Shown: one piece after another, positions 1 through 64,000 of the stretch
Position numbering within the stretch: the stretch's first letter is position 1
Layout of the letters: each line of letters begins with the position of its first letter
DNA from: Capsulimonas corticalis
GTDB taxonomy: Bacteria > Armatimonadota > Armatimonadia > Armatimonadales > Capsulimonadaceae
Assembly: GCF_003574315.2 (NCBI RefSeq)
Contig: NZ_AP025739.1
Span: forward strand, 868,001 to 932,000
Direction: 5' to 3'
DNA length: 64,000 nucleotides
The notes under the pieces: generated by a model
What the model saw: the letters and a program-made list of their open reading frames with translations, nothing else
The model's database searches: none
Told to the model about the DNA's origin: nothing
Made by a program: the position numbers and the translations under genes

Positions 1-72
1 GGAAGCGTATCGTCGCTGGAGCGATTCCGTGGGGTTACAGCATGCGCCCCGGAGCGAAGAGGCGCTCCGGCG

Positions 73-747
73 ATGAACAACCAGGAGACTGTCCCCAGTT
101 CTTCGGAAGGTTCGCGCGAGTGGGGCGATGGGCGCCCCGCCGATATCATGACGGTCGCGACGATCCGCGTCATCCTTGCGGCGGCGCGGGTCCTGCTGCT
201 GGCGCAGGGATATCAACCGACGACTGTCAGTGAGATCGCGCGGGCGGTGAGGATGGCGCCTGAGACGATCATCCGATACTTTCCCAGCAAAGAACGCCTT
301 TACGCCGCCATCCTTCGGGAAGACCTGGACGCGCTCCTGCGGGCGCTCCATGCGTCCCGCCAGCCCGCCGCCGACCCGCTCGCCAACCTCCTGCACGCGC
401 ACGACGCCGCAGCGGAGTTCGTCGCCGAGCACCGGCATATCGAAGGGTTTCAATTGCTGACCGAGGCTATCCTATCTCGTTGCGCGCTGAGCGAAGCGAA
501 CGCGGAGGCCGCCCACAACATCGTCTCGCATTTCGAGCGTTTGATCGAGGAAGGGATGGCGTGCGGGCAGTTCCGGCCGATGCACGCCCGCCGGACGGCG
601 GCCCTCCAGCTTGGCGTATGTTTCGGCTGCGCGCGCCCCTTTCCGTTGCCGCCTTCGGAGGCGCAATCGCCAATGGGGAACGCCGAGATGAGGCGCGCAT
701 TCCACGACCTCATCGCCCGCAGCGTCCTCGACCGCCGCGCCCTGTAA
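73..747 (+). CDS. TetR/AcrR family transcriptional regulator
   Basis: A 224-residue DNA-binding repressor-type protein. The N-terminal helix-turn-helix lies at about residues 27-75, with the typical run QGYQPTTVSEIARAV followed by ETIIRYFPSKERLYAAIL. The rest is a helical ligand-binding domain with no recognisable ligand signature. The N-terminal extension ahead of the HTH (about 25 residues) is longer than usual, and the reading frame is open to the left edge of the window, so the true start could be upstream of 73 or at the internal ATG at 148. No good ribosome-binding site decides this. It lies 136 bp upstream of the Ada-type gene on the same strand. A regulatory link is possible but not shown. 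Confidence 0.85.
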   Translation: MNNQETVPSSSEGSREWGDGRPADIMTVATIRVILAAARVLLLAQGYQPTTVSEIARAVRMAPETIIRYFPSKERLYAAILREDLDALLRALHASRQPAADPLANLLHAHDAAAEFVAEHRHIEGFQLLTEAILSRCALSEANAEAAHNIVSHFERLIEEGMACGQFRPMHARRTAALQLGVCFGCARPFPLPPSEAQSPMGNAEMRRAFHDLIARSVLDRRAL

Positions 748-826
748 AAAGACATCACTTTCACGCCGGCCAGAGAGACAGGATTCGAAAGCAAGGATCG
801 GGGTGCGCTGGGAATCGCCGCTGCGC

Positions 827-832
827 TATACT
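827..832 (+). promoter_or_regulatory. -10 box (TATACT) upstream of the ada-type gene
   Basis: TATACT sits 6 nt before an in-frame ATG at 839 and about 51 nt before the ATG at 884. No convincing -35 hexamer lies 16-18 nt upstream. If transcription starts about 7 nt downstream of the box, the message would begin at the ATG at 839. Confidence 0.5.
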
Positions 833-883
833 AGAGTCATGAAACGGGGACGCGGCGTCCCTGGCCGTGGGAGGAGCAATCCG

Positions 884-1975
884 ATGACAACTATGACCCA
901 GGAATGCGAAGCGACGACGGCGTCACCGATGCTGCTGAGCGACGACGAGCGCTGGGACGCCATTGCGCGGCGCGACGCGGCGGCCGATGGCGCATTCTAC
1001 TATTCGGTGCGTACGACGGGCGTGTATTGCCGTCCCTCCTGCGCGTCCCGTCCGGCGAACCGCGTCAACATCCAATTCCACGCGACATGCGCCGACGCGG
1101 AGCTGGCGGGTTTTCGCGCGTGCAAGCGATGCCGTCCCGATGGAGATTCTCTGGCGCGGCGGCGCGCCGCCGCCGTCGCGGAGGCGTGCCGCCTGATCGA
1201 AGCGTCGGACGAAGCGCCGGCGCTGGACGCGCTTGCCGAGTCCGCCGGCGTCAGCCGCTTTCACTTCCATCGGATCTTCAAAGCCGTCACCGGCGTGACG
1301 CCGAAGGCTTACGCCGACGCCCATCGCGCGCGGCGCGTCCGCGACCAGATCGCCCATGGAGCGAATATCTCCGAGGCGATCTATGAAGCCGGCTATCAGT
1401 CGAACAGCCGGTTCTACGAAGCCTCCAACGGGCTGCTTGGGATGACTCCCACCGCCTTCCGCGCCGGCGGCGCGGGCGCCGTGATCCGCTTCGCGATCGG
1501 CGAAAGCTCCCTGGGACCGATCCTCGTCGCGGCGACGGACAAGGGTGTCTGCGCGATCCTGATGGGCGACGATCCGGAGGCGCTCGCCCGCGATCTTCAG
1601 GACCGATTTCCGAAGGCGCAGCTGATCGGCGGCGATCAAGAGTTCGAAACCACAGTCGCGCAAGTGGTCCGCCTGATCGAAACGCCCGCGCGCGGTCTCG
1701 ACCTCCCTCTCGACATCCGGGGAACGGCCTTCCAGCAGCAAGTCTGGCAGGCGCTGCGCGAGATCGCCCCGGGATCGACGGCGAGCTACGCCGACATCGC
1801 GGCGCGCATCGGCAAGCCCAAAGCCGTACGCGCCGTCGCCCAGGCCTGCGCGTCGAACGCCATCGCCGTCGCGATCCCCTGCCACCGAATCGTTCGCACC
1901 GACGGCGAGCTGTCGGGATACCGCTGGGGCGTCGAACGCAAACGCGCCCTGCTGGACCGGGAAGCAGGCGCCTGA
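884..1975 (+). CDS. ada: Ada-type bifunctional methyl-phosphotriester/O6-methylguanine-DNA methyltransferase and regulator
   Basis: Suicide DNA-repair protein of 363 residues that removes methyl groups from DNA and, in E. coli Ada, then activates its own regulon. Domains in order: N-terminal Zn/methyl-acceptor domain with cysteines 49, 53, 80 and 83 (VYCRPSC and ACKRC; Cys49 matches the E. coli Ada Cys38 acceptor), AraC-type HTH at about 90-185 (FHFHRIFKAVTGVTPKAY), a linker, and the O6-alkylguanine transferase domain at about 195-363 with the catalytic PCHRIV motif (Cys333). Length and order match E. coli Ada (354 residues). The start at 884 has a strong GAGGAG site 7 nt upstream. An in-frame ATG at 839 and a GTG at 803 are alternatives, and 839 would fit a leaderless transcript. 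Confidence 0.93.
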   Translation: MTTMTQECEATTASPMLLSDDERWDAIARRDAAADGAFYYSVRTTGVYCRPSCASRPANRVNIQFHATCADAELAGFRACKRCRPDGDSLARRRAAAVAEACRLIEASDEAPALDALAESAGVSRFHFHRIFKAVTGVTPKAYADAHRARRVRDQIAHGANISEAIYEAGYQSNSRFYEASNGLLGMTPTAFRAGGAGAVIRFAIGESSLGPILVAATDKGVCAILMGDDPEALARDLQDRFPKAQLIGGDQEFETTVAQVVRLIETPARGLDLPLDIRGTAFQQQVWQALREIAPGSTASYADIAARIGKPKAVRAVAQACASNAIAVAIPCHRIVRTDGELSGYRWGVERKRALLDREAGA

Positions 1976-2001
1976 CGGATTTCCTTCGCCGCGCTGTCCC
2001 A

Positions 2002-2038
2002 GCCGAAGCTCATGACCGATCCGGTCATAAGCTTCGGC
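2002..2038. terminator. Bidirectional hairpin terminator
   Basis: A 17-bp stem with one mismatch and a 3-nt loop (arms 2002-2018 and 2022-2038). It lies between the convergent ada-type and sialidase-type genes. Neither side has a long T tract. Confidence 0.6.
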
Positions 2039-2061
2039 GCGTCATTGCGTCCGCTTTGCGG

Positions 2062-3792
2062 TTATTTCGTCACCTTCACATTGCGCCACGACGCCTGCGC
2101 GTCCCAGGACGATAGCCCAATCGCGCCAAATGGACTGGAGGCGTCGCGCGCTTTTACCTTCACCTCCGCTGCCCGCTCGCCGGCGCGCTGAACGCTCGCG
2201 TCCAGCGAGTCGCCCGAGGCGCGAACAGTGATGTGATACCAGACGCCGATCCGCACGCCCTCCGGCAGCGTCACGGACGCGAACGGTTTCCAGTCACGGT
2301 CTTCCTCGCCGAGCGTAAGCGCGCCGCCGACGGATGAGAGGCGCGCGGCGTAACCGTGAACATCGTCCGGCCCAGCCCCTGGGTCCGTCACGCGAAACAA
2401 AAGGCCGGCCTGTCCCGGCGACAGCAGCTTGATATCGGCGTCCAGCTTGTAATCCGCCCAACCCGTCGATCCCGCCACGGCCTTCGCGGCGCCCGCGCTC
2501 CCGTAGGCGGCGCCGCTCAGCGACCACTCTCCGCCATAGTCGATCCAGCCGGCGTCCGTTCCGGCGGCAAAATCGTCGCGGTACGGCAGCAGATCCGTCG
2601 GACCCGCCTGCGTGCTTTCTCGCCCGAGCGGAGCGCCGCCCGATGGGACCGTCAAACGGATGGACTTGCCGTCGCGCGACGGTAAGAGACAGGGACTGTA
2701 AACGGTGTTCGCGTTCCCTGACGGTGAATACAAAGGCCGGGACGGCGCCGGCATCCACGACCAGGCGCCGCGCCCGGAGCGGGAGTTGAGTAAGACGATC
2801 TGCCCGCTTTCCGGCGCGCCGCCGCCTTTGGTCAAACTCGCCGAATGCGCCGCGAGCATCAGCCGGCCTTCCCGGTTCGGTCCTGGCGTCCGAACCAGAT
2901 AGGGAGAGCCGATCAGGTACCGGCCATCCGGGGTCTCCGGTCGAGCGCCCAGATCGAAGGGCGATTCTCCCCAGCGATCCCCGTCCGGCGAGCGTTTCAC
3001 ATGGACCTCACAGCCGGGCGGTCCGCAGACTTCATAGCTCATCAAATACGATCCGTCACTCAGCCGCGCGACCGTCGCCATGCCCGGACGATCGGCCTGC
3101 CGGTCGCTGGCGACATCGGCGACCTCCGGTCCCCAGGTGTCGCCCCCATCGTCCGAGACGAGATGGGCCAGGATCTGGCTGTGCGTCGCAAACTGCCGCT
3201 CATCGGAAAAGTAGCAGACGAGCCGGCCTTGCCGATCGAGTCCAAGAAACGGCTCCCAGATGCCCCGTCCCGGGTTCACGCTTCCTCCCGTTTGAAAGGT
3301 CGAAACGTAGTCCCAATGAGCGCCATGATCGGCGCTGCGCCAGAGCTGGAAGTGAGTGTCCTTCGCCCCGCGCGAACCGACATTGCCGGCCAGCAGCAAC
3401 GTCCCCGCCGGATAGCGTCCCAGAGCTTGCGGCAGTTCAAACAGAAACGGCTGCCACATGATCGGCCATGGATGCCCCGGCCCGCGCTCGCCATCGGACG
3501 CCGTTCCCAGAGCGCTCCAGGTCTGGCCGTCGTCACGGCTCTGCTGGATCAAAAAACTGCCCGGCGACTCATCGTTATTCCAGCGCTCAAATGTCGACAG
3601 GAGCACGCCATTGCGAGAGCCGCTATGCTCCAGCCGGATGACTCGCGCATAGGCGATGTTTTCCTGAGCGTCGCGCAGCGCATAAAGCGTCCCTCCCGGC
3701 GCATTCGCGCGCGTCCGCGCGACATACCCTCCAAAGCACACGCAGCACGCCAGCGCCAGCAGCGCCGCGGACGTAAACGTTCGCACTTTCAT
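2062..3792 (-). CDS. Secreted sialidase-fold (BNR/Asp-box) protein with C-terminal concanavalin-like domain
   Basis: A 576-residue exported protein. A hydrophobic signal segment covers residues 8-22. A six-bladed sialidase-type propeller spans about 35-370 and shows Asp-box-like repeats (SRDDGQTWSA, SADHGAHWDY, SDDGGDTWGP). From about residue 400 there is a jelly-roll domain (DDFAAGTDAGWIDYGGEW onward) of the LamG/3-keto-disaccharide-hydrolase (DUF1080) type, which usually binds or cleaves saccharides. It is probably an extracytoplasmic glycan-acting enzyme, but Asp-box propellers have many activities and I cannot confirm the sialidase arginine triad. It is monocistronic, convergent with ada and divergent from the SDR gene. 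Confidence 0.8.
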   Translation of the reverse strand: MKVRTFTSAALLALACCVCFGGYVARTRANAPGGTLYALRDAQENIAYARVIRLEHSGSRNGVLLSTFERWNNDESPGSFLIQQSRDDGQTWSALGTASDGERGPGHPWPIMWQPFLFELPQALGRYPAGTLLLAGNVGSRGAKDTHFQLWRSADHGAHWDYVSTFQTGGSVNPGRGIWEPFLGLDRQGRLVCYFSDERQFATHSQILAHLVSDDGGDTWGPEVADVASDRQADRPGMATVARLSDGSYLMSYEVCGPPGCEVHVKRSPDGDRWGESPFDLGARPETPDGRYLIGSPYLVRTPGPNREGRLMLAAHSASLTKGGGAPESGQIVLLNSRSGRGAWSWMPAPSRPLYSPSGNANTVYSPCLLPSRDGKSIRLTVPSGGAPLGRESTQAGPTDLLPYRDDFAAGTDAGWIDYGGEWSLSGAAYGSAGAAKAVAGSTGWADYKLDADIKLLSPGQAGLLFRVTDPGAGPDDVHGYAARLSSVGGALTLGEEDRDWKPFASVTLPEGVRIGVWYHITVRASGDSLDASVQRAGERAAEVKVKARDASSPFGAIGLSSWDAQASWRNVKVTK

Positions 3793-3919
3793 TGTCTGGC
3801 CCCTTCTTCTCCCGGTGACACATCTGACGTTTATTATAGCTGTAACGTTGCATCAAATCGCGCATGAGGGAAGAGATTCCAAAGCAATTTTCGGAGTGCG
3901 CCGGGAATCGGGAACGCGT

Positions 3920-3925
3920 TATACT
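3920..3925 (+). promoter_or_regulatory. -10 box (TATACT) of the SDR gene
   Basis: TATACT lies 30 nt before the SDR start region. No strong -35 is visible. It is the same hexamer as ahead of the ada-type, GGDEF/EAL and HAF genes. Confidence 0.4.
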
Positions 3926-3955
3926 CTGCTCAGAACAAAAAGATCGGAGATGGAA

Positions 3956-4750
3956 ATGATGCAAAACGTTGCCGCGCCCGCCGGCGGGACCTTACAAGGC
4001 AAGATCGCGCTTATCACGGGCGGAAGCCGTGGAATTGGGCGCGCGATTGCGCTTCGGTACGCGCGGGAAGGAGCCGCAGTCGTCGTTCATTACAATCGCA
4101 ATACAGAAGCCGCGCAATCACTTGAGCGAGAGATCACTGACAATGGAGGCCAGGCGTTTCTCGCTTCGGCGGATCTGGCGACCCTGCGCGGCGTCGAGAC
4201 TCTCTTCGAGTCGCTGGACGCCGTCTTACGGAAGCATTGCGGGACGGATCAATTCGATATCCTGGTGAACAACGCCGCCATTGCTCCCCGCACAGCGCTG
4301 GAGGACACCACGGAAGCGATCTTCGACGAAGTCTTTGCCGTCAACGTCAAAGCGCCGTTCTTCATTGTCCAGCAAGCGCTGCCCAGACTGCGGGAGGGCG
4401 GCCGGATCATCAACGTCTCCTCGGTTGTCACGCGCATCGGCTACCCGGCCGAAGCCCCCTACTCCATGACCAAAGGAGCGCTCAACACCCTCACCCTGCT
4501 GCTCGCCAAACAGCTCGGCCCACGCGGCGTCACCGTCAACTCGCTGTCCCCCGGCGTCATCGACACCGACATGAATGCCCAAATGCTCAGCGCCCCCGCC
4601 GCGCGCCAGTACTGCGAAACCATCGCCGCCCTCGGCCGGATCGGAACCCCCGAAGACGTCGCCGACGCCGCCGCATTCCTCGCCTCCCCGGACAGCCGAT
4701 GGGTGACAGGCCAATGCCTGGACGTCTCCGGGGGATCGTTTATCGGCTAA
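3956..4750 (+). CDS. Short-chain dehydrogenase/reductase, FabG-like
   Basis: NAD(P)-dependent oxidoreductase of about 264 residues. It has the Rossmann glycine motif TGGSRGIGR near the N-terminus, NNAAIAPR in the middle, the catalytic Ser in INVSSVV and the Tyr-x3-Lys pair YSMTK. The C-terminal GQCLDVSGG is typical of classical FabG-type SDRs. The substrate is unknown: 3-oxoacyl-ACP, sugar or alcohol are all possible. The frame extends upstream to 3815, but GGAG at 3946-3949 favours the ATG at 3956 or 3959. No pathway neighbours support fatty-acid synthesis, so I leave the symbol empty. Confidence 0.88.
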   Translation: MMQNVAAPAGGTLQGKIALITGGSRGIGRAIALRYAREGAAVVVHYNRNTEAAQSLEREITDNGGQAFLASADLATLRGVETLFESLDAVLRKHCGTDQFDILVNNAAIAPRTALEDTTEAIFDEVFAVNVKAPFFIVQQALPRLREGGRIINVSSVVTRIGYPAEAPYSMTKGALNTLTLLLAKQLGPRGVTVNSLSPGVIDTDMNAQMLSAPAARQYCETIAALGRIGTPEDVADAAAFLASPDSRWVTGQCLDVSGGSFIG

Positions 4751-4787
4751 AAACGCATACCATAGCAGGCAATCGTAAAAATAGTCC

Positions 4788-4817
4788 TTGACTGCCTTGT
4801 CGTTTTCTGGCTAGAGA
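4788..4817 (+). promoter_or_regulatory. Possible sigma-70 promoter upstream of the GGDEF/EAL gene
   Basis: TTGACT at 4788-4793 is followed 18 nt later by TAGAGA at 4812-4817. A second -10-like TATACT lies at 4861-4866. Either could drive the downstream c-di-GMP enzyme. Confidence 0.4.
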
Positions 4818-4929
4818 AGATTGAGAGAAGCGCCGATATAAGATAGCGGCTAAACGCATTTATACTGGAGGCTTCGCCGGCGATATCTCAGCGCAGTGCA
4901 GAGAACGGCGGCTCAAGGGTACCTTTATC

Positions 4930-7347
4930 ATGAATCGGTTTCGGAAATTGACAACGGGTTCTAAGCTGATTGCCTGCTTTGGGCTTTGTCTGCTGCTGGC
5001 GTCGCTCGTCGGGGGTATGGCGCTCGTGCAGATGTCCAGCATGACCCAGGCGTCCGAGGGGATGCTGGGGGAAGTGGTCGCGGGGGAGAAGTGGCTGGGC
5101 GAGTTCCATGTGAACGCGCGCCGGCTGCGCACGCTAGAGATGGAGCATGCGCTGGCCCCGTCCGCGGATCAGCCGGGACTGGAAAACGATATGCTGGTCG
5201 CGGAAGCGGAGGCGGCGGAAGGTCTGCGGGAGTACGGGCGCACGGCCATGGACTCTTACGATGTCGATAACCTGAGACGACTGCAAGCCGATTGGAGCCG
5301 CTACCTCGCGATGCACGAAGCGGTGCTCCCGATCAGCCGGCGGCAAAATAAGGACCTGACTTACGCGGAGCTCAGCGGGGCGATGCGCGTTCAGTTTTTG
5401 AAGACGCGAGACTTGACGGACCGGATGGCGGATTGGAACTATCGCCACGGCGTCTGGTACGGCGTCCGCACACGACAGCTTTATCTTCACAGCAAGACCT
5501 GGGTGATCTGCCTGCTGATCGCCATGCTCGCCGCCGGGGGGACGATCGGCTTCTTCACCACCCGCTACCTGACCGGCGTCATGCGCGATATGGAGAACGA
5601 AGTCGCCGAGCGGCGTCAGGCGCAGACGGCGCTTCAGGCGCGTGAGCAGCGGTTCCGGGCGCTCATCACCAATTCGCTCGATGTCTTCGCCATTTTAAAC
5701 GGCGAAGGCAAGGTGAGCTACATCAGCTCGGCGGTTGTCTCCATCTGGGGCGTGCCCGAGGAAAAGGTGCTTGGCACACAAGGACGAGATTGGATTCATC
5801 CCGACGATCAGGCGCGGTCTCAAGCCCTGCTGGCGCAGGCGCTGGAGACCCCGGGGCGCAACGTCACGACGGAACTGCGCATCCTGCACGGCGACGGGTC
5901 ATGGCGCAGCTCGGAAGTCATTGTGAACAACCAGCTTGGCGACCCCGCCGTCGCCGGAATCGCGCTCACGTACCGGGATATCACGGAGCGCAACGCATTT
6001 GAAGAGCAGCTCAAGCATCAGGCGTTCCACGATGTATTGACGGGACTGCCAAACCGGGCGCTGCTCATGGACCGATTGGACCGAGCCCTCGCGCGCTCCC
6101 GTCGCCAGGGAATGGATGTCGCCGTCCTTTTCATCGATCTGGATAACTTCAAAGTCGTCAACGACAGTCTGGGCCACGAGGCGGGAGACAACCTTCTGAC
6201 GATTGTGGCGCAGCGCCTGCTCTCCAAAGTCCGCCAGCAGGACACCGTGGCGCGCTTCGGCGGCGATGAGTTCGCGATCCTTCTGGAGGACGCGGCGCCA
6301 GGCGAGGCCGCCGAGATCGCCGAGCGCGTCGCGGCGGAGATGGGGCAACCCCTCTGCATTCAGGGCCGGGATATGTTCGTGACCGCAAGTATCGGCCTGG
6401 CGCTGAGTCTGGACAGCAGCGGCGACGCCAACGGACTGCTGCGGGACGCCGACATCGCGATGTATCAGGCGAAGGCCTCCGGTAAGGCGGTCACCGTGAC
6501 CTTCGACCGCAGCATGACCGCCCGCGCCGCCGAGCGTCTCGAGATGGAAAGCGAGCTGCGGCGCGCGATCGAACAGGGCCAGCTGCGACTTCATTACCAG
6601 CCGATCGTCTCCCTGGAGACGGAGCAGATCAGTGAAGTCGAAGCCCTGGTGCGCTGGGAGCATCCGACGCGCGGCTTGATTCCGCCCGGCAAATTCATTC
6701 CCATCGCCGAAGAAACCGGCTTGATCGTACCTCTGGGAAAATGGGTTTTGGAGGAAGCGTGCCGCCAGGGCCAGGAATGGCGCGAGGCGCATTCCGAGAA
6801 TCTTTCGCTGCTGATCGGCGTCAACCTCTCGACCCGCCAGTTCCAGCAGGAGGGGCTGATCGAGGAGATCAAGGAAATACTGGAGCGCTCGGGCTTGCCG
6901 CCCGCAAGCCTCAAGCTGGAGATCACCGAAAGCCTGATGTCCGCGCGTCCCGAGGACACCATCGCCAAGCTGGAGCAGCTCCGAGCGATTGGCGTGCATC
7001 TGGCCGTGGATGACTTCGGCACGGGCTATTCCTCCATGTCGTACCTCGCCAACTTCCCGGTGGACACCCTGAAGATCGACCAATCCTTCGTGCAGCGCCT
7101 GGGCAGCAACAGCGAATCCGACGCGATCGTGCAGGCGATCATGACACTCGCCAAGGCCCTGAACCTGCGCGTTACCAGCGAAGGCATCGAGACCGACGAA
7201 CAGCGCGCCCTCCTGCGCGGCATGGGCTGCGACCGCGGCCAGGGCTACCTCTTCTCCCGCCCTTTGACGAGCCTCGCGCTCACCGAGCTACTCACGAATC
7301 AATTCCTCACGAACCAAAGCGACAACATCGAACGCCGCGCCGCCTAA
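4930..7347 (+). CDS. Membrane PAS-GGDEF-EAL cyclic-di-GMP turnover protein
   Basis: An 805-residue signalling protein that makes and/or degrades c-di-GMP. Layout: TM1 at about 13-35, a helical periplasmic sensor region at 40-185, TM2 at about 190-210, a PAS domain at about 240-350, GGDEF at about 365-525 and EAL at about 540-790. The GGDEF signature is intact (residues 444-448), and an RxxD inhibitory site (435-438) lies exactly 5 residues before it. The EAL motif is at 571-573, with DDFGTGYSS and a C-terminal SEGIET also present. Both domains therefore look catalytically competent. c-di-GMP commonly controls exopolysaccharide production, so a link to the EPS locus 30 kb away is plausible but only inferred. 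AAGGGT 9 nt upstream supports the ATG at 4930. Confidence 0.95.
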   Translation: MNRFRKLTTGSKLIACFGLCLLLASLVGGMALVQMSSMTQASEGMLGEVVAGEKWLGEFHVNARRLRTLEMEHALAPSADQPGLENDMLVAEAEAAEGLREYGRTAMDSYDVDNLRRLQADWSRYLAMHEAVLPISRRQNKDLTYAELSGAMRVQFLKTRDLTDRMADWNYRHGVWYGVRTRQLYLHSKTWVICLLIAMLAAGGTIGFFTTRYLTGVMRDMENEVAERRQAQTALQAREQRFRALITNSLDVFAILNGEGKVSYISSAVVSIWGVPEEKVLGTQGRDWIHPDDQARSQALLAQALETPGRNVTTELRILHGDGSWRSSEVIVNNQLGDPAVAGIALTYRDITERNAFEEQLKHQAFHDVLTGLPNRALLMDRLDRALARSRRQGMDVAVLFIDLDNFKVVNDSLGHEAGDNLLTIVAQRLLSKVRQQDTVARFGGDEFAILLEDAAPGEAAEIAERVAAEMGQPLCIQGRDMFVTASIGLALSLDSSGDANGLLRDADIAMYQAKASGKAVTVTFDRSMTARAAERLEMESELRRAIEQGQLRLHYQPIVSLETEQISEVEALVRWEHPTRGLIPPGKFIPIAEETGLIVPLGKWVLEEACRQGQEWREAHSENLSLLIGVNLSTRQFQQEGLIEEIKEILERSGLPPASLKLEITESLMSARPEDTIAKLEQLRAIGVHLAVDDFGTGYSSMSYLANFPVDTLKIDQSFVQRLGSNSESDAIVQAIMTLAKALNLRVTSEGIETDEQRALLRGMGCDRGQGYLFSRPLTSLALTELLTNQFLTNQSDNIERRAA

Positions 7348-7368
7348 CAATAAAACACTTCCGGACGC

Positions 7369-7977
7369 CTACCGCCGAAACTCCCTGTGATAGGCGTCCC
7401 AAATTCGCGCCTCATACCGCAGCGCATAATCCTCGGCGTACTCTTCGCCCCGCCCAATCTTCTTCTGCCGCCGTGAAGTCATCCGATCGTGATGATGCCC
7501 CAATTCATGCAATAAGATGTGCAGCAATTGGTAATCGCGAATCGACGCCTCATCGAACTTGCAGAGATAATATCCATCGTCCATCGCTTCACACGGCACG
7601 CCCAGACGCTCAAAAACTTCCCGATGGTCGTTGTAGAAGCCTTCGTTGCATTCGATCCAATGGCCTGTTTCCCAAGCGCAAACCTCAATCACACCGAGAT
7701 GATAATAGCAACCAGCCATATCATGCCCACCCGGCGACAGCACAATCGCATTCAGGCCAACGGCCAGACAGTTCCAATCCGGCAGCAGTTCTAGAAAGCG
7801 ATAAACATCGTTTTTGCTGAGAACATGCTTGTACCCATCCCCCGGCCGCTGACGATCCACCTGCACCATGCGCGGCGTCGGAGCCCAAAAGTAATCCGGA
7901 CTCTGCGTCCATTTGTTCTTCTTCCGAACCGTCCCATCCACAACCTTCGGCGTCGACTTGCGATTCCCGCGCAGCAT
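7369..7977 (-). CDS. Hypothetical protein with HELGH zinc-metallopeptidase-like motif
   Basis: A 202-residue protein with no family I recognise. Its key feature is LLHILLHELGHHHDRM, in which residues 157-161 form an HExxH motif inside a hydrophobic helix, as in minimal zinc proteases. A possible third ligand could come from the downstream EEYAEDYALRYEARIWD segment. The N-terminal 25 residues are very basic, there is no signal peptide or membrane segment, and the protein is rich in Trp, Tyr and His. It is convergent with the GGDEF/EAL gene (21 bp between stops). AAGGGAG upstream supports the ATG start. Confidence 0.75.
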   Translation of the reverse strand: MLRGNRKSTPKVVDGTVRKKNKWTQSPDYFWAPTPRMVQVDRQRPGDGYKHVLSKNDVYRFLELLPDWNCLAVGLNAIVLSPGGHDMAGCYYHLGVIEVCAWETGHWIECNEGFYNDHREVFERLGVPCEAMDDGYYLCKFDEASIRDYQLLHILLHELGHHHDRMTSRRQKKIGRGEEYAEDYALRYEARIWDAYHREFRR

Positions 7978-8065
7978 GGCCCAACTCCCTTAAACGAATA
8001 TGAAATACGTAAGCTATATCGGAGATGGGTAGCGCCGTGGTAAATGGAGTATCTCAGAAATGCAA

Positions 8066-8096
8066 AACCCCTCATCGCAGATGACAATGAAGGGTT
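8066..8096 (-). terminator. Rho-independent terminator of mfd
   Basis: The stem AACCC/GGGTT extends to a 10-bp pairing with one mismatch (arms 8066-8075 and 8087-8096). On the minus strand it is followed by TTTTGCA, directly after the mfd stop codon. Confidence 0.7.
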
Positions 8097-8111
8097 GGTG
8101 AGGACAAGCAT

Positions 8112-11717
<3,606 letters not shown>

Positions 11718-11755
11718 CCGGTTCGTTCCTTCCACGGGAAAACAGGGGAAATCGT

Positions 11756-11789
11756 GCGTCTCCGGACGCGAAAAACGCGTCTCAGACGC
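11756..11789 (-). other. Hairpin in the mfd leader
   Basis: In the presumed 5' leader, GCGTCT/AGACGC and ACGCG/CGCGT can pair around an AAAAA loop with a small internal bulge. There is no T tract after it, so it is a structured leader rather than a clear attenuator. Confidence 0.4.
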
Positions 11790-11846
11790 ACAAAAGGGCT
11801 TCGGCGGTTTAAACGCCCAAGCCTCAATATTTGTGTCTAACGTATC

Positions 11847-11852
11847 ATTATA
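11847..11852 (-). promoter_or_regulatory. -10 box (TATAAT) of the mfd promoter
   Basis: A perfect TATAAT reads on the minus strand about 130 nt before the mfd start. The -35 region falls on a small palindrome, GAGACGATGTCTC (11860-11872), which could be an operator. Confidence 0.5.
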
Positions 11853-11900
11853 CCCGCACGAGACGATGTCTCAGACAGCGACTGGCGAGCAGTGGAAGGT

Positions 11901-14045
11901 CTAATGCACCCGTTCGAATGTCCAGTGCTGGTTGGAGCCGCCGTTATCGTACCATTGCAGCATCCCGGTTCCAGGATCGAGCGAAGCCCCGGCGTCATCA
12001 ATGAGCAGCCCATTGCCGCGATTGACGATTTTATAAGTTCCGTCACCCACCGGGCTCAAGATCCACTGCTCGCTGGCGTCTTTGCTGGACACGTTTTGCT
12101 CGATCGCCGCGCCGAGATCCGTACTGGCTCCCGCGACCTTGAGGGAAAGGTGGCTGGAGACGTTCTCGAACTTCCAGCATGAGTTCCCCATATTGACGGC
12201 GCGCCATTCCTGGTTCTCTCCCCCATTCACTCCCCATTGGATGAGCTGCACGGGAGACCGAGAAGCGGCCGGATCGTCGAGCACCAGGCCGCTCAAGCTG
12301 TTGCGCAGCCAGTAGATATGGCCCGCGACAACGGCCGGACCAGGGTGGTAGGGCGCCCGCTTTGCCGGAAGCAGACCGTAGACGACGAGCTTATTGGAGA
12401 ATGTCGCAGCGTAGACCTTGCCGTTCGCCACCGTAGGCGGGACAAACTTGGCGAATTTCCCCAGCATATCCTGCGTGGGATATTGATTGCTGTTCCACAG
12501 CTCTTTACTCAGGTCGTTCGCATCGAACGCGCGCAGTATCCCATCCACCGTGTTCGGCCCCGCGTCGCCGTTGAGCGGCGTCAAAGCCCAGACGATTCCC
12601 GTTCCGGCGGCGGCTCCATTGGCGGAAATACTCAAAAAACCGCCCGGCATGCCGATGCTGTACTGCGGCGCCAGAACCGTGCTTTGCGAGGAAGGCGTCG
12701 TGTTAAAAACGGAGCCGTCAAACGCGAAGGCGCGCAAATAGTCGTTTTCGCCCCAAAGGTAGATATGCCGGCCCGTCGGTCCGTCATAGTAGGCCGGCAC
12801 GCCGTGAATATGGTGGCTGCCGGAACGGGACGTATCGACCGCCTGCCACGATTCGACGATGTTGCTGTCGCCGCCGGCATTGTAGTGTCCCATCTGGTCC
12901 TTATCGACCAGATAGAGCTTGCCTTCTTTTCCGCCGCCGACAATCAGATTGGAGCCTGGAATTCCCAGGACGCCCGAGCACCCCAGATCCTCGTCGTCCC
13001 GGTTAAGCTGGTCGGCGTTAAACGGCATAAAGTAGTCCAGCGCTTGCAGCGTGGGACTGAGCTTCACGAAAGATTCCCCAAATCCGGTTCCTCCGCTTTT
13101 GACAGTGCTGACGCCGTTGCCGACGGAGCAATAGAGGTTACCGCTCGTATCGACGGTCAGCCCTTCGCCGGCCATCCAGAGGCCGCCTTCGCCCTCGCCA
13201 TTCACTCCGGTCCCATCGCCGTCCGGTGTCGTATTGAAGACACTGACTTGAGCGAGATCGGAAGCGCGATATCCGGCGATCCACCCATGATACGGATCGG
13301 TATCCTCGAAGGAAGCCGAAGACACATACACGACGCCACGCGACAGGGTGAGCGCCGGACGCAGATTTTGCAGCGACGGATCGAATGTCAGCACACCATT
13401 GACGCTTCCGGCGCCGGAGCCGTGACAGCTTGGCTTAATCTCCACCGGACCGCCCAGCTTCTCCGCGCCCGTGACGATATCAATCGCATGCAGCATCCAG
13501 TGGTATGGGCCGCTGCTGCTGTCCTCCATGTAATTGGCGACGTAAATCGTATTCGTCGCCGGATCGATGACAGGCGTGGGCAGCGCGCCGATCTCAACCT
13601 GGATATCGGACATCACCCCATAACGCGTTGGGAAACCCGAGGGGCGTGGAGCGCCCAGGGAGAGACTCCAATACGGCGCGGAACGGTATCGATCGTCCGC
13701 GTCAAACGCATAGAGCGTATTGTGCATCGTCGCGACATATATGATATTCCTCTTACCGTGTCCGGGAAGCGTGACGCCGGACACATAAAGCGGCTGCGCA
13801 TAGATCTGCCCGTCGACTTCCCGCGAAAACAGCCTCCCAAACGCGCTCACGTTGACATTCGTCGTATTGAGAATCTTCTCGTTCAGATTGGCGCCCGTCC
13901 GCGAGTTGTCGTTATGGTGAGTCAGCACGGAACTCTGCGCCCAGCTCGGCGCCGCAGCCAGCAGCGCGGCGGAGACACCGGCGACGAATAGCGAAGTCCG
14001 CCCAGCGGCTCTGAGTCTGTCGGCCTTCCGAAATTTGAATGTCAT
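11901..14045 (-). CDS. Secreted PQQ-like beta-propeller protein with C-terminal ricin-type lectin domain
   Basis: A 714-residue exported protein. The signal peptide covers about residues 1-36 and ends near SWAQ. A long region of propeller-type repeats follows (NIIYVATMHNTLYAFDAD, NTIYVANYMEDSS, VYAATFSNKLVVYGL), resembling PQQ-dehydrogenase-like or WD-type sheets. Residues about 585-714 form a ricin-B-type trefoil with three QxW-like repeats (ENQEWRAV, ASEQWILSP, SNQHWTFERV), expected to bind carbohydrate. No haem or PQQ catalytic signature is obvious, so it may be a binding rather than a catalytic protein. AAGGA upstream favours the ATG at 14045 over the one at 14060. It lies 64 bp downstream of the HAF gene and may be co-transcribed. 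Confidence 0.82.
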   Translation of the reverse strand: MTFKFRKADRLRAAGRTSLFVAGVSAALLAAAPSWAQSSVLTHHNDNSRTGANLNEKILNTTNVNVSAFGRLFSREVDGQIYAQPLYVSGVTLPGHGKRNIIYVATMHNTLYAFDADDRYRSAPYWSLSLGAPRPSGFPTRYGVMSDIQVEIGALPTPVIDPATNTIYVANYMEDSSSGPYHWMLHAIDIVTGAEKLGGPVEIKPSCHGSGAGSVNGVLTFDPSLQNLRPALTLSRGVVYVSSASFEDTDPYHGWIAGYRASDLAQVSVFNTTPDGDGTGVNGEGEGGLWMAGEGLTVDTSGNLYCSVGNGVSTVKSGGTGFGESFVKLSPTLQALDYFMPFNADQLNRDDEDLGCSGVLGIPGSNLIVGGGKEGKLYLVDKDQMGHYNAGGDSNIVESWQAVDTSRSGSHHIHGVPAYYDGPTGRHIYLWGENDYLRAFAFDGSVFNTTPSSQSTVLAPQYSIGMPGGFLSISANGAAAGTGIVWALTPLNGDAGPNTVDGILRAFDANDLSKELWNSNQYPTQDMLGKFAKFVPPTVANGKVYAATFSNKLVVYGLLPAKRAPYHPGPAVVAGHIYWLRNSLSGLVLDDPAASRSPVQLIQWGVNGGENQEWRAVNMGNSCWKFENVSSHLSLKVAGASTDLGAAIEQNVSSKDASEQWILSPVGDGTYKIVNRGNGLLIDDAGASLDPGTGMLQWYDNGGSNQHWTFERVH

Positions 14046-14109
14046 TGTCTTTTCCTTCATTGGCGATGACGGCGCGCGACTCCTGGCCGCTGTCGATCCT
14101 CTCTGAACG

Positions 14110-15183
14110 TTATGGATTGGTCTTACTGGAAACGGACGTCAAGAGGAGCGCATGGTTCGGCTCGCCGCGGCGACTCCCAGAGCAGACGATCTTTTCGGAA
14201 TTGCTGATGGAGGAGGCGCTGGTCAGCGTCCACCCGGAGTCAGAGGCAATTCGCGTATTGAGATCCTCCATCCGGCCTTCGCGCCACAAAAAGGCGCGGC
14301 GGCCATGGGCGGAAACGCTGGACGCGCCGACGACCTCGCCGCGATCATTGATCGCGCTTGCGGAGCTCGGATCGAACTTCAGCGCGCCCAAATCCTGCAT
14401 TCGCCCCTGCGTGTAGAGAAAGGCGTGAACGCCGTCCTGAGTTTCCGAATACCCGGCGATATCGCCATGATTGTTGACCGCAAGCGCGCAGCTGGAGGTC
14501 CCTCCAGGAAGCGCGCCGAGATCGATGATCTTGCCATTGCGCCACGCGACCGCGCGCCGGACAAACCGCGCCGTATCCGCAACCCCCACGACTTCTCCCG
14601 CTGCATTAATGGCGTACGCGGCGCTGAATGAGCCGCCCGGCAGGACGCCAAGATCCTGAAGAGCTGCGCCATGCGCAAGGAACGCATGCGAGATATGGGC
14701 GTCCACATCCGCGACGCCAACGACCTCGCCGCCGTCGCTCACATCAAACGCCCGACTGTTGCGCCCGCCGAGCGTCCCCAGCATGGTGGTCTTCTTCTGG
14801 CGGTAAAGGAAGGCGCGGGTCGTCGCGAGGCTGTCCACCGGGTTAGCGCTCGTGCTGCTCCACCCGGCCAAATCTCCAAGACCGTTCGTCGCGCGCGCGA
14901 CGCTATTGCGATATCCCGGCGCCGGCTTCAGAACGAGCATCTTCCCATCGCGCCAGCGCGCGGCCCGCACCTGCGTCCCCACGGCAACATAAAGCGACAC
15001 GCCGCCATCGTCCCCAACGTCGAGCGCGACATCGTCGGCCACGTTCGCGATCGGCCCAAGATCGGTCACCGAATAGCTGGGCGGCTGGACGGGAACGAGC
15101 GCCTCGCCAGGAAGCGAAGCCGGCGGCAATGCGCAGAGAGCGGCGGCGATCAGCGCCGCGCCGAAGTATTGCGTCGGGTGCAT
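14110..15183 (-). CDS. HAF-repeat extracellular protein
   Basis: A 357-residue exported protein with a signal peptide at about 1-25. At least five copies of the roughly 45-residue HAF repeat are visible. Each has the pattern HAFLY..G.M.DLG.LGG..S.A.AIN..GEVVG (for example LGTLGGRNSRAFDVSDGGEVVG, split here at LGTLGGRNSR and AFDVSDGGEVVG, then DLGVLPGGSFSAAYAINA and DLGALPGGTSSCALAVN). HAF repeats are known from secreted bacterial proteins of unknown function. The gene starts immediately after a TATACT box, suggesting a leaderless message. Confidence 0.88.
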   Translation of the reverse strand: MHPTQYFGAALIAAALCALPPASLPGEALVPVQPPSYSVTDLGPIANVADDVALDVGDDGGVSLYVAVGTQVRAARWRDGKMLVLKPAPGYRNSVARATNGLGDLAGWSSTSANPVDSLATTRAFLYRQKKTTMLGTLGGRNSRAFDVSDGGEVVGVADVDAHISHAFLAHGAALQDLGVLPGGSFSAAYAINAAGEVVGVADTARFVRRAVAWRNGKIIDLGALPGGTSSCALAVNNHGDIAGYSETQDGVHAFLYTQGRMQDLGALKFDPSSASAINDRGEVVGASSVSAHGRRAFLWREGRMEDLNTRIASDSGWTLTSASSISNSEKIVCSGSRRGEPNHALLLTSVSSKTNP

Positions 15184-15190
15184 AAATACT

Positions 15191-15196
15191 AGTATA
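15191..15196 (-). promoter_or_regulatory. -10 box (TGATATACT) of the HAF gene, leaderless spacing
   Basis: TATACT, preceded by an extended TGA, lies only 7 nt before the ATG at 15183. Transcription would begin at or next to the start codon. No ribosome-binding site is present. Confidence 0.55.
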
Positions 15197-15235
15197 TCAG
15201 AAATCGCCGTATCGTACGAATTATTTTATGTCTGC

Positions 15236-15266
15236 CTGGCGGCGCCCAATTTTGGGGCGCCGCCAG
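15236..15266 (-). terminator. Terminator of the amidase-GH2 operon
   Basis: A perfect 12-bp GC-rich stem (15236-15247 with 15255-15266) and 7-nt loop lies just past the GH2 stop codon. It is followed on the minus strand by an AT-rich stretch. Confidence 0.7.
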
Positions 15267-15304
15267 GCGCGAATCCTCTATCCGCCACAGTACGAGACAC
15301 GATT

Positions 15305-18097
15305 TCAGCGCGGCGGATCGCCGAAGTAGAAATTTACCGATCCGTGGCGCTCGCCGTCGCCAATCGCCTTTTGGCCCATGGGACCGGTGTCCTCGGCGCG
15401 GCTGAACTTGTTGCCCATCGCCGGGATCGCGTTCAGGAAGGAAATTCCGGCGGCGGGAAACGGCGCCTGGGCATGGACCGCTTTGTTGTTCGCGGGGACT
15501 CTGGGCGTCAGCATCTGCAAGAAGAGGTCGTCCTGGCCTAGCTCCATGGTGATCGGCCCCTCGGTCGTTTGCAGCTTCGCCCAGCGCACGCCGGCGTAGT
15601 AGCCTTTGAACTCGGGATATTGGAACCCGGAATCGCCGGTGATCGTGTCGTTATACTGGGCGCTCCAAACGCCCAGAACGCCGCCCGCCATTCGGTTCTT
15701 CCAGGCGCGATACGGACCGTTCCCCAGCCAGGTCATACTCTGAACGTTCGCCTCGGGATAATCGAAACTGACGCCGAAGTAGTCGTGCGGGCCGGACGCC
15801 ATATAATCGTAATCCATCTGTACCCAGCCATTGGGTTTCACGCGCCACTGCACGGACTTCATATCGCCGGTATAGCTTGCGGTGACGACAAAGTCGCTTC
15901 CGTCGGAATGCCCTTCGATGCTCGCCAGAGCCGCATCGCCTACGGCGAGGCGCGGGCCGTTGAGCAGCGAGAACTTCTTCCCGTGACGATCCGCCGAGAT
16001 CAGCTGCCCGTTTTGCTTGCTGATATTCACGGTCAGATCGCCGCTGCGGACGGTGATCTGGTCCGGCGTTTCCGACGACTGGACATGCGCCGCGCCCGGC
16101 GCTCCGGTTATTGCGCGGAAATCGTCGGCGTGCGGCAGCGGCCAGACCCAGGTCCAGAGTTCGCGCCCCTGCGGGTCATCGACGCGCAGGGAAAGCGCCT
16201 CGGCCTGACGCCAATTTTGCGGCAAGTCGAGCTTCAGCGTTCCGGACGTCCCCGGCGCAATGGATCGATCGAGATGGGCCGTCCCTTGAGACACCACCGA
16301 ATCTCCGCTTTGTGAACTCGCTGGGCTCTGGAACTTGCGCAGGCTCCAGGCGTAGCGGCACTGGCGGGCGTCGAGAAAGTCATAGCGGTTTTCGAGGGTG
16401 AGAACGCCGTCGAAATCGGCGGGAATCTGCTTTTCTCGGATGACAATCGGCGACCAGATCTCCTTGACGGTATTGTAGCTGCCTTCTTTTTGCCGGTACG
16501 GTCCGAGTATGCCGTCGGGCGCGAGGTTGCCGCGCGTGTCCATCCGGCCGTCCAGATCCACGCGCTTCACCGTTTCGTCCAGGAACGCCCAGATAATGCC
16601 GCCGCCGCCCACCTTGCTCTGGCGGATCACGTCCCAGTAGTCGGCCAGCCCCGCGCCCGCGCCGCCGTCGTAGAGGCCGTGGAGGAACTCCGTGGGCAGG
16701 AAGACCCGGTCGCCGGCGGCGACCTTTTGGATACGCTCGTAATTGGGATAGTGGTCGTCGTTGATCGAGGCGATCGTCCCGCCGGGATGGATCACTGTAC
16801 GCCCCTGTGGGTCCCAGAGAGCGAACTCCGTGTCCAGCGCCGTGTTCCAGCCGCCCTCGTTGGCGTTGTCCCAGAAGACGATGCTGGGGTGATTGACATC
16901 GCGCGTCACCATCTCCTCCACCAGCTTCTTGCCGATACCGGTGTCGTACTTATGCTGCCAGCCGCCAAGCTCGTCCAGCACGTAGAGTCCCAATTCGTCG
17001 CAGTCGTCCAGAAAGTGCTGATCGGGCGGATAGTGGGACATCCGCACGGCGTTCATGTTCATGTCCTTCATCAGACCGATATCCAGGCGGCTGATTTTGT
17101 CGCTGGTGCATCGTCCCGATTCCGGCCAAAAGCTGTGCCGGTCCGATCCTTTCAGCAGCACGCGCTTGCCGTTGACGTAAATTCCGTCGCCCGCGCGCAG
17201 TTCGATGGTTCGGAATCCGAAGCGGCGCTTGACGCGATGGACAATCGTTTGTCCACGCATCAAACGGACTTCAAGCTGGTAGAGATTGGGAGTCTCCGCC
17301 GTCCAAAGCTTAGGCGCATCCAACTGCGACCGCAGCTTGACCGTCTGCTGCGCGCTTGAAATGGGAAGAGAAAAGGCGCGGCCGACGGGACGACCTTTCA
17401 AGTCAAGGACCTGGGCTTGCACATGGTCCGCGGAGGCGACGGCGTCGCCGAACACATCGACCGCCAGCGCCCCGTCGGCGCGCGCATCGATCGCGACTCG
17501 TTTGATAAACTCCGTGGGGACCGATTCTAAATAGACCGGCCGATAGATTCCCCCGTAGTTCCAGTAATCGCCCCGCCGCTCTGCGCTATTGATCGACGCA
17601 TCGCTCGACTCATCGTCCACCGTCACTTCCAGAAGGTTCTCTTCGCCGGGCTTGAGCAGCTTTGTGATCTCATAGCGAAACTGATAGTAGCCGCCCTGGT
17701 GCGCCGGGCCGGCCGAAACGCCATTGACCGTCACCTGGGTGTCCGTCATGGATCCTTCGAATACCAGAAAGGTCCGCTGACCGGTCCAATTTTCAGGCGT
17801 GCGAAAACGCCGCCGATAACGCCCTTCCACGGGGACGATCGGACCGGGTCCCATGTCCACCCCATAGCTCAGTTTCCCAAAGCCGTGAAACTCCCATTGC
17901 GACGGCACGGGGACCGTCGTCCACCGATTCCCTTTCGCGCCCGCCGTACAAAAAAAGTCCCACGGGACGGCGTCGTCTTTGTCATGCCCCGTGAGATATT
18001 GAGTTTGCGTATCTTGCGCGTACGCGCGGGGCGCGCAGGCAATAAGCGCGGCGAACGCGGCGCCGGCGGCGAAGAGATGGGAACGATGAAACATCAT
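15305..18097 (-). CDS. Secreted glycoside hydrolase family 2 enzyme (beta-galactosidase-like)
   Basis: A 930-residue exported retaining beta-glycosidase. The signal peptide ends at about residue 27 (AYAQ). Then come the GH2 sugar-binding jelly roll (about 60-195), an Ig-like domain (200-300), the TIM barrel (about 300-510) and C-terminal beta domains. The acid/base Glu is residue 414 in DNANEGGWN. The nucleophile is probably Glu470 in FLPTEFLHG. VLLKGSDRHSFWPESG and NAVRMSHYPP are standard GH2 barrel motifs. Substrate specificity (galactoside, glucuronide, mannoside) cannot be told from sequence alone. Its ATG overlaps the amidase stop by 4 bp (ATGA), so translation is probably coupled. Confidence 0.92.
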   Translation of the reverse strand: MMFHRSHLFAAGAAFAALIACAPRAYAQDTQTQYLTGHDKDDAVPWDFFCTAGAKGNRWTTVPVPSQWEFHGFGKLSYGVDMGPGPIVPVEGRYRRRFRTPENWTGQRTFLVFEGSMTDTQVTVNGVSAGPAHQGGYYQFRYEITKLLKPGEENLLEVTVDDESSDASINSAERRGDYWNYGGIYRPVYLESVPTEFIKRVAIDARADGALAVDVFGDAVASADHVQAQVLDLKGRPVGRAFSLPISSAQQTVKLRSQLDAPKLWTAETPNLYQLEVRLMRGQTIVHRVKRRFGFRTIELRAGDGIYVNGKRVLLKGSDRHSFWPESGRCTSDKISRLDIGLMKDMNMNAVRMSHYPPDQHFLDDCDELGLYVLDELGGWQHKYDTGIGKKLVEEMVTRDVNHPSIVFWDNANEGGWNTALDTEFALWDPQGRTVIHPGGTIASINDDHYPNYERIQKVAAGDRVFLPTEFLHGLYDGGAGAGLADYWDVIRQSKVGGGGIIWAFLDETVKRVDLDGRMDTRGNLAPDGILGPYRQKEGSYNTVKEIWSPIVIREKQIPADFDGVLTLENRYDFLDARQCRYAWSLRKFQSPASSQSGDSVVSQGTAHLDRSIAPGTSGTLKLDLPQNWRQAEALSLRVDDPQGRELWTWVWPLPHADDFRAITGAPGAAHVQSSETPDQITVRSGDLTVNISKQNGQLISADRHGKKFSLLNGPRLAVGDAALASIEGHSDGSDFVVTASYTGDMKSVQWRVKPNGWVQMDYDYMASGPHDYFGVSFDYPEANVQSMTWLGNGPYRAWKNRMAGGVLGVWSAQYNDTITGDSGFQYPEFKGYYAGVRWAKLQTTEGPITMELGQDDLFLQMLTPRVPANNKAVHAQAPFPAAGISFLNAIPAMGNKFSRAEDTGPMGQKAIGDGERHGSVNFYFGDPPR

Positions 18098-18702
18098 GGA
18101 TGGGAGCGCCTTTGTGAAGTATTTTCTCGCGCCAGGCGCTTCAGACGCGCGAAGTCAAACCCCAATGGGTCGGACTTACGGCCCTGAGGCAGCGCGATCT
18201 GGGCGTGCGAGACGATGCGGCTGTCGGGAATGTCGCAAACCGTGCGCAGACGGCGAATAATACGGGCGACGGCTTTGTACTGCGCGTCTGGGTAGGGATC
18301 TTCTCCGTCATTCAAATTGACCATCTCGATCCCGACGCTGTATGCGTTCACTCCTGGGGCGCCGTCCAGCGAAGACGCGCCCGCGTGCCACGCCTGCATC
18401 TCGATCGGGACCATCTGCACGACGCTTCCGTTTTTCCCGACGACGAAGTGCGCGGACACGCCCGACTTCGGACTGCGGAAGATCGCGACCGCCGATTCCC
18501 GAGTCGATCCGGCGGTGGAGTGAACGACCACGCAATCGACATTCGCCCAGAACGGGCGCGGGCTGACATTCGGCGAGGGTACGAACGCGTCAACACGATC
18601 GAGCGTGCGCAGCCGTTCGCGCCGAAGCGTCTGGCGCGCGACAGCAACCGTCAGTAACAGCGCCGCGACAGCAGCCATCAACAGGAAAACGCGTTTGCGC
18701 AT
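18094..18702 (-). CDS. N-acetylmuramoyl-L-alanine amidase (Amidase_2/PGRP fold)
   Basis: A 202-residue zinc amidase that cleaves the peptide from murein glycan. An N-terminal hydrophobic anchor or signal (residues 5-22, VFLLMAAVAALLLTVAVA) exports it. The catalytic domain spans about 45-190, with probable zinc ligands His in VVVHSTAG, His in IVSHAQIALP and Asp in RKSDPLGF. WHAG and YSVGIEMVN are typical of the family. The start ATG at 18702 follows a TATAAT box by 5 nt; the TTG at 18708 lies inside that box and is rejected. It is first in a two-gene operon with the GH2 enzyme. Confidence 0.9.
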   Translation of the reverse strand: MRKRVFLLMAAVAALLLTVAVARQTLRRERLRTLDRVDAFVPSPNVSPRPFWANVDCVVVHSTAGSTRESAVAIFRSPKSGVSAHFVVGKNGSVVQMVPIEMQAWHAGASSLDGAPGVNAYSVGIEMVNLNDGEDPYPDAQYKAVARIIRRLRTVCDIPDSRIVSHAQIALPQGRKSDPLGFDFARLKRLARENTSQRRSHP

Positions 18703-18707
18703 GAGCA

Positions 18708-18713
18708 ATTATA
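18708..18713 (-). promoter_or_regulatory. -10 box (TATAAT) of the amidase-GH2 operon, leaderless spacing
   Basis: A perfect TATAAT is followed by 5 nt and then the ATG at 18702, with no ribosome-binding site. This places the predicted transcription start on the A of the start codon. Confidence 0.6.
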
Positions 18714-18841
18714 ACGCCGCGCAGCCAGAATGGGAAGGGGCAGGTTGTTAAGACACGGATTCTCAGGGCGGCATGTTAGACCTTTTTAAGAAACGGGAAT
18801 AAACAAGCGAACATAATTCCATGGATTTAGAAGGGTACGCC

Positions 18842-20716
18842 ATGTACGAGCAGTTTGGAGCTATTGTCGATCACAAAAAAAAGAATGTCACGTTCAAGCT
18901 GTTTCTTCCCGACGCCTCAAAGGACCCCAGACAGTACGAGGGAGGCGGTCTTCCCAATATTACCCGAATCTCCGTTCTTGGCGATTTTCAGACTCCAAAG
19001 TCAAAACGATGGGATGAGAACAACGCCATTGAACTCACACCCACAGACTATACCGATCCGCGCGACAACGTCGTCAAAGGCGTCGTGTACACTGCCCAGG
19101 TCGAGGATCTTCCCGAAGGCTTTTACGAATATAAGTATCGCGTCGAGTTCAAAAACGCCGAGCCGCGCATGGTCTCCGATCCCTGTGGACGCTGGGACGG
19201 CGCGTCCAACCAGAACTCCGGCTTTGTCATCGGCGGCGAGAGCGCGGAAGTTCTGCCGATCTCCAGCCGATCGCCTTACAAGGATTGGCGCGTTTATGAG
19301 CTGATGATCGATGACTTTACGGCGGGCTATCGCGACAAAAACGAGGCGCCGATACAGGCGATCGTCCGCAAGCTCGATTACCTCCAGGACCTGGGTATCA
19401 ACGCGATCGAATTTATGCCCTGGACACCCTGGTCCTACTCCGGCGAGGCTGCGGACACGTTCAGCTGGGGCTACAACCCCGTGCAGCACTTTGGCGTCGC
19501 CCACCGCTATGTCAACAACCCGAAAGAAGAAACCAGCAAGCTGGTCTACTTGAAGCAGCTGATCAACGAATGCCACGCGCGCGGCATCCATGTGATCATG
19601 GACGCGGTGTTCAATCACGCCGACGCCGCGCCGCCGAACCTTGGCTTCCCCTATTACTGGCTTTATGAAGAACCCGCCGACTCACCGTATGTCGGCCAGT
19701 TTGCCCAGCACGACTATTTCCGGGATCTGGATTATGGAAATCGCTGCACGCTGGATTATGTCCGCGACGCATGCCTTTACTGGATCGACAACTTCCAGAT
19801 CGACGGTATCCGCTTCGATAATACGCTGGGCTTCTATCAGGCGGACAACCGGGGCCACGGCCTGCCCAAGCTGCTCACGGAACTACGCGCCGGATTGTCC
19901 GAACGCGATCAAAAGAACTTCGCGTTGATTCTGGAGCATAGCTGGGATTACGATGCGATCGATGTGACGAACAAAGTCGGCGCGACGAGCTGCTGGTACG
20001 ATCCGTTCCGCGCCCGCAGCCATGAATTCCTCGGCTGCCAATCCGTGGACACCCCCGTAATCGCCGCATCCATCATGCGTATGCTCGACACCTCGCTGGG
20101 TTTCGATCTGGGACGCACGCCGACGCCCTATCTGGAGAACCACGACCACGGCCGCATCATCTGCGCGGGGGGCGGGCGCGACAATTGGCGTCGAACACAG
20201 CCCTATATGATCGCCCTGTTCACCTGCGCGGGCGCGCCGATGATTTATAACGGGCAGGAATTTGGATCGGACCACGACGTGCCGGATGAGGGCGCGGACC
20301 GCATTATCCCGCGTCCGCTGGACTGGAGCTTCGTCGAACACGATACGGGAGCTTCCCTGCACAAGATCTATCGCACGCTGATGCGGATTCGCGAGGAGCA
20401 TCCCGCCCTGCGTTCGCCCAACTTCGCGCCGTCCATCTGGGATGAGGGGCAAACCCAGTTCAACCGGCAGGGATTAGGCTTCGACCAGGAGCGGGCTCTC
20501 GTGGTGTATCGCCGCTGGAACGATGACGACGACGTTTCGGAGCAGTTCTTCGTCGCGCTGAACTTTTCCGACGCCGCGCAGGAAGTCGATTTCGAAGTTC
20601 CCCACTCCGGACCATGGCGTGATCTGCTCAGCGACAAGACCGTCACTCCGGTAGAGGGCCGTATCAAGACGGAGATCGGCGCAAGCTGGGGCGCGATCTT
20701 TTACCGTAAGAAGTAA
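18842..20716 (+). CDS. Alpha-amylase family (GH13) glucan-active enzyme
   Basis: A 624-residue cytoplasmic enzyme (no signal peptide) acting on alpha-glucans. An N-terminal CBM48/E-set-like domain (about 1-135) precedes the GH13 barrel (about 150-520) and a small C-terminal beta domain. The catalytic triad is visible: nucleophile Asp326 in GIRFDNTLG, acid/base Glu365 in LILEHSW and Asp435 in ENHDHGR. DAVFNHAD is conserved region I. The E-set plus GH13 layout suits a branching/debranching or maltodextrin-acting enzyme rather than a secreted amylase. AAGGG 6 nt before the ATG at 18842 decides the start over the ATG at 18821. Confidence 0.92.
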   Translation: MYEQFGAIVDHKKKNVTFKLFLPDASKDPRQYEGGGLPNITRISVLGDFQTPKSKRWDENNAIELTPTDYTDPRDNVVKGVVYTAQVEDLPEGFYEYKYRVEFKNAEPRMVSDPCGRWDGASNQNSGFVIGGESAEVLPISSRSPYKDWRVYELMIDDFTAGYRDKNEAPIQAIVRKLDYLQDLGINAIEFMPWTPWSYSGEAADTFSWGYNPVQHFGVAHRYVNNPKEETSKLVYLKQLINECHARGIHVIMDAVFNHADAAPPNLGFPYYWLYEEPADSPYVGQFAQHDYFRDLDYGNRCTLDYVRDACLYWIDNFQIDGIRFDNTLGFYQADNRGHGLPKLLTELRAGLSERDQKNFALILEHSWDYDAIDVTNKVGATSCWYDPFRARSHEFLGCQSVDTPVIAASIMRMLDTSLGFDLGRTPTPYLENHDHGRIICAGGGRDNWRRTQPYMIALFTCAGAPMIYNGQEFGSDHDVPDEGADRIIPRPLDWSFVEHDTGASLHKIYRTLMRIREEHPALRSPNFAPSIWDEGQTQFNRQGLGFDQERALVVYRRWNDDDDVSEQFFVALNFSDAAQEVDFEVPHSGPWRDLLSDKTVTPVEGRIKTEIGASWGAIFYRKK

Positions 20717-20740
20717 AGCAACACGAGCGCATCTTCTCAC

Positions 20741-20766
20741 AGCCAGGCGACGAACATCGCCTGGCT
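20741..20766 (+). terminator. Terminator of the GH13 gene
   Basis: Perfect 10-bp stem AGCCAGGCGA/TCGCCTGGCT with a 6-nt loop, followed by GTTTCG. Confidence 0.7.
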
Positions 20767-20797
20767 GTTTCGCCATGGGATCCGGAAGCCTTTACGG

Positions 20798-20826
20798 TTG
20801 CGAAGTTGGGACGAAGCGAGTACAAT
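20798..20826 (+). promoter_or_regulatory. Sigma-70 promoter of the GH29 gene
   Basis: TTGCGA (20798-20803), a 17-nt spacer and TACAAT (20821-20826). The predicted start at about 20833 gives a leader of about 48 nt. Confidence 0.65.
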
Positions 20827-20880
20827 GTTGAGCGTTGCTCTCTCGCTGTCAAACCCATTTTTTAGAGGCCGAAATCACCC

Positions 20881-22383
20881 ATGTCCACCGATCTTCAAGA
20901 CCTGCCGGATTGGCGGGCGTTGTCCGAAAATTACGAGTGTCCGGAGTGGTTCCGAAACGCGAAGTTCGGGATCTGGGCGCACTGGGGTCCGCAGTGCGTG
21001 GGGGCGATGGGCGACCATTACGCTCCCAGCATCTACGGGGCGTATCCCGGCGACAAAACTTACGTCAAGGACGATACGATCTACTACGAACATATTCAGC
21101 GCTACGGGCACCCGTCGGAGCACGGCTTCAAGGATATCTGCCACAGCTGGAAGGCCGAAAAGTGGGATCCGGAGCATCTGATCGCTCTCTACAAACAGGC
21201 CGGCGCCAAATACTTCGTCTGCCTCGCCAATCACCACGACAACTTCGATAACTGGAACTCAAAGCACCAGCCCTGGAACTCGGTCAACGTCGGCCCCAAG
21301 CGCGACCTTGTCGGCGGCTGGGCCGCCGCCGCGCGCGCCGCGGGACTGCGCTTCGGCGCGACGCTCCACGGATGGCAGGCATGGAAGTATTACGGCAACG
21401 CCGCCGCCCATGACAAGACCGGCCCCTGGGCCGGCGTTCCCTACGACGGCGCGCTGACCAAAGCCGACGGCGCCGGGCAATGGTGGGACGGCCTCGATCC
21501 CAAAGACCTGTACGCCACGGACCAGGACCCTATAAGCGAGCCAGACGCCGCCTACACGGACAAGTGGAATCGGCGCATGCTCGATGTCATCGACCAATAT
21601 CAGCCCGACTTGCTTTATATCGACAACTGGGACCGCTCGGTCTACGGCGGCGCGCAGGGCGACGACGTGATCGCCCATTTCTACGAGCAGGGGACAAAGG
21701 ACGGCAAGATCGATGTCGTCTTCACGCGAAAGCATATGCCGGAATCGGAACGCCACCGGGCGCTCTGGAACGTCGAGCGTGGCCTGCTGGACGCCGTGCA
21801 GCCGCTGCCGTTCCAGACCGAGACCTGCATCGGCAACTGGCACTACCAGTACGGCGTCCGCTATAAGTCGAGCACGGACGCGATTCGCATGATGATCGAT
21901 GTCGTGAGCAAGAACGGCAACTTCCTGCTCAATATCCCACTCAAAGGCGACGGCAGCCCGGACATCATCGAAATCGAGCTCCTGAAAGACATCGCCGAAT
22001 GGATGGCGACCAATTCCGAAGCCATCTACGACACGCGCCCCTGGCGCGTCTTCGGCGAAACCGAAGCCGGCGCCGCCGCGACGGAAGCGCCCAGCTGGAA
22101 CGAAAACGAAAAGCTCACCGGTCTTCAGAACCAGATCCGCTACACATCCAAAGGCGACGCCCTCTACGCCTTCGTCCTGGCGGCGGCGTCCGGCGAGATC
22201 ACCCTGCCCAGCGTCCAGCCAGCCTCCCTCGAAGGCGCCTCCGTCCAGCAGCTCGGCCACGGCCCGATCCCGTTCCATATGGATGCTGAAGGACGATTGG
22301 TCCTGGAGCCGGCGACTATGGGCGCCGCGCGCGGCACGCATGCGGCGGCGGTCGTGTTCGAGTTGAAAGGGTTTGGAGTTTAG
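20881..22383 (+). CDS. Alpha-L-fucosidase-like glycoside hydrolase (GH29)
   Basis: A 500-residue enzyme expected to release terminal alpha-fucose. The GH29 barrel shows FGIWAHWGPQ (residues 29-38), CLANHHDNFDNW and the nucleophile region LLYIDNWDRS with Asp248. NGNFLLNIPLKGDGS closes the barrel, and a C-terminal beta domain follows. No signal peptide is seen, so it would act in the cytoplasm unless exported by another route. The start relies on a weak GAGG 12 nt upstream. The gene has its own promoter and converges with the GH127 gene. Confidence 0.9.
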   Translation: MSTDLQDLPDWRALSENYECPEWFRNAKFGIWAHWGPQCVGAMGDHYAPSIYGAYPGDKTYVKDDTIYYEHIQRYGHPSEHGFKDICHSWKAEKWDPEHLIALYKQAGAKYFVCLANHHDNFDNWNSKHQPWNSVNVGPKRDLVGGWAAAARAAGLRFGATLHGWQAWKYYGNAAAHDKTGPWAGVPYDGALTKADGAGQWWDGLDPKDLYATDQDPISEPDAAYTDKWNRRMLDVIDQYQPDLLYIDNWDRSVYGGAQGDDVIAHFYEQGTKDGKIDVVFTRKHMPESERHRALWNVERGLLDAVQPLPFQTETCIGNWHYQYGVRYKSSTDAIRMMIDVVSKNGNFLLNIPLKGDGSPDIIEIELLKDIAEWMATNSEAIYDTRPWRVFGETEAGAAATEAPSWNENEKLTGLQNQIRYTSKGDALYAFVLAAASGEITLPSVQPASLEGASVQQLGHGPIPFHMDAEGRLVLEPATMGAARGTHAAAVVFELKGFGV

Positions 22384-22392
22384 AGGTCTATT

Positions 22393-22433
22393 CCCCCGGT
22401 TTTCGCGTTCTCCCGTGCGCGAAGCGCCGGGGG
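22393..22433. terminator. Bidirectional terminator hairpin between GH29 and GH127 genes
   Basis: CCCCCGG/CCGGGGG outer stem and TTCGCG/CGCGAA inner stem, with the loop between 22408 and 22417. A partial second copy of the right arm follows at 22448-22470. Confidence 0.55.
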
Positions 22434-22473
22434 TAAGTCACTCGGGTCGCGCGAAGCGCGGGGGTAGGCCCCA

Positions 22474-24372
22474 TCACCCCCTCTTCACCCAAACCGCCAT
22501 CGCCCCCGCCCCGCGATTCGCCCACGCATAATACGGAATCGCGGTGACGGCCCGCGCCTCTAACTCCGCCTCGCCACTTTCGGAAGCCTCACGATAAAGC
22601 GCCCCCGCCCAATCCTTCTCATTGACGACTCCCGCGTCGCCGCGCAGGGCGACGACGCCGCCCAGCAGTCCCTGGTCGAGTTCAGGAGTGAACTTGGAAG
22701 TGGGAGTGATGCGAATGTCGCGCACATCCACAAATGGGTTGTCTTCCTGTTCGAAGCAGTAGACCAGCGGGCCGCGCATCAGCGCGACTCGTCCGAACAG
22801 CGACGTCGCGCGGGGGTGGGCGACGATTTGGCGGACCGGCATCGGCAGGTCGAGAACGATCACATCGCCGATCTTCCATTCTCCCGTCAGACGGGCATAA
22901 TCGCCGGCCACGGGATTTGGGAGCGCCTCGTCGTTGATGGACAGGGAAACATCACGCGCCCATGCGGGAAGGCGCAAGGCGATCGAGAATTTCCCCTCAG
23001 ACTGAACCGTGATCTGGATGCGGCCGTCCCAGGGATAGTTCGTCTCCTGAATGAGCTGGACCTCACGCGCTTCCTGCGTTTCGTCGGCGGGCAATGTGAG
23101 ATGCGCCTCTCCGGACGCGTAGAGGTTGACGAAGACACAACCGGGTGCGACGGAATAGAAGTAGCCAGGCAGCTGCGCGAACAGGCGCGCCATATTTGGC
23201 GGGCAGCAGGCGCAGCCGAACCATGCCTGGCGGCGCTGCGTCCCGTCGTCGCCCAGGACGTTCTGGTAATAGTAGCTCTGGCCGTCCAAAGAAATTCCGG
23301 AGAGAAAGCCATTGTAGAGGGACAGCTCGATCAGATCCGCGTACTTCGCATCCTGCTCCTGGACGAGCATCCGGGCGCTCCACATGATGGAGCCGACCGT
23401 GGCGCATGTCTCGGCGTAGGCGCGGTCCGGCAGTTCATAGTCGGCGCCGAACGCCTCGTTGTCCCAGCGCGGGCCGATGCCTCCCGTAATGTACATCAGC
23501 GCCTGCGTCATATTCGCCCAAAGACGCTCCAGCAGAGCGCCTAACGCCGGCTCGTCCGTCTCGGCGTAGACATCCGCGACGCCAGCCATCAGATAGACCG
23601 CGCAGACCGCGTGGCCGACAAGACGGTCGTATTCGCGGATGGGAAGAAATGGATATTCAGCGCCATTGATGCGTCCCATCCCCCGGCGCGCGTCGAGCTG
23701 GTACCGCGCCGATTCCAAATACCGGCGCTCGCCCGTAATTCGAAACAGCTCCACCAGTCCCATCTCGACTTCCGGGTGAGCGTCCACGCCGTGCTTTTGC
23801 CCCTCGCCGGGACCGATGGCGACCGCGATATGATCGGCCAGACGCTTTGCGACGGCGATCAGTCGTTCCGATCCCGTCGCGCGGTAGTGCGCGACGGCGG
23901 CCTGGAAGAAGTGGCCGGCGGAATAAAGTTCGTGATGGTTGTTGCCCTCCGTGTTGATAGTCGCCCAGCGCTCGGGGGCGCGGTCGAACATAAAGGCCGT
24001 GTTCAGATAACCATCCGTGTCCTGCGCCCCCTCGATCAGCGCGACCGCGCTTTCGATCCGCGCTTCCAGCTCAGGAAGCGGCCCCGACGCCAGCGCCCAG
24101 ATCGCCGCCTCCAGCCATTTGTAAAGGTCGGTATCGGCGAAGACCCATCCACGAAACTTCAGCCCCTCCTGCCCGGCGGCGCGCCGGAAATTGTCCAGAC
24201 ACCCCGTTTCCTCAAGCTGGAGATATTGCGTGGGCAGCGTCCGAACGCGATTGGTTTCGAGCCGAGGCGCCCAGAAAGCGTCGGTCAATTGGACGGCGGA
24301 AACCGGGGCGAGCTGCGGCGAAGGGAACGCGCCGCCGCGCGTATCAAAGATGAGGGCGTCTGGTTTGGTCAC
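22474..24372 (-). CDS. Beta-L-arabinofuranosidase-family protein (GH127, DUF1680)
   Basis: A 632-residue alpha/alpha-barrel glycosidase. The GH127 zinc/catalytic centre is visible: Glu321 and Cys323 in YAETCATVG, and Cys389/Cys390 in GCACCPPNMARL, matching Glu338/Cys340/Cys417/Cys418 of Bifidobacterium HypBA1, where the Cys417 thiolate is the nucleophile. No signal peptide, so probably intracellular processing of imported oligosaccharide. The frame begins with TTG at 24423, but GTG at 24372 with AAAGG 7 nt upstream is the better start. It forms a saccharide-use block with the GH29, GH13 and GH2 genes. Confidence 0.92.
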   Translation of the reverse strand: MTKPDALIFDTRGGAFPSPQLAPVSAVQLTDAFWAPRLETNRVRTLPTQYLQLEETGCLDNFRRAAGQEGLKFRGWVFADTDLYKWLEAAIWALASGPLPELEARIESAVALIEGAQDTDGYLNTAFMFDRAPERWATINTEGNNHHELYSAGHFFQAAVAHYRATGSERLIAVAKRLADHIAVAIGPGEGQKHGVDAHPEVEMGLVELFRITGERRYLESARYQLDARRGMGRINGAEYPFLPIREYDRLVGHAVCAVYLMAGVADVYAETDEPALGALLERLWANMTQALMYITGGIGPRWDNEAFGADYELPDRAYAETCATVGSIMWSARMLVQEQDAKYADLIELSLYNGFLSGISLDGQSYYYQNVLGDDGTQRRQAWFGCACCPPNMARLFAQLPGYFYSVAPGCVFVNLYASGEAHLTLPADETQEAREVQLIQETNYPWDGRIQITVQSEGKFSIALRLPAWARDVSLSINDEALPNPVAGDYARLTGEWKIGDVIVLDLPMPVRQIVAHPRATSLFGRVALMRGPLVYCFEQEDNPFVDVRDIRITPTSKFTPELDQGLLGGVVALRGDAGVVNEKDWAGALYREASESGEAELEARAVTAIPYYAWANRGAGAMAVWVKRG

Positions 24373-24531
24373 TGGGATGCCTTTGAGATGGAATAACGTG
24401 CGCCGCGATCCCCGAGGCGACAAATCTCATTGTATACGAAAGCAAGAGATCGTGCTAGAGGAGAAAATCACAGATATACGGGACAATCGTGACTACGCAA
24501 ATCCGCCGATTGCGCGAGAACGTCAGGATTC

Positions 24532-27500
24532 TCAAACCCGCTTCAGATACCCCTGCGACGACACCACGTACCCCTCCTCCAAAAACGCCGCCGCCATCGC
24601 TGTCTCGCGCGGGTGTTCGCCGTTGACTTCCTCGATTAAGACGGCGCGCCTTCTCCCGTTGCCGACTTCGCCGGCGAGGGCGCGGGCGATTTCGAGGGCG
24701 ACGGCGCTGGGGTCGCGTTCGGGGACGTTGTCCAGAAAGGTGGTGAGCTGGCGTTCGCTTTTGGGGAGCCAGGCGGCGAGAGAGCCGTCGACGAGGATGA
24801 CGATGGAGCCGGCGATGCGCATGGGTTTGCGGCCTTCCTGGACAACGTCGGGCCAGGGGAGCGCGGCGCCGTAGGGATTGGCGGGATCGACGGTGCTCAG
24901 TAAGATCGTTTGGGGCTGGTTTTCGGGCTCGCGGAGGCCGCGCAGGCGGTCCACGGCGCCGGGGAGGGCGAACTGGGTCGCGCCGAGGCCGGCGACGAAG
25001 TAGCCTCGGCGCACCGCGCCGGCGTCCTCCATGGCTTTCAGGACACCGTAGACACTGCTGAAGCCGCCGGCGATGCCTTCGGCCTGGACGGCTTCGCGAG
25101 TGACGAGGCCATAGCGATCCAGGAGTAAGTTCGTGCGGGCGGCGAGGCGCTCGGTGGGCGTCGGCTCGTCGTAGATCAGGCTGCTGACAAGGGACCAGCG
25201 GCCGGAAGCCTCGGCCTGGGTCGCGTGGCCGGACAGGGCGGAGGCGCCGAGGCGGCTGCCGGGGCGCATCGCGCGGCCCGTGCCGGCGTAGCCGCGTCCA
25301 GGCCGTTGAGGGCGTTCTGGACGCTGGGGGCGGCCCGCGCGATGCGGGTGGCAGTAGGCGCGCAGCGCGTGAAGAGAGTCGTTGGTGACTTCGCCGGCCC
25401 AGACGAGGTCCCAGAGCGCGGCGAGGACATCCGGCGGGAATGAGCCGACGGCTTGGAGAAGCTGCGGGAAGAACGAGGCGCCGCGCGCCGCCAGATGCGC
25501 GCGGATCTTGTCGTGCATCTCGGACGATGGCCGGTCATCGGGCGCAGTCTGGCCCCCCAGTAAGTACGGCGCGTCATCGGCAAGATAAAAGCTGATCCGG
25601 CCGTCGTGCTGCCCGAGGGACTCGCAGCCGATCCAGAAGATCGCGCCCGACGCCATCAGTTCGTCGAGCGCGCGGGAGTCGTAGTCGGCGACGCGCGCGG
25701 GCAGGATATGCGTCTCCAGCACGGAGGCGGGAATGCTTGAACCCTGGAGCTGGGTGATCGCCTGAGCAGTCGCGTTCGGGCCGCGACGCGGGGTTTCGAC
25801 GTTCTGCCAGTGGACATAGAGACGGCCGAGGGCGCTTTGATCGACCGGCTCGACTTCGTGGCGAAGGCGCGCGAGCGACTTCTGGCGCAGGGCGCGCAGC
25901 ACGCCCGGATCGCACCACTCCTCGCCCGTCCCGCCGGGCCGGAACTCGCCTTCGACAATCTTCCCAGACGACGACATGCGGTTTAAGATGGCGGCGACGG
26001 GCGCGACGCCGATGGAATAGCGCCGGGCGATATCGGCGGTCTGGAAAGGTCCGTGCGTGCGGCTGTAACGTGAGACCAAATCGCCAAGCGGATCGCGCGT
26101 GTACTCCAAAAAGGCTTCGGGCAGGCCTGGCGGCGGCGGAATGCCCAGAGCGTCCCGGTACTTACCGGCGTCCTCGGCGGCGATCCAGCGCGTTTCTCCG
26201 GCGATGGGGAGAGGGATCACACGTCGATCGCGCTCCAATTGCGCGAGCCATGGATCGACCAGTGTTTTGTCGGTGACGCGCGCTTCGATCTCCGCGCGGG
26301 ACAGATCGCCCAGGCGGATGAACAGATCATTCAGGCCGTCGGCGTGACGCGCGGCGCGCTCGGGCGTCAGATGCGCCAGGTAAAGTTCGAGCTCCGTCAG
26401 CGAGTCGGCGTCCAGCAGTTCGCGCAGTTCGACTTCTCCGAGCAGCTCGCGCAATTGCGACGGATCGACGCTCAGCGCCTGCGCGCGCCGCTCGGCCAGC
26501 GGCGCATCGCCCTCATAGATGAAGTTTGCGACGTAGTTAAACATCAGCGCGGAGGCAAACGGCGACGGCGTGCGCGTCGTCACGGTCACGACGCGCACCG
26601 CGCGCGTGCGGATCTCGGTCAGCAGCTCTTGCAGCGCGGGCATATCGAAGACATCGCGCAGGCATTCGCGGTAGGTCTCCAGAATGATCGGAAAACCGCC
26701 GTACTTGATCGTCGCCTGCAAAAGCTCGGCGGAGCGTTTGCGCTGCTGCCAGAGCGGCGCGCGCTGCCCGGGAAACTTGCGCGGCAGCAGCAAGGCGCGC
26801 GCGGCGTTCTCACGGAACCGAGAAGCGAACAGCGCGACGGCGGGCGCGCCCTGCCCCGCTTGACGCGCGGCGCCGCCCGCGCCGAGCTGCCGCACCACCA
26901 GGTCTTCGATCTCTTCCGGATCGGGAAGCACGGTTTCGGCGCTGGGCGGCTCGTCGGCTTCGGGGAAGCGCACGACAATGCCGTCGTCGGTCCAGAGCAC
27001 GTCGATCTCGTAGTCGGTCATCTCGCGGACAATCGCGCCGATCGCCATCGCCCACGGCGCATGGACTTTCGAGCCGAAGGGGCTGAGGATGCAGACTCGC
27101 CAGTCACCCATATCGTCTTTGTAAGACTCGATCACGATGGTCTTGTCGTCCGGGACCGCGCCCGCCGCTTCCTCCTGGTCGCGCAGATACTGGATCAGAT
27201 TCTTCGCCGCCAGCGCATCCAGCATATGCTTCTCGATCAGGAGCTGGGTGGCGTCCTCATCGGACAATCCGCGCAGCGTTCGGGTCAAGGCGCCGATGGC
27301 GCGGCCGAACTCCAGGGGCCGCCCCGCCGATTCGCCGTGCCAGAAGGGCATTTTGCCGGGGACTCCGGGCGCGGGCGAGACGATCACCCGGTCATGGGTG
27401 ATCTCTTCAATCCGCCAGGAGCTCGCGCCGAGCAGAAAGACATCGCCGGTCTTGCTCTCGAAGACCATCTCTTCGTCCAATTCGCCGACACGCCCTTTGC

Positions 27501-29322
27501 CCTTCTCGGCGCCCAGTAAAAAGACGCCATACAGACCACGGTCTGGGATGGTCCCGCCATTAGTGATGGCGATTCTCTTGGCCCCTTCGCGGCTGTGCAC
27601 GGTGTTGTTGATCCGGTCCCAGGTGATGCGCGGGCGCAGTTCGGCGAAATCGTCCGAGGGGTAACGGCCGCTGAGCATGTCCAGCACTTCGATAAACATC
27701 GTGCGCGGCAGCTCGGCGAAGGGCGCGCTCCGGCGAATGACGCGTTCCAAATCGTCCACCCGCCAATCGTCCATCGCCACCATCGCCACGATCTGCTGCG
27801 CCAGCACATCCAGCGGGTTGCGCGGATAGCGCATCTGCTCGACCGCGCCCTGAATCATCCGATCCGTCAGCGCCGCGCACGCGAGCAGGTCGCCGCGATA
27901 CTTGGGCAGAATGACGCCTTTGCTAAGGCCCCCGACATGGTGCCCCGCGCGCCCAATTCTTTGCAAAGCGCTCGAAACGCTCGGCGGCGCCTCGACCTGG
28001 ATCACCAGATCGATCGCGCCCATATCGATCCCCAATTCCAAAGACGATGTCGCCACCATCGCGGGCAGCCGCCCGGACTTCAGCTCATCCTCAATCATCA
28101 TTCTTTGCTCACGCGCGATCGATCCATGGTGCGCGTGGACGATCTCCTCCCCCGCCAGCTCATTGAGCGCCGCCGCCAGCCGCTCGGCCAATCTTCGGCT
28201 ATTCACAAAGATCAGCGTGGAGCGATGCTGTTTGATCAAATCTAAGATCAAGGGATGGATCGCCGGCCAGATACTTGTCCGGGTGTCGCCCTGCGACGCC
28301 GGGCCGCTCGGGATTTCTTGTATTTCTCCCAGCTTCGCCATATCTTCCACGGGGACTTCGACGCGCAGGTCGAGCATGCGGCCCGCGCCGGCGTCGATGA
28401 TTTGGATGGGGCGAAGAAGATGCCCCCCGGCCCCCACAGGGGGAGCAGAACCCAGCGCATCCACCACAGCCTCTAAGTCAGAGACATCCTCATCCCTACT
28501 GTTTGCCTCTTTCTCCTTACCATCCAAGCCTGCAAGGGCTGCGAACTCATGCTCTGCTCCCCCTGTGGGGGCCGGGGGGCATCCGGGGTCTTCCTCTACT
28601 ATTTGTGAGAGGGGATTTTGAAACCCGCCCAAAAACCGAGCCACCTCGTCCAGCGGCCGTTGCGTCGCCGACAGGCCAATGCGTTGGAACCCATGCGGCG
28701 CCGTCAGTTCCTCCAAGCGCTCCAAAGACAGGCTCAAATGCACGCCGCGCTTGGTGGAGACCATCGCGTGGATCTCGTCGATGATCACCCAGTGGATCGA
28801 CCGCAGAGTCTCGCGGGCGTTGCTGGTGAGCATCAGAAAGAGCGACTCGGGGGTCGTGATTAAGATGTCGGCGGGGGTGCGGTTGAACTGGGCGCGCTCT
28901 TTGCTGGGCGTATCGCCGGTGCGGATCGCGACCGTGGGCGGATGCGCGGGGACTTCCATCCGCTCGGCGTAGCGTGAGACGCCGACCAAGGGCGCGCGCA
29001 GGTTGCGCTCGACATCGACGGCCAGGGCCTTGAGCGGGGAGATGTAAAGCACTCGGCAGCGCTGGGGCGGCGGGGGGACGGGGTCGAACATGATCCGATC
29101 GATGGCCGAGAGAAACGCCGTGAGGGTTTTGCCGGAGCCCGTGGGGGCGAGGATCAGGGTCGATTGGCCGCTTTGGATCGCGGGCCAGCCGAGCTGCTGC
29201 ACGCGTGTCGGCTCCGGAAAGGAGCTGGTGAACCAGGAGCGAACGGGATCGTGGAAACCGTTCAGGGCGTCGAGCGGATTGGGGGCGCCGCCTTCGCGGA
29301 CGGACCGTTTGACTCTGGGCAT
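24532..29322 (-). CDS. lhr: Large helicase-related protein Lhr, with in-frame insertion
   Basis: A 1596-residue SF2 3'-5' DNA helicase implicated in DNA repair. RecA1 has Walker A APTGSGKT (residues 59-66), DEIH (182-185) and LSATQRP. RecA2 carries VATSSLELGIDMG and LQRIGRAGHH. A winged-helix and Lhr-specific beta-barrel region follows, and a long C-terminal domain (about 900-1596) makes this the full-length Lhr architecture (E. coli Lhr is 1538). Between RecA1 and RecA2, residues about 247-301 are a low-complexity Pro/Gly/Ala- and acid-rich insert encoded by a palindromic element. The normal sequence resumes at IQIIDAGAGRMLDLRVEVP. The frame is intact, so the gene is probably functional. GAGAT precedes the ATG. 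Confidence 0.95.
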   Translation of the reverse strand: MPRVKRSVREGGAPNPLDALNGFHDPVRSWFTSSFPEPTRVQQLGWPAIQSGQSTLILAPTGSGKTLTAFLSAIDRIMFDPVPPPPQRCRVLYISPLKALAVDVERNLRAPLVGVSRYAERMEVPAHPPTVAIRTGDTPSKERAQFNRTPADILITTPESLFLMLTSNARETLRSIHWVIIDEIHAMVSTKRGVHLSLSLERLEELTAPHGFQRIGLSATQRPLDEVARFLGGFQNPLSQIVEEDPGCPPAPTGGAEHEFAALAGLDGKEKEANSRDEDVSDLEAVVDALGSAPPVGAGGHLLRPIQIIDAGAGRMLDLRVEVPVEDMAKLGEIQEIPSGPASQGDTRTSIWPAIHPLILDLIKQHRSTLIFVNSRRLAERLAAALNELAGEEIVHAHHGSIAREQRMMIEDELKSGRLPAMVATSSLELGIDMGAIDLVIQVEAPPSVSSALQRIGRAGHHVGGLSKGVILPKYRGDLLACAALTDRMIQGAVEQMRYPRNPLDVLAQQIVAMVAMDDWRVDDLERVIRRSAPFAELPRTMFIEVLDMLSGRYPSDDFAELRPRITWDRINNTVHSREGAKRIAITNGGTIPDRGLYGVFLLGAEKGKGRVGELDEEMVFESKTGDVFLLGASSWRIEEITHDRVIVSPAPGVPGKMPFWHGESAGRPLEFGRAIGALTRTLRGLSDEDATQLLIEKHMLDALAAKNLIQYLRDQEEAAGAVPDDKTIVIESYKDDMGDWRVCILSPFGSKVHAPWAMAIGAIVREMTDYEIDVLWTDDGIVVRFPEADEPPSAETVLPDPEEIEDLVVRQLGAGGAARQAGQGAPAVALFASRFRENAARALLLPRKFPGQRAPLWQQRKRSAELLQATIKYGGFPIILETYRECLRDVFDMPALQELLTEIRTRAVRVVTVTTRTPSPFASALMFNYVANFIYEGDAPLAERRAQALSVDPSQLRELLGEVELRELLDADSLTELELYLAHLTPERAARHADGLNDLFIRLGDLSRAEIEARVTDKTLVDPWLAQLERDRRVIPLPIAGETRWIAAEDAGKYRDALGIPPPPGLPEAFLEYTRDPLGDLVSRYSRTHGPFQTADIARRYSIGVAPVAAILNRMSSSGKIVEGEFRPGGTGEEWCDPGVLRALRQKSLARLRHEVEPVDQSALGRLYVHWQNVETPRRGPNATAQAITQLQGSSIPASVLETHILPARVADYDSRALDELMASGAIFWIGCESLGQHDGRISFYLADDAPYLLGGQTAPDDRPSSEMHDKIRAHLAARGASFFPQLLQAVGSFPPDVLAALWDLVWAGEVTNDSLHALRAYCHPHRAGRPQRPERPQRPGRGYAGTGRAMRPGSRLGASALSGHATQAEASGRWSLVSSLIYDEPTPTERLAARTNLLLDRYGLVTREAVQAEGIAGGFSSVYGVLKAMEDAGAVRRGYFVAGLGATQFALPGAVDRLRGLREPENQPQTILLSTVDPANPYGAALPWPDVVQEGRKPMRIAGSIVILVDGSLAAWLPKSERQLTTFLDNVPERDPSAVALEIARALAGEVGNGRRRAVLIEEVNGEHPRETAMAAAFLEEGYVVSSQGYLKRV
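28419..28583. repeat. 165-bp in-frame palindromic element (REPIN/RPE-like) inside lhr
   Basis: Two perfect 31-bp inverted arms, 28419-28449 and 28553-28583, enclose a 103-bp centre. Each arm itself holds a hairpin with core CCCCCTGTGGGGG (or its complement). The whole unit is 165 bp, exactly 55 codons, and keeps the lhr frame. It encodes GCPPAPTGGAE at one end and SAPPVGAGGH at the other. Confidence 0.85.
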
Positions 29323-29346
29323 CGGGATCTCTTTCTACTAATCATT

Positions 29347-29352
29347 GCATTG
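29347..29352 (-). promoter_or_regulatory. -10 box (TACAAT) of lhr
   Basis: TACAAT on the minus strand, about 25 nt before the lhr ATG. No clear -35 is seen. Confidence 0.4.
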
Positions 29353-29433
29353 TACCCATCACGGTCGGCCGCTATTCATGAACAAAGCGCCATCTCGCTG
29401 CGCCACTATTTCGAGAAACACCACGGAAACATA

Positions 29434-29463
29434 TTGACGCCGAGCGGCGATGAGTGCTACACT
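29434..29463 (+). promoter_or_regulatory. Sigma-70 promoter of amt-glnK
   Basis: TTGACG (29434-29439), an 18-nt spacer and TACACT (29458-29463). The predicted start at about 29470 gives a leader of about 80 nt, with a small GCCGA/TCGGC hairpin near 29490. No sigma-54 site is seen here, unlike many proteobacterial amt operons. Confidence 0.7.
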
Positions 29464-29551
29464 TCCAAGCCCCTCATTGTGGATGGGCCGAGACGTGTCG
29501 GCGTTTGCGGCGCTGCAAACCGAACATTTAACCTCAGGATAAAACATAGCA

Positions 29552-30913
29552 ATGAAGCTTTGCTTTCCGCGCCTCATGCTCGTCATGGCGGCGCTCTTGA
29601 TGCTGCCCGGGGCCGCAAGCGCCCAGGGGTTTGCAAAACCGATCAGCGCCGGCGACGTCTCTTGGATGCTTATTGCGACCGCGCTCGTCTTTTTGATGAC
29701 GCCCGGTCTCGCCTTTTTCTACGCCGGCATGGTGCGCGGCAAAAACGTGCTCAGTGTCTCGATGCAGTCGTTTGTCGCGGCGGGCATCGTCTCCGTGCTC
29801 TGGGGCGCGCTGGGCTACTCGCTCGCCTTCGGCCCGGACCATGGCGGCGTCATCGGGGATCTGACGTGGGCGGGCCTGCGCGGCGTCAGCATGTACACGC
29901 CGAATACAGACTATGCGCCGACGATCCCGCATATGCTGTTCATGATGTTCCAGATGACCTTCGCGATCATCACGCCGGCCCTCATCTCCGGCGCGGTCGT
30001 GGAGCGCATGAAGTTTTCGTCGTACTGCGTCTTTATCACGCTCTGGTCGCTGCTGGTGTACGCGCCGATCGCGCACATGATCTGGGCGAAGCATGGTCTG
30101 CTCGGAATGACCGGTCCGATCAAGGCGCTGGATTTCGCCGGCGGCTGCGCCGTGGAGATCGCGTCGGGCGTCTCCGCGCTGGTGATGGCCCTCTTGATCG
30201 GCAAGCGCCGATCCAACCATCCGGAAGAACTGCGCCCGCACAACCTGCCGATGACGCTGATCGGCACTGCCATTTTATGGTTCGGCTGGTTTGGATTTAA
30301 CGCCGGCAGCGCCCTTTCCGCCGGGCCGCTGGCGCTCTCGGCCCTGGTCGCCACGCACTTCGCGGGCGCGGCCGCCGCGCTCGCGTGGATGGCGATCGAA
30401 TGGTTCCTCTACCGGAAGCCCTCGGCGCTCGGCTTCGCATCCGGCGCGGTCGCGGGCATGGTGGCGATCACCCCGGCGGCGGGTTTCGTGCGCCCCGGCC
30501 CAGCCATCGTGATCGGCCTCGTCGCCGCCGTGATCTCGTTCTATATGATCAAGGTCAAGAGTCGATTGGGTTATGATGATTCGCTGGATGTCTTCGCGGT
30601 TCATGGCTGTGCGGGGATGTGGGGAATGGTGGCGACCGGCCTGTTCGCCACGCGCGCCGTCAACGCGAACGGCGGGGACGGCCTGTTCAACGGCAACCCG
30701 GCCCAGCTCGCGCACCAGCTCACGGCGATCGCCGTGGCCGTGGTTGTCGCAAGCGCCGGGACATTTGTTGTCGCCAAGCTCACATCGCTCATCACGGGCG
30801 GCCTGCGCGCGTCCGTGGACGACGAGGAGAGCGGGCTGGACGTCACCGAGCATGGGGAAACAGGATATCCCGGCGAAGCGTCCGGCATCCCGGCGTTCGC
30901 CGCATTCGATTAA
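29552..30913 (+). CDS. amt: Ammonium transporter Amt
   Basis: A 453-residue inner-membrane ammonium channel with a cleavable signal peptide (about 1-24, PGAASAQ) and 11 predicted membrane helices. Family motifs are clear: DVSWMLIATALVFLMTPGLAFFYAGMVR at the first helices (positions about 35-62), YAPIAHMIW with the first pore His, and FAVHGCAGMWG with the second. The C-terminal cytosolic tail contacts GlnK in homologues. The signal peptide is typical of bacterial Amt proteins. It is followed after 32 bp by glnK, the standard arrangement. Confidence 0.96.
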   Translation: MKLCFPRLMLVMAALLMLPGAASAQGFAKPISAGDVSWMLIATALVFLMTPGLAFFYAGMVRGKNVLSVSMQSFVAAGIVSVLWGALGYSLAFGPDHGGVIGDLTWAGLRGVSMYTPNTDYAPTIPHMLFMMFQMTFAIITPALISGAVVERMKFSSYCVFITLWSLLVYAPIAHMIWAKHGLLGMTGPIKALDFAGGCAVEIASGVSALVMALLIGKRRSNHPEELRPHNLPMTLIGTAILWFGWFGFNAGSALSAGPLALSALVATHFAGAAAALAWMAIEWFLYRKPSALGFASGAVAGMVAITPAAGFVRPGPAIVIGLVAAVISFYMIKVKSRLGYDDSLDVFAVHGCAGMWGMVATGLFATRAVNANGGDGLFNGNPAQLAHQLTAIAVAVVVASAGTFVVAKLTSLITGGLRASVDDEESGLDVTEHGETGYPGEASGIPAFAAFD

Positions 30914-30945
30914 GGTCGTCAAGACCATCACAGGAGAAATAACTT

Positions 30946-31287
30946 ATGATCAGAATTGAAGCCATCATCCGCCCCAGCCGCCTCGACGAAGTCCGAATGG
31001 CGTTGGAAGAACTGGGCCACAGCGGCATCACGGTCACCGAGATCAAGGGCGCCGGTCGGCAAAAAGGCTACACCCAGCATTACCGGGGCGCGGAATACCA
31101 GGTCAACCTGCTTCCGAAGATCATGCTGGTGGTCGTGGTGAAGGATTCCGAGTGGGAGCAGATCGCCGAAGTGATCGAAAACGCCGCGCGCACCGGCGAT
31201 ATTGGCGACGGCAAGATCTTCGTCTCCCAGGTTCTGGAAGCCGTCCGGATCCGGACCAGCGAACGCGGCGACAGCGCGGTTTCTTAA
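30946..31287 (+). CDS. glnK: Nitrogen regulatory protein P-II (GlnK-type)
   Basis: A 113-residue trimeric sensor of 2-oxoglutarate and ATP/ADP that plugs the Amt channel. The T-loop carries Tyr51 in YRGAEY, the residue uridylylated in proteobacterial homologues, and the signature TGDIGDGKIFV is present. I choose GlnK over GlnB because of its position behind amt. AGGAGA upstream gives a strong start, and the operon ends in the hairpin at 31314-31353. Confidence 0.95.
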   Translation: MIRIEAIIRPSRLDEVRMALEELGHSGITVTEIKGAGRQKGYTQHYRGAEYQVNLLPKIMLVVVVKDSEWEQIAEVIENAARTGDIGDGKIFVSQVLEAVRIRTSERGDSAVS

Positions 31288-31313
31288 AAACTCTGCCGCC
31301 AGCATCGTATTAC

Positions 31314-31353
31314 CGGGTGGTATGCCGGCGGCTCTGCGCCGGCATGCCACCCG
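31314..31353. terminator. Bidirectional terminator between glnK and the GerMN gene
   Basis: A 17-bp stem with one G-T pair (31314-31330 with 31337-31353) and a 6-nt loop, between convergent genes. Confidence 0.75.
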
Positions 31354-31385
31354 ATTATCGGATACAACGCACGAAAAGCGTATAT

Positions 31386-31847
31386 CTACCGCCGCGCCAG
31401 GCGCACCGGTTTCGCCGCGGCGGGCGCTTTTCCCACCAGCATCTTACTCTCACGAATCACCGGCAGTGGTCCCGAGATGTCGAGCAGTCCGCCCAGAGTA
31501 TCGACGTGCTCGCCGTTCACGAGAATCTGCACTTTATTGACGTTCGGGAACTGTCCGAGCGCCTTCAGGATTTCGTTGACGCCCTTCGCCTCGTCCGTGT
31601 CCCCGCCCTTAAAATCGTTCACTAAGGCTGCGTTGAAGTTCACCGTCGCCAGACCGTTTTGAATGGCGATGTCGCGGATCTCGGCGCTGCGGGGCAGCAC
31701 GGATGCGGGCGATTGCAGGGCGGTCTCGACGGCGGCGCGGGCCGGATTTTGCGCGGCGCCGGGCTCCGCGACGGCAGGTATGGCAACGGCGGTCAGCACC
31801 GTAAAAAGTCCGATCAGCGTTACAAAATTGTTCGCGGGTTTCATCAT
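31386..31847 (-). CDS. Secreted GerMN-domain protein
   Basis: A 153-residue exported protein with a signal peptide at about 1-28 (AIPAVAEP). The remainder matches the GerMN fold: LPRSAEIRDIAIQNGLATVNF, split in the family as a beta strand with GxAxVNF, then NEILKALGQFPNVNKVQILVNG and a GG-L-D-SGPLPV ending. GerMN domains occur in spore-germination lipoproteins and in many envelope proteins of non-sporulating bacteria; there is no sign of sporulation here, so an envelope role is likely. AAAGGGG precedes two adjacent ATG codons (31847 and 31844). Confidence 0.78.
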   Translation of the reverse strand: MMKPANNFVTLIGLFTVLTAVAIPAVAEPGAAQNPARAAVETALQSPASVLPRSAEIRDIAIQNGLATVNFNAALVNDFKGGDTDEAKGVNEILKALGQFPNVNKVQILVNGEHVDTLGGLLDISGPLPVIRESKMLVGKAPAAAKPVRLARR

Positions 31848-32056
31848 TCCACCCCTTTCGGTTCTCTTACCGACAATACTTGCGGAACACCGTTCCGATA
31901 CTGATACTTACCCCCAGCGCCGAGTCGCCAAACAAACGCCGCGCAATAAGCGAGAAGCCTCTCAAATATGCGAGTTTTGCGCCGGCGCCATAAACTTCAG
32001 GGCTACGCCAGCCGACCATTCCAATATCATGCACTCTGTTTGGAAAGGATCGGAAG

Positions 32057-32266
32057 ATGGTCGCTCCCTGTAAAACCATGCTGCTCGCCGCAGTGTTCGC
32101 CGGCATTGCTCTTGGCGTCTCTGGCCCTGCGCCAGCCGCGACGAAGCAGACGGGCAAGGCCGCTGTCGCCGCCGCGCCGGAGCAGTCGCCGGCCGCCCCA
32201 CTGGCTCTGGGCGCGCTTGTCGTCGGCGGCTTGATGCTGCGGCTCCGAAGCCGTATCCAGGTCTGA
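32057..32266 (+). CDS. Small secreted protein with C-terminal hydrophobic segment
   Basis: A 69-residue protein supported by AAGGAT 6 nt before the ATG. Residues 7-28 form a signal peptide (LLAAVFAGIALGVSGPAPAA), followed by a short Ala/Pro/Lys linker, a hydrophobic stretch at about 46-60 (PLALGALVVGGLML) and a basic end (RLRSRIQV). Signal peptide plus linker plus short TM plus Arg tail is the architecture of exosortase substrates. The canonical Pro-Glu-Pro motif is absent (SPAAP instead), so this is only a candidate. It lies between two minus-strand genes. Confidence 0.6.
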   Translation: MVAPCKTMLLAAVFAGIALGVSGPAPAATKQTGKAAVAAAPEQSPAAPLALGALVVGGLMLRLRSRIQV

Positions 32267-32286
32267 CGGGCAATCGAGCGCTTCGC

Positions 32287-33114
32287 TTAAGGCTTCATAC
32301 CCGCCGGCACGCCGTTCGGGTAGAGCTCGGCGATGTTCTGCTTGATCTTGCCCAGGCGGTTCTCCGGGTTCGGATGCGTTTGCAGGAACTCAGGCGTGTG
32401 GCCGCCCTGGCTTTCGGCTTCCAGGATCTGCATAACGCCCAGCATCGCGCGCGGATCGTAGCCGGCTTCGGACATCAGCTTGACGCCCCACTTGTCGGCC
32501 TCGGATTCGTCGTTGCGGCTGTACTTCAAATTGACCAGCGAGCCGATCGCCGTCACCACGGCGGCGCTGTTACGGCTATTGGGGTTATTAGGGTCGTAAC
32601 TCGCCATGACCGCGGCGCCAGTGAGGCCCTGTGTCAGCGTCTGCTGGGCGAGCTGCTGCGCGCTGTGGCGCGCGATCACGTGGCCCGTCTCATGCCCCAG
32701 CACCCCCACCAACTGCCCGCGCGTCTTGAGCTTATTCAGCAGCGCCTCGGTGATGAAGATCTGACCGCCCGGGAGCGCGAAGGCGTTCACCGTCTTGGGG
32801 TCCGCCAGCAGGTGATACTGGTACTGATAGGGACTTTTGCTGGCGTCGGACTTCTGGACAATCTCCTGGCCGACACTTTGCACGAGCGCCGTTCCCTGCG
32901 TGTCGCTGCTCGCCTCGCCCCCATACTGCTGCTCCATCTGCGGAGCCGCCTGCAACCCCAGCGCGATCTCCTGCTGCGGTGTCACCCCCACATGCTGCTT
33001 TTGTCCCGTCACGGGATTGACGCTGCTCGTCGTAAAATATTTGATCAGTGAAAACGCGGCGATCACCAGCGCGATAATCACCCGAATCCCAATGGCCGAA
33101 GAACGGTTTCCCAT
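32287..33114 (-). CDS. M48-family zinc metalloprotease
   Basis: A 275-residue membrane-anchored metallopeptidase with one N-terminal TM (about 8-25, GIRVIIALVIAAFSLI). The active site is HETGHVIARH, and the third ligand is probably Glu in NDESEADKWG. This resembles the BepA/LoiP/Oma1-like M48C group that handles envelope proteins. The frame runs up to a TTG at 33135, but GGGAGG 10 nt ahead of the ATG at 33114 favours that start. Confidence 0.9.
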   Translation of the reverse strand: MGNRSSAIGIRVIIALVIAAFSLIKYFTTSSVNPVTGQKQHVGVTPQQEIALGLQAAPQMEQQYGGEASSDTQGTALVQSVGQEIVQKSDASKSPYQYQYHLLADPKTVNAFALPGGQIFITEALLNKLKTRGQLVGVLGHETGHVIARHSAQQLAQQTLTQGLTGAAVMASYDPNNPNSRNSAAVVTAIGSLVNLKYSRNDESEADKWGVKLMSEAGYDPRAMLGVMQILEAESQGGHTPEFLQTHPNPENRLGKIKQNIAELYPNGVPAGMKP

Positions 33115-33185
33115 GTCGCGTGCGCCTCCCTGCAATGTTATCCTGATTGCTCTTTACCCGGACAAGGCGCTTCCATAACTTGATT

Positions 33186-33211
33186 GACCGTTCTGAATGA
33201 GCGGTCGACCG
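33186..33211. promoter_or_regulatory. Candidate operator (three CGGTC half-sites)
   Basis: GACCG at 33186-33190 and the perfect palindrome CGGTCGACCG at 33202-33211 lie between the divergent M48 and ligase genes, ending 6 bp before the ligase -10 box. Confidence 0.35.
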
Positions 33212-33217
33212 AATGGG

Positions 33218-33223
33218 TAGTAT
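33218..33223 (+). promoter_or_regulatory. -10 box (TAGTAT) of the ligase-DHH operon, leaderless spacing
   Basis: TAGTAT, then 6 nt, then the ATG at 33230. No ribosome-binding site is present and no clear -35 is visible. Confidence 0.4.
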
Positions 33224-33229
33224 AACGCC

Positions 33230-34978
33230 ATGGAACTCTTAGCCGCCTCCCCGCTCATCCCCAGTCTCTTCATCACGTTCGCGGAAACAGCCGAAGCCGC
33301 CTCCGAAACCAGCAAGCGGCTTGCAAAGGCGGCGCTGCTCGCCGCCTACTTTTCCGAATTGTCCGATGACGATCTCGCCCGCGCGGCCCGCTATCTCGCG
33401 GGGCATGTCTTTCCTCTGCGCGATCAGCGGACGACGAATGTCGGCGGCGCGGCGATGCTGGGCGCGATCGAGGAGGTGACGGGCGCGGCGCCCGAAACGC
33501 TACGCGAGAACCTGGTGCGGCTCGGAGATCTAGGCGATGTCGCCCGGGAAGCCTTTGCCGCCTCCCAGGGCGCCGCGCAGACGCCCACGCTGACGCTGGT
33601 TTCCGTGGGCGATGCGCTGGAAACGCTGGCGTCCACCTCGGGCGCCAAGCGCAAGCGCGAGCTGGTCGTGGCGCTGCTCCGGCCGGCGACGGCGCTGGAG
33701 GCGAAGTATCTCGTCAAGCTGCTCGCGGGCGACCTGCGCATCGGTCTTCAGGAGGGCGCGATTGAGGACGCCATCGCGCGCTGGCGGGGAATGGACGTCG
33801 CCGCCGTCCAATGGGCGAACATGCTGACGGGCGACCTGGGCGAGACCGCCATCCTGGCGCGCGCGGGCCGGCTGGACAGCGTTTCGATGCGCCTCTTCCA
33901 CCCTCTCAAATTCATGCTCGCCACGCCGGCGGCGGATCTGGACGATGTCGCGCGGCAGATGCCCGAAGCGTTCGTCGTGGAGGACAAATTCGACGGCATC
34001 CGCGCGCAGGCGCATATCGCGCGGGAGACGCCCAATGTCCCGGAAGGGGTGGAGGAAGCGCCGCCCGCGCTCCATGGCGTCGTGCGGGACGGCGTGCGAG
34101 TCGCCCTCTTCTCCCGCACGCTGGACGAGATCACCGAAAGCTTTCCCGATCTTGTGGCGCCGCTCGCGAAGCTCGCGGAAGGATCGCCGCAGGGGCTCAT
34201 TCTGGACGGCGAAATCGTGCCGACGCAGGGAGATCAGATCCTGCCCTTCCAAGAACTGCAAAAGCGACTGGGCCGAAAAACGCTCTCAGATGCTATGCGC
34301 GCTGAGGTTCCGGTCTGCTTTGTTGCTTACGACGCGCTTTTTGGCGACGAACAGATCCTGATCAACGATCCCTTTGCCCGGCGGCGCGCCGTGCTGGAGA
34401 CAGCCGTCCCGGACAGCGGACCCGTGCGCCGGGCGGCCTCGGTCCAGTTCCGTGACGCCGCGCTGCTGGATGAGGAATTTGACGCGGCGCGGGGGCGCGG
34501 CAACGAGGGGCTGATGGTCAAGGACCCGGCTTCGCTCTACAAGCCCGGCCGGCGGGGACGGGAGTGGCTGAAGATCAAACGGGCGCTGGCTACGCTCGAT
34601 GTCGTGGTGACGTCGGTGGAGGTCGGGAATGGCGGACGCCGGCATCTGCTTTCGGACTATACGTTCGCCGTGCGCGCCTCCGAAACGGACCCCGCCCTGC
34701 TCAACATCGGCAAGGCGTATTCCGGGCTGACCGACGCCGAGCTTCAGGAGCTTTCAGAGTGGTTCCGGGCGCACACCATTCAGGAATTCGCGCATGGCAA
34801 GGTCCGCGTCGTCGAGCCCAAGGTCGTGATTGAGATCGCCTTTGATCGCGTGCAGGCGTCCGCGCGCCATAAGAGCGGCTACGCTCTGCGCTTCCCTCGA
34901 ATCCTGCGCATTCGGGACGACAAACCCGTCACCCAGATCGACACGCTGGAGACCGTTCGCAAATTGGCGGGAGAATAA
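33230..34978 (+). CDS. ATP-dependent DNA ligase
   Basis: A 582-residue nick-sealing enzyme that adenylates a lysine with ATP. An N-terminal DNA-binding domain (about 1-210) precedes the nucleotidyltransferase core, with motif I EDKFDGIR (Lys253), motif III LILDGEIVP, motif IV GNEGLMVKDP and motif V WLKIKR. An OB domain follows. This is the archaeal/LigB-like three-domain type; bacteria use NAD-dependent LigA for replication, so this is probably a repair ligase. Three bases separate it from the DHH gene, so they form an operon. Confidence 0.95.
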   Translation: MELLAASPLIPSLFITFAETAEAASETSKRLAKAALLAAYFSELSDDDLARAARYLAGHVFPLRDQRTTNVGGAAMLGAIEEVTGAAPETLRENLVRLGDLGDVAREAFAASQGAAQTPTLTLVSVGDALETLASTSGAKRKRELVVALLRPATALEAKYLVKLLAGDLRIGLQEGAIEDAIARWRGMDVAAVQWANMLTGDLGETAILARAGRLDSVSMRLFHPLKFMLATPAADLDDVARQMPEAFVVEDKFDGIRAQAHIARETPNVPEGVEEAPPALHGVVRDGVRVALFSRTLDEITESFPDLVAPLAKLAEGSPQGLILDGEIVPTQGDQILPFQELQKRLGRKTLSDAMRAEVPVCFVAYDALFGDEQILINDPFARRRAVLETAVPDSGPVRRAASVQFRDAALLDEEFDAARGRGNEGLMVKDPASLYKPGRRGREWLKIKRALATLDVVVTSVEVGNGGRRHLLSDYTFAVRASETDPALLNIGKAYSGLTDAELQELSEWFRAHTIQEFAHGKVRVVEPKVVIEIAFDRVQASARHKSGYALRFPRILRIRDDKPVTQIDTLETVRKLAGE

Positions 34979-34981
34979 CCC

Positions 34982-36040
34982 ATGTCCGACCTTCTTTCGC
35001 CGGAATTATCCGCCGCCCGCGCCGCGTTCGCCGCCTTTTTAGACAACGCTCCTCGTGAGGGGCGCACGGTCGCCCTGCACGATTCCGACGCGGATGGGGT
35101 CGCCGCCGGCGTGGTCTGGGAGCTGGGCCTAAAGCGCCTGGGGTACGCCGATCTGGCGCGAGTGATCCCCGACCGCGAGCGTAATGCGTGGACGGAGGCG
35201 AATCGCGCCAGAGTACAGGCGGCGCGGCCCGAAGCGCTCTTCGTGCTGGATCTGGGCAGCCAGACCGAATCCGTCATTCCCGGGGTTCCGACTTGCTTTG
35301 TCGATCACCATCGCCCCGAAGGCGCTCCGCACGGAGACACGCTCATCAGCGCTTACACCTGGGATCCGATTCCCAACACGTCATTGCTCCTTTGGGAGTT
35401 ATTGCGGCCATTGGCGAATGTCGAGGACCTGGACTGGATCGCCGCCATCGGGACACTCAGCGATCTGGGCGACCAAGCTCCATTCGCGCTCATCGAAGAG
35501 GCAAAGAAGAAGTATAAAGCCAAGTATCTGCGCGAAGCCACGACGCTGATCAATGCATCGCGCCGCGCTTCGCATTACCATCCCGAAACGGCGGCGCGAG
35601 CCCTGCTCGCGCACTCCGATCCCCGCGCGCTCACGGAGGCGACGAGTGGGGATGTGGAGGAGCTTCGCGCGGCGCGCGCGGAGGTGAAGGCGGCCATGGA
35701 AGACGCGAAGAAGGTCGCGCCGGTATTTTCGGGGCAAGTCGCGTGGCTTCGCCTGAACTCGCCGTGCCAGATCCATCCGCTGATCGCGCAGATCTGGCGT
35801 ACGCGACTGCCGAAGTACATCGTCCTGGCGGCAAACGAAGGCTATCTCCCTGGGCGTGTGAATTTTTCGGTCCGGTCGGCGTCGGGGATCAATGTTTTGG
35901 AGTTCCTGCGCGGGATCGAGCTGGATCTGCCGGAGGGTGAGGGAAATTACGGGCACGGGCACGATCAGGCGTCGGGAGGGAGCCTGCCGATCGTCCATTG
36001 GCGCCGGTTTCTGGAGAAACTCGGTTTTACGATTTCATGA
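34982..36040 (+). CDS. DHH-family phosphoesterase (RecJ-like)
   Basis: A 352-residue Mn-dependent phosphoesterase. Motif I is ALHDSDADGVAAG, the following Asp lies in FVLDLG and the DHH signature is CFVDHHRPEG. The C-terminal half contains a DHHA1-like region ending in NYGHGHDQASGGSLP, as expected for RecJ-type or archaeal GAN-type nucleases. The size suits a minimal exonuclease without an OB domain, but nanoRNase or c-di-AMP hydrolase activity is possible. It follows the ATP-dependent ligase after 3 bp, pointing to a shared DNA-repair role. Confidence 0.88.
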   Translation: MSDLLSPELSAARAAFAAFLDNAPREGRTVALHDSDADGVAAGVVWELGLKRLGYADLARVIPDRERNAWTEANRARVQAARPEALFVLDLGSQTESVIPGVPTCFVDHHRPEGAPHGDTLISAYTWDPIPNTSLLLWELLRPLANVEDLDWIAAIGTLSDLGDQAPFALIEEAKKKYKAKYLREATTLINASRRASHYHPETAARALLAHSDPRALTEATSGDVEELRAARAEVKAAMEDAKKVAPVFSGQVAWLRLNSPCQIHPLIAQIWRTRLPKYIVLAANEGYLPGRVNFSVRSASGINVLEFLRGIELDLPEGEGNYGHGHDQASGGSLPIVHWRRFLEKLGFTIS

Positions 36041-36048
36041 AGGTGGGT

Positions 36049-36093
36049 TAATCCGTGGAGCGCCGGCGATCTTCTCAGAAGCTCCACGGATTA
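36049..36093. terminator. Bidirectional terminator between DHH and WecG-type genes
   Basis: Perfect 13-bp stem TAATCCGTGGAGC/GCTCCACGGATTA with a 19-nt loop between two convergent genes. It marks the left border of the EPS locus. Confidence 0.75.
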
Positions 36094-36108
36094 GCACATC
36101 TTGTCAGG

Positions 36109-36924
36109 TCAGGCGGCTTCGCGATTGCTCACGCCCCCGGAGGGCCGGTACGGCTTTCGCGCCAGCCTTGCGATCAGCGTCCGCACAATCAGCTTCGCCA
36201 GGAATGGAAGATCGTTGACGAAATAGCGCTGGTAGAGACGCCCCGGCTCCTGGATGAAGCGGAACATCCATTCCAGGCCGCTGCGGCGCATCCAGACCGG
36301 AGCGCGGCGAACCTGCCCCGCCGCCATCTCGAACGATCCGCCGACACCGATGGAAACCGGCACCTGGATCAGATCTCGGTTTGCGGCGATCCACTTTTCC
36401 TGTTTCGGCGCGCCGAACGCGACCATCAGGATATCGGGCGCCGCCGCCGAAACCGTCTCACGGATACGGGCCTGTTCTTCTTCCGTCTTGAACGTTTCAA
36501 ACGGAGGACAGTAGGTCCCGCAGATCTTCGCGTTGGGATACCGGGCCAGCACCGCCTCTCGGGCGCGGTCGGCGACGCCGGGAACGCCTCCCAGGAAAAA
36601 CAGCGTCAACCCCTGTTCATGCGACGCCTTCGCCAGCTCCCAGAAGAGGTCGCTGCCGGCGACGCGCTCCTGGATCGGCTGACCTCCTGCTCCGGAGTAC
36701 AGACGGGAAAGCCAGACAACGGGCGCGCCGTCCGCAAGCACGAGATCCGCGCAATGGTAGACATCCGCGAATTCGGTGTCCCGGTCAAGCATGACCAAAT
36801 GGTCAAGATTTCCGGTACAGACAAAGCGCGCTTTGTCTCGCTTACGCGACATCGCCACAATCTGATCCACGGCCTGCGCCATCGTCACATTATCAAAAAG
36901 TACATTCGCGATCGGCACCTTCAT
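36109..36924 (-). CDS. WecG/TagA/CpsF-family glycosyltransferase (GT26)
   Basis: A 271-residue enzyme that adds ManNAc(A)- or glucosyl-type sugars to lipid-linked acceptors. Visible motifs: NLDHLVML near residue 40, VLADGAPVVWLSR with the catalytic Asp, FFLGGVPGVADRA and FGAPKQEKW. Its ATG overlaps the epsI stop by 4 bp (ATGA), so it is the last gene of a coupled exosortase-EpsI-GT26 operon. The frame extends further upstream inside epsI, but the overlap start is the natural one. Confidence 0.92.
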   Translation of the reverse strand: MKVPIANVLFDNVTMAQAVDQIVAMSRKRDKARFVCTGNLDHLVMLDRDTEFADVYHCADLVLADGAPVVWLSRLYSGAGGQPIQERVAGSDLFWELAKASHEQGLTLFFLGGVPGVADRAREAVLARYPNAKICGTYCPPFETFKTEEEQARIRETVSAAAPDILMVAFGAPKQEKWIAANRDLIQVPVSIGVGGSFEMAAGQVRRAPVWMRRSGLEWMFRFIQEPGRLYQRYFVNDLPFLAKLIVRTLIARLARKPYRPSGGVSNREAA

Positions 36925-37565
36925 GTCGTTGAAACCTTCTGCTTCAAGCTGGTCCACATGTCCTTCGCAAACGCCTGCAGAACGGCGTGATTTGCGGCGG
37001 CGGCGGCTTCATTCTTGTCGAGCGGGCACATAAACCGGAGAAAATACACGGGGGTATTTTTCCGTCCGAGCAGAGCGCTTTTCAGCATCGCAAATCGGAT
37101 CTGCGTCGGTGAGTCAATAATCTTACCGTCAACGACATATAGATAAAGCATCTCATAAGAAGGCGCTCCGGGGTTTCCCACCGCATGACACGACCGTGTG
37201 TCAATATTCGCTCCCGGCAAGAGTTCCGTATGATCGTCTTCCAAGCGCCACCCGGCGCCCACCAGGCACGAGCGCGGGTCGTGCAGGGCGCTGCGGTCCG
37301 TGCCGCCGATCAGAACGAAGTCGATGGGCACGTTCCCGCCGTCGTAGGCGCGGGAAATGACATCGGCGCTTCCCAAGGCGATCTTGACGTCCGCAGGCAT
37401 CTCCTGATCCGCGCCCGAGCGATAAGAGCCAATGGTGTGCGGCACATCCGCCGACGTCACACCCTGAAATTTGGGCGGCGGCGGTATGCTCCAAACCTTG
37501 TTCGTGACCAAGGCGGCCGCGAAGATCAAAATTAGAAGATAGGCCATCCGGCGAACTTGCGACAT
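36921..37565 (-). CDS. epsI: EpsI-family exosortase-associated protein
   Basis: A 214-residue periplasmic protein of the EpsI/DUF3485 family with an N-terminal signal anchor (about 7-26). The family motif is DPRSCLVGAGWRLED, with a conserved Cys, and YLYVVDGKIIDSPTQ follows. EpsI proteins accompany exosortases in exopolysaccharide loci and are needed for EPS production in Methylobacillus; the biochemical role is not settled. The start overlaps the end of the exosortase gene by 34 bp. Confidence 0.88.
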   Translation of the reverse strand: MSQVRRMAYLLILIFAAALVTNKVWSIPPPPKFQGVTSADVPHTIGSYRSGADQEMPADVKIALGSADVISRAYDGGNVPIDFVLIGGTDRSALHDPRSCLVGAGWRLEDDHTELLPGANIDTRSCHAVGNPGAPSYEMLYLYVVDGKIIDSPTQIRFAMLKSALLGRKNTPVYFLRFMCPLDKNEAAAAANHAVLQAFAKDMWTSLKQKVSTT

Positions 37566-38464
37566 CCCAATACCTTTGCCAGCGAAAAGAGGACGATAAA
37601 TCCCAGAACCAGAGTGATCATGCCGCTCCAGTCATGGAACGTGTGCGCGGCGTCGGCGCTGATACACTCCCCGACCACGCCGATCAGCGCAATCCGCACC
37701 GAGTTGATCGCCAAGCTCAGCGGAAGGCTGAGCAGAAAGATCCCGAAACGCTTGATCGGCGATCCATCCACCAAGTAAGCGAACGCGCCGCTAAATGTCA
37801 GCAGCGCCAGCAGCGTCTTGAAGCCCGAGCAGGGGACGTCGACGAAGAGCGAAAAGTTCTCCATCTGGATGACGTTGCCGTCCAGCTGCGTGCTGAACGT
37901 CAGCAAGTGCAGAATCTTGTTCGCCAGCACGGTCGACATCATCTGGATCCGCAGGGTGGCGTCGTTCAGCACCGGGCCAGGCAGCGGGGCCATAAACGCC
38001 AGAAACGCCAGCGGGATCGCCATCGCCCGGACAAGAGCTCCGCCAAACACCAGCCACACCGAGCTCCAGAGAATCAGCAGAAACGAAGTGGACATGACCG
38101 CCTGCATCTGGCTTTTGATCGCAAAGATCAGCAGTAGCAGGGACGGCAGCAGCACGGCGAGAGCGAAGTAGTTCGGCTTTTTTGGGACAGCCGCGATCGT
38201 ATCCCGGCGATACCAAAGCATCAGGGCGACGAAAAAGGGGATGACGGGGGCGTGCGCGTAGTAGGACTCCGGCTTGGTGAACTCATAGCCCCACCAGGAC
38301 AGCATCGGCCACGCCAGAGCGGCCAGAAGCGCGGCCGCAAAGACAAACGGAGCGACCGTACGCCAATCGACCTTGCGCCAGTCCAGCGAATTCGCGCTGG
38401 AAATTTCGCCGCTTACGGATGGCTTGATCCGAGCGTCGTCAGGTTGTTCAAAAATTGTTGACAT
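37532..38464 (-). CDS. xrt: Exosortase (EpsH/Xrt family transpeptidase)
   Basis: A 310-residue polytopic membrane protein (about eight helices) that recognises C-terminal sorting signals and is thought to cut and transfer proteins at the membrane. The catalytic triad is in place: Cys212 in VDVPCSGFK, Arg257 in NSVRIALIG and His277 in HDWSGM. It heads the exosortase-EpsI-WecG operon, an arrangement tied to exopolysaccharide biosynthesis in other phyla. A sigma-54-type promoter lies just upstream. The ATG at 38464 has no clear ribosome-binding site. Confidence 0.93.
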   Translation of the reverse strand: MSTIFEQPDDARIKPSVSGEISSANSLDWRKVDWRTVAPFVFAAALLAALAWPMLSWWGYEFTKPESYYAHAPVIPFFVALMLWYRRDTIAAVPKKPNYFALAVLLPSLLLLIFAIKSQMQAVMSTSFLLILWSSVWLVFGGALVRAMAIPLAFLAFMAPLPGPVLNDATLRIQMMSTVLANKILHLLTFSTQLDGNVIQMENFSLFVDVPCSGFKTLLALLTFSGAFAYLVDGSPIKRFGIFLLSLPLSLAINSVRIALIGVVGECISADAAHTFHDWSGMITLVLGFIVLFSLAKVLGCRKFAGWPIF

Positions 38465-38867
38465 TCCACTAGCCTATACGCAAATTCTGTGCCAAGTGTC
38501 ACAGAAAATAGCACTCTTACCAGGCAGGGACTAAAAAGCGAGGCAACGATTGCAATTTGAACTACACCGTTACCTCGCGTCAAAGTACGCTAAAACAGGT
38601 CGAGAAACTCCTCGCGCTCTTGTGGCGCGGAGCTTCGAACGAAACGATGCAGCAGCGACATCATGCACTGATTGAGACAGCAATATTCATGCCAACCACG
38701 GCCAAACGGGGCGAGCGAAAACCGAGCGATCATATTTTCCACTTTACCCGCTTCACTGAGGGAAGGCTAAATTAGTATACAGCACCTTCCCGCCAAGCGA
38801 ACACTTATATGAGCCATCTTACATTAGAGCGGCGAGAGACGTCCCGTGACGACATGAGCGTCTTCGC
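38465..38867. other. Intergenic region between the exosortase operon and the foldase gene
   Basis: About 400 bp without a credible gene. It holds the sigma-54 site (38479-38494), an inverted repeat GCGAGGCAACG/CGTTACCTCGC (38538-38548 and 38568-38578, one mismatch) in the position of an activator site, and a GGGAAGG/CCTTCCC hairpin (38760-38791) that may end the foldase transcript. A 72-codon plus-strand frame here looks spurious. Confidence 0.5.
38479..38494 (-). promoter_or_regulatory. Sigma-54 promoter of the exosortase operon
   Basis: TGGCACAGAATTTGCG on the minus strand: GG and GC separated by 10 nt, matching TGGCACRN4TTGCW at all positions but the last. The predicted start at about 38468 leaves only about 4 nt before the ATG, which is odd. 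Confidence 0.65.
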
Positions 38868-39773
38868 TTATTTGATGTCCGCGCTCTCGACATCCTGGAA
38901 ATAGGCCTCATAGCGCGTCGAATTAAACTTGGGCTTCGCTTCCTTGAACAGACGGGCGACGACCAGCGCGGCGGACGGCGCCTTTTGCAGCATCACTTGC
39001 CGCGTCACAAGATCGTGAATTTTGGAGAGCGGCGGCAGTCCGGTCGCATCGGCGGTCTTCACCTTGAATGTGACGTAGTCCTTGCCGAGCTGGATGGTTT
39101 TGACGTCGCCGGGGTTCATATGGAGCACGGCCTGGCTGATCGCATTTCGATACGGCGGCGGCAGCGTATCCATGTTGATCTGGAAGCCGTTGACGCCAAC
39201 CACATGCAGGCCCGGCTGGCGCGCGATCACATCCTCGGCCAGGCTTTGCTTGAGATCCGCTTCCGCAGTTCCGGAGTCTTGTGTATTATCGGTCACAACC
39301 ATCGTTGTCTTTACCTGGAGCGGCAAAGTGAACTGGCTTTTGTGGTTTTGGTAATAGTCCTGGATTTCCGCTTCATCGGCCGTCACGCCTTTGAGGCGAA
39401 GGTTTTCCAGGGAAATATCCGATCCAAGATCCTGTTTGAAGGTCGCATACTTGACAGGGTCCGCGGCTTGATCGGGCACCAACTGGGGGGTGCTTCGCCG
39501 CATCTCGTTGATCCGGGCGTCCACCTGGTCCGGCTTCGACGAAACGCCCGCGCGCTTCGCCGCCTGATCCACTAACATTGCGTAGACCATCTTGTTGAGC
39601 ACGGGTTTGCCGGCCTGATACTCCAAAGCATCCTGATAGTCCTTTTTGGTAATCGATTCGCCATTGAAGGTGACGATTGGCCGGGACGTGGAGTAACGGG
39701 AGTAAAGAATCCCATTAAAGATGAGAGAAACGATGAGAATAACGGCAAGAATGCCTGTCAGGTACTGCTTCAT
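38868..39773 (-). CDS. SurA/PrsA/EpsD-like peptidyl-prolyl isomerase foldase
   Basis: A 301-residue envelope chaperone. One N-terminal TM (about 5-24, LTGILAVILIVSLIFNGIL) anchors it outside the membrane. The helical SurA-N-like region (30-125, VTFNGESITKKDYQDAL) is followed by a parvulin-like segment with TADEAEIQDYYQNHKSQF and then a domain ending LGKDYVTFKVKTA. Parvulin catalytic residues are poorly conserved, so chaperone activity may dominate. EpsD-type PPIases are regular members of exosortase/EPS loci. It stands alone, with about 154 bp upstream. Confidence 0.8.
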   Translation of the reverse strand: MKQYLTGILAVILIVSLIFNGILYSRYSTSRPIVTFNGESITKKDYQDALEYQAGKPVLNKMVYAMLVDQAAKRAGVSSKPDQVDARINEMRRSTPQLVPDQAADPVKYATFKQDLGSDISLENLRLKGVTADEAEIQDYYQNHKSQFTLPLQVKTTMVVTDNTQDSGTAEADLKQSLAEDVIARQPGLHVVGVNGFQINMDTLPPPYRNAISQAVLHMNPGDVKTIQLGKDYVTFKVKTADATGLPPLSKIHDLVTRQVMLQKAPSAALVVARLFKEAKPKFNSTRYEAYFQDVESADIK

Positions 39774-39848
39774 TGAAGGATTTAACCTACCCTTGTGATT
39801 GAAATGATCCCATGCGGAGTCTCAACACAGCGATGATGGAGACATCCT

Positions 39849-39864
39849 TGCATGACAAATACCA
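39849..39864 (-). promoter_or_regulatory. Weak sigma-54-like site upstream of the foldase gene
   Basis: TGGTATTTGTCATGCA keeps the GG-N10-GC spacing but differs at four conserved positions. It is listed because it lies at a similar distance from its gene as the better sites. Confidence 0.25.
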
Positions 39865-39927
39865 CGGGATCACTTGCCTAGTAAGAGAATACCACAGAAC
39901 GGTCGTGCGTTCTTATTGTATTCTCCA

Positions 39928-41052
39928 TCAATTCGTTTCCGTACGGTGAGAAGCGCCCGCCAGGGCTCCTTCGGATTGTGACTGCGCGGCGGCGCCGTCA
40001 TGCAGCGCGCCCGCGATCCCATCCGCCCAGCGGTCGAGCGTGGCGTTGTCCTCCAGCCAGCGCCGCCCCGCCTGCGCCAGACGACTACGCAGAGCGTCGT
40101 CCTCCCGCAAGCGCGTGATCGCTTCGCGCCACCCCGCGACATCGCCCGGCGCGACATACAATCCCGTTTCCCCGTCGATCAAGACATCCGTTTGACCGGT
40201 CGTACGCGTAGCGATGACGGCCTTGCCCATCGCCATCGCTTCCAGGATCGTGGTGACCCCCGCCTGGAAATCGTTCTCGTAGAGAGGCACGACGACGAAC
40301 TGCGACTGTCCGTAAAGCGTGCGCAAGTCGCCGTACTCATAACGGCGGGCGTCGACATTGGGCGGCAGAGTGCGATTCTCTGTCTCGTTCTGGTGCTTGG
40401 ACCAGGGCGAGGACGCCGCCAGCTTCACCGAAAGATCGGGCATCGTGGAGACGGCCTCAATGAGCGTCGGGTAATCCCGCCACTCCAAACCCGCCGAGCT
40501 GATTTGATTTTCGATCACCGGAATATTTGAAAGCGGGCGATAGAACCGGTCGTCCGCGTGGAACGGGATCAAGCGCAGCGCGGCCCCAGGAACCCCGAGC
40601 GTCTGACGCGCAAAATCGTACTGCGTCTGCGCGTAGAGAAAGATCCGGTCGATCTGTTGATGCGCCTTGATGGAAGTAAAGAAAAGGCGTTTCTTCCCGG
40701 TGGACAGGCGATGACCGATCGTCACATGCCAGGGGCGCCGCGAGACGGTTTTGAAAAGCAAGGCAAGCGGGATCGCGAGGTTTTCGCCGTTGGTAAAGAC
40801 GGCGTCGTACGCCGCGCGCCGCACGAACCCCGCCATCGCCATTCCGGCGTCGCGCCCCGCTTTACGCGCGGACTTCACGAGGGTGTTCGTGTCCGCGTCG
40901 AGTGCGGCGTAATCGTATAGGTCCACCTGGTCGCCCAGCGCTTCCAGCCGGTCGGCCAGGGCGTAGTAATCCATCTTCGGATGGCGGTCCGCCGCAACCG
41001 CTTCGTCTGTTTGCGTCTTCAAAACGCTGGGAATCAGTAAAAGAATTTTCAT
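39928..41052 (-). CDS. Glycosyltransferase, family 4 (GT-B)
   Basis: A 374-residue cytoplasmic sugar transferase for EPS repeat-unit assembly. The C-terminal Rossmann half holds the GT4 donor-binding run: VVPLYENDFQAGVTTILEAMAMGKAVIATRT is the E-x7-E region (about residues 255-285), followed by GETGLYVAPGDVAGWREAI. The N-terminal half is divergent (MDYYALADRLEALGDQVDLYDY). It lies 4 bp downstream of the next GT4 gene, so the two form an operon. Donor and acceptor are unknown. Confidence 0.85.
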   Translation of the reverse strand: MKILLLIPSVLKTQTDEAVAADRHPKMDYYALADRLEALGDQVDLYDYAALDADTNTLVKSARKAGRDAGMAMAGFVRRAAYDAVFTNGENLAIPLALLFKTVSRRPWHVTIGHRLSTGKKRLFFTSIKAHQQIDRIFLYAQTQYDFARQTLGVPGAALRLIPFHADDRFYRPLSNIPVIENQISSAGLEWRDYPTLIEAVSTMPDLSVKLAASSPWSKHQNETENRTLPPNVDARRYEYGDLRTLYGQSQFVVVPLYENDFQAGVTTILEAMAMGKAVIATRTTGQTDVLIDGETGLYVAPGDVAGWREAITRLREDDALRSRLAQAGRRWLEDNATLDRWADGIAGALHDGAAAQSQSEGALAGASHRTETN

Positions 41053-41056
41053 GCGC

Positions 41057-42151
41057 TCAAGCCGCCGGGCGGGCGACCCCTTTCACCACATCCACCAGTT
41101 TTCGATAATTCGTAGCCGCGTCAAAACGCGCCAGCGCGGACTCTCTGGCGCGGCGGCTCATCGCCGCGCGCCGGTCATGATCCGTCGCCAGCTCCGCGAT
41201 CGCCTTCGCCAGCGCGTCGGGATCGTCCGGCGGCACGATCAAGCCCGTTTCGCCGTGACGCACCGCCTCGGCAAGAGCGCCCACATCCGTGGCGATCACC
41301 GGCAGGCCGGCGGCCAGGGCCTCCATCACGGCCAGAGGCAGGCAGTCGCCGCGCGATGGGAACACAAAAAGGTCCGCCTCCGCGAAGCGCTCCAGCAGTT
41401 CGGGCGTGTTCGGCTTGACCCCGCGATAGACATCGACGCCCTCGACGCCATCCCCTACCCCTTCGGTGATCGTGACGATCTTCAGACGCGCGTTGACGCC
41501 GGCGGGCAGTCGCTTGAACGCTTCGAGCAGCGTGTCGCCGCCCTTTCGCGGGAAGTCCCCGCCGACAAACAGCAGATTGATCGGGCGGCCTTCCGCCGGC
41601 GGCCGCTGCGGGAAATCCCAGCGCGCCGTGTCGATCCCCGGCGGAATCACCGTGATCTTGTCCGCCGGCACCCCGTAATCTTTGACGAGCGATTGCTTCG
41701 CCCATTCGGACCAGGTCACCAGCGCCCGCGCCGCATGAAACGCCCGTTCATTGAGCTGCTTTTTGAGCGCCTCCACGCGCGAATTGCCGCTGGGGACATG
41801 CCCGTAGAACGCGCCGAGCACGTCGTACTGCAGCGGGGTCGCATCGAGAGACACGACGGACGGCGCACGGCGCATCAGGGATTCCGAAAAGAGCGACGTC
41901 ACCTGAGTGTGGAACAAGATCGCATCGATCCTGCCGATATGGGGCCGCAGCCCGAGCAGGGCGCCGAGCGAGGCGCGCGCCGACCAGTTGGACTTGATAA
42001 ACGGCAGCTTCGCCCACCAGCCGGGCGTGTCGTGATAGGGCAAGTCAATATAGATCGGCGTTACGTCGGCGTCATCCGTCAAGACAGTTTTGAGGTTTTG
42101 CGCGTGCGTAACATGGCCGAGAGAGTATTCGAGAGCAAATGCAAGGTTCAT
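41057..42151 (-). CDS. Glycosyltransferase, family 4 (GT-B)
   Basis: A 364-residue GT4 enzyme. The conserved C-terminal motif is LFVFPSRGDCLPLAVMEALAAG (about 265-290), then GETGLIVPPDDPDALAKAI. FVGGDFPRKGGDTLLEAF marks the start of the donor domain. The similarity to the GT4 at 52840-53916 is high in this region (both have RGDC in place of the usual EGFG), so they are probably paralogues. I choose the start MNLAFALEYS; the frame is open further upstream to 42262 without a ribosome-binding site. Confidence 0.88.
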   Translation of the reverse strand: MNLAFALEYSLGHVTHAQNLKTVLTDDADVTPIYIDLPYHDTPGWWAKLPFIKSNWSARASLGALLGLRPHIGRIDAILFHTQVTSLFSESLMRRAPSVVSLDATPLQYDVLGAFYGHVPSGNSRVEALKKQLNERAFHAARALVTWSEWAKQSLVKDYGVPADKITVIPPGIDTARWDFPQRPPAEGRPINLLFVGGDFPRKGGDTLLEAFKRLPAGVNARLKIVTITEGVGDGVEGVDVYRGVKPNTPELLERFAEADLFVFPSRGDCLPLAVMEALAAGLPVIATDVGALAEAVRHGETGLIVPPDDPDALAKAIAELATDHDRRAAMSRRARESALARFDAATNYRKLVDVVKGVARPAA

Positions 42152-42196
42152 AAAAGGCAGTCGGTGGGCGGCGGGAGCAGTGTTCGCGACGCCTTC

Positions 42197-42202
42197 ATTA
42201 TA
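42197..42202 (-). promoter_or_regulatory. TATAAT -10 box ahead of the GT4 pair
   Basis: Perfect TATAAT 46 nt before the GT4 start, with a poor -35. It could be a second promoter beside the sigma-54 site at 42258-42273. Confidence 0.35.
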
Positions 42203-42257
42203 GCGCACGCATGCAGGATTTCCGAGGGACGGCAGGCGGCCCTTACAGTGATTTCTC

Positions 42258-42273
42258 TGCAAGACTCATGCCA
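42258..42273 (-). promoter_or_regulatory. Sigma-54 promoter of the GT4-GT4 operon
   Basis: TGGCATGAGTCTTGCA, flanked upstream by CTCT; GG-N10-GC spacing and one mismatch to TGGCACRN4TTGCW. The predicted start at about 42247 gives a leader of about 96 nt. Confidence 0.65.
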
Positions 42274-42305
42274 AGAGCCTTGGGATTCCCCCATAAAGCC
42301 GCAGA

Positions 42306-42333
42306 GCCGCCGGACGCAGATGCATCCGGCGGC
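42306..42333 (-). terminator. Terminator of the Fn3-protein gene
   Basis: Perfect 9-bp stem GCCGCCGGA/TCCGGCGGC with a 10-nt loop, 48 bp past the stop codon and just before the next sigma-54 promoter. Confidence 0.6.
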
Positions 42334-42381
42334 CATTTTGTTCATCGCATCGCATGACGGCGATGAGATCGCGGGGCGAAT

Positions 42382-44949
42382 TTAGCCAGGGAACGCGGGC
42401 AGCACTTCGAAGCCCATGTTGTCCCAGTGGCGCTCATCCGACCACGGCCGATGGTTGTACCAGTACGCGTTCGTCGGGTTGTACATCACCTGCTCGGGAC
42501 GATCGTTCCCGGTGTGGTAGAGCTGGTGCAGGAAGTACGGCTGCAGATTGCTGAAGGGCAGCGGCGTCGCCAGATCGTCGTCCTTGACCACCACGCCCGC
42601 CTCCACGAGACGGTAGTGCGTTTGCGAGAGGTAGAGATCGAAGCTGTGCCGCTTGTCCAGATCTTGCTGCGTGCCGTTGAACAGCGGCTTGCCATCCCAC
42701 GTGACGCGCTTTACCAGGCCGCTCCGGTCGTTGCCGGGATTGTAGCTGGTGTCCACCAGGTTCGTCATGTCGCCGTTCAGGAACTCCTCGGCGCGATGGA
42801 AGTCGGGCTTGATCTCCCAGCGGAACATGTTGCCGCTGGCCGTCGGCCAGAGGCCGCCGTCAAGCTTCGCCGGGTGGATCAGCGGATCGCCCACCGGGCA
42901 GATCACCACGTCACACCAGCGCCGGCTGTCGAAGTGGGCGTCCACTTCAAACGTCAGATGCAAAACGCGGCCGTTGGAGATATCCGCGGTGGCTTTCGGC
43001 ATCATCGCGATCGTCGCGTTGTTGTTATGGATCGGAATGTTGCTGTGAGGCGTGCCTCCATCAAAAAGCGTATCCATAAAGTGATTGCCCATCACGAAGA
43101 TCTTGGTGTTATCCATATCTCCCCAATAGTTGCGGATCACCCACTTGTTGTTCGAGAACTCGCGGACATAGACGTTCGAGTTGCTCGCGGCCACCGGGTT
43201 GTTCGAGTTCGCGGCGGCGACCACGGGATCGATGGAATCCGCCTGGACGAACGGCTGGGACGAGCGGAAGTTATCGAAGAACGCCTGAGCCCCGGTTAGA
43301 GACTTCGCGACGCAATTGACATGGAACTGCGCGGAGCGCGCGATGACGTTCGGGACATCCGAAGGATCGCCCTGGCCGTTGATCGCGACGGACATCGATC
43401 CGTCCATCTGCATCGCTCCCGGTCCCGCCGCGCCGTCCATGGTCTGGAACGGTCCGAACTTGTCCACCGCTTCGACGACCAGGTCGGCGCCGGTGGCGGG
43501 ATTGAGGCCGTTCATTTCGATGCTGAGGCTGCCGCCGCTGTATTTCATGCTCTTGGGCGAAGCCGTGCTGTACACCCGATAGTCCACCGCGCCCGGCACG
43601 GGCGCAAACGTCACGAGAGCGCTGTCGTCGTCCGCGGTGACTTGCGTGACGCTGACTGTTCCCAGCGTCGTCACAGGAGCGGATGTAGGTACGGAGACAC
43701 TGACCGGAGCCGTGGCGTCGCTTTCAATCGGAGTCATCCAGGAGACGTTGCAGCTGGAAACGGCGTAGGTGTGCGTTTCGCCGGCATGAACGTAGCGGTC
43801 GAAGTAGTTCAGTCCCCACACGCCCTCCGCGATTTTCACGCCGTCTCGGTAGATGTTGTAGGTCGCGACATGCGATGAACCTTCCCAGACGAGATGGACG
43901 CGCGGCTGCGAGACGTTCCACTCCAGCGTTCCCGCCAGGCTGTCCGGGGCTCCCGGAGCCGGGGGCATCCAGGTCGGCTGCGACAACGGGTTATTGCTTC
44001 CGCTTCCCGTCGCGATGGCGCTCGGAAGGCTTTCCATGCCCATGCCGTCCACGGCGGTGACGGTATAAGGGGTTCCGCACCAGTAAACATCCGTCGGAAC
44101 GGTGTAGTATGTGCCCTGGATGCCGCTGGCGATGCGCTTTCCATATTGGTAGACATTGTACGAGGCGGCTCCGTCGACGGGAGTCCACGCCAGCGAATCC
44201 GTGGAGCCCATTGCCCATGTTCCAAGCGTCGACAAGTTGGTCGGCGGCAAAAGCGTCATCGGCATCACTTTCGTGCCGGCGGGCGCTTTCGGAGCGACCG
44301 CCTTAACGGCGGCGGAGGGCGCGCTGCTGGCCAGCGTTCCAACCGCAACCACCGTATAGCTGTACTGAGCTCCACTCAGAAGCGCCATATCGGTATATGC
44401 CAGCGTGGTCACGCCCGGCTTCAGCAAATATCCATTTCGATACAGGTCATACTTGACGGCGTTCGGGCTCGCGCTCCACGACAGGTTGATATGCGCCATG
44501 GCCATGCCGCCGCAAACAGCGCAGCTAGCTGTCCATTGCGGCAATGCCTTCAATGACTTTGGGGCCGCCGGGACGAGAACAAGGATCGATTGCGTCACGG
44601 ACGGGCTCGTCTCCACGCCGCTGATAATCGCCGTCACATAGTATGTATATTTGCTTCCCGCCTTGACCGTGCTGTCCAAATAGGTCGTTGTCGTCGCCGT
44701 CGCGAGCTTCACTCCATTGCGATACACCTGATAAGTTTTGGCGCCGCTGACAGCTTTCCAGTCCAGCCGAGAGGAAACGGCGGCTCCGTTCGTCTCCAGA
44801 GTCACCAGCAGCGCGGACGGACCGGGCGCCGCTGCGCTGGCCTTAACCACGCCAGTCGCCGACGTATTTGCCGTCGCCGCATGGGCGGCCGGCATGTGCG
44901 TCGAACCATATAGGATCCCTGCAAGAAGCAGGGCCTTTCGTAATCTCAT
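42382..44949 (-). CDS. Secreted Fn3-repeat protein with a C-terminal domain of unknown function
   Basis: An 855-residue exported protein with a signal peptide at about 1-24 (HAATAN). About five fibronectin-III-like repeats follow (about 40-125, 130-215, 225-310, 330-425, 430-515). They share patterns such as LDWKAVSGAKTYQVYRNG, LSWSASPNAVKYDLYRNG and LVWEGSSHVATYNIYRDG. Residues about 540-855 form a Trp/His/Asp-rich domain (RNYWGDMDNTKIFVMG, HFDSRRWCDVVICP, YWYNHRPWSDERHWDN) that I do not recognise; it may be a beta-sandwich that binds or acts on polysaccharide. GGAGA precedes the ATG. It lies inside the EPS locus as its own unit. Confidence 0.78.
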   Translation of the reverse strand: MRLRKALLLAGILYGSTHMPAAHAATANTSATGVVKASAAAPGPSALLVTLETNGAAVSSRLDWKAVSGAKTYQVYRNGVKLATATTTTYLDSTVKAGSKYTYYVTAIISGVETSPSVTQSILVLVPAAPKSLKALPQWTASCAVCGGMAMAHINLSWSASPNAVKYDLYRNGYLLKPGVTTLAYTDMALLSGAQYSYTVVAVGTLASSAPSAAVKAVAPKAPAGTKVMPMTLLPPTNLSTLGTWAMGSTDSLAWTPVDGAASYNVYQYGKRIASGIQGTYYTVPTDVYWCGTPYTVTAVDGMGMESLPSAIATGSGSNNPLSQPTWMPPAPGAPDSLAGTLEWNVSQPRVHLVWEGSSHVATYNIYRDGVKIAEGVWGLNYFDRYVHAGETHTYAVSSCNVSWMTPIESDATAPVSVSVPTSAPVTTLGTVSVTQVTADDDSALVTFAPVPGAVDYRVYSTASPKSMKYSGGSLSIEMNGLNPATGADLVVEAVDKFGPFQTMDGAAGPGAMQMDGSMSVAINGQGDPSDVPNVIARSAQFHVNCVAKSLTGAQAFFDNFRSSQPFVQADSIDPVVAAANSNNPVAASNSNVYVREFSNNKWVIRNYWGDMDNTKIFVMGNHFMDTLFDGGTPHSNIPIHNNNATIAMMPKATADISNGRVLHLTFEVDAHFDSRRWCDVVICPVGDPLIHPAKLDGGLWPTASGNMFRWEIKPDFHRAEEFLNGDMTNLVDTSYNPGNDRSGLVKRVTWDGKPLFNGTQQDLDKRHSFDLYLSQTHYRLVEAGVVVKDDDLATPLPFSNLQPYFLHQLYHTGNDRPEQVMYNPTNAYWYNHRPWSDERHWDNMGFEVLPAFPG

Positions 44950-45001
44950 TGATATCTCCAGCGTCTTGTCTCCAAGGCGCGATTGTTGCGTTATTTTTCA
45001 G

Positions 45002-45150
45002 GGAGGCGGTGGTGAAACCGCTTCCAAAAATAATTGTCGGCAGCAACAATTGGAATATCAATGACCGGAGGGATAATCAGGTAGTCATGCGAGGGTTATT
45101 GAGGCGAACGGAAGTTTACGGCGCAGTGACAGATTGTCACTGCGCTTTTC
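45002..45150 (+). other. Structured plus-strand segment ending in a terminator-like hairpin
   Basis: Two hairpins, GGAGGCGGT/ACCGCTTCC (45002-45025) and AATTGT/ACAATT (45032-45051), precede a perfect 11-bp stem GCGCAGTGACA/TGTCACTGCGC (45121-45145) followed by TTTTC on the plus strand. No plus-strand gene is present. It could be a small RNA, or the last hairpin may simply end the acyltransferase transcript from the other strand. Confidence 0.35.
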
Positions 45151-45192
45151 TGATGGAGAAGAGACGCAAATCGATCGGAGACGGCGCTCAGA

Positions 45193-46374
45193 TCAATGCT
45201 GCGTCATAAACCGGCGTTCGATTGTAATATGGAAAAGGTAGGCGGCGGCGATGGCCAGGGGGAGGCCGAAAACCGCCATGACCGCAAAAGATGTCACCGG
45301 CGTTTGCCCGGCGCGAATCAGGAACAGATGCATCGATCCCAGGATCAAATAGTGAACGAGATAAAGACTGTAGGACATGGCCCCGAGCGCGATGAGGAGC
45401 GGCGATTGCAGCACGCGTATCCCGGGCGGCAGCGGCTGATTGGACTTGGTCCTGAGCCACTGCGTGCAGAAGATCAGAAAACTCGCAACGCCGAAGCCGA
45501 TGATGGGATCGATCTCGACGGGATGCTCCATAAACCAGCTGTGATGCAGCAGAATGCCGCCGAAGGAGGCGCACAATACTACGGCGGCGACGATTCCCCA
45601 GCGCGCCACGACCTTTTCGCTCATCTCCCGCTGAAAGCTCAGAGCCGCCGCTCCCATGCCGAGCGCAAACAGTCCGATAAACTGCGGGCATGCGACATCA
45701 AGGCGATGATGCAGGAGAAAGTGTGGGATCGAACCCAGCAGGATGCCGGCGGCGACGGCGGCGCCCACGCCGAACCGGCGCCAGAGCGGCAGGAGAAGCG
45801 CGGGAAACAGAAAGTAGATCTGCCATTCGGTCGCCACGCTCCAGAGGGGGCCGTTAATCTGATAGGCCCACGCCGTCCGCAAGTTGTGGATCAGAAACAG
45901 ATGCGAAAGAAGCACGCCAGGCTGAAAATCTCCCGTGGAGACATCCGCCCAGTGCGACACGACTCCCTGCCGAAGCTTCGTCTCCAGCGCGATTACCGCC
46001 AGAGATAACAACAGGGCCGCATAGTAAGGAGGAAGAATGCGCCGGGCTCTTCGGCGCAGATACGTCAGCGCGCCGCCGCGCAGCTGTCGATCCGAAGATC
46101 GGGTGACCGGGATCATAAGACAGTAGCCCGAAAGGACGATAAAGATCATGACCGCCACAAGGCCGTAATCCATCCATCCCGTCGCCGATAAAAAATGGGC
46201 GGGAAGACGTGCAGGATCCGTACGGAGCACGACTTCCGCGCGCAGATGGGAAAGCATGACGTAAAACGCTGCGACGCCTCTCAGGCTATCAAGATAGCCG
46301 AGATGGATTTTGTCTTGTTTCGCGAAATTGGCCGGCTGTCCGGGAAGACTAACTGCAGTAACGGACATTTGCAT
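45193..46374 (-). CDS. Acyltransferase 3 family (OafA/YrhL-type) membrane O-acyltransferase
   Basis: A 393-residue protein with about ten membrane helices that probably adds acetyl or another acyl group to EPS sugars. Family motifs: GYLDSLRGVAAFYVMLSH with the catalytic His region near residues 26-43, then the RRARRILPPYY run (about 130-140) and WSVATEWQIYFLFP. A paralogue of the plus-strand acyltransferase at 50354-51538. A sigma-54-type site lies about 60 bp upstream. Starts at 46374 or 46368 are both possible (GGGGGA precedes the second). Confidence 0.92.
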   Translation of the reverse strand: MQMSVTAVSLPGQPANFAKQDKIHLGYLDSLRGVAAFYVMLSHLRAEVVLRTDPARLPAHFLSATGWMDYGLVAVMIFIVLSGYCLMIPVTRSSDRQLRGGALTYLRRRARRILPPYYAALLLSLAVIALETKLRQGVVSHWADVSTGDFQPGVLLSHLFLIHNLRTAWAYQINGPLWSVATEWQIYFLFPALLLPLWRRFGVGAAVAAGILLGSIPHFLLHHRLDVACPQFIGLFALGMGAAALSFQREMSEKVVARWGIVAAVVLCASFGGILLHHSWFMEHPVEIDPIIGFGVASFLIFCTQWLRTKSNQPLPPGIRVLQSPLLIALGAMSYSLYLVHYLILGSMHLFLIRAGQTPVTSFAVMAVFGLPLAIAAAYLFHITIERRFMTQH

Positions 46375-46434
46375 CCCCCGCCAGGTGAACTACGGAAATG
46401 ACAGAGAATCGCATTTCAGGTTTTTAGCTGTAGT

Positions 46435-46450
46435 TGCAATATCTCTGCCA
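46435..46450 (-). promoter_or_regulatory. Sigma-54 promoter of the acyltransferase gene
   Basis: TGGCAGAGATATTGCA, preceded by GCACT: GG-N10-GC spacing, perfect TTGCA, one mismatch in TGGCAC. The flank CACTTGGCA is shared with the exosortase-operon promoter. The predicted start at about 46424 gives a 50-nt leader. Confidence 0.65.
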
Positions 46451-46537
46451 AGTGCTATAGATTTTGCTGATAACGACATTAGAAAAATGTAATTATCAGT
46501 CACTGCTTAAGCGGGGCGACTTAAAATTCCGACACAG

Positions 46538-47503
46538 TTAAGAACTTACCGTCTGCTTTACCGTTACGGGCGCTGCGGGCGCAGCCTGGGCGGGGATAAA
46601 GCAGAGGGTGCTCTTATTGATGGGCGTGCGCATCCCTTGCAGGAATCCACGACTGAAGTGGACGATGCGCATAATGCCGCGCGGCCGCTTGAGCTGGCGC
46701 AGATCCCGGAAAAACGGCGTCAGCGCGTAAGAGCTCAGCAGATTGATGATGACGCCGGCGAAACTGACGTGGCCGCACCGGATCGGCTTCGAGTAGGCGG
46801 CGCCGATTCCCGTCCAGTCGCGCTTTGACAGAAAACGAGATTCGTCATGAGACCGGAACCCGAAATGGACGACGGAGACTTTGTCCGTCTCCAGCACGGA
46901 ATACCCGCGTATCAGCGCACGCACGGCGATATCCCAGTCTTCGCAGGACGGGAATTGACCGCCCGCCCCCAGCATCTCGTCAAAACCGCCCATCGCGCGC
47001 ACCATGGAGGCGCGCACCGCCATCCCCGCGCCGATGCCGCGCGCCGAGCGCTTATCCAGCACTCCGGAGAAAACACGCTCGCCCTTCGCGCGGTAGGCCG
47101 GGATCAGGCCGACGCTGGAATCGTGCGGAGCCGCTTCCACCGTGGTGTAAACAACCGCGATCTTCCGATCGATCTGAAACGCCTCGTACACCTTTCTGAG
47201 CCAGTCCGTGGGCGCCGTGCAGTCGTCGTCCGTATATGCGACGAGGTCGGATTTTACTTCGCCCAAAGCAATGTTGCGGGCAACGCCCAGCCCCTTGGTG
47301 CCGGTCCGGATAAAGCGCACGCGAGGATCGCTTTCGAACGGCGCCACAGCCTGCGCGGTCTCCTCGTTGGTGCTTTGATCCACGATGACCAATTCGAAAT
47401 CAATATCGTCGATCGCGAGGATCGTGGAGATCGTCGCGGCGACGCTTGCGCCGCGATTGCGCGTGCAGATGGCGGCTGAGATCATCGGGGGGCTAACAGA
47501 CAA
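46538..47503 (-). CDS. Glycosyltransferase, family 2 (GT-A)
   Basis: A 321-residue sugar transferase. The GT-A fold is clear: ISAAICTRNRGASVAATI at the N-terminus, FELVIVDQSTN, then LVAYTDDDCTAPTDW with the DxD-type metal site, and GGFDEMLGAGGQFPSCEDWD with the acceptor/catalytic ED. The C-terminal helix may touch the membrane. The start is a choice: GGAGG at 47512-47516 points to TTG at 47503, whereas an ATG at 47518 overlaps that GGAGG. Third gene of a probable operon with the GT2 and pyruvyltransferase genes. Confidence 0.88.
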   Translation of the reverse strand: MSVSPPMISAAICTRNRGASVAATISTILAIDDIDFELVIVDQSTNEETAQAVAPFESDPRVRFIRTGTKGLGVARNIALGEVKSDLVAYTDDDCTAPTDWLRKVYEAFQIDRKIAVVYTTVEAAPHDSSVGLIPAYRAKGERVFSGVLDKRSARGIGAGMAVRASMVRAMGGFDEMLGAGGQFPSCEDWDIAVRALIRGYSVLETDKVSVVHFGFRSHDESRFLSKRDWTGIGAAYSKPIRCGHVSFAGVIINLLSSYALTPFFRDLRQLKRPRGIMRIVHFSRGFLQGMRTPINKSTLCFIPAQAAPAAPVTVKQTVSS

Positions 47504-47548
47504 ATGAATGTCCTCCATAATCCAAAAAGAGCAGAGCGCGGCGCAGGG

Positions 47549-48580
47549 CTATCCCTTTACCACGGGCGCGACAGGGAGGTCTCCCGGTCCAAAGAGCAGA
47601 CGAGACATTTGCTCGGCGCCCATCTCGGTCCTCGCGCTCTCCAGATAACGCACATTGTAGACCATGCTGAGCATCGCCATCGCCACTTTGGTCACGCCGG
47701 CGCGGTAAAGCCCCACGGCGACGGCCACAAGCAAGGCGCGGATCGGCGCGGCCAGGAACGGAGCGTTCATCATAAGGCGCGCCATCATGCGCGTCGTGCG
47801 ATTGCGATTCGTGTAGCTGTTTTTCACCACGATCCAGCTCACCCGGCCCTCGCGCGCCCGGATCACGTCGCACTGTCCATAGGATGTCGCCACGTTCAGC
47901 CAGCTGGCGAAGGAGCGATGCGGCCGATGGATCACATCGGCCTTGGGATCGAAGACGAAGTTGACGCCCTGGGTCCTCCGCATGCGATGGGCCAGCTCGA
48001 CATCTTCCTGCCGTTTGAACTCGACGTCAAATCCTCCCACCGCCACGATATGCTCGCGGCGCAGGGAGGCGTTCCCTGTGTAAAAGTGGTTCGCCCACGC
48101 CTGCTTCCAAACTCCCGTCGTGAGGTTGAAGTACTGCTTTTGCAGCATGGCGTGCTCCCAGGCGATCCAGGCAGGCTCCACGCCGCGCCGGGCGGGGTCC
48201 GGCGACATCGGTCCGATGACCACAATTTTGTCGTCGCTTTTATGATGGGCCATATGGCTGGCCAGAAAATCGTCGACGGGCTCTACGTCATCGTCGATAA
48301 ATACGATGATCTCGCCCTTGGCCGCCCAAACGCCGGCGTTTCGCGCCTGCGCGGGGCCTTGATTGGCCTGGGTGATCACGCGAAGCGTGTACGGCGCGCC
48401 GCCCGCATATTCCTCAAGGAAGGCGTCCGTACCGTCAGTCGAGCCGTCGGAAACGACGATGACTTCCACATCCTGGAGGGAATATTTCTGGCGCGCCAGG
48501 CCGTCCAGCGTCACTTTGAGGCTGGCTTTGCGATTATACGTCGGAATAACGACCGTGATGGACTGAGCACTTTCTTGCAT
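47549..48580 (-). CDS. Glycosyltransferase, family 2 (GT-A)
   Basis: A 343-residue GT2 enzyme. SITVVIPTYNRKASLKVTL opens the fold, VEVIVVSDGSTDGTDAFL holds the first Asp, and EIIVFIDDDVEPVDDFL is the DxD-type metal site. GGFDVEFKRQEDVELAHRM gives the ED motif. C-terminal hydrophobic residues suggest membrane contact. The frame runs 250 bp further upstream inside the pyruvyltransferase gene, but homology starts at MQESAQSITVV; a TTG at 48592 with AAAGG before it is an alternative. Confidence 0.9.
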   Translation of the reverse strand: MQESAQSITVVIPTYNRKASLKVTLDGLARQKYSLQDVEVIVVSDGSTDGTDAFLEEYAGGAPYTLRVITQANQGPAQARNAGVWAAKGEIIVFIDDDVEPVDDFLASHMAHHKSDDKIVVIGPMSPDPARRGVEPAWIAWEHAMLQKQYFNLTTGVWKQAWANHFYTGNASLRREHIVAVGGFDVEFKRQEDVELAHRMRRTQGVNFVFDPKADVIHRPHRSFASWLNVATSYGQCDVIRAREGRVSWIVVKNSYTNRNRTTRMMARLMMNAPFLAAPIRALLVAVAVGLYRAGVTKVAMAMLSMVYNVRYLESARTEMGAEQMSRLLFGPGDLPVAPVVKG

Positions 48581-48626
48581 TTCTCGACTCAACGCGCCTT
48601 TCCTTGACCGCGGCCACGCAGGCCGC

Positions 48627-49994
48627 CTATGGCTTCGATTCCGCCTGCGACACGCGTGAGGGAAGAACGCCGCGCTCCGATTTCGCCCAGTGCGCCTGCG
48701 CCGCTTCCACGACGATCTCGATATTTCGCTTGGCGAGTTTCTGCCCCTCGGCAAGACCGGCGCGGGCGCGCTCCCGGGTCTTCGGCAGGTCCGACAGCAG
48801 CTCCGTGATCTTGGCGGTAATCTCATCCGACGTGGCGTCGGCCATTGTGAGCACCCAATCCTCCAGTCCGATCTGGCGCATCAGGCCCCGGGATTTCGGC
48901 TCGTACTCCAACACCACGACAGGAGCTCCGCCGACGAGGCTGAGGATCCCGCCATGCAGGCGGCTGGAGAGCACCAGGTCGCAATGCCCCATGAAATAAG
49001 AGAACTCACGCGGATGCACGAAGCCGGTGACATGGTGCGCGTCCGGGCGCAGCGGCGCCGGCAGCAGCTCCTGAATGCGTCGCCCGACCGGCTCGTCGTC
49101 CTGAAACGATCCCTCAACCTTCTGATGACTGGTGAGAAAGACCAGCTCCGTGTCGCCGCGCTCCAGCAGCGACTGGCAGACACGCGCAATGCGGGCCTCA
49201 AAGTCCGCTTGTTTCGCAGGGCGGTCCGCCGCGCCCGGCCAGATATAGTCGTGAACGCAAATCCCGACTCGAAGCGGCTTCTTCTTTTCCGGGGCCAGGA
49301 GCTTGCTCGGCGGCCTGGGAATGATCCGCAGCGCTTCATCGATCGTCTGGTGGACATTGTCGCCCAGCAGCTTGATCTGCTCGCGCGCCGCTTTCACCGC
49401 TTCGGCGTCGCGGCAAAGGACGGCGGCCGCGTGGTCGAGCGAGTCATGCAGCAGATCCGGAAAATTATCCCCGTCCCGAAACGGTCCCAGCGAGTGGGCG
49501 TACACGAACAGGGGCTTGCCGAGCGCATGCGCCACTTGATATTGGGCCACGCGGGATTTGCGCATGAAAGGCACGGTCCAGGACGTGCTCAGACAGGCGC
49601 CGCCGGCGACGCTGATAATATCCGCCTCTTCAAACTCTCGGAAGAGCTCCCGCTCGTGGCTGGTCAGAAGAAACAGCGGAAATCCCATCCGCCGAAGGCG
49701 CGCCTGGAGAGGAAACCGCTCGGTGGCCGTTTTCCGGATCAGGCGTCCCCAAATATCCCACTTGGCGATTGTCCAGTCGCGCCCGGCGTTCCAGAGGGTC
49801 GAGGTAAAATGCAGCTCGGGATAGAACTTGGCGAACGGTCCTGCTTCCCGGGTCACGCCGCAGTAGCAATTGCGTACATCCGTCCCAGGCCCGAAGGCCT
49901 CCTCGAACGAAGACTTCATCGCCAGCAGAATTGCGGCGTCGCCCATATTGCTAATCACGTTGTCCGTGATCAAAACTCGCACGTTTTTCTTCAT
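48627..49994 (-). CDS. Polysaccharide pyruvyl transferase family protein (CsaB-like)
   Basis: A 455-residue GT-B-like enzyme that would transfer pyruvate from PEP as a ketal onto EPS sugars, adding negative charge. Motifs: VLITDNVISNMGDAAILLAM at the N-terminus, DIISVAGGACLS, VYAHSLGPFRD and the C-terminal HLVLSSRLHGGILSLVGG-like run (CDLVLSSRLHGG, about residue 325). AAGGA 7 nt before the ATG at 49994 favours it over 50015. First gene of a three-gene minus-strand operon with two GT2 genes. Confidence 0.88.
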   Translation of the reverse strand: MKKNVRVLITDNVISNMGDAAILLAMKSSFEEAFGPGTDVRNCYCGVTREAGPFAKFYPELHFTSTLWNAGRDWTIAKWDIWGRLIRKTATERFPLQARLRRMGFPLFLLTSHERELFREFEEADIISVAGGACLSTSWTVPFMRKSRVAQYQVAHALGKPLFVYAHSLGPFRDGDNFPDLLHDSLDHAAAVLCRDAEAVKAAREQIKLLGDNVHQTIDEALRIIPRPPSKLLAPEKKKPLRVGICVHDYIWPGAADRPAKQADFEARIARVCQSLLERGDTELVFLTSHQKVEGSFQDDEPVGRRIQELLPAPLRPDAHHVTGFVHPREFSYFMGHCDLVLSSRLHGGILSLVGGAPVVVLEYEPKSRGLMRQIGLEDWVLTMADATSDEITAKITELLSDLPKTRERARAGLAEGQKLAKRNIEIVVEAAQAHWAKSERGVLPSRVSQAESKP

Positions 49995-50353
49995 ACAGTA
50001 TTCCTTCGAGCCCATCTTGAAAAGTCGTCAATTCCCGGCGTTCCAATAACCCTGACCTCATTATGGCGTCAAATAGGCCGACAGCGTGAAGTCCTGGGGG
50101 CGCCAATCGGCAATATCGAGATCGAAGCTTGCAAGTTTGGCACACAATGTGCAGCAAATGCTTTTTTGTACTGACCTCTGAGCCGATATACAGCATATTC
50201 CGCGAAGCCGGTAGCCATACTACTCCATAAAATTGAGAGGCTCGCCGCTTTTCTTACTTGCAAAAATCGAGCCAACTCTCCCAATTCGCATTGGTTTGAG
50301 AAAACTTCCGCGATTTCAGAAACTTGGCGTTACATCACGCAGGAGCACGACAC
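49995..50353. other. Intergenic region between the divergent pyruvyltransferase and acyltransferase genes
   Basis: About 360 bp without a gene. It holds a plus-strand sigma-54-type site at 50138-50153 for the acyltransferase. I found no comparable site for the minus-strand operon. Confidence 0.5.
50138..50153 (+). promoter_or_regulatory. Sigma-54 promoter of the plus-strand acyltransferase gene
   Basis: TGGCACACAATGTGCA: perfect TGGCAC and GG-N10-GC spacing, with GTGC in place of TTGC. The predicted start at about 50164 gives a leader of about 190 nt. It is the only such site on the plus strand and precedes the only plus-strand gene of the locus. Confidence 0.6.
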
Positions 50354-51538
50354 TTGAACACGCTGACAGAAGAAAAGCATTCCTCTAACCCACCGCGGCA
50401 AAACAATTCCCGCGCGCGCACGTACTTTAAATATCTCGACGGACTGCGCGCGCTCGCCGCTCTCTGGGTTGTCGCCGAACATGTCTGGGTGTCTCAGTTC
50501 AACATTTTCGCGCATCCCGGCTGGCGCGGGCTGCTGACAAACTGGCTCGCCTACGGACATCAATCGGTCAATATCTTCATCGTGCTTTCCGGGTTCTGCC
50601 TTGGCATTCCCATCGCGCAAGCCGGCGAGATGCGAGGCGGCGCGCTCCAATTCTATTCCCGCCGCGCCCGCAGAATCCTGCCGCCGCTCTATGCGGCCAT
50701 TGCAATCGCGGTCGTCGCGCAGTTTCTCTCGCATCTCCTCGATCCGACGATTGCGAAACCCACCGCGCTCGCCGTGCTTTGCAACGCCCTGCTGCTTCAG
50801 GATGTCTACCCGAAGATTAACTTTCTGGACACGCCCCTGTGGAGCGTGGCGCTGGAGTGGAAGATCTATTTCCTTCTGCCGCTCTTTGAGCTCATCATTC
50901 GGAAATATGGAATCGGATGGGCGATGGGCGTCGGCGCGGCGATCGGCTACGGCGTCACGGGCATATTCGCCGCCGTTCAGCCGGGGATGAGCCTGGAGCA
51001 CACCTGCCCCTGGTATGTCCTGCTGTTCGCCATGGGCGTCAGCGCCGCCTACATCTGCTTTAGCGACGCCGCCCCGATGAAGCGCGTTCAGTTATCGGTC
51101 ACAAGCTGGAGATGGGCCGCCGGCTTCTTTGCCCTGGCGCTGGGCTTTCTGCTGCACAAATTCTCGACCTACAACCCCATCGACCGCCATGCCTACATCG
51201 CCCATCTTCCCCTCATCGATGCGGTCGCCGGCGTTTTGATCGCGTGCTGCTTGATCCTGATCACCAAGGCGGCGCAGGCCTCAGACAACACCCCGGTGGT
51301 GAAGGTCCTTTCATCGCGGCCCCTCGTTGCGATCGGCCTCTTCGCCTATTCGCTCTATCTGACGCACTCCGTCGTCCTCAACTTACTGCGCGTGCTGCTG
51401 TATAAGTTCGGTCACGGGGAGACGGCGTCGGCGTTCCACAATCTCGCCATCCTGGGAGGCTTCGGCGTTCCCGTGCTGATCGGCTTCGCCTACGTCTTCT
51501 TCGTTCTGTTCGAGCGGCCGTTCACCCGAAAGCGATAG
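50354..51538 (+). CDS. Acyltransferase 3 family (OafA/YrhL-type) membrane O-acyltransferase
   Basis: A 394-residue protein with about ten membrane helices that probably O-acylates EPS. FKYLDGLRALAALWVVAEH holds the catalytic His, SRRARRILPPLYAAI and WSVALEWKIYFLLPL are shared with the paralogue at 45193-46374. The start is a TTG at 50354 with GGAG 8 nt upstream. The only gene in the locus on the plus strand, with its own sigma-54-type site, and convergent with the GT4 at 51579. Confidence 0.92.
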   Translation: MNTLTEEKHSSNPPRQNNSRARTYFKYLDGLRALAALWVVAEHVWVSQFNIFAHPGWRGLLTNWLAYGHQSVNIFIVLSGFCLGIPIAQAGEMRGGALQFYSRRARRILPPLYAAIAIAVVAQFLSHLLDPTIAKPTALAVLCNALLLQDVYPKINFLDTPLWSVALEWKIYFLLPLFELIIRKYGIGWAMGVGAAIGYGVTGIFAAVQPGMSLEHTCPWYVLLFAMGVSAAYICFSDAAPMKRVQLSVTSWRWAAGFFALALGFLLHKFSTYNPIDRHAYIAHLPLIDAVAGVLIACCLILITKAAQASDNTPVVKVLSSRPLVAIGLFAYSLYLTHSVVLNLLRVLLYKFGHGETASAFHNLAILGGFGVPVLIGFAYVFFVLFERPFTRKR

Positions 51539-51547
51539 GCGCGCAAG

Positions 51548-51577
51548 CCCGGGGTTCGATTTTTCGCCCTCCCCGGG
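51548..51577. terminator. Bidirectional terminator at the end of the main EPS operon
   Basis: CCCGGGG/CCCCGGG stem (51548-51554 and 51571-51577) with a T-rich 16-nt loop, between convergent genes. Confidence 0.6.
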
Positions 51578-51578
51578 T

Positions 51579-52772
51579 TCAGCGGCGCGCGGCGCCGAGA
51601 AGAACGCGGTCATAGAGCGATTCCATTTCGCTCATCAGCCTCGGAATAGAGAAGCAGGCCTCGACGCGTTTGCGGCCTGCTTCTCCGTGCTCTCGCGCCA
51701 ATGCGGGATCCTTCAGATATTTCTGCACCGCGATCGACATCGCCTCGGCGTCGCCCGCCGGAACGACAAATCCCGTCTCTCCCGTCGCCACCACCTCCGG
51801 AATGCCGCCCACGCGTGTCGCGACCACGGGCTTCTTCATCGCCATCGCCTCCGCCAGCACCAGACCGAACGGTTCGAAGACGGAAGCCAGCGCAAAGACA
51901 TCGAGCGCCGCGAGACAGCGGTCGACATCGGAATGGTAACCCGCGAACCGCACATAGCCGTCCACGCCCTTTTCCTTCGCGACGCCTTCGTACTCGCTTC
52001 GCTTGGGGCCTTCTCCGACAATCACAAAAGACACATCGGGCATGGCGGCGTGCACATGAGCCGCCATCGCGAGAAACGTCTCGATCCCCTTCTGCTCCGC
52101 CAGCCGGCCGATCGTCCCGACCAGGGGGCCGCTGGGGGGAAAGTTCAGCGCGCGCCGCGTTTCCGCGCCGTCGATTTCCGGATTGAAGCGCCGCAGATCG
52201 ATGGCATTGTAGATCACTTCCACCTGGTCCGGATCGCGCCCGACGAGCTCGATCTGCTGGCGGCGGTTGTCTTCTGAAGCCGTGGTGTAAACCGTGACGC
52301 ATGTCCGATCGATCAAACGCGTCACGAGGCGTTCCTTGAAGCCCACGGCTCCCGAAAGCGCCCCTCGGATCGTGATGATCACAGCGTCGATGTGCGCGAC
52401 CTTCGCCGCCAGAGCGATATAACGCGCTCCCGTGCCCCCCAGAACCTGCACGTGGATCAAATCGACTTTCAGATCCTTGAGCAGTTGGGAGAGGGCGCGA
52501 ATGTTCTTCACCGACATGTTCGAACGCCGCACGGAAAGCAAGTCCGTTTGGACGACGTTCACTCCCATGGCCCGGACATTCTGTACGAGCGGGGCGATGT
52601 CGGGTTCATTGGCGCAAATCAAGATGGGCTCAAACCGGTCTTTATTGAGATTGGCGATCAGCATCGCCGTGGACTGCTCGACGCCGCCCATGGTGAAGCT
52701 TTCCGTCATATACGCGACCCGGCGCTTGGCGGCGCCGTTCTCACTGGTCTTGGAATCTAAAAGCCCTAGCAT
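51579..52772 (-). CDS. Glycosyltransferase, family 4 (GT-B)
   Basis: A 397-residue GT4 enzyme. RRVAYMTESFTMGGVEQSTAML is the GG-x-E acceptor-domain start (about 17-38). The donor site includes GTIGRLAEQKGIETFL and ALASVFEPFGLVLAEAMAMKKPVVATRVGG, with the canonical E-x7-E (EPFGLVLAE, about 300-310), then GETGFVVPAGDAEAM. Last gene of the large minus-strand operon running in from the right edge; ends at a terminator hairpin. Confidence 0.93.
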   Translation of the reverse strand: MLGLLDSKTSENGAAKRRVAYMTESFTMGGVEQSTAMLIANLNKDRFEPILICANEPDIAPLVQNVRAMGVNVVQTDLLSVRRSNMSVKNIRALSQLLKDLKVDLIHVQVLGGTGARYIALAAKVAHIDAVIITIRGALSGAVGFKERLVTRLIDRTCVTVYTTASEDNRRQQIELVGRDPDQVEVIYNAIDLRRFNPEIDGAETRRALNFPPSGPLVGTIGRLAEQKGIETFLAMAAHVHAAMPDVSFVIVGEGPKRSEYEGVAKEKGVDGYVRFAGYHSDVDRCLAALDVFALASVFEPFGLVLAEAMAMKKPVVATRVGGIPEVVATGETGFVVPAGDAEAMSIAVQKYLKDPALAREHGEAGRKRVEACFSIPRLMSEMESLYDRVLLGAARR

Positions 52773-52839
52773 GTTAATTTATCCACGGTCGTTCTCGGCG
52801 CTCACGGAAAGCAAGCGCGTATCGATGGCGCTTTCGGAA

Positions 52840-53916
52840 TCAAGAAAGATAGGAGCGCATGACATCCAGCGTGTGCCGGATGTTTTTGTTGACGTCGAAG
52901 CGCTCTTCCGCGTCCCGTCTCGCTTTGCCGCCCATGGCGAGCCGCTGCTCCGGGGCGGCGAGCAGCGCATCCAGCCGCTCCGCCAGTTGCCCCGCGTCGC
53001 CAGGTTCGATGAGAAACCCCGTTTCCCCTTCCCGAATAATATCGCCGGTGCCCCCGGTCCGTGAAACAATCACCGGAAGCCCCGAAGCCATGGCCTCCAT
53101 GGAGGCGAGGGAGTAGCAGTCGCCTCGGGTCGGCAGCACGAACGCGTCGGCCTGGCGATAAAGCGAAATCAGCTCCGGGTCATTGGAGGAAAGGCCGTTG
53201 TAGACGCGCACTTTGTCGTTGGGCGGCGTGACGCGCTCGCGGGTCACCATATGCAGCAGGAAGTCGCCGTCTTTGTTGCGCTCCGCCCAGTCCATCAGCA
53301 GGTCGCCGCCCTTGCGGTAATAATCGCCGCCCACAAAAAGAAGGTTCGTGGGACCGTCTTTCTGCGTGCGCGGCGGCAGCGTCCACTTGGACAGATCAAT
53401 TCCCGGGGGGATGACGTGAATCTTCTTCGGATCCACGCCGTAATCGGCGACCATGCTCTCCGCGGCCCAGTGGGACCAGGGAAAAAGAGCGCGGGCTCCG
53501 CGCAGCCGGCTGGTCTGCACGCTGTTGGCGTATGCGTTCATCAGGGGAATGGGGCTATCGCCCTTGCCGTAGAGCGATCCAAAGCCGCGCAGCAGGCGGC
53601 GGGTCGAGTCGGCCGTCATAAAGTACGGCTGTTTGCGCAGCAAATGGCTCTGCCCCCGGAACACAATGCCGCAGGCGACAAACAAAGCGTCAAACGGCCC
53701 GCGCGTAATCCCCTCGCGCAGCTCCAGGCTGGACCGGACCATGGATTTGACTTTGTGCGGAACGCCGGGAAGACGCTCGACCGTCCCGCCCGGTTTCCAC
53801 CAGTTGATCGTGATCCATTCGGGATCAACGCCGAGATCGGGTGTCAGACCGTCTCGCCAATTCTGATACTGCGTCTTGAGGCCAACCTCGGTTGACATGA
53901 CAAAGCCGATACGCAA
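52840..53916 (-). CDS. Glycosyltransferase, family 4 (GT-B)
   Basis: A 358-residue GT4 enzyme. LLFVGGDYYRKGGDLLMDW begins the donor domain, and DAFVLPTRGDCYSLASMEAMASGLPVI holds the E-x7-E-equivalent region in the RGDC variant shared with the GT4 at 41057-42151. GETGFLIEPGDAGQLAERL follows. The start is TTG at 53916 with GAGG 6 nt ahead. Donor and acceptor are unknown. Confidence 0.9.
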   Translation of the reverse strand: MRIGFVMSTEVGLKTQYQNWRDGLTPDLGVDPEWITINWWKPGGTVERLPGVPHKVKSMVRSSLELREGITRGPFDALFVACGIVFRGQSHLLRKQPYFMTADSTRRLLRGFGSLYGKGDSPIPLMNAYANSVQTSRLRGARALFPWSHWAAESMVADYGVDPKKIHVIPPGIDLSKWTLPPRTQKDGPTNLLFVGGDYYRKGGDLLMDWAERNKDGDFLLHMVTRERVTPPNDKVRVYNGLSSNDPELISLYRQADAFVLPTRGDCYSLASMEAMASGLPVIVSRTGGTGDIIREGETGFLIEPGDAGQLAERLDALLAAPEQRLAMGGKARRDAEERFDVNKNIRHTLDVMRSYLS

Positions 53917-53951
53917 TTTTATCCTCGCGACTTTCTTAGGGACGGCGTATG

Positions 53952-54509
53952 CTAATCCAGCGGCCGGATCAGCTTGGCGGGCACGCCGCCGACCAGGGTA
54001 TTCGGAGCGACATCCTTCGAGACCACCGCGCCGGCCGCCACCACGGCGCCGGCGCCGATGGTGACGCCCGGCAGGATCATCGCGCCGGCGCCGATCCAGG
54101 CGCCGTTCTCGATCGTAACGGGCCTGGGGACCAGAAGGCCGGCCCGCATCGCAGGCGACCCGATCTCATGACTGGAGGTCACAATCGTCACATGGTGGCC
54201 AATGCCGACGCCGTTTCCGATGAGAATAGGAGCGTTCAGATCCAGATAGACATGGGCGTTGAACCAGCAATTGGCGCCGATTGTCAGGTTTTTCTTCATG
54301 AAGCGCGCGCCGCCGAGCGCAAACGCCCCCGTAAGCATGGTTCTGGGTCCTACGGAAACGCCGAACAGACGATAAACCGCCGCCCGCCCTCGCCCAAAAC
54401 TCTGCGCGGGCAGCATCCGGGCCAGGAACGAAGCGGCGGAAGACGCCGGATGCCAGCAGCCCGAGGTTTCTTCTTGGATGAGATGGATGATTTTTGAAAT
54501 GGAAGACAT
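53952..54509 (-). CDS. Hexapeptide-repeat acetyltransferase (WcaF/LbH type)
   Basis: A 185-residue left-handed beta-helix enzyme, probably an acetyl-CoA-dependent O-acetyltransferase acting on EPS sugars. Hexapeptide turns run from about 80 to 180: LTIGANCWFNAHVYLDL, ILIGNGVGIGHHVTIVTSSHE with the likely catalytic His, VTIENGAWIGAGAMILPGV and AVVSKDVAPNTLVGGVPAKLI. The last segment is the standard end of the WcaF/NodL group. No clear ribosome-binding site. 23 bp downstream of the next acetyltransferase gene. Confidence 0.9.
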   Translation of the reverse strand: MSSISKIIHLIQEETSGCWHPASSAASFLARMLPAQSFGRGRAAVYRLFGVSVGPRTMLTGAFALGGARFMKKNLTIGANCWFNAHVYLDLNAPILIGNGVGIGHHVTIVTSSHEIGSPAMRAGLLVPRPVTIENGAWIGAGAMILPGVTIGAGAVVAAGAVVSKDVAPNTLVGGVPAKLIRPLD

Positions 54510-54532
54510 GACGTTGGGTCGGCGCGGAAACG

Positions 54533-55219
54533 TCAGGCGTTTTCCAGTAGGCCACTTTCTTCCGATTTTGCCGCAGTCGACTGAGGCAATTTGATCTTCG
54601 CCGGTATCCCGACGGCCGTCGCCCCCGGAGGGACATCGGTCAATACCACCGCGTTCGCGCCGATGCTCGCGCCGTCGCCAATACGGATATTGCCAAGCAC
54701 GCGAGCGCCGACTCCGATAAAGACATTGTTGCCGATCGTTGGAAAGATCGGCTTATGGCGCATACCGATCGTGATCGCTCCCACCAGGGTCACATTCTCT
54801 CCGATGCGGTTCGCCATCACGGTAATCCCCACGGGATGCGGAACGTACATTCCCGGTCCCACCGGAACGGACGCCGGCATATCGAACCCATGGAGAACGA
54901 GGTTCATCCGAGAGAAGATCCCAGGCAGCACCGGGATACGCTTGCGGCTGATGGCGTGGCTGACCCGGTAGATCCATGTCGCGCGCAGGCCGCAGTAGTT
55001 CCACCAGAAATGCCATATTTCCCCGGCGGTCGGCGGCTGATCCGGCGAACGCTTCGGCTTCCATATTCGAAGCCAGGCGCTCACATCGCTCACCATCAAT
55101 TGGCCGAGGGAGAGTGTGCTGATTGCGGGTGGGTGTATGACGGCGCCGACCGGCGCGGCGCTCTCGGCCGGTCTGTCCATCGGATCCATTGTGGGAACAG
55201 CGCTTGTTTCTTCAGCCAT
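54533..55219 (-). CDS. Serine-acetyltransferase-like hexapeptide acyltransferase (CysE-family)
   Basis: A 228-residue acyltransferase. The N-terminal 75 residues are a variable, Pro-rich part; then a helical segment (ATWIYRVSHAISRKRIPVLP) precedes the beta-helix: GPGMYVPHPVGITVMANR, ENVTLVGAITIGMRHKP, PTIGNNVFIGVGARVLGNI and ASIGANAVVLTDVPPGATAVG. The family includes CysE and polysaccharide O-acetyltransferases; the operon context points to EPS decoration rather than cysteine synthesis. AAGGA supports the ATG at 55219. Confidence 0.88.
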   Translation of the reverse strand: MAEETSAVPTMDPMDRPAESAAPVGAVIHPPAISTLSLGQLMVSDVSAWLRIWKPKRSPDQPPTAGEIWHFWWNYCGLRATWIYRVSHAISRKRIPVLPGIFSRMNLVLHGFDMPASVPVGPGMYVPHPVGITVMANRIGENVTLVGAITIGMRHKPIFPTIGNNVFIGVGARVLGNIRIGDGASIGANAVVLTDVPPGATAVGIPAKIKLPQSTAAKSEESGLLENA

Positions 55220-55236
55220 ATCCGTCGTTCCTTAGT

Positions 55237-56691
55237 CTAAGCCTTCACTTTTCGCGCGAATGTCTGACGCAGCAGCCGGATATCATCCGGAGTGAGACAT
55301 TTGAGCAGCCAGCAAGCGCCGAAGTACGCCAGCGTGCAGGGAATCACGACCCACAGCCCCAGATGGAGCATGTAAGTTAAAGAAAGCAGAACCACGACCG
55401 GAGCCGAAGCCCCGACGAATCTCAGCATCTGAATGACGGCGGCGCGGCCAAAGGTATTCTCGGGAAGCTGATGGAGGTAGACCACGAGCAGATAAATCTC
55501 CAGAGCCACATCGCTGGCCATCGCGCCGATAGCGCCGTTGCCCCAGAACCGATGCGTGAGATAAGTGCCTAAAAAACAGGCGGGGATGCCGACGACCGCC
55601 GCGATCGCCGATGTCTTCACCATGGACTGCTGGCGATCGCACGAGACGACGAGGCGGGCAAAAAAGCTCGTTGCATACCAGAGAAGCATGGCGAGTCCGC
55701 CGACCCGCAGCACCGGCGCGCTTTCCAGAAATTGGCCCCGGTAGATCAAGCGCAGAACCAGCTCCGGCTGGACAATCAGCACTGCGGCGACCGGCATCGC
55801 GCAAAACATAATCAGCGTCAGCGCGCGCCGCGCCAGCCCGTCGAACTGTTCACGATCCGTGGAATACAATCTCGACAGTGTCGGCAGCAAGGCGGACGCG
55901 ATCGCGGCGGGGATAAACATCGTCGTGCCGATCAACCGAAAGGCGACGGCGTAGTAACCGGCTTCCTTATCGCTCGCGATCATCCGCAGGACGATTGGGT
56001 CCGTCTGCCCGTAAAGGGCCACAAAGGCGTACCATCCGAAATAGGGCATTCCCTCTTTGATCAGATGCACGATATCCGCGCGCGACGGCCGGCCGAACCT
56101 CCATCCCGCCGCTTTAAGCGCAACCACGTTGATGGACAGCGAAATCATGCTGCACGCCAGCCCAACGGCGATAAAGGCCCAGAGCGGGGCTTTGAGAAAC
56201 ACGGCGGCGATGGTCAGGACGGCGGAGAGGAACTTCTCGGTGACGACGATCGCATTCATGCGCGTCATGTTTTCCAGGCCCTGCAGCGCCGACCCGATAG
56301 CGTCATTGAGCGAGTTGACGAGAACGCCGATCGCGCCGATCACGACAATGCGCTGCAATACGGAATCGTAGCCCAGCAGATGGGCTATGGTGAGCGCCAG
56401 CAGCGTCGAGGCGATGCCGAATGGAACACGCATCGTCACGGCGGACGCAACCAGCACGCCGGCGCGCGAGCGGTCGCGCGCGATCTCCTTAATCAGCACC
56501 GTCGACGTGCCAAGCGCCACGAAAACGCCCGTGATCGACACCAGCGAGTAAACCGAGGAGAGTTTCCCCATGTTCGCCGCGCCGAGATAGCGCGGCAGAT
56601 AAAGGGTAACCAGAAACGCCAGCGCCCACGACAGAAGCTGTGTCACCAGCGTGGAAACGATATTTTTTGCGACCGTGCGCTTCGTGCTCAT
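55237..56691 (-). CDS. wzx: Wzx-type oligosaccharide flippase (MOP superfamily)
   Basis: A 484-residue membrane protein with 12-14 predicted helices that moves undecaprenyl-linked repeat units across the inner membrane. The N-terminal KNIVSTLVTQLLSWALAFLVTLYLPRYLG and GKLSSVYSLVSITGVF match the polysaccharide-biosynthesis family; YGQTDPIVLRMIASDKEAGYYAVAFRL is the family core. It follows the polymerase gene (123 bp gap) and precedes the acetyltransferase genes. AGGA lies ahead of the ATG. Confidence 0.93.
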   Translation of the reverse strand: MSTKRTVAKNIVSTLVTQLLSWALAFLVTLYLPRYLGAANMGKLSSVYSLVSITGVFVALGTSTVLIKEIARDRSRAGVLVASAVTMRVPFGIASTLLALTIAHLLGYDSVLQRIVVIGAIGVLVNSLNDAIGSALQGLENMTRMNAIVVTEKFLSAVLTIAAVFLKAPLWAFIAVGLACSMISLSINVVALKAAGWRFGRPSRADIVHLIKEGMPYFGWYAFVALYGQTDPIVLRMIASDKEAGYYAVAFRLIGTTMFIPAAIASALLPTLSRLYSTDREQFDGLARRALTLIMFCAMPVAAVLIVQPELVLRLIYRGQFLESAPVLRVGGLAMLLWYATSFFARLVVSCDRQQSMVKTSAIAAVVGIPACFLGTYLTHRFWGNGAIGAMASDVALEIYLLVVYLHQLPENTFGRAAVIQMLRFVGASAPVVVLLSLTYMLHLGLWVVIPCTLAYFGACWLLKCLTPDDIRLLRQTFARKVKA

Positions 56692-56814
56692 AAGGTCCTA
56701 CTGTCAGCGATCAGAAAATTTCCGCCGCCTGTGCGAAACGACGGCGGGTTGAGGAACGGCGCGCAAAGTCAATCCGCGGTTTGGCGAGACACTCGAAAGA
56801 CCTTATTATCGATA

Positions 56815-58380
56815 TTATTGCGACAGCGCTTCCGGCGGCGCCGACGCGCTTGGCCGCTGCTGCATACGCAAAACCGCGGTCGCAACGCCCGTCCAGAAGC
56901 CCGTGAGCAGCATATCCCGGAAGTTACTGAGCTGAAGATCCAGAAGCCCGAAGACCAGCAGCATCCCCGTAAAGAGGAGCGAGATCATTCCGACGGCCTT
57001 CACGGAATTATCGGATTTGTCGATCCTCATGACGGCGCAGGCCTGAAAAATGATCGCCGCGATCATCGCCCAAAACGCGATGAAGCCGAGCGTCCCCACG
57101 CGCATCCAGACCCAGAGAACATTGTTATGTGGAAGGATATCCCACCACTCATAACTCTTACTGATATCCGCGATCGGAACGGCGTGAAGCATCCGCTTGC
57201 CGTAGCCATAACCCAGCACCGGCTCCAGCTTGACCGTCGCGAGGATATCGGCGTTTTCCGCATCGCGGTAATTGTTGGAGGAGGCGTCGCGGGCGTCCGG
57301 CGCAAACTGCGACTTAATCGCGCGCGCCGGCTGTCCGATCAAGCTGGAGCTGTCCTTGAAAGCCGGATAGTAGATCGAGAAGCCTATGGCCAGCGCCACC
57401 GCCACAATTCCCGCCATTTTTCGCCGTTCCGGCAGCGCCTGATAAGCGGCCGCGATCACCAGAATGACCGCGATGGCGATCGCCGCCGTCGCGGCGCGGC
57501 GGTTGCAGGCCAGATTTCCCAGAATCACCGTAGGCAGGAGGATCCACATCACGGTGCGCATCTTCGGCTGAATTCCCGCGACCGTAAGAACCAGCAGAAG
57601 CGCTTCAAAACAGTCGAAGAAAAATGCTTCTTCGTGCGAGCCGACGCCTTGATCCGGAAGGGGCAAGCCCGCCATCGTGACGTACCGCCGGAAGGTATAC
57701 AAAATACCTTTCAAGCCGATACAAAGGACCATGATCCACTGCAGCTTCGTGACCCGGCGCATATCGGTAATCACGTTGACCGCAAGAAGATAGGCGACCA
57801 GGAAGTAAAATTGCGAGCGCACTTCCTGCAGGGAGATTTTGAAATCTCCGCCCGTGCCCACGCCATGCGCCCAGCCCAGCGTGACGAAACCGATGTAGAT
57901 CACAATGGGCAAAAAGAGCTTGCCGGCTTCCAGCTTTGTACTGCGCGTGAAAACGGCCCGGATCATCGAAATCACGCCCGCCACCAGCAGAAACAGCTCC
58001 ATCAGACTGATGGGAAGGGCTTTAAAGTTGGCGTGAGCGTATACCTGAACAATCGTATTGATGTTCATAAAGAACATCAATTTGTCTGTAAACGAGTCTT
58101 TGGGGGTGATTGGCTGCAGCTCCGACGTGCACACAATCAGAAAGACGGTGTAAGTCGCCAGCGCCGGATAGCGCCAAAGAAGGACCGGCGTCACGATCGC
58201 GACGAGCAGCACCAGCGGCAGCGCCGGATTCCCAAGGCTGACTCCCACATACGACCCGCCGACCGCAAGCGCCAGCAAGGCGGCGCCCAAGAGCAGGCGG
58301 CGCATCCTGCGCTTGTTCGCCGCAAGATACTCGTCGGCGGTCGGCGCGTCATGGAATGAGACTTTTGGCGTTTGGATCAT
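56815..58380 (-). CDS. O-antigen ligase/polymerase-family membrane protein (Wzy-like)
   Basis: A 521-residue polytopic membrane protein with about 11-12 helices. The large periplasmic loop (about 340-415) holds PVLGYGYGKRM and PHNNVLWVWMRVGTLGFIAF, the HNxxL-type signature of the O-antigen ligase/Wzy superfamily. It probably polymerises EPS repeat units. The frame opens with a TTG at 58395, but ATG at 58380 is the better start; neither has a good ribosome-binding site. The gap to the GH44 gene is 40 bp. Confidence 0.88.
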   Translation of the reverse strand: MIQTPKVSFHDAPTADEYLAANKRRMRRLLLGAALLALAVGGSYVGVSLGNPALPLVLLVAIVTPVLLWRYPALATYTVFLIVCTSELQPITPKDSFTDKLMFFMNINTIVQVYAHANFKALPISLMELFLLVAGVISMIRAVFTRSTKLEAGKLFLPIVIYIGFVTLGWAHGVGTGGDFKISLQEVRSQFYFLVAYLLAVNVITDMRRVTKLQWIMVLCIGLKGILYTFRRYVTMAGLPLPDQGVGSHEEAFFFDCFEALLLVLTVAGIQPKMRTVMWILLPTVILGNLACNRRAATAAIAIAVILVIAAAYQALPERRKMAGIVAVALAIGFSIYYPAFKDSSSLIGQPARAIKSQFAPDARDASSNNYRDAENADILATVKLEPVLGYGYGKRMLHAVPIADISKSYEWWDILPHNNVLWVWMRVGTLGFIAFWAMIAAIIFQACAVMRIDKSDNSVKAVGMISLLFTGMLLVFGLLDLQLSNFRDMLLTGFWTGVATAVLRMQQRPSASAPPEALSQ

Positions 58381-58420
58381 AAGGTTATTAGTCAACGCAA
58401 GGCTGCGGCCGTCGGATCAC

Positions 58421-60712
58421 CTAAGAATGCGCTGGGATACGCAGCAGCGTCACGGAATACGGAGCCAGCGTGAGAACGACATGCCCGCCCTGGATCGACT
58501 GCGCCGGCAGCGCCTCCAGGCGCATCGGCTCTCCGCGACGCTTGTATTGACGGCGCTCCTCCAGGGTGGCGTCCAACCTCAAGGGCGCGGCGGTCGGATC
58601 GGCCGCCAGCCGCCAGGAGCTCATCCGATGCGCTCCCGCGCTCAGGCCGCGCAGATCCAGCGGCGTGGTGACGGTCGCTTTGGGCATCTTATTGACCAGC
58701 ATCACAGTGACATCGCCGGTGGCGGAATCCAGGCCGCCATAGACGGATACGCGGCTGCTATCTGAGCTGGCCGCGCTCACGGATGTATCGCCGAAGCCAT
58801 GCCCCAATCCGTCCGCATTCCGATAGATCTTAAACGCCAGGTAACCGGCGGATTGGTCGGAGGGATACGCCCAGTAGCAGGCCATATCCAATCCTTCGCG
58901 CCCAAATACGCCGAGCGCCTCCGCAATCGTGAGGCCGCCATTCGCCGTGGCGTCCGCTCCGAAATTCCACTCCGTCAGGCCGACCTTCGTTCCTGGATAG
59001 TTCTGCGCTACCCATTGCTTCAAACGCGGGATGAGCGCGATCTTATCGCCGATCCAGGATTCATCCGTGTATTCGGGGTCCCAAAGCGAGCGGACCGCCC
59101 GGAGCCGGCGCGCCTGCGCGTCCTTGTCCACGCCGCTTCCATAAATCCCATCCCCTTGAGGATAGTAATGGACATCCAGAATGTCTAAGGATCGCCGGCC
59201 TTTTTTGCGGTCGTTCTCGCACACCTGCTTCAGGAACCAGGGAAGAAATGGACCGCCGCCATGCGCGTCGCTGTCGGCGTGAGTATGGAAGTTGTCGCTT
59301 CCACGGTCGAGCGCCGAATATTTATATCCCGTCCAGCCCCAGGACACCGGGCCGGTAATCTGCGCCGTGGGATCCACATCCTTCACCGCGTTGGAGTATT
59401 CCAAAAAGCGGCTTAAGACGTCATCATACCCCATGCGCGCCGGATGGATGTCCGTGTGCGTGGTATCCCACAGATCGGGCTCGTTATCCATGGCGTAGTA
59501 CTGGACGCCGCCATGAGCTGCGTCGCCGAACGTATGCTTGAGGTGCGCGATCCACTCATCCTGGTAGACCGCTCCCGCCATCGCGTCCGGCGGATCGGCG
59601 AACGGCCGGCCCTTGCGCGCCATGGAGGGAATGCTGGTTTGTCTGCGATTATCCGCGGGATCGTATCCCGCGATGGCGCCGTCGGCGGAGTCCAGCGGAG
59701 CGCCTCCGACTTTGGGAACGTGCATCGACCGATGCCCGCTGTTATCATCCGCCGAAACCCAGCCGATCATCGGCACGGTCAGCATTGTTTGCGTCGCCCC
59801 ATCGCGATTTGTCTGGACAAACTGGTCCGCGGCGGAGGAAGGGCCGATGGGAACTTTTCCATAAGTCGCGCGCCGATTGCGCCACTGCCAGTCGCGCGCC
59901 GCGTTCACCGCGTTGCCCTGAACCCAGTTGTAACGGCTTTTGTCGTTTCCGCCCCAACGATTGACGCCAAGCCGCAAATCCTGCAAATACTCTGGCTTCG
60001 CGAACGCCATGCCGTAGATCTGGGGAGAGATGGGATGACGGCCCGCGTTCACATCGACCGTCGCCGTCACCGTCGCCTGCGTCAGCGCCGGCGGCAATGA
60101 CAGATCGGGCAGCAGGGAGATTTGATCCAGAAAGATCTCCGGCTCCGCCGCGCCCCGCGCCTGTACGACGACGCCGCTCAATCTGGCTCCATGCGCCGCC
60201 ACGCCAAAATCGCTCACCGGGATATCGGCCACGCTCCAGCCGCCCCGGGCCGGCCGGCAATACTGCTGAAGCGATAATTTCTTGCCGAACTTCCCGTGGC
60301 CGTCCACGAGCAGGATATCCACCTGCGCGCCGCCGCGCACATACATCTCCAGCGTTCCGTATCCGAGAAGCCCGATCGCGCGATGGGAAAAGTAAAGCCC
60401 TTTCCAGTTCGCGGGCTCCATGCGGATCGCCGAAGCCCCGTCATAGACATCCTGGCTCCAGTGCAGATCGTGTTTCGCCCAGGACCAGTCCATCCACCCA
60501 CGCCCCAGCTTGTCGTCGTAAATCACGAGCGGCTCGTCGGCTCGCTCACGGAGTTCGTACTTGCTCAGGGTCGCTTGCGCGCGTGAATCTTTGTAGTGAT
60601 GGTAAGCATTGCGAACCATCGCGCGCAGCTCATGTCCGTGGCGCACACCGTATACGCCCGTCAGCGCTGTCACCGCCGCCAGCGCCCATAAGAAGCGGGC
60701 TTTGTTTTTCAC
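58421..60712 (-). CDS. Glycoside hydrolase family 44-type enzyme
   Basis: A 763-residue exported beta-glycanase-like protein. An N-terminal signal anchor (about 7-22) precedes a jelly-roll, CBM-like domain (about 55-205), the GH44 barrel (about 230-650) and a C-terminal beta domain. The acid/base Glu411 lies in YAMDNEPDLWD and the nucleophile Glu581 in VGLTEWNFGAD, both standard for GH44 endoglucanase/xyloglucanases. YYPQGDGIYG and the final TLAPYSVTLLRIP also fit. Its place in an EPS operon suggests trimming or release of the polymer rather than feeding on cellulose. Confidence 0.9.
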   Translation of the reverse strand: MKNKARFLWALAAVTALTGVYGVRHGHELRAMVRNAYHHYKDSRAQATLSKYELRERADEPLVIYDDKLGRGWMDWSWAKHDLHWSQDVYDGASAIRMEPANWKGLYFSHRAIGLLGYGTLEMYVRGGAQVDILLVDGHGKFGKKLSLQQYCRPARGGWSVADIPVSDFGVAAHGARLSGVVVQARGAAEPEIFLDQISLLPDLSLPPALTQATVTATVDVNAGRHPISPQIYGMAFAKPEYLQDLRLGVNRWGGNDKSRYNWVQGNAVNAARDWQWRNRRATYGKVPIGPSSAADQFVQTNRDGATQTMLTVPMIGWVSADDNSGHRSMHVPKVGGAPLDSADGAIAGYDPADNRRQTSIPSMARKGRPFADPPDAMAGAVYQDEWIAHLKHTFGDAAHGGVQYYAMDNEPDLWDTTHTDIHPARMGYDDVLSRFLEYSNAVKDVDPTAQITGPVSWGWTGYKYSALDRGSDNFHTHADSDAHGGGPFLPWFLKQVCENDRKKGRRSLDILDVHYYPQGDGIYGSGVDKDAQARRLRAVRSLWDPEYTDESWIGDKIALIPRLKQWVAQNYPGTKVGLTEWNFGADATANGGLTIAEALGVFGREGLDMACYWAYPSDQSAGYLAFKIYRNADGLGHGFGDTSVSAASSDSSRVSVYGGLDSATGDVTVMLVNKMPKATVTTPLDLRGLSAGAHRMSSWRLAADPTAAPLRLDATLEERRQYKRRGEPMRLEALPAQSIQGGHVVLTLAPYSVTLLRIPAHS

Positions 60713-60736
60713 GACGTCCTCGCTCGATTGGACGTT

Positions 60737-60871
60737 TTAATTCTTGACATAGTACCAGCCCAATACGGCGCAGATCCAAACGATCATCACCAGCCAGTGG
60801 CGTGACGTGATCTTCTGAGCCGTGAGGCCTATGAAGAGGGCGAAGAAAAGGATGGGCAGAACGATGGTCAC
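60737..60871 (-). CDS. 44-residue two-helix membrane protein, coupled to GT2
   Basis: A short gene starting at GTG, overlapping the GT2 stop by 4 bp (GTGA). It has two hydrophobic segments, VTIVLPILFFALFIGLTA at residues 1-18 and WLVMIVWICAVLGWYYV at 26-42, joined by a basic loop (QKITSRH) and ending VKN. It lies exactly between the GT2 and GH44 genes, and the overlap suggests translation depends on the GT2 gene. It may be a small partner subunit of the transferase. I recognise no family. Confidence 0.65.
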   Translation of the reverse strand: MTIVLPILFFALFIGLTAQKITSRHWLVMIVWICAVLGWYYVKN

Positions 60872-62187
60872 TCGGATCTATTCTCAGTGGAAACGCCGGA
60901 AACCGATCCCGCCGGCGTGCTTGGGGCGATCGGAGCGCGCTCGGTGCGCACCCACTCGCCCGCTCCGCCCCCGCGCTTGCGGAAGGGTTTCAGGGCGTAA
61001 AGACAAAGCTTCCAGACGGCGTACGCGGGCGCTTTCGCCAGGGCCGCGAAAGCGGCCTTGGGCGCGTCGGCGACCTTCAGCCCGATCAAAATATAGGCGA
61101 TCAATCCCAAGAAATCCAGCGCCGCGATCAGCGCCCAGGCCCGGGGATGCGGCAGGAGATTGAGCAGGATCGCTCCGGCCGTCAGAGCGCCCCACAATAC
61201 GATCAGCGCGCCCAGCTCCGCAAGGGGCAGGATCATCAGATCGATCGCGGCGTCGCAAAGCGCCAGGCTCCGGCGGCGCAGACCCTCGGCGAACAAGGGG
61301 AAAGCCTTCTCGCGCAGCAGTGCGTAGCGCCCGCCTTCCCAGCGCTCCCGCTGAGAGGCCGCCTGATCGGCGGTCGTAGGCATCTGCGCCATCACCTTGG
61401 CGTCCGGGACATATCCGACCAGAACATTGTGATGCCGGATCAGATCGAGGCCGTAATCGATATCTTCGGTGACGCTGTCGCCGCGCCAATGCGCTTTTTC
61501 CAGAAGCTGGCGGCTGAACGCCATACCGTTGCCCTTGAGGCCGACGCCCAGGCCAAGCCATTCCCGGCCCAGCGGCTTCACATGGTTGAACAGATCCAGA
61601 GCGCCGGCCATCAGCGCGGCCCGCCAGCCTTCGTCGACATTTAAGGCGCCGTATCGGCCCTGCAGCGCGCAAAGGCCCTGAGGATCCGAGTCGAGCGCGA
61701 TGCGGCGCGCCATCACTTCGAGGAAATCGGGGGCGATCCAGGTGTCCGCGTCCACGATCACAAAGGCGTCGGCCCCGCCCCGCTCCGCCAGCAGCGACGC
61801 GAACGCCCAGTCCAGCGCATATCCCTTGCCGCGTTCCTGAAGGTTGGCGCGCTCCATCACCGTCACGCCAAATCCGCGCGCGATATCCGCCGTCGGATCG
61901 GTGCAGTTGTCGGCGACGACGATGACTTCGTAGAGATCTTTGGGATAGGACTGCTGCTTGAGGCTGTCCAGAGTGGCCGCGATCACCATCTCCTCGTTGT
62001 GGGCGGGGATGACGACCGCAAAACGCAGGCGCGGCGCCTCCGAGTGCTCCAGACGATGCTCGTTACGATCCGCGGAGCGTCCGAAGCGCGCCGCCGACGC
62101 CGCCGCGAGCAACACCAGGAGATAGAGCACGCTTGAGGTCGTGACGACGCCAAGGGCGCCCAAAACGAGTGAAACGAGGAGTTGCAT
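60868..62187 (-). CDS. Membrane glycosyltransferase, family 2 (cellulose-synthase/hyaluronan-synthase-like)
   Basis: A 439-residue processive-type GT2. TM1 lies at about 5-35, the GT-A domain at about 50-290 and three or four helices after 310. Catalytic motifs: VVIPAHNEEMVI, VVADNCTDPT, the DAD metal site in FVIVDADTWI, TED in SVTEDIDYGLDL and QRERW in ASQRERWEGG. Such enzymes elongate beta-linked glycans at the membrane or initiate repeat units. The following small membrane protein overlaps by 4 bp. The preceding CpsD-like gene ends 7 bp upstream. Confidence 0.93.
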   Translation of the reverse strand: MQLLVSLVLGALGVVTTSSVLYLLVLLAAASAARFGRSADRNEHRLEHSEAPRLRFAVVIPAHNEEMVIAATLDSLKQQSYPKDLYEVIVVADNCTDPTADIARGFGVTVMERANLQERGKGYALDWAFASLLAERGGADAFVIVDADTWIAPDFLEVMARRIALDSDPQGLCALQGRYGALNVDEGWRAALMAGALDLFNHVKPLGREWLGLGVGLKGNGMAFSRQLLEKAHWRGDSVTEDIDYGLDLIRHHNVLVGYVPDAKVMAQMPTTADQAASQRERWEGGRYALLREKAFPLFAEGLRRRSLALCDAAIDLMILPLAELGALIVLWGALTAGAILLNLLPHPRAWALIAALDFLGLIAYILIGLKVADAPKAAFAALAKAPAYAVWKLCLYALKPFRKRGGGAGEWVRTERAPIAPSTPAGSVSGVSTENRSE

Positions 62188-62194
62188 AGAACGA

Positions 62195-63010
62195 TCAGAC
62201 CTTTGTCAGCCGCTTGCGCAGCCAGTCAGGCACATAGGAGCGAGTGCGGTTTAGGACGACGCCGACGACCTTATCGCGGCCGAGCGTATCGATCGCGCTG
62301 GCGACGACATCCGATGGCGTTGCTCCCGCGCGGGTGACCATCATCAGGCCATCGACGTGGCGGGAAAGCGGAAGAGCATTGTCCGAGGAAACAGCCGGCA
62401 TATCGACGATTACGACATCGAAGGAGTGACGCGCGGAGATCAGCATCTTGGCGACCCGGGGCGAACGCGCGAGCTTCGCGGCGTTGTTCGGAGCGCGCCC
62501 CGCCGGGATCACGACGAGGTTATCGCAGCCGGAGAGCTGCAGCGTGGGAACGATATTGTCCGAATCTTCCAGAGCGCCGACCAGACCCGCGCCGGCGGCG
62601 ACGCCGAGGCGCGCGCCCAGGTCATCTTCGCCGAGGCTTAGGTCGATCAAGCAGACTTTCTTGAACGTATCACGGCTGATGGTCATCGCCAGATGGAGCG
62701 CCGTGGTGGTCTTTCCTTCGCCGCGCACCGCGCTGCAGACGCCAAGGACATAAGGACGCTCAGCGCCCAAGGTCTCATCCGTGATCAGCGTGACTTCGCC
62801 GATGCCGGACACCTGCCGCTCCAGCGATGCGTAAAGGTGTGAAAACTCCATGGGAGTGCGCTCAACGCGCAATTCGATCGGCGCGGCGAGCGCGGGCGAT
62901 GTCTCGGGCTCCAGGCGGCTGAGAGCGGCGATATCGTTTTCATGCAGCACGCGGCGCTGCCAGTTCCCAACGGAAGTATCCTGTCCTGATCCAGGTTTGA
63001 TCGTACTCAT
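62195..63010 (-). CDS. CpsD/CapB-like P-loop ATPase (BY-kinase family)
   Basis: A 271-residue cytoplasmic ATPase that in homologues works with the Wzz-type protein to control polymer length. Walker A is AVRGEGKTTTALHL (Lys near residue 107), Walker A' is CLIDLSLGEDDLG and Walker B is FDVVIVDMPAVSS. The C-terminus ends RSYVPDWLRKRLTKV, with no tyrosine cluster; a BY-kinase normally has several tyrosines there. It may be an ATPase regulator rather than an autokinase. ATG at 63010 follows GAGAGGAT by 6 nt; a TTG at 63016 is less likely. Confidence 0.88.
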   Translation of the reverse strand: MSTIKPGSGQDTSVGNWQRRVLHENDIAALSRLEPETSPALAAPIELRVERTPMEFSHLYASLERQVSGIGEVTLITDETLGAERPYVLGVCSAVRGEGKTTTALHLAMTISRDTFKKVCLIDLSLGEDDLGARLGVAAGAGLVGALEDSDNIVPTLQLSGCDNLVVIPAGRAPNNAAKLARSPRVAKMLISARHSFDVVIVDMPAVSSDNALPLSRHVDGLMMVTRAGATPSDVVASAIDTLGRDKVVGVVLNRTRSYVPDWLRKRLTKV

Positions 63011-63047
63011 ATCCAAATCCTCTCGCGAAGCGCGCTTCGCTTACCGG

Positions 63048-64000
63048 CTATCCATCCGCACGCGACGTCATGGCCGGCGAAGGAGCGCCTCCCGGCGCGC
63101 TGAGCACTCCCTTCGCTCCGCTGGCGGCTCCGGCAATTTTGCGGCCGGCGGCCCCGCCGGCCGCCGTGGGCATGTTCAGTTCCGAACTGTCGGGCAGTAC
63201 GGCGAGGACGGGGACGCCGAGCAGGCGCTCCGCATCTTCGGCATAGCGCAGAGATCGGTCGGCCCATTCACTCAGGATCAGCAGCAGCGCTCCGATGACC
63301 AGTCCGAGAACAACGCCTCCCAGCATCATCGTCATCTGCTTGGTTTTATTCATCGTCGGCTTGGCGATGATGTAACCCAGCGGCGTGATCGTGGAGCGCG
63401 CCGAGACCTGGTTCAGGTCGCTATCGATACGCACCTGTTCGCGCTTTGTGCGCAGCCTTTCATATTGATCTTTGAGGATCCGATAGTCGCGAGTGAAGTT
63501 ATTGAGCTCACGCTGCTTCTCCGGCACGGTCCGGGCGGCGGCGTTGTACTTTGCAATCGCTTTATCCAGATTCGCCATTTGAGAGCGCTGTGTTTGATCC
63601 GTGATGCGCGCTTCCGTCAGCTGTTGATTAAGGTTGAGATACTCAGGATTATCCTGAGTCTTCTCGCTCATAATGCCATGGGTCTCTTGAGAATTCTTGC
63701 GGACCTTATCATTCCACTGCTTTTGCAGACTGGCGATCACGGCGTTGATCTGCTCGACGGCGGGATGGGCGGGATAGTACTTCGCCAGCAATCCGTCGCG
63801 CTGCACCTTGGCGGCGTTGAGCTGCTGGAGGATCGGCGACTCCGCGCGGTTCTGCTCGATAACAGTCGTCGCCTTGACTTGCTTGAGCCGCGCTTCCAGC
63901 GCCGCCGTGCGGAGCGCGCTGTCCTGCTGCGCGATCATCAGGTTATCGCGCTGGGCCGTCAGACTCGCCAGCTGGCTAAGCTGGGAACTCTGCATGTCCG
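63048..64000 (-). CDS. Wzz/GumC-type chain-length determinant (partial, runs off the right edge)
   Basis: Only the C-terminal part (about 317 residues) is present; the frame is open at 64000. Long coiled-coil stretches (for example AALEARLKQVKATTVIEQN and LEARI-type heptads, then KAIAKYNAAARTVPEKQRELNNFTRDY) lead to the GNVR-type segment LKDQYERLRTKREQVRIDS and a final TM (about 225-247, MMLGGVVLGLVIGALLLIL). The cytoplasmic tail has YAEDAERLLGVPVLAVLP and a Gly/Ala-rich end. No kinase domain is fused; the separate CpsD-like gene follows after 37 bp. Confidence 0.9.
   Translation of the reverse strand, partial: DMQSSQLSQLASLTAQRDNLMIAQQDSALRTAALEARLKQVKATTVIEQNRAESPILQQLNAAKVQRDGLLAKYYPAHPAVEQINAVIASLQKQWNDKVRKNSQETHGIMSEKTQDNPEYLNLNQQLTEARITDQTQRSQMANLDKAIAKYNAAARTVPEKQRELNNFTRDYRILKDQYERLRTKREQVRIDSDLNQVSARSTITPLGYIIAKPTMNKTKQMTMMLGGVVLGLVIGALLLILSEWADRSLRYAEDAERLLGVPVLAVLPDSSELNMPTAAGGAAGRKIAGAASGAKGVLSAPGGAPSPAMTSRADG

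What the first reader, a model, noticed from the sequence alone, without database searches (positions are those of the whole stretch)
28419..28583. A 165-bp palindromic element inserted in frame into lhr
Two perfect 31-bp inverted arms, each with its own CCCCCTGTGGGGG hairpin, enclose 103 bp. The unit is exactly 55 codons long and sits in the linker between the two RecA domains of Lhr, where extra residues are tolerated. Two inverted hairpin units resemble REPINs, and in-frame coding insertions resemble the Rickettsia palindromic elements (RPEs). I know of neither class described for this type of organism. The arms encode Pro/Gly/Ala-rich ends and the centre an acid-rich stretch, so a mobile DNA repeat appears to be creating new protein sequence.
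Basis: partly seen in the sequence, partly recalled or inferred. Interest (0 to 1): 0.82.

Follow-up and report, generated by a model that had tools for sequence, protein, structure and literature searches.

The report
Mobile palindrome inside a helicase gene
A 165-base palindrome that adds 55 amino acids to a DNA-repair helicase is one copy of a jumping DNA family whose gene-carrying member encodes a small cutting enzyme (DUF559), and palindromes built around this enzyme turn up in several groups of bacteria.

Summary
In detail: perfect 31-nt inverted arms, 103 nt apart, 55 codons in the linker between the two helicase domains of lhr. The insert belongs to a dispersed family (A): arms at 22 loci of this genome, none with the pattern read backwards. 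The 8 informative Lhr homologues outside the genus lack it; the sister species has a different palindrome in the same linker. Some other copies are absent from the sister.

The main result lies outside the window. One family-A copy (504 bp) encloses a DUF559 (Vsr-like) nuclease gene. The genome's other two full-length DUF559 genes lie inside two other palindrome families. Of 164 distinct DUF559 genes, 107 of 156 measurable ones are bracketed by inverted repeats, against 7 of 226 neighbouring ORFs, 0 of 29 Uma2 nuclease genes and 18 of 30 Y1 transposase genes, a known class of palindrome mover.

I read the lhr insert as a gene-less copy of a DUF559-driven palindromic element. It resembles REPIN/RAYT and TIRtron systems, with an unrelated enzyme. 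Mobilisation by DUF559 is inferred, not shown.

The parts
28419..28583 (.). Palindromic element, family A, gene-less copy, in frame in lhr (55 codons)
28419..28449 (.). Inverted arm next to the 3' side of the insert in lhr; inner hairpin 28431-28443
   Evidence: recurs in the genome
28553..28583 (.). Second inverted arm, 5' side of the insert in lhr; inner hairpin 28559-28571
28542..28583 (.). 42 nt, 93% identical to the end of family-A copy 998662-998780: homology goes 11 nt beyond the arm
28450..28552 (.). Interior; codes for an acid-rich stretch; apart from the end noted above no match elsewhere in the genome
24532..29322 (-). lhr, Large helicase-related protein, 1596 aa, host gene of the insert
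28593..28612 (.). Short palindrome CCTCT...AGAGG beside the insert, also in the lhr linker; may be the remnant of another repeat (read from the sequence)

Best explanation
The lhr insert is a non-autonomous copy of a palindromic mobile element (family A). The family's coding member (genome 797498-798001, 504 bp) carries one gene between the arms, a DUF559 nuclease of the Vsr-like PD-(D/E)XK type. Short copies keep both ends, about 60 nt each, without the gene, like a MITE and its parent. Most likely the nuclease recognises the folded hairpin ends of its own family, cuts there and at other palindromes or intergenic hairpins, and repair or rejoining copies the element into the break; it acts in trans on gene-less copies. 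A copy that lands in a tolerant linker, is a multiple of three long and has no stop in that frame can survive as coding sequence, as in lhr. Shown here: the dispersed family, its absence from Lhr homologues, sites filled in one sister species and empty in the other, a gene-bearing copy with the same ends, and a strong DUF559-palindrome association across several phyla. Inferred: that DUF559 is the mobilising enzyme, and the cut-and-copy chemistry.
For: Arms at 22 loci, 0 in the reversed control. The gene-bearing and gene-less copies share ends beyond the arms in families A, B and C. Three of three full-length DUF559 genes of the genome are bracketed. DUF559 107 of 156 bracketed; 9 of 1087 positions; 7 of 226 ORFs; Uma2 0 of 29, Y1 18 of 30. 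Gene-less copies of DUF559 arms are listed in 6 of 11 genomes searched (G000, G002, G004, G007, G291, G293). Four of 9 sites read are empty in the sister, one of them that of the gene-bearing family-C element. Anabaena elements L177 and L178 share 650 bp at 95.5% and otherwise only palindromes. Nuclease-type residues are conserved. Arm similarity rises with protein identity.
Against: No movement, binding or cutting was observed. 49 of 156 DUF559 genes show no bracket at this threshold, and a Caulobacter DUF559 protein acts as a Vsr-like enzyme (PMC12907096, passages). In 4 of 11 genomes no gene-less copy of the arm was listed outside the element or its contig, and one was unresolved (the list was cut). 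Arms are not shared between distantly related DUF559 proteins. The genome also has palindrome-bracketed Y1 transposases that could act in trans. The lhr interior is not explained by the family.
Confidence: 0.62

Rival explanations
1. DUF559 is a homing endonuclease gene that parasitises existing palindromic repeats: it cuts gene-less palindromes at their centre and is copied in by repair through the arms. The palindromes themselves spread by another route.
For: DUF559 is described as an EDxHD homing endonuclease in an intein (PMC9403480, one passage). The gene sits at palindrome centres, and family-B copies lie at centres of other palindromes.
Against: The gene-bearing element C has an empty site in the sister with no palindrome left behind. 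The Anabaena unit of arms plus gene lies in unrelated surroundings. Gene-less copies share ends beyond the arms with gene-bearing ones.
Confidence: 0.2
2. Palindromes, lhr insert included, are moved in trans by IS200-like Y1 transposases (RAYT/TIRYT type); DUF559 is a passenger.
For: The genome has four Y1 genes, two bracketed by long inverted repeats; 18 of 30 Y1 genes in relatives are bracketed. RAYTs are the accepted movers of REPINs (PMC3116915, abstract).
Against: The Y1-bracketing repeats are of other families than A, B and C; no Y1 gene was found inside A, B or C copies read. DUF559 is bracketed as often as Y1.
Confidence: 0.1
3. DUF559 genes are Vsr-type repair genes and the inverted repeats around them are transcription terminators; the palindromes are unrelated to the gene.
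For: Caulobacter VsrA carries DUF559 and is tied to cytosine methylation (PMC12907096, passages). Many copies lie just behind genes.
Against: Near-identical arms of 40-150 nt on both sides are not expected of independent terminators; Uma2 0 of 29 and 7 of 226 ORFs. Gene-less copies share the ends.
Confidence: 0.05
4. The lhr segment is an ordinary variable linker with a chance palindrome.
For: The linker is also long in the sister species; a 16-nt match between the two interiors (6 of 500 shuffles as good) could mean that part of it predates the split.
Against: The arm recurs at 21 other loci, 0 in the reversed control; the 8 informative homologues outside the genus lack the 55 residues.
Confidence: 0.02

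Closest known systems
REPINs and RAYT (REP doublets with a REP-associated tyrosine transposase); PMC3116915, abstract seen
   Same: Two inverted hairpin units with a spacer, dispersed, gene-less, with a single-gene partner
   Different: Here the partner inside the family is a DUF559 nuclease, not a Y1 transposase; arms are longer and lack a constant GTAG foot
TIRtrons / TIRYT (Y1 genes between long inverted repeats, some repeated in the genome); PMC3733652, abstract, sections 14-16 and passages read
   Same: One small gene between long inverted repeats; repeats recur as dimers; also seen here for Y1 genes L289, L290
   Different: Enzyme of another fold (DUF559)
Rickettsia palindromic elements and other intragenic REPs; PMC10969869 passages, PMC3733652 section 15
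   Same: In-frame palindromes of about 150 bp in genes; intragenic REPs often in DNA synthesis and repair genes, as lhr is
   Different: Family A is mostly intergenic in the copies read; sequences unrelated as far as recalled
MITEs (gene-less derivatives of insertion sequences); PMC10969869 passages
   Same: Short gene-less copies with the ends of a gene-bearing parent
   Different: No target-site duplication seen; parent gene is DUF559
DUF559 proteins: Caulobacter VsrA (PMC12907096 passages); EDxHD homing endonuclease in an intein (PMC9403480 one passage); solved structure 3hrl
   Same: Same protein domain; DNA cutting expected
   Different: The retrieved passages describe no palindromic element with the gene or gene-less copies

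Membership tests
REPIN / RAYT | Two inverted hairpin units with a spacer, dispersed in the genome | tested here: met
REPIN / RAYT | Family linked to a RAYT (Y1) gene | tested here: not met
   Y1 genes lie in other repeat families; RAYT model below cut-off or no match
REPIN / RAYT | GTAG/GGAG foot beside the stem | tested here: inconclusive
   GTAG lies just outside 2 of 22 ends printed (counted by eye)
TIRtron | Long inverted repeats around one gene, repeats recurring elsewhere | tested here: met
TIRtron | The enclosed gene is a Y1 transposase | tested here: not met
   DUF559 in families A, B, C
Rickettsia palindromic element | Palindrome inserted in frame in a protein gene | tested here: met
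   lhr; one arm in a portal-like ORF
Rickettsia palindromic element | Large share of copies inside genes | tested here: not met
   Most copies read lie between genes; ORFs were judged by eye
MITE | Gene-less copies with the ends of a gene-bearing parent | tested here: met
MITE | Target-site duplication | tested here: not met
   None seen by eye at 11 copies
DUF559 mobilised element (proposed) | DUF559 gene between inverted repeats more often than control genes | tested here: met
DUF559 mobilised element (proposed) | DUF559 cuts or nicks the ends of its own family | not testable with these tools
   Needs biochemistry
Homing endonuclease gene | Insertion into one conserved target allele by repair | tested here: inconclusive
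   Whole elements occupy unrelated sites; cutting not tested

The most novel reading that the evidence does not exclude
DUF559 nucleases are a second, unrelated class of palindrome-mobilising enzyme, parallel to RAYT/TIRYT. They drive a cross-phylum superfamily of very small mobile elements (roughly 450-860 bp with the gene, about 115-310 bp without) that accounts for many palindromic repeats in Armatimonadota, Cyanobacteria, Chloroflexota and Planctomycetota, and that now and then writes new protein segments such as the Lhr linker.
Probability: 0.55. Interest if true: 0.9.

Novelty: new variant of a known kind. Interest (0 to 1): 0.8.

Why it matters
Some bacterial palindromic repeats have no known mover; Di Nocera et al. 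2013 (PMC3733652) say so for the CGTC class. The data here suggest, for a widespread domain still listed as of unknown function, a specific and testable role as the resident enzyme of palindromic mobile elements, with a negative and a positive family control. They also show such an element adding 55 residues to a conserved helicase, with a different palindrome in the same linker of the sister species: a natural experiment in how mobile DNA makes protein sequence.

Tried and rejected
RAYT as the mover of family A: looked for, not supported. Target-site duplication: none seen by eye at 11 copies. Family A in the centre of other palindromes: not significant (n = 7, p = 0.44), unlike family B (n = 16, p = 0.0005; one of 16 gene-less loci, L308, was dropped because its end was not recognised, and the gene copy was added). 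Origin of the lhr interior: no match in the genome beyond the ends; weak DNA match to the sister linker (6 of 500 shuffles as good), peptide comparison not significant (108 of 500).

The first bracket test (73 of 127; 8 of 828 positions) was replaced by a larger, deduplicated one (94 of 153; 10 of 1075 positions; 6 of 199 ORFs). That one scored the family-A gene copy itself as unbracketed (score 21), because its reading frame runs through an arm, so I redefined the core after seeing this (107 of 156; 9 of 1087; 7 of 226). One search stopped with an error after printing its tables. In one search the core of Uma2 and Y1 is the whole matched domain, slightly different.

Papers: DUF559 with inverted repeat, palindrom, transpos or mobile, and COG2852 listed none whose title, abstract start or passages read describe the association; not every listed paper was opened, and subscription journals and bioRxiv are mostly not held. 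Searches gave nothing nearer. A tblastn in plasmids gave 41 records, not followed. Structure prediction was not run, as a solved relative exists.

Full report
OBSERVATION. The insert is as described: 31-nt perfect arms at 28419-28449 and 28553-28583 with 103 nt between, the only perfect pair of four listed for the window, folding z = -8.95. It lies in lhr (24532-29322, minus strand), codons 247-301, between the DEAD (39-222) and Helicase_C (360-461) domains.

IT IS A DISPERSED REPEAT. The window is G000:C1:868001-932000 of a 7.65-Mb single-contig genome. Two arm patterns with up to 3 mismatches hit 19 and 27 places, and 0 when read backwards. Together they make 22 loci by my count; five of these rest on 3-mismatch hits only (610236, 2724528, 3320832, 5565812, 6444449), and a sixth, 4614918, also has a 3-mismatch hit but a two-ended structure. 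Eleven copies were printed with both ends, boundaries set by hand: five gene-less copies of 116-119 bp with near-identical arms, four more diverged ones of 114-164 bp, lhr at 165 bp, and one of 504 bp. The end reads GATGCCCCCCGRCCCCCACAGGGGGTGCARACCATA and goes on less strictly for about 25 nt. The pattern (up to 2 mismatches) occurs in 2 of 61 genomes, the own one and the same-genus G001. The organism is an Armatimonadota bacterium by inference: contig G014:C56 of the same order has the same length as the named Armatimonadaceae record L207. No call named the genus.

THE LHR SITE. Of 11 Lhr homologues aligned, 10 lie outside the genus; 8 of these cover the linker and all 8 lack the 55 residues. 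Two of the 8 (L079, L080) have other, moderately long linkers. L078 does not cover the region and L084 was read in a wrong frame. The sister G001 (95% identical over residues 293-1596) has in the same linker a palindrome of another kind (CCCCCTCTCCCAGAATTGGGAGAGGGGG, read in frame); its contig starts inside the linker, so the upstream part is missing. Whether the acid-rich interior predates the split is undecided. Six of six family-A copies translated are stop-free in at least 3 of 6 frames, and two of the six (117 and 165 bp) have a length divisible by three, so in-frame survival is not hard. A second in-gene case is a single arm hairpin beside a CTCTCCC repeat in a 616-aa ORF with a P22-like portal domain, behind that domain.

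MOBILITY. Flanks of 18 own-genome copies were searched in G001 (23 matches) and 9 copies were examined. Four sites lack the element in G001: the gene-bearing family-C copy, A_3205658, A_998662 (diverged surroundings) and B_L296. Two hold a different palindrome (A_3208460, B_L295). One is shared (C_L311). Two are inconclusive because only one flank was found (A_1385717 and the gene-bearing A copy). A further shared copy, 5812463, is visible. So some copies predate the split and others were gained or lost since.

THE DUF559 LINK. The 504-bp copy encloses a DUF559 gene (797564-797872), whose reading frame runs through one arm and stops just beyond it. The genome has two further full-length DUF559 genes (1487820, 2525819) and two weak matches (E 2.4e-4). 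Bracketing arms: 26 nt at 100% for the first, 52 nt at 100% and 75 nt at 95% for the others. The other two arm families recur without the gene: family B in 41 further rows listed for this genome, 22 of them forming 11 inverted pairs about 100 nt apart; family C at 4 further places. 16 B loci and 4 C loci were read. Gene-bearing copies match gene-less ones for some way beyond the arms. In the 11 genomes, gene-less copies of a DUF559 arm are listed for G000, G002, G004, G007, G291 and G293; for G005, G010, G060 and G292 none outside the element or its contig is listed; G294 is unresolved. The list was cut, so these are lower bounds.

SURVEY. 164 distinct DUF559 genes came from the phylum search (165 of 291 genomes have the family; regions) and from 80 named loci, mostly Cyanobacteria and Chloroflexota with a few Planctomycetota, Bacteroidota and others. 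An inverted-repeat pair with local score 32 or more, one arm within 500 bp on each side, was found for 107 of 156 measurable genes (50 of 78 in the named set, 57 of 78 in the own-phylum set; 8 genes too near a contig end), against 9 of 1087 positions and 7 of 226 ORFs of 90-260 aa in the same loci. With the earlier core it was 94 of 153, 10 of 1075 and 6 of 199. Uma2, another dispersed nuclease family, gave 0 of 29 (1 of 30 not measurable). Y1 transposases gave 18 of 30 (3 of 33 not measurable). Fisher p of the own-phylum DUF559 set against Uma2 is 5.5e-13, against Y1 0.24. That Uma2 is of the PD-(D/E)XK type is recalled. Residues D59, E70, D72, H76, D83 and R86 (numbering) are at least 98% conserved in bracketed and unbracketed genes alike. 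Among 89 elements, arm similarity rises with protein identity (Mantel p = 0.002): 98% of 48 pairs above 80% identity share arms, 0.9% of 2022 pairs at 40-50%; relatedness of the hosts was not removed.

In five Anabaena/Dolichospermum-type loci (L170, L177, L178, L185, L187) the elements are 87.8-96.8% identical. In most pairs homology stops at the arms or within about 50 nt of them; L177 and L178 share 650 bp at 95.5% and otherwise only palindrome copies. Against this, L178 and L185 stay alike for some 630 nt downstream, L187 lacks the outer part of the upstream arm, and some pairs share regions a kilobase or more away, so the loci are not all independent.

TARGETS. Family-B copies tend to lie at the centre of other palindromes (n = 16, permutation p = 0.0005); family A does not significantly (n = 7, p = 0.44). 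Nested palindromes are also visible in loci printed. This fits an enzyme that attacks folded hairpins; it does not prove it.

KNOWN KINDS. Di Nocera et al. 2013 (PMC3733652: abstract, passages, sections 14-16) describe REP dimers, REPs inside genes, many in DNA synthesis and repair genes, and TIRtrons, where Y1 genes lie between long inverted repeats; they report that CGTC REPs lack a transposase. The lhr insert fits the intragenic, repair-gene pattern. REPINs (PMC3116915, abstract), REP-type Y1 classes (PMC6006769, passages) and RPEs (PMC10969869, passages) are the other close kinds. DUF559 is known as VsrA in Caulobacter (PMC12907096, passages), as an EDxHD homing endonuclease in an intein (PMC9403480, one passage), and with a transposase in repeated recombination hotspots of Legionella (PMC12308824, passages). 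The searches showed no paper linking DUF559 to palindromic repeats.

VERDICT. Real, with evidence of mobility, in frame. Best read as a gene-less member of a DUF559-associated class of palindromic elements. The elements and the association are well supported; that DUF559 moves them is an inference (confidence 0.62).

Noticed in passing
L289 (genome 2822448-2822777) and L290 (genome 2171961-2172299): IS200-like Y1 genes bracketed by inverted repeats of about 90 and 77 nt of two other palindrome families, TIRtron-like.
   Followed up: partly
L019, ORF 1168-3019 minus strand (genome 6444449): A family-A arm hairpin and a CTCTCCC repeat read in frame behind the portal domain of a P22-portal-like protein.
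   Followed up: partly
L199 3267-3621 and 3958-4312; L171 2244-2616 and 3979-4339: Two DUF559 genes close together, each between inverted repeats; in L199 they share the middle repeat.
   Followed up: no
L045/L320 and L295/L335: The same intergenic site holds different palindrome families in the two sister species, as the lhr linker does.
   Followed up: partly
window 31314-31353: Intergenic GC-rich near-palindrome CGGGTGGTATGCCGGC...GCCGGCATGCCACCCG behind a small ORF that follows an ammonium-transporter-like gene (gene name recalled); unrelated to family A by eye.
   Followed up: no

Follow-up and report, generated by a model that had tools for sequence, protein, structure and literature searches.

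Control of PEP-CTERM genes by sigma-54 together with PrsK/PrsR has been described in Proteobacteria (PMC1569441; Aquincola pepA, PMC9850573). In these organisms the sigma-54 site is reported to be preceded, at approximately 63 nt, by an activator motif (Haft et al. 2006, PMC1569441). The same authors point out that many PEP-CTERM genes, in and outside Proteobacteria, do not have this upstream region, and that other regulators are therefore needed. A second type of system is represented by Helicobacter FlgR and Chlamydia CtcC, enhancer-binding proteins (EBPs) without a DNA-binding domain that are classified as Francke type Ic (PMC3162934, PMC7482065). More generally, sigma-54 control has been related to the cell exterior (Francke et al. 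2011, PMC3162934; PMC12316311), and the bias to exopolysaccharide (EPS) synthesis and transport genes described below is in keeping with this. A text search of the sigma-54 regulon survey PMC12316311 shows no mention of Armatimonadota, PEP-CTERM or exosortase, and a search of PMC3162934 shows none of PEP-CTERM. From the open full texts searched, sigma-54 (RpoN) control of coat and PEP-CTERM genes appears to have been reported to date from Proteobacteria alone.

The window analyzed here is a 64,000 nt stretch of DNA from Capsulimonas corticalis that carries an exosortase/EPS locus. The -24/-12 sites of this locus very probably represent sigma-54 promoters of an EPS/PEP-CTERM regulon, which would be switched by the sole EBP of the genome, a protein that has no DNA-binding domain and probably acts independently of enhancers. 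This interpretation is based on the quality, spacing, position, orientation and conservation of the sites and the bias of their targets, together with the presence of a complete rpoN, a lone EBP without a DNA-binding domain and an adjacent kinase.

Sigma-54 type sites of the exosortase/EPS locus

Four 16-mers with GG-N10-GC spacing were listed in the initial annotation, each said to point into its gene. All four are present as written, the spacing is exact and the orientations are correct. Site TGGCACAGAATTTGCG (positions 38479–38494, minus strand) precedes the exosortase-EpsI genes, i.e., those of an exosortase of the EpsH family (37532–38464, minus; 310 aa; PF09721 at 174 bits and TIGR02602 at 127 bits, over the cut-off) and of an EpsI/DUF3485 protein (36921–37565, minus; TIGR02914 over the cut-off, and PF11984). 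Site TGGCATGAGTCTTGCA (42258–42273, minus) precedes two GT4 glycosyltransferase genes. The first (41057–42151, minus) is in a reading frame that is open to 42262 with a TTG, but the likely start is the ATG at 42151; the second (39928–41052, minus) has an orthologue with its own sigma-54 site in relative G002. Site TGGCAGAGATATTGCA (46435–46450, minus) is ahead of an acyltransferase 3 family gene (45193–46374, minus; PF01757), and site TGGCACACAATGTGCA (50138–50153, plus) is ahead of a homologous acyltransferase-3-like gene (50354–51538, plus) that has a TTG start with AGGAG ahead of it. A flank common to two of the sites, CACTTGGCA, is indeed found at both the 38.5 kb and the 46.4 kb sites.

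Two further sites were overlooked in that list and are equal in quality to the four. One of these, TGGCATGAATATTGCT (38679–38694, minus), is a second site upstream of the exosortase. The other, TGGCTCGATTTTTGCA (50259–50274, minus), is divergent and faces the polysaccharide pyruvyl transferase-GT2 genes at a distance of 265 nt (pyruvyl transferase at 48627–49994, minus; PF04230). The six top scores of a sigma-54 weight matrix in the window, 16.0–19.3 bits, represent exactly these six sites, all of which are intergenic and situated at 38–50 kb. The seventh-ranked match has 13.5 bits and is in coding sequence. There are 6 matches of at least 11 bits in the 1.8 kb of intergenic DNA of the locus, compared with a mean of 0.35 and a maximum of 3 in 300 shuffles. 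A plain count of the loose pattern over the window, 5 versus 2.4 expected, is not significant alone; the significance of the window sites comes instead from position, score and the genome-wide tests.

Comparison with relatives shows conservation of individual sites. The exosortase site is kept at 16 of 17 positions in a congener (G001), where the entire 15-nt spacer is identical, and in G004 an exosortase site is found at the identical 15-nt distance. The GT4 site at 42258–42273 is also kept at 16 of 17 positions in G001, with flanks at 30%. For the two footprinted sites in the congener, 16–17 of the 17 positions are conserved versus approximately 30% identity in the flanks. The G001 counterpart of site 38679–38694 is an identical 17-mer, and it lies ahead of a PEP-CTERM gene that is missing in C. 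corticalis. This suggests that site 38679–38694 is an orphaned promoter, which possibly now functions as a distal exosortase promoter. The gene for a SurA/PpiC-type peptidyl-prolyl isomerase (38868–39773, minus) lacks a site in C. corticalis, whereas one is present at the orthologous genes of G002 and G006.

Several properties of the locus count against the assignment of these sites as sigma-54 promoters. The GC of the exosortase site ends 15 nt ahead of the ATG at 38464, so that the predicted exosortase leader is only about 4 nt. A TATAAT box is present ahead of the GT4 pair, downstream of site 42258–42273, and several genes in the EPS cluster of the window are without a site.

RpoN, the EBP and the adjoining kinase

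Absence of rpoN had been named beforehand as decisive against sigma-54 control. One complete rpoN gene is found, with PF00309, PF04963, PF04552 and the RpoN box ARRTVVKYRDEL. A PF00158 search of the single-contig genome reveals a single true EBP (244 bits); three other matches were rejected as Clp-type ATPases without GAFTGA. The EBP combines a receiver with an AAA+ domain whose loop is HDKNAFTGA. No DNA-binding domain is found in it, as the protein stops 33 aa past WPGNVREL and matches no HTH family. Orthologues in six family members and in the sister family end 32–48 aa past the lid motif, also with no DNA-binding domain, and this shared end point argues against a frameshift artefact. Loss of the domain coincides with N or S at residue 1 of GAFTGA in the two families of the order; N at position 1 of the L1 loop is a functional variant in Paracoccus (PMC3162934). 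The EBP was not found in a 69%-complete draft of the congener, which counts against the proposed regulon.

An EBP without a DNA-binding domain would act from solution, free of an enhancer. FlgR and CtcC likewise combine receiver and AAA+ domains and have no C-terminal HTH, and each is the sole EBP of its genome. Similar to these, the C. corticalis protein is a candidate for enhancer-independent activation at all sigma-54 promoters. It differs in the L1 loop, which is NAFTGA here, and in its putative targets, EPS/PEP-CTERM genes as opposed to flagellar or developmental genes. The gene adjoining that of the EBP encodes an AtoS-like, cytoplasmic kinase with four GAF domains and one PAS domain. 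The two proteins are presumably partners, the sensor kinase probably phosphorylating the EBP, and a signal would be sensed by this kinase/EBP switch. RNA polymerase with sigma-54 would read the -24/-12 sites, with transcription starting at the sites. The EBP, presumably active without an upstream enhancer, would act on any closed sigma-54 promoter complex, and the whole regulon would be switched together.

The sites may also be genuine sigma-54 promoters served by a usual enhancer-bound EBP, either one that was missed or the present EBP with a separate DNA-binding partner. The activator motif of Proteobacteria provides a precedent for this arrangement, but we consider it unlikely here in view of the single EBP in a single-contig genome, the common end point of the orthologues, and the upstream regions themselves. 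In 28 upstream regions from C. corticalis and 44 from G002, no common motif was clearly above shuffles among 7- and 8-mers and gapped words, where planted controls show that a well-conserved motif is detectable when 60% of the sites carry it and that a weak one at 40% is not.

Genome-wide distribution and target genes

The pattern TTGGCAY-N6-TGCW has 23 matches genome-wide versus about 5 per other spacing (1, 5, 7 and 7 with N4, N5, N7 and N8, respectively). It contains the sigma-54 doublets, GG and GC 10 nt apart inside TGGCAY..TTGCW. The position is promoter-like for 18 of the 23 sites, compared with 1/20 for matches at control spacings and 5.8% for positions drawn at random; gene context is from approximately 1 Mb of genome regions and a home-made codon-based gene caller with approximate start codons, and as part of this 1 Mb was picked for holding sites, background rates are from only those regions picked regardless of sites. 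Among the sites with an informative orientation, 9 agree with the direction read and 1 with the opposite one. The loose pattern TGGC-N7-TTGCW shows no excess genome-wide (118 versus 134 for the reversed control). Since the excess is seen only with the fuller pattern, weak sites beyond those listed are not claimed.

EPS or PEP-CTERM genes are downstream of 12 of the 18 promoter-like sites versus 5/184 in the background. The enrichment near EPS genes that the initial annotation proposed to test is borne out genome-wide, and PEP-CTERM genes are included in it. The share is 9/15 without the window, and 9/15 also remain when the exosortase, the UDP-glucose dehydrogenase and one acyltransferase, which were both query and target in this test, are omitted. 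Sites scoring 13 bits or more precede 7 of 18 PEP-CTERM genes compared with about 1 in 206 background genes, and tandem site pairs are found ahead of PEP-CTERM genes at two loci (L060 and L080). The predicted regulon is one that extends well past this locus. Its putative members are sugar-nucleotide, priming and glycosyl transferases, acyltransferases, chain-length/export proteins, the exosortase and a subset of the PEP-CTERM proteins, and its main output would be the synthesis and decoration of an exopolysaccharide coat. The other 11 of the 18 PEP-CTERM genes have no site, and some targets are not obviously related to the envelope, i.e., two NRPS genes, a PLD-like protein, cold-shock proteins and an HDOD unit; both observations count against this reading.

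The excess of sites across genomes tracks the presence of rpoN. There are 503 sites versus 194 with the reversed-pattern control in relatives that have rpoN, but 46 versus 41 in genomes that do not. The family Capsulimonadaceae has 203 sites versus 41, and G002 has 44 versus 1, of which 38 are intergenic. Orthologous targets recur in another genus; those in common with G002 are UDP-glucose dehydrogenase, a cold-shock protein, a sugar transferase, a glycosyltransferase and a 75-aa protein. The G002 consensus, TTGGCAT-N5-ATGCA, is partly symmetric, as would be expected of an operator where another regulator binds an inverted repeat, e.g., TTGGCA-N5-TGCAA, with no role for sigma-54. Such an operator is improbable, as the C. 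corticalis sites are less symmetric, the invariant GG is on the left side only, the gene-ward orientation is 9 to 1 among informative sites and the excess follows rpoN.

Comparison with PrsK/PrsR and significance

The initial annotation proposed sigma-54 control of the exosortase/EPS locus by a PrsK/PrsR-like scheme, outside Proteobacteria. The host phylum is Armatimonadota and sigma-54 control is supported at the level of predicted promoters, but the PrsK/PrsR part is not, as the sole EBP reaches only 366 bits and has no DNA-binding domain. The likeness to PrsK/PrsR consists of -24/-12 sites before PEP-CTERM genes, a trait of the PrsR system that is present in the 7/18 genes given above, of a host with exosortase and EPS genes, and of an NtrC-type two-component response regulator as candidate activator. 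The differences are the phylum, the EBP, the lack of a detected activator motif, a kinase that is a cytoplasmic GAF/PAS protein, and a regulon to which the exosortase, acyltransferases, sugar transferases, UDP-glucose dehydrogenase and cold-shock proteins are added. A divergent yet genuine PrsK/PrsR inherited with the exosortase locus is very unlikely. The PrsR model TIGR02915 does match the EBP, but the 366 bits are below the equivalog cut-off of 502.6 and the AtoC, NtrC and NifA models score higher. Moreover, the Fis-type DNA-binding domain that defines PrsR is absent, the EBP gene and the exosortase locus are 4.2 Mb apart, and the PrsK model TIGR02916 is outside the best 25 of 88 NCBIfam matches of the kinase. 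These data point to PEP-CTERM and EPS genes that are linked to sigma-54 through another activator. Least probable is chance, i.e., that the AT-richer intergenic DNA of a 60% GC genome yields GG-N10-GC words, which the unenriched loose pattern and the plain window count would allow but which is contradicted by spacing, orientation, position, target class, rpoN dependence over genomes and cross-species footprints.

On balance it is plausible that an order-wide Armatimonadota circuit exists, where a single sigma-54 and a single EBP that lacks a DNA-binding domain and needs no enhancer would constitute a dedicated master switch for EPS, PEP-CTERM and exosortase genes. If this is correct, the sigma-54/PEP-CTERM link would be much older than PrsK/PrsR, or would have arisen twice with different activators. 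As the same sigma factor is connected with the same gene class in another phylum through a different activator, ancestral and convergent origins become testable. The C. corticalis system would also offer a non-pathogen in which to study a global sigma-54 switch that is independent of enhancers, and TTGGCAY-N6-TGCW would provide a sequence rule that predicts surface genes in the poorly studied Armatimonadota.

Sigma-54 sites around the exosortase gene

All four 16-mers singled out in the initial annotation occur in the window, their doublets exactly 10 nt apart (GG-N10-GC), and each is aimed into the gene it was assigned to: exosortase (38479–38494, minus strand), the GT4 pair (42258–42273, minus) and two acyltransferases (46435–46450, minus; 50138–50153, plus). 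Pattern and matrix score reveal two additional sites of equal quality that had been overlooked, at 38679–38694 and 50259–50274 (both minus). With an approximate sigma-54 weight matrix, which we built after the published consensus, the top six scores across all 64 kb of the window belong to precisely these sites (16.0 to 19.3 bits). All six are intergenic; the seventh-best score, 13.5 bits, is intragenic. The intergenic DNA of the locus (1.8 kb) has 6 matches of at least 11 bits; 300 shuffles gave 0.35 on average and never more than 3. The exosortase has close relatives in Armatimonadetes/Armatimonadota genomes, and one from the same family in a Capsulimonadaceae genome, in line with a place for the organism in that family.

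Comparison with the congener G001 (a 69%-complete draft) shows that site 38679–38694 is identical at 17/17 bases, with 12/40 and 11/40 in the 40-base flanks. The GT4 site is conserved at 16/17, with flanks at 12/40 and 13/40. The exosortase site is also 16/17, but the 15 nt up to the ATG are identical and the upstream 40 nt match at 38/40, thus it is not discriminating as a footprint. The exosortase start codon is 15 nt past the GC doublet (window 38464–38494), a distance equal in three genomes. The predicted leader of only about 4 nt implies leaderless or near-leaderless translation. Downstream of its sigma-54 site but ahead of the start codon, the GT4 pair has a TATAAT box (about 42180–42230), also kept in the congener, which suggests a second, housekeeping promoter for these genes.

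In G001, a PEP-CTERM-like gene (L038:680–2030) is situated between the counterpart of site 38679–38694 and the exosortase, and sits between the exosortase and peptidyl-prolyl isomerase genes. This gene is absent from positions 38464–38868 of the window, where the sigma-54 site and a 24-codon ORF remain. Given the presence of the gene in G001 and its absence here, 38679–38694 would most simply be a promoter that stayed behind when its PEP-CTERM gene was lost. In a further relative, G004, this position is occupied by two PEP-CTERM genes, and each of the two, like the exosortase, is preceded by a site.

Extent of the probable regulon and its conservation

The host genome is a single 7.645-Mb contig, of which the window represents positions 868001–932000. 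TTGGCAY-N6-TGCW occurs 23 times in it, compared with 1, 5, 7 and 7 occurrences when the same half-sites are spaced by N4, N5, N7 and N8 (Poisson probability near 4e-9, given a mean of 5). The N6 sites are intergenic in 22/23 cases, and 18/23 are at most 300 nt ahead of a same-strand gene, i.e., promoter-like, versus 1/20 for the control spacings (Fisher 1e-6); random positions qualify in 5.8% of cases. Nine sites fit a gene only as read and one only when reversed. Gene calls are from a home-made caller with approximate start codons, and background rates were taken over 240 to 280 kb of unselected sequence.

The initial annotation had proposed a regulon over the EPS/exosortase locus, and the genome-wide scan bears out enrichment near EPS genes: 12/18 first genes are EPS or PEP-CTERM, against 5/184 background genes, and 9/15 when the window is left out. 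PEP-CTERM targets include a tandem pair at 7.35 Mb, a further two genes in tandem at 1.31 Mb and a single one at 6.57 Mb. Other targets include acyltransferases, bacterial sugar transferases, UDP-glucose dehydrogenase, a glycosyltransferase pair and cold-shock proteins; a Wza-type export gene follows one of the cold-shock genes. Small cold-shock (CspA-type) genes are recurrent behind sigma-54 sites (regions L068:10083, L074:9539 and L149), and in the host EPS-type genes come after them. PF07589 detects 18 PEP-CTERM genes, and for 7 of them a site scoring 13 bits or more lies upstream (background about 1/206). The other 11 and several EPS genes have none, therefore sigma-54 cannot be the only control. 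Two divergent sites are present between two NRPS genes (L066:9580–9755, genome 2.98 Mb), and by this placement a nonribosomal peptide may share regulon control.

Relatives were compared in a set of 41 genomes, with the reversed pattern as control. The 33 rpoN-bearing genomes have 503 sites versus 194 control matches, and the 8 genomes with no detected rpoN have 46 versus 41. The host's own family shows 203 versus 41. In G002, from another genus, there are 44 sites versus 1, with 38/44 intergenic and 28/44 promoter-like. UDP-glucose dehydrogenase (87% identical), a glycosyltransferase (60% identical), a cold-shock protein and a sugar transferase with a chain-length protein are targets in both host and G002. 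The orthologue of GT4 b of the window locus is also a G002 target, as are several PEP-CTERM proteins. A 75-aa protein, unassigned to a family, is behind a site in both genera (L081:11384–11611, genome 7.415 Mb; L141 in G002) and may be a small regulon-specific protein. G008, which is without rpoN, retains the exosortase locus yet has no sigma-54 site there.

RpoN, the activator and the adjacent kinase

The genome has one rpoN, as the proposed regulon presupposes. It is complete: the activator-interacting, core-binding and DNA-binding domains are all there, as is the RpoN box ARRTVVKYRDEL. A NAD-dependent sugar epimerase/dehydratase gene, itself a nucleotide-sugar gene, precedes rpoN in 5/5 genomes examined from four genera (L037:8917–11494; L220, L221, L224, L225). 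An IS3-like transposase pair adjoins rpoN in the host (L037:7370–8586).

A PF00158 profile search finds four places, one of which is a sigma-54 activator (EBP; genome 5083760–5084986, minus strand). The remaining three encode Clp-type ATPases, which lack a GAFTGA loop, and were rejected. The EBP combines a receiver, an AAA+ domain carrying NAFTGA, and a lid; the sequence ends there, with no DNA-binding domain. Orthologues in five family members where found have NAFTGA and end 32 to 42 residues past the lid motif. Those of the sister family with readable ends stop at 43 to 48 residues, with SAFTGA wherever readable. In some more distantly related Armatimonadota the C-terminal tail of the EBP is longer, and the two of these EBPs whose loop read cleanly have GAFTGA. 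In both families of the order, EBPs that lack the DNA-binding domain begin the GAFTGA loop with N or S wherever readable (L097–L125); one tail-less EBP, that of G030, also has G. For Paracoccus, N at this position appears in the literature as a functional variant (PMC3162934). The adjoining kinase is 1218 aa, cytoplasmic, with four GAF domains and one PAS domain. It is also beside the EBP in G002, and its orthologue is near the EBP in G004.

Relation to known systems and a proposed mechanism

For Proteobacteria, Haft and co-workers described PEP-CTERM genes preceded by a sigma-54 motif, in a system that also comprises PrsK, PrsR, PrsT and an activator motif; they noted, too, many PEP-CTERM genes, inside and outside this phylum, without that class of upstream region (PMC1569441). 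One PEP-CTERM gene in Aquincola is RpoN-dependent (PMC9850573), and a sigma-54 bias toward exterior functions is already known (PMC3162934). In the literature searched, we found no paper that connects exosortase or sigma-54, in this sense, to Armatimonadota. The PrsK/PrsR-like control suggested initially is not supported. The EBP scores 366 bits against the PrsR model TIGR02915 (cut-off 502.6), less than against the AtoC and NtrC models, and has no DNA-binding domain. The sigma factor and target class are common to both systems but the activator differs, and the C. corticalis system is a variation on the known sigma-54/PEP-CTERM link.

No shared motif was found in 28 host and 44 G002 upstream regions, a search that weak motifs would escape; this agrees with an EBP acting from solution. 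Such contact with closed sigma-54 complexes has been shown for Helicobacter FlgR (cited in PMC1976401). In the mechanism we propose, the EBP would be phosphorylated by the adjacent GAF/PAS kinase, and its hexamer would reach closed sigma-54 complexes from solution. The regulon promoters would then fire together, and the outcome would be an altered surface coat.
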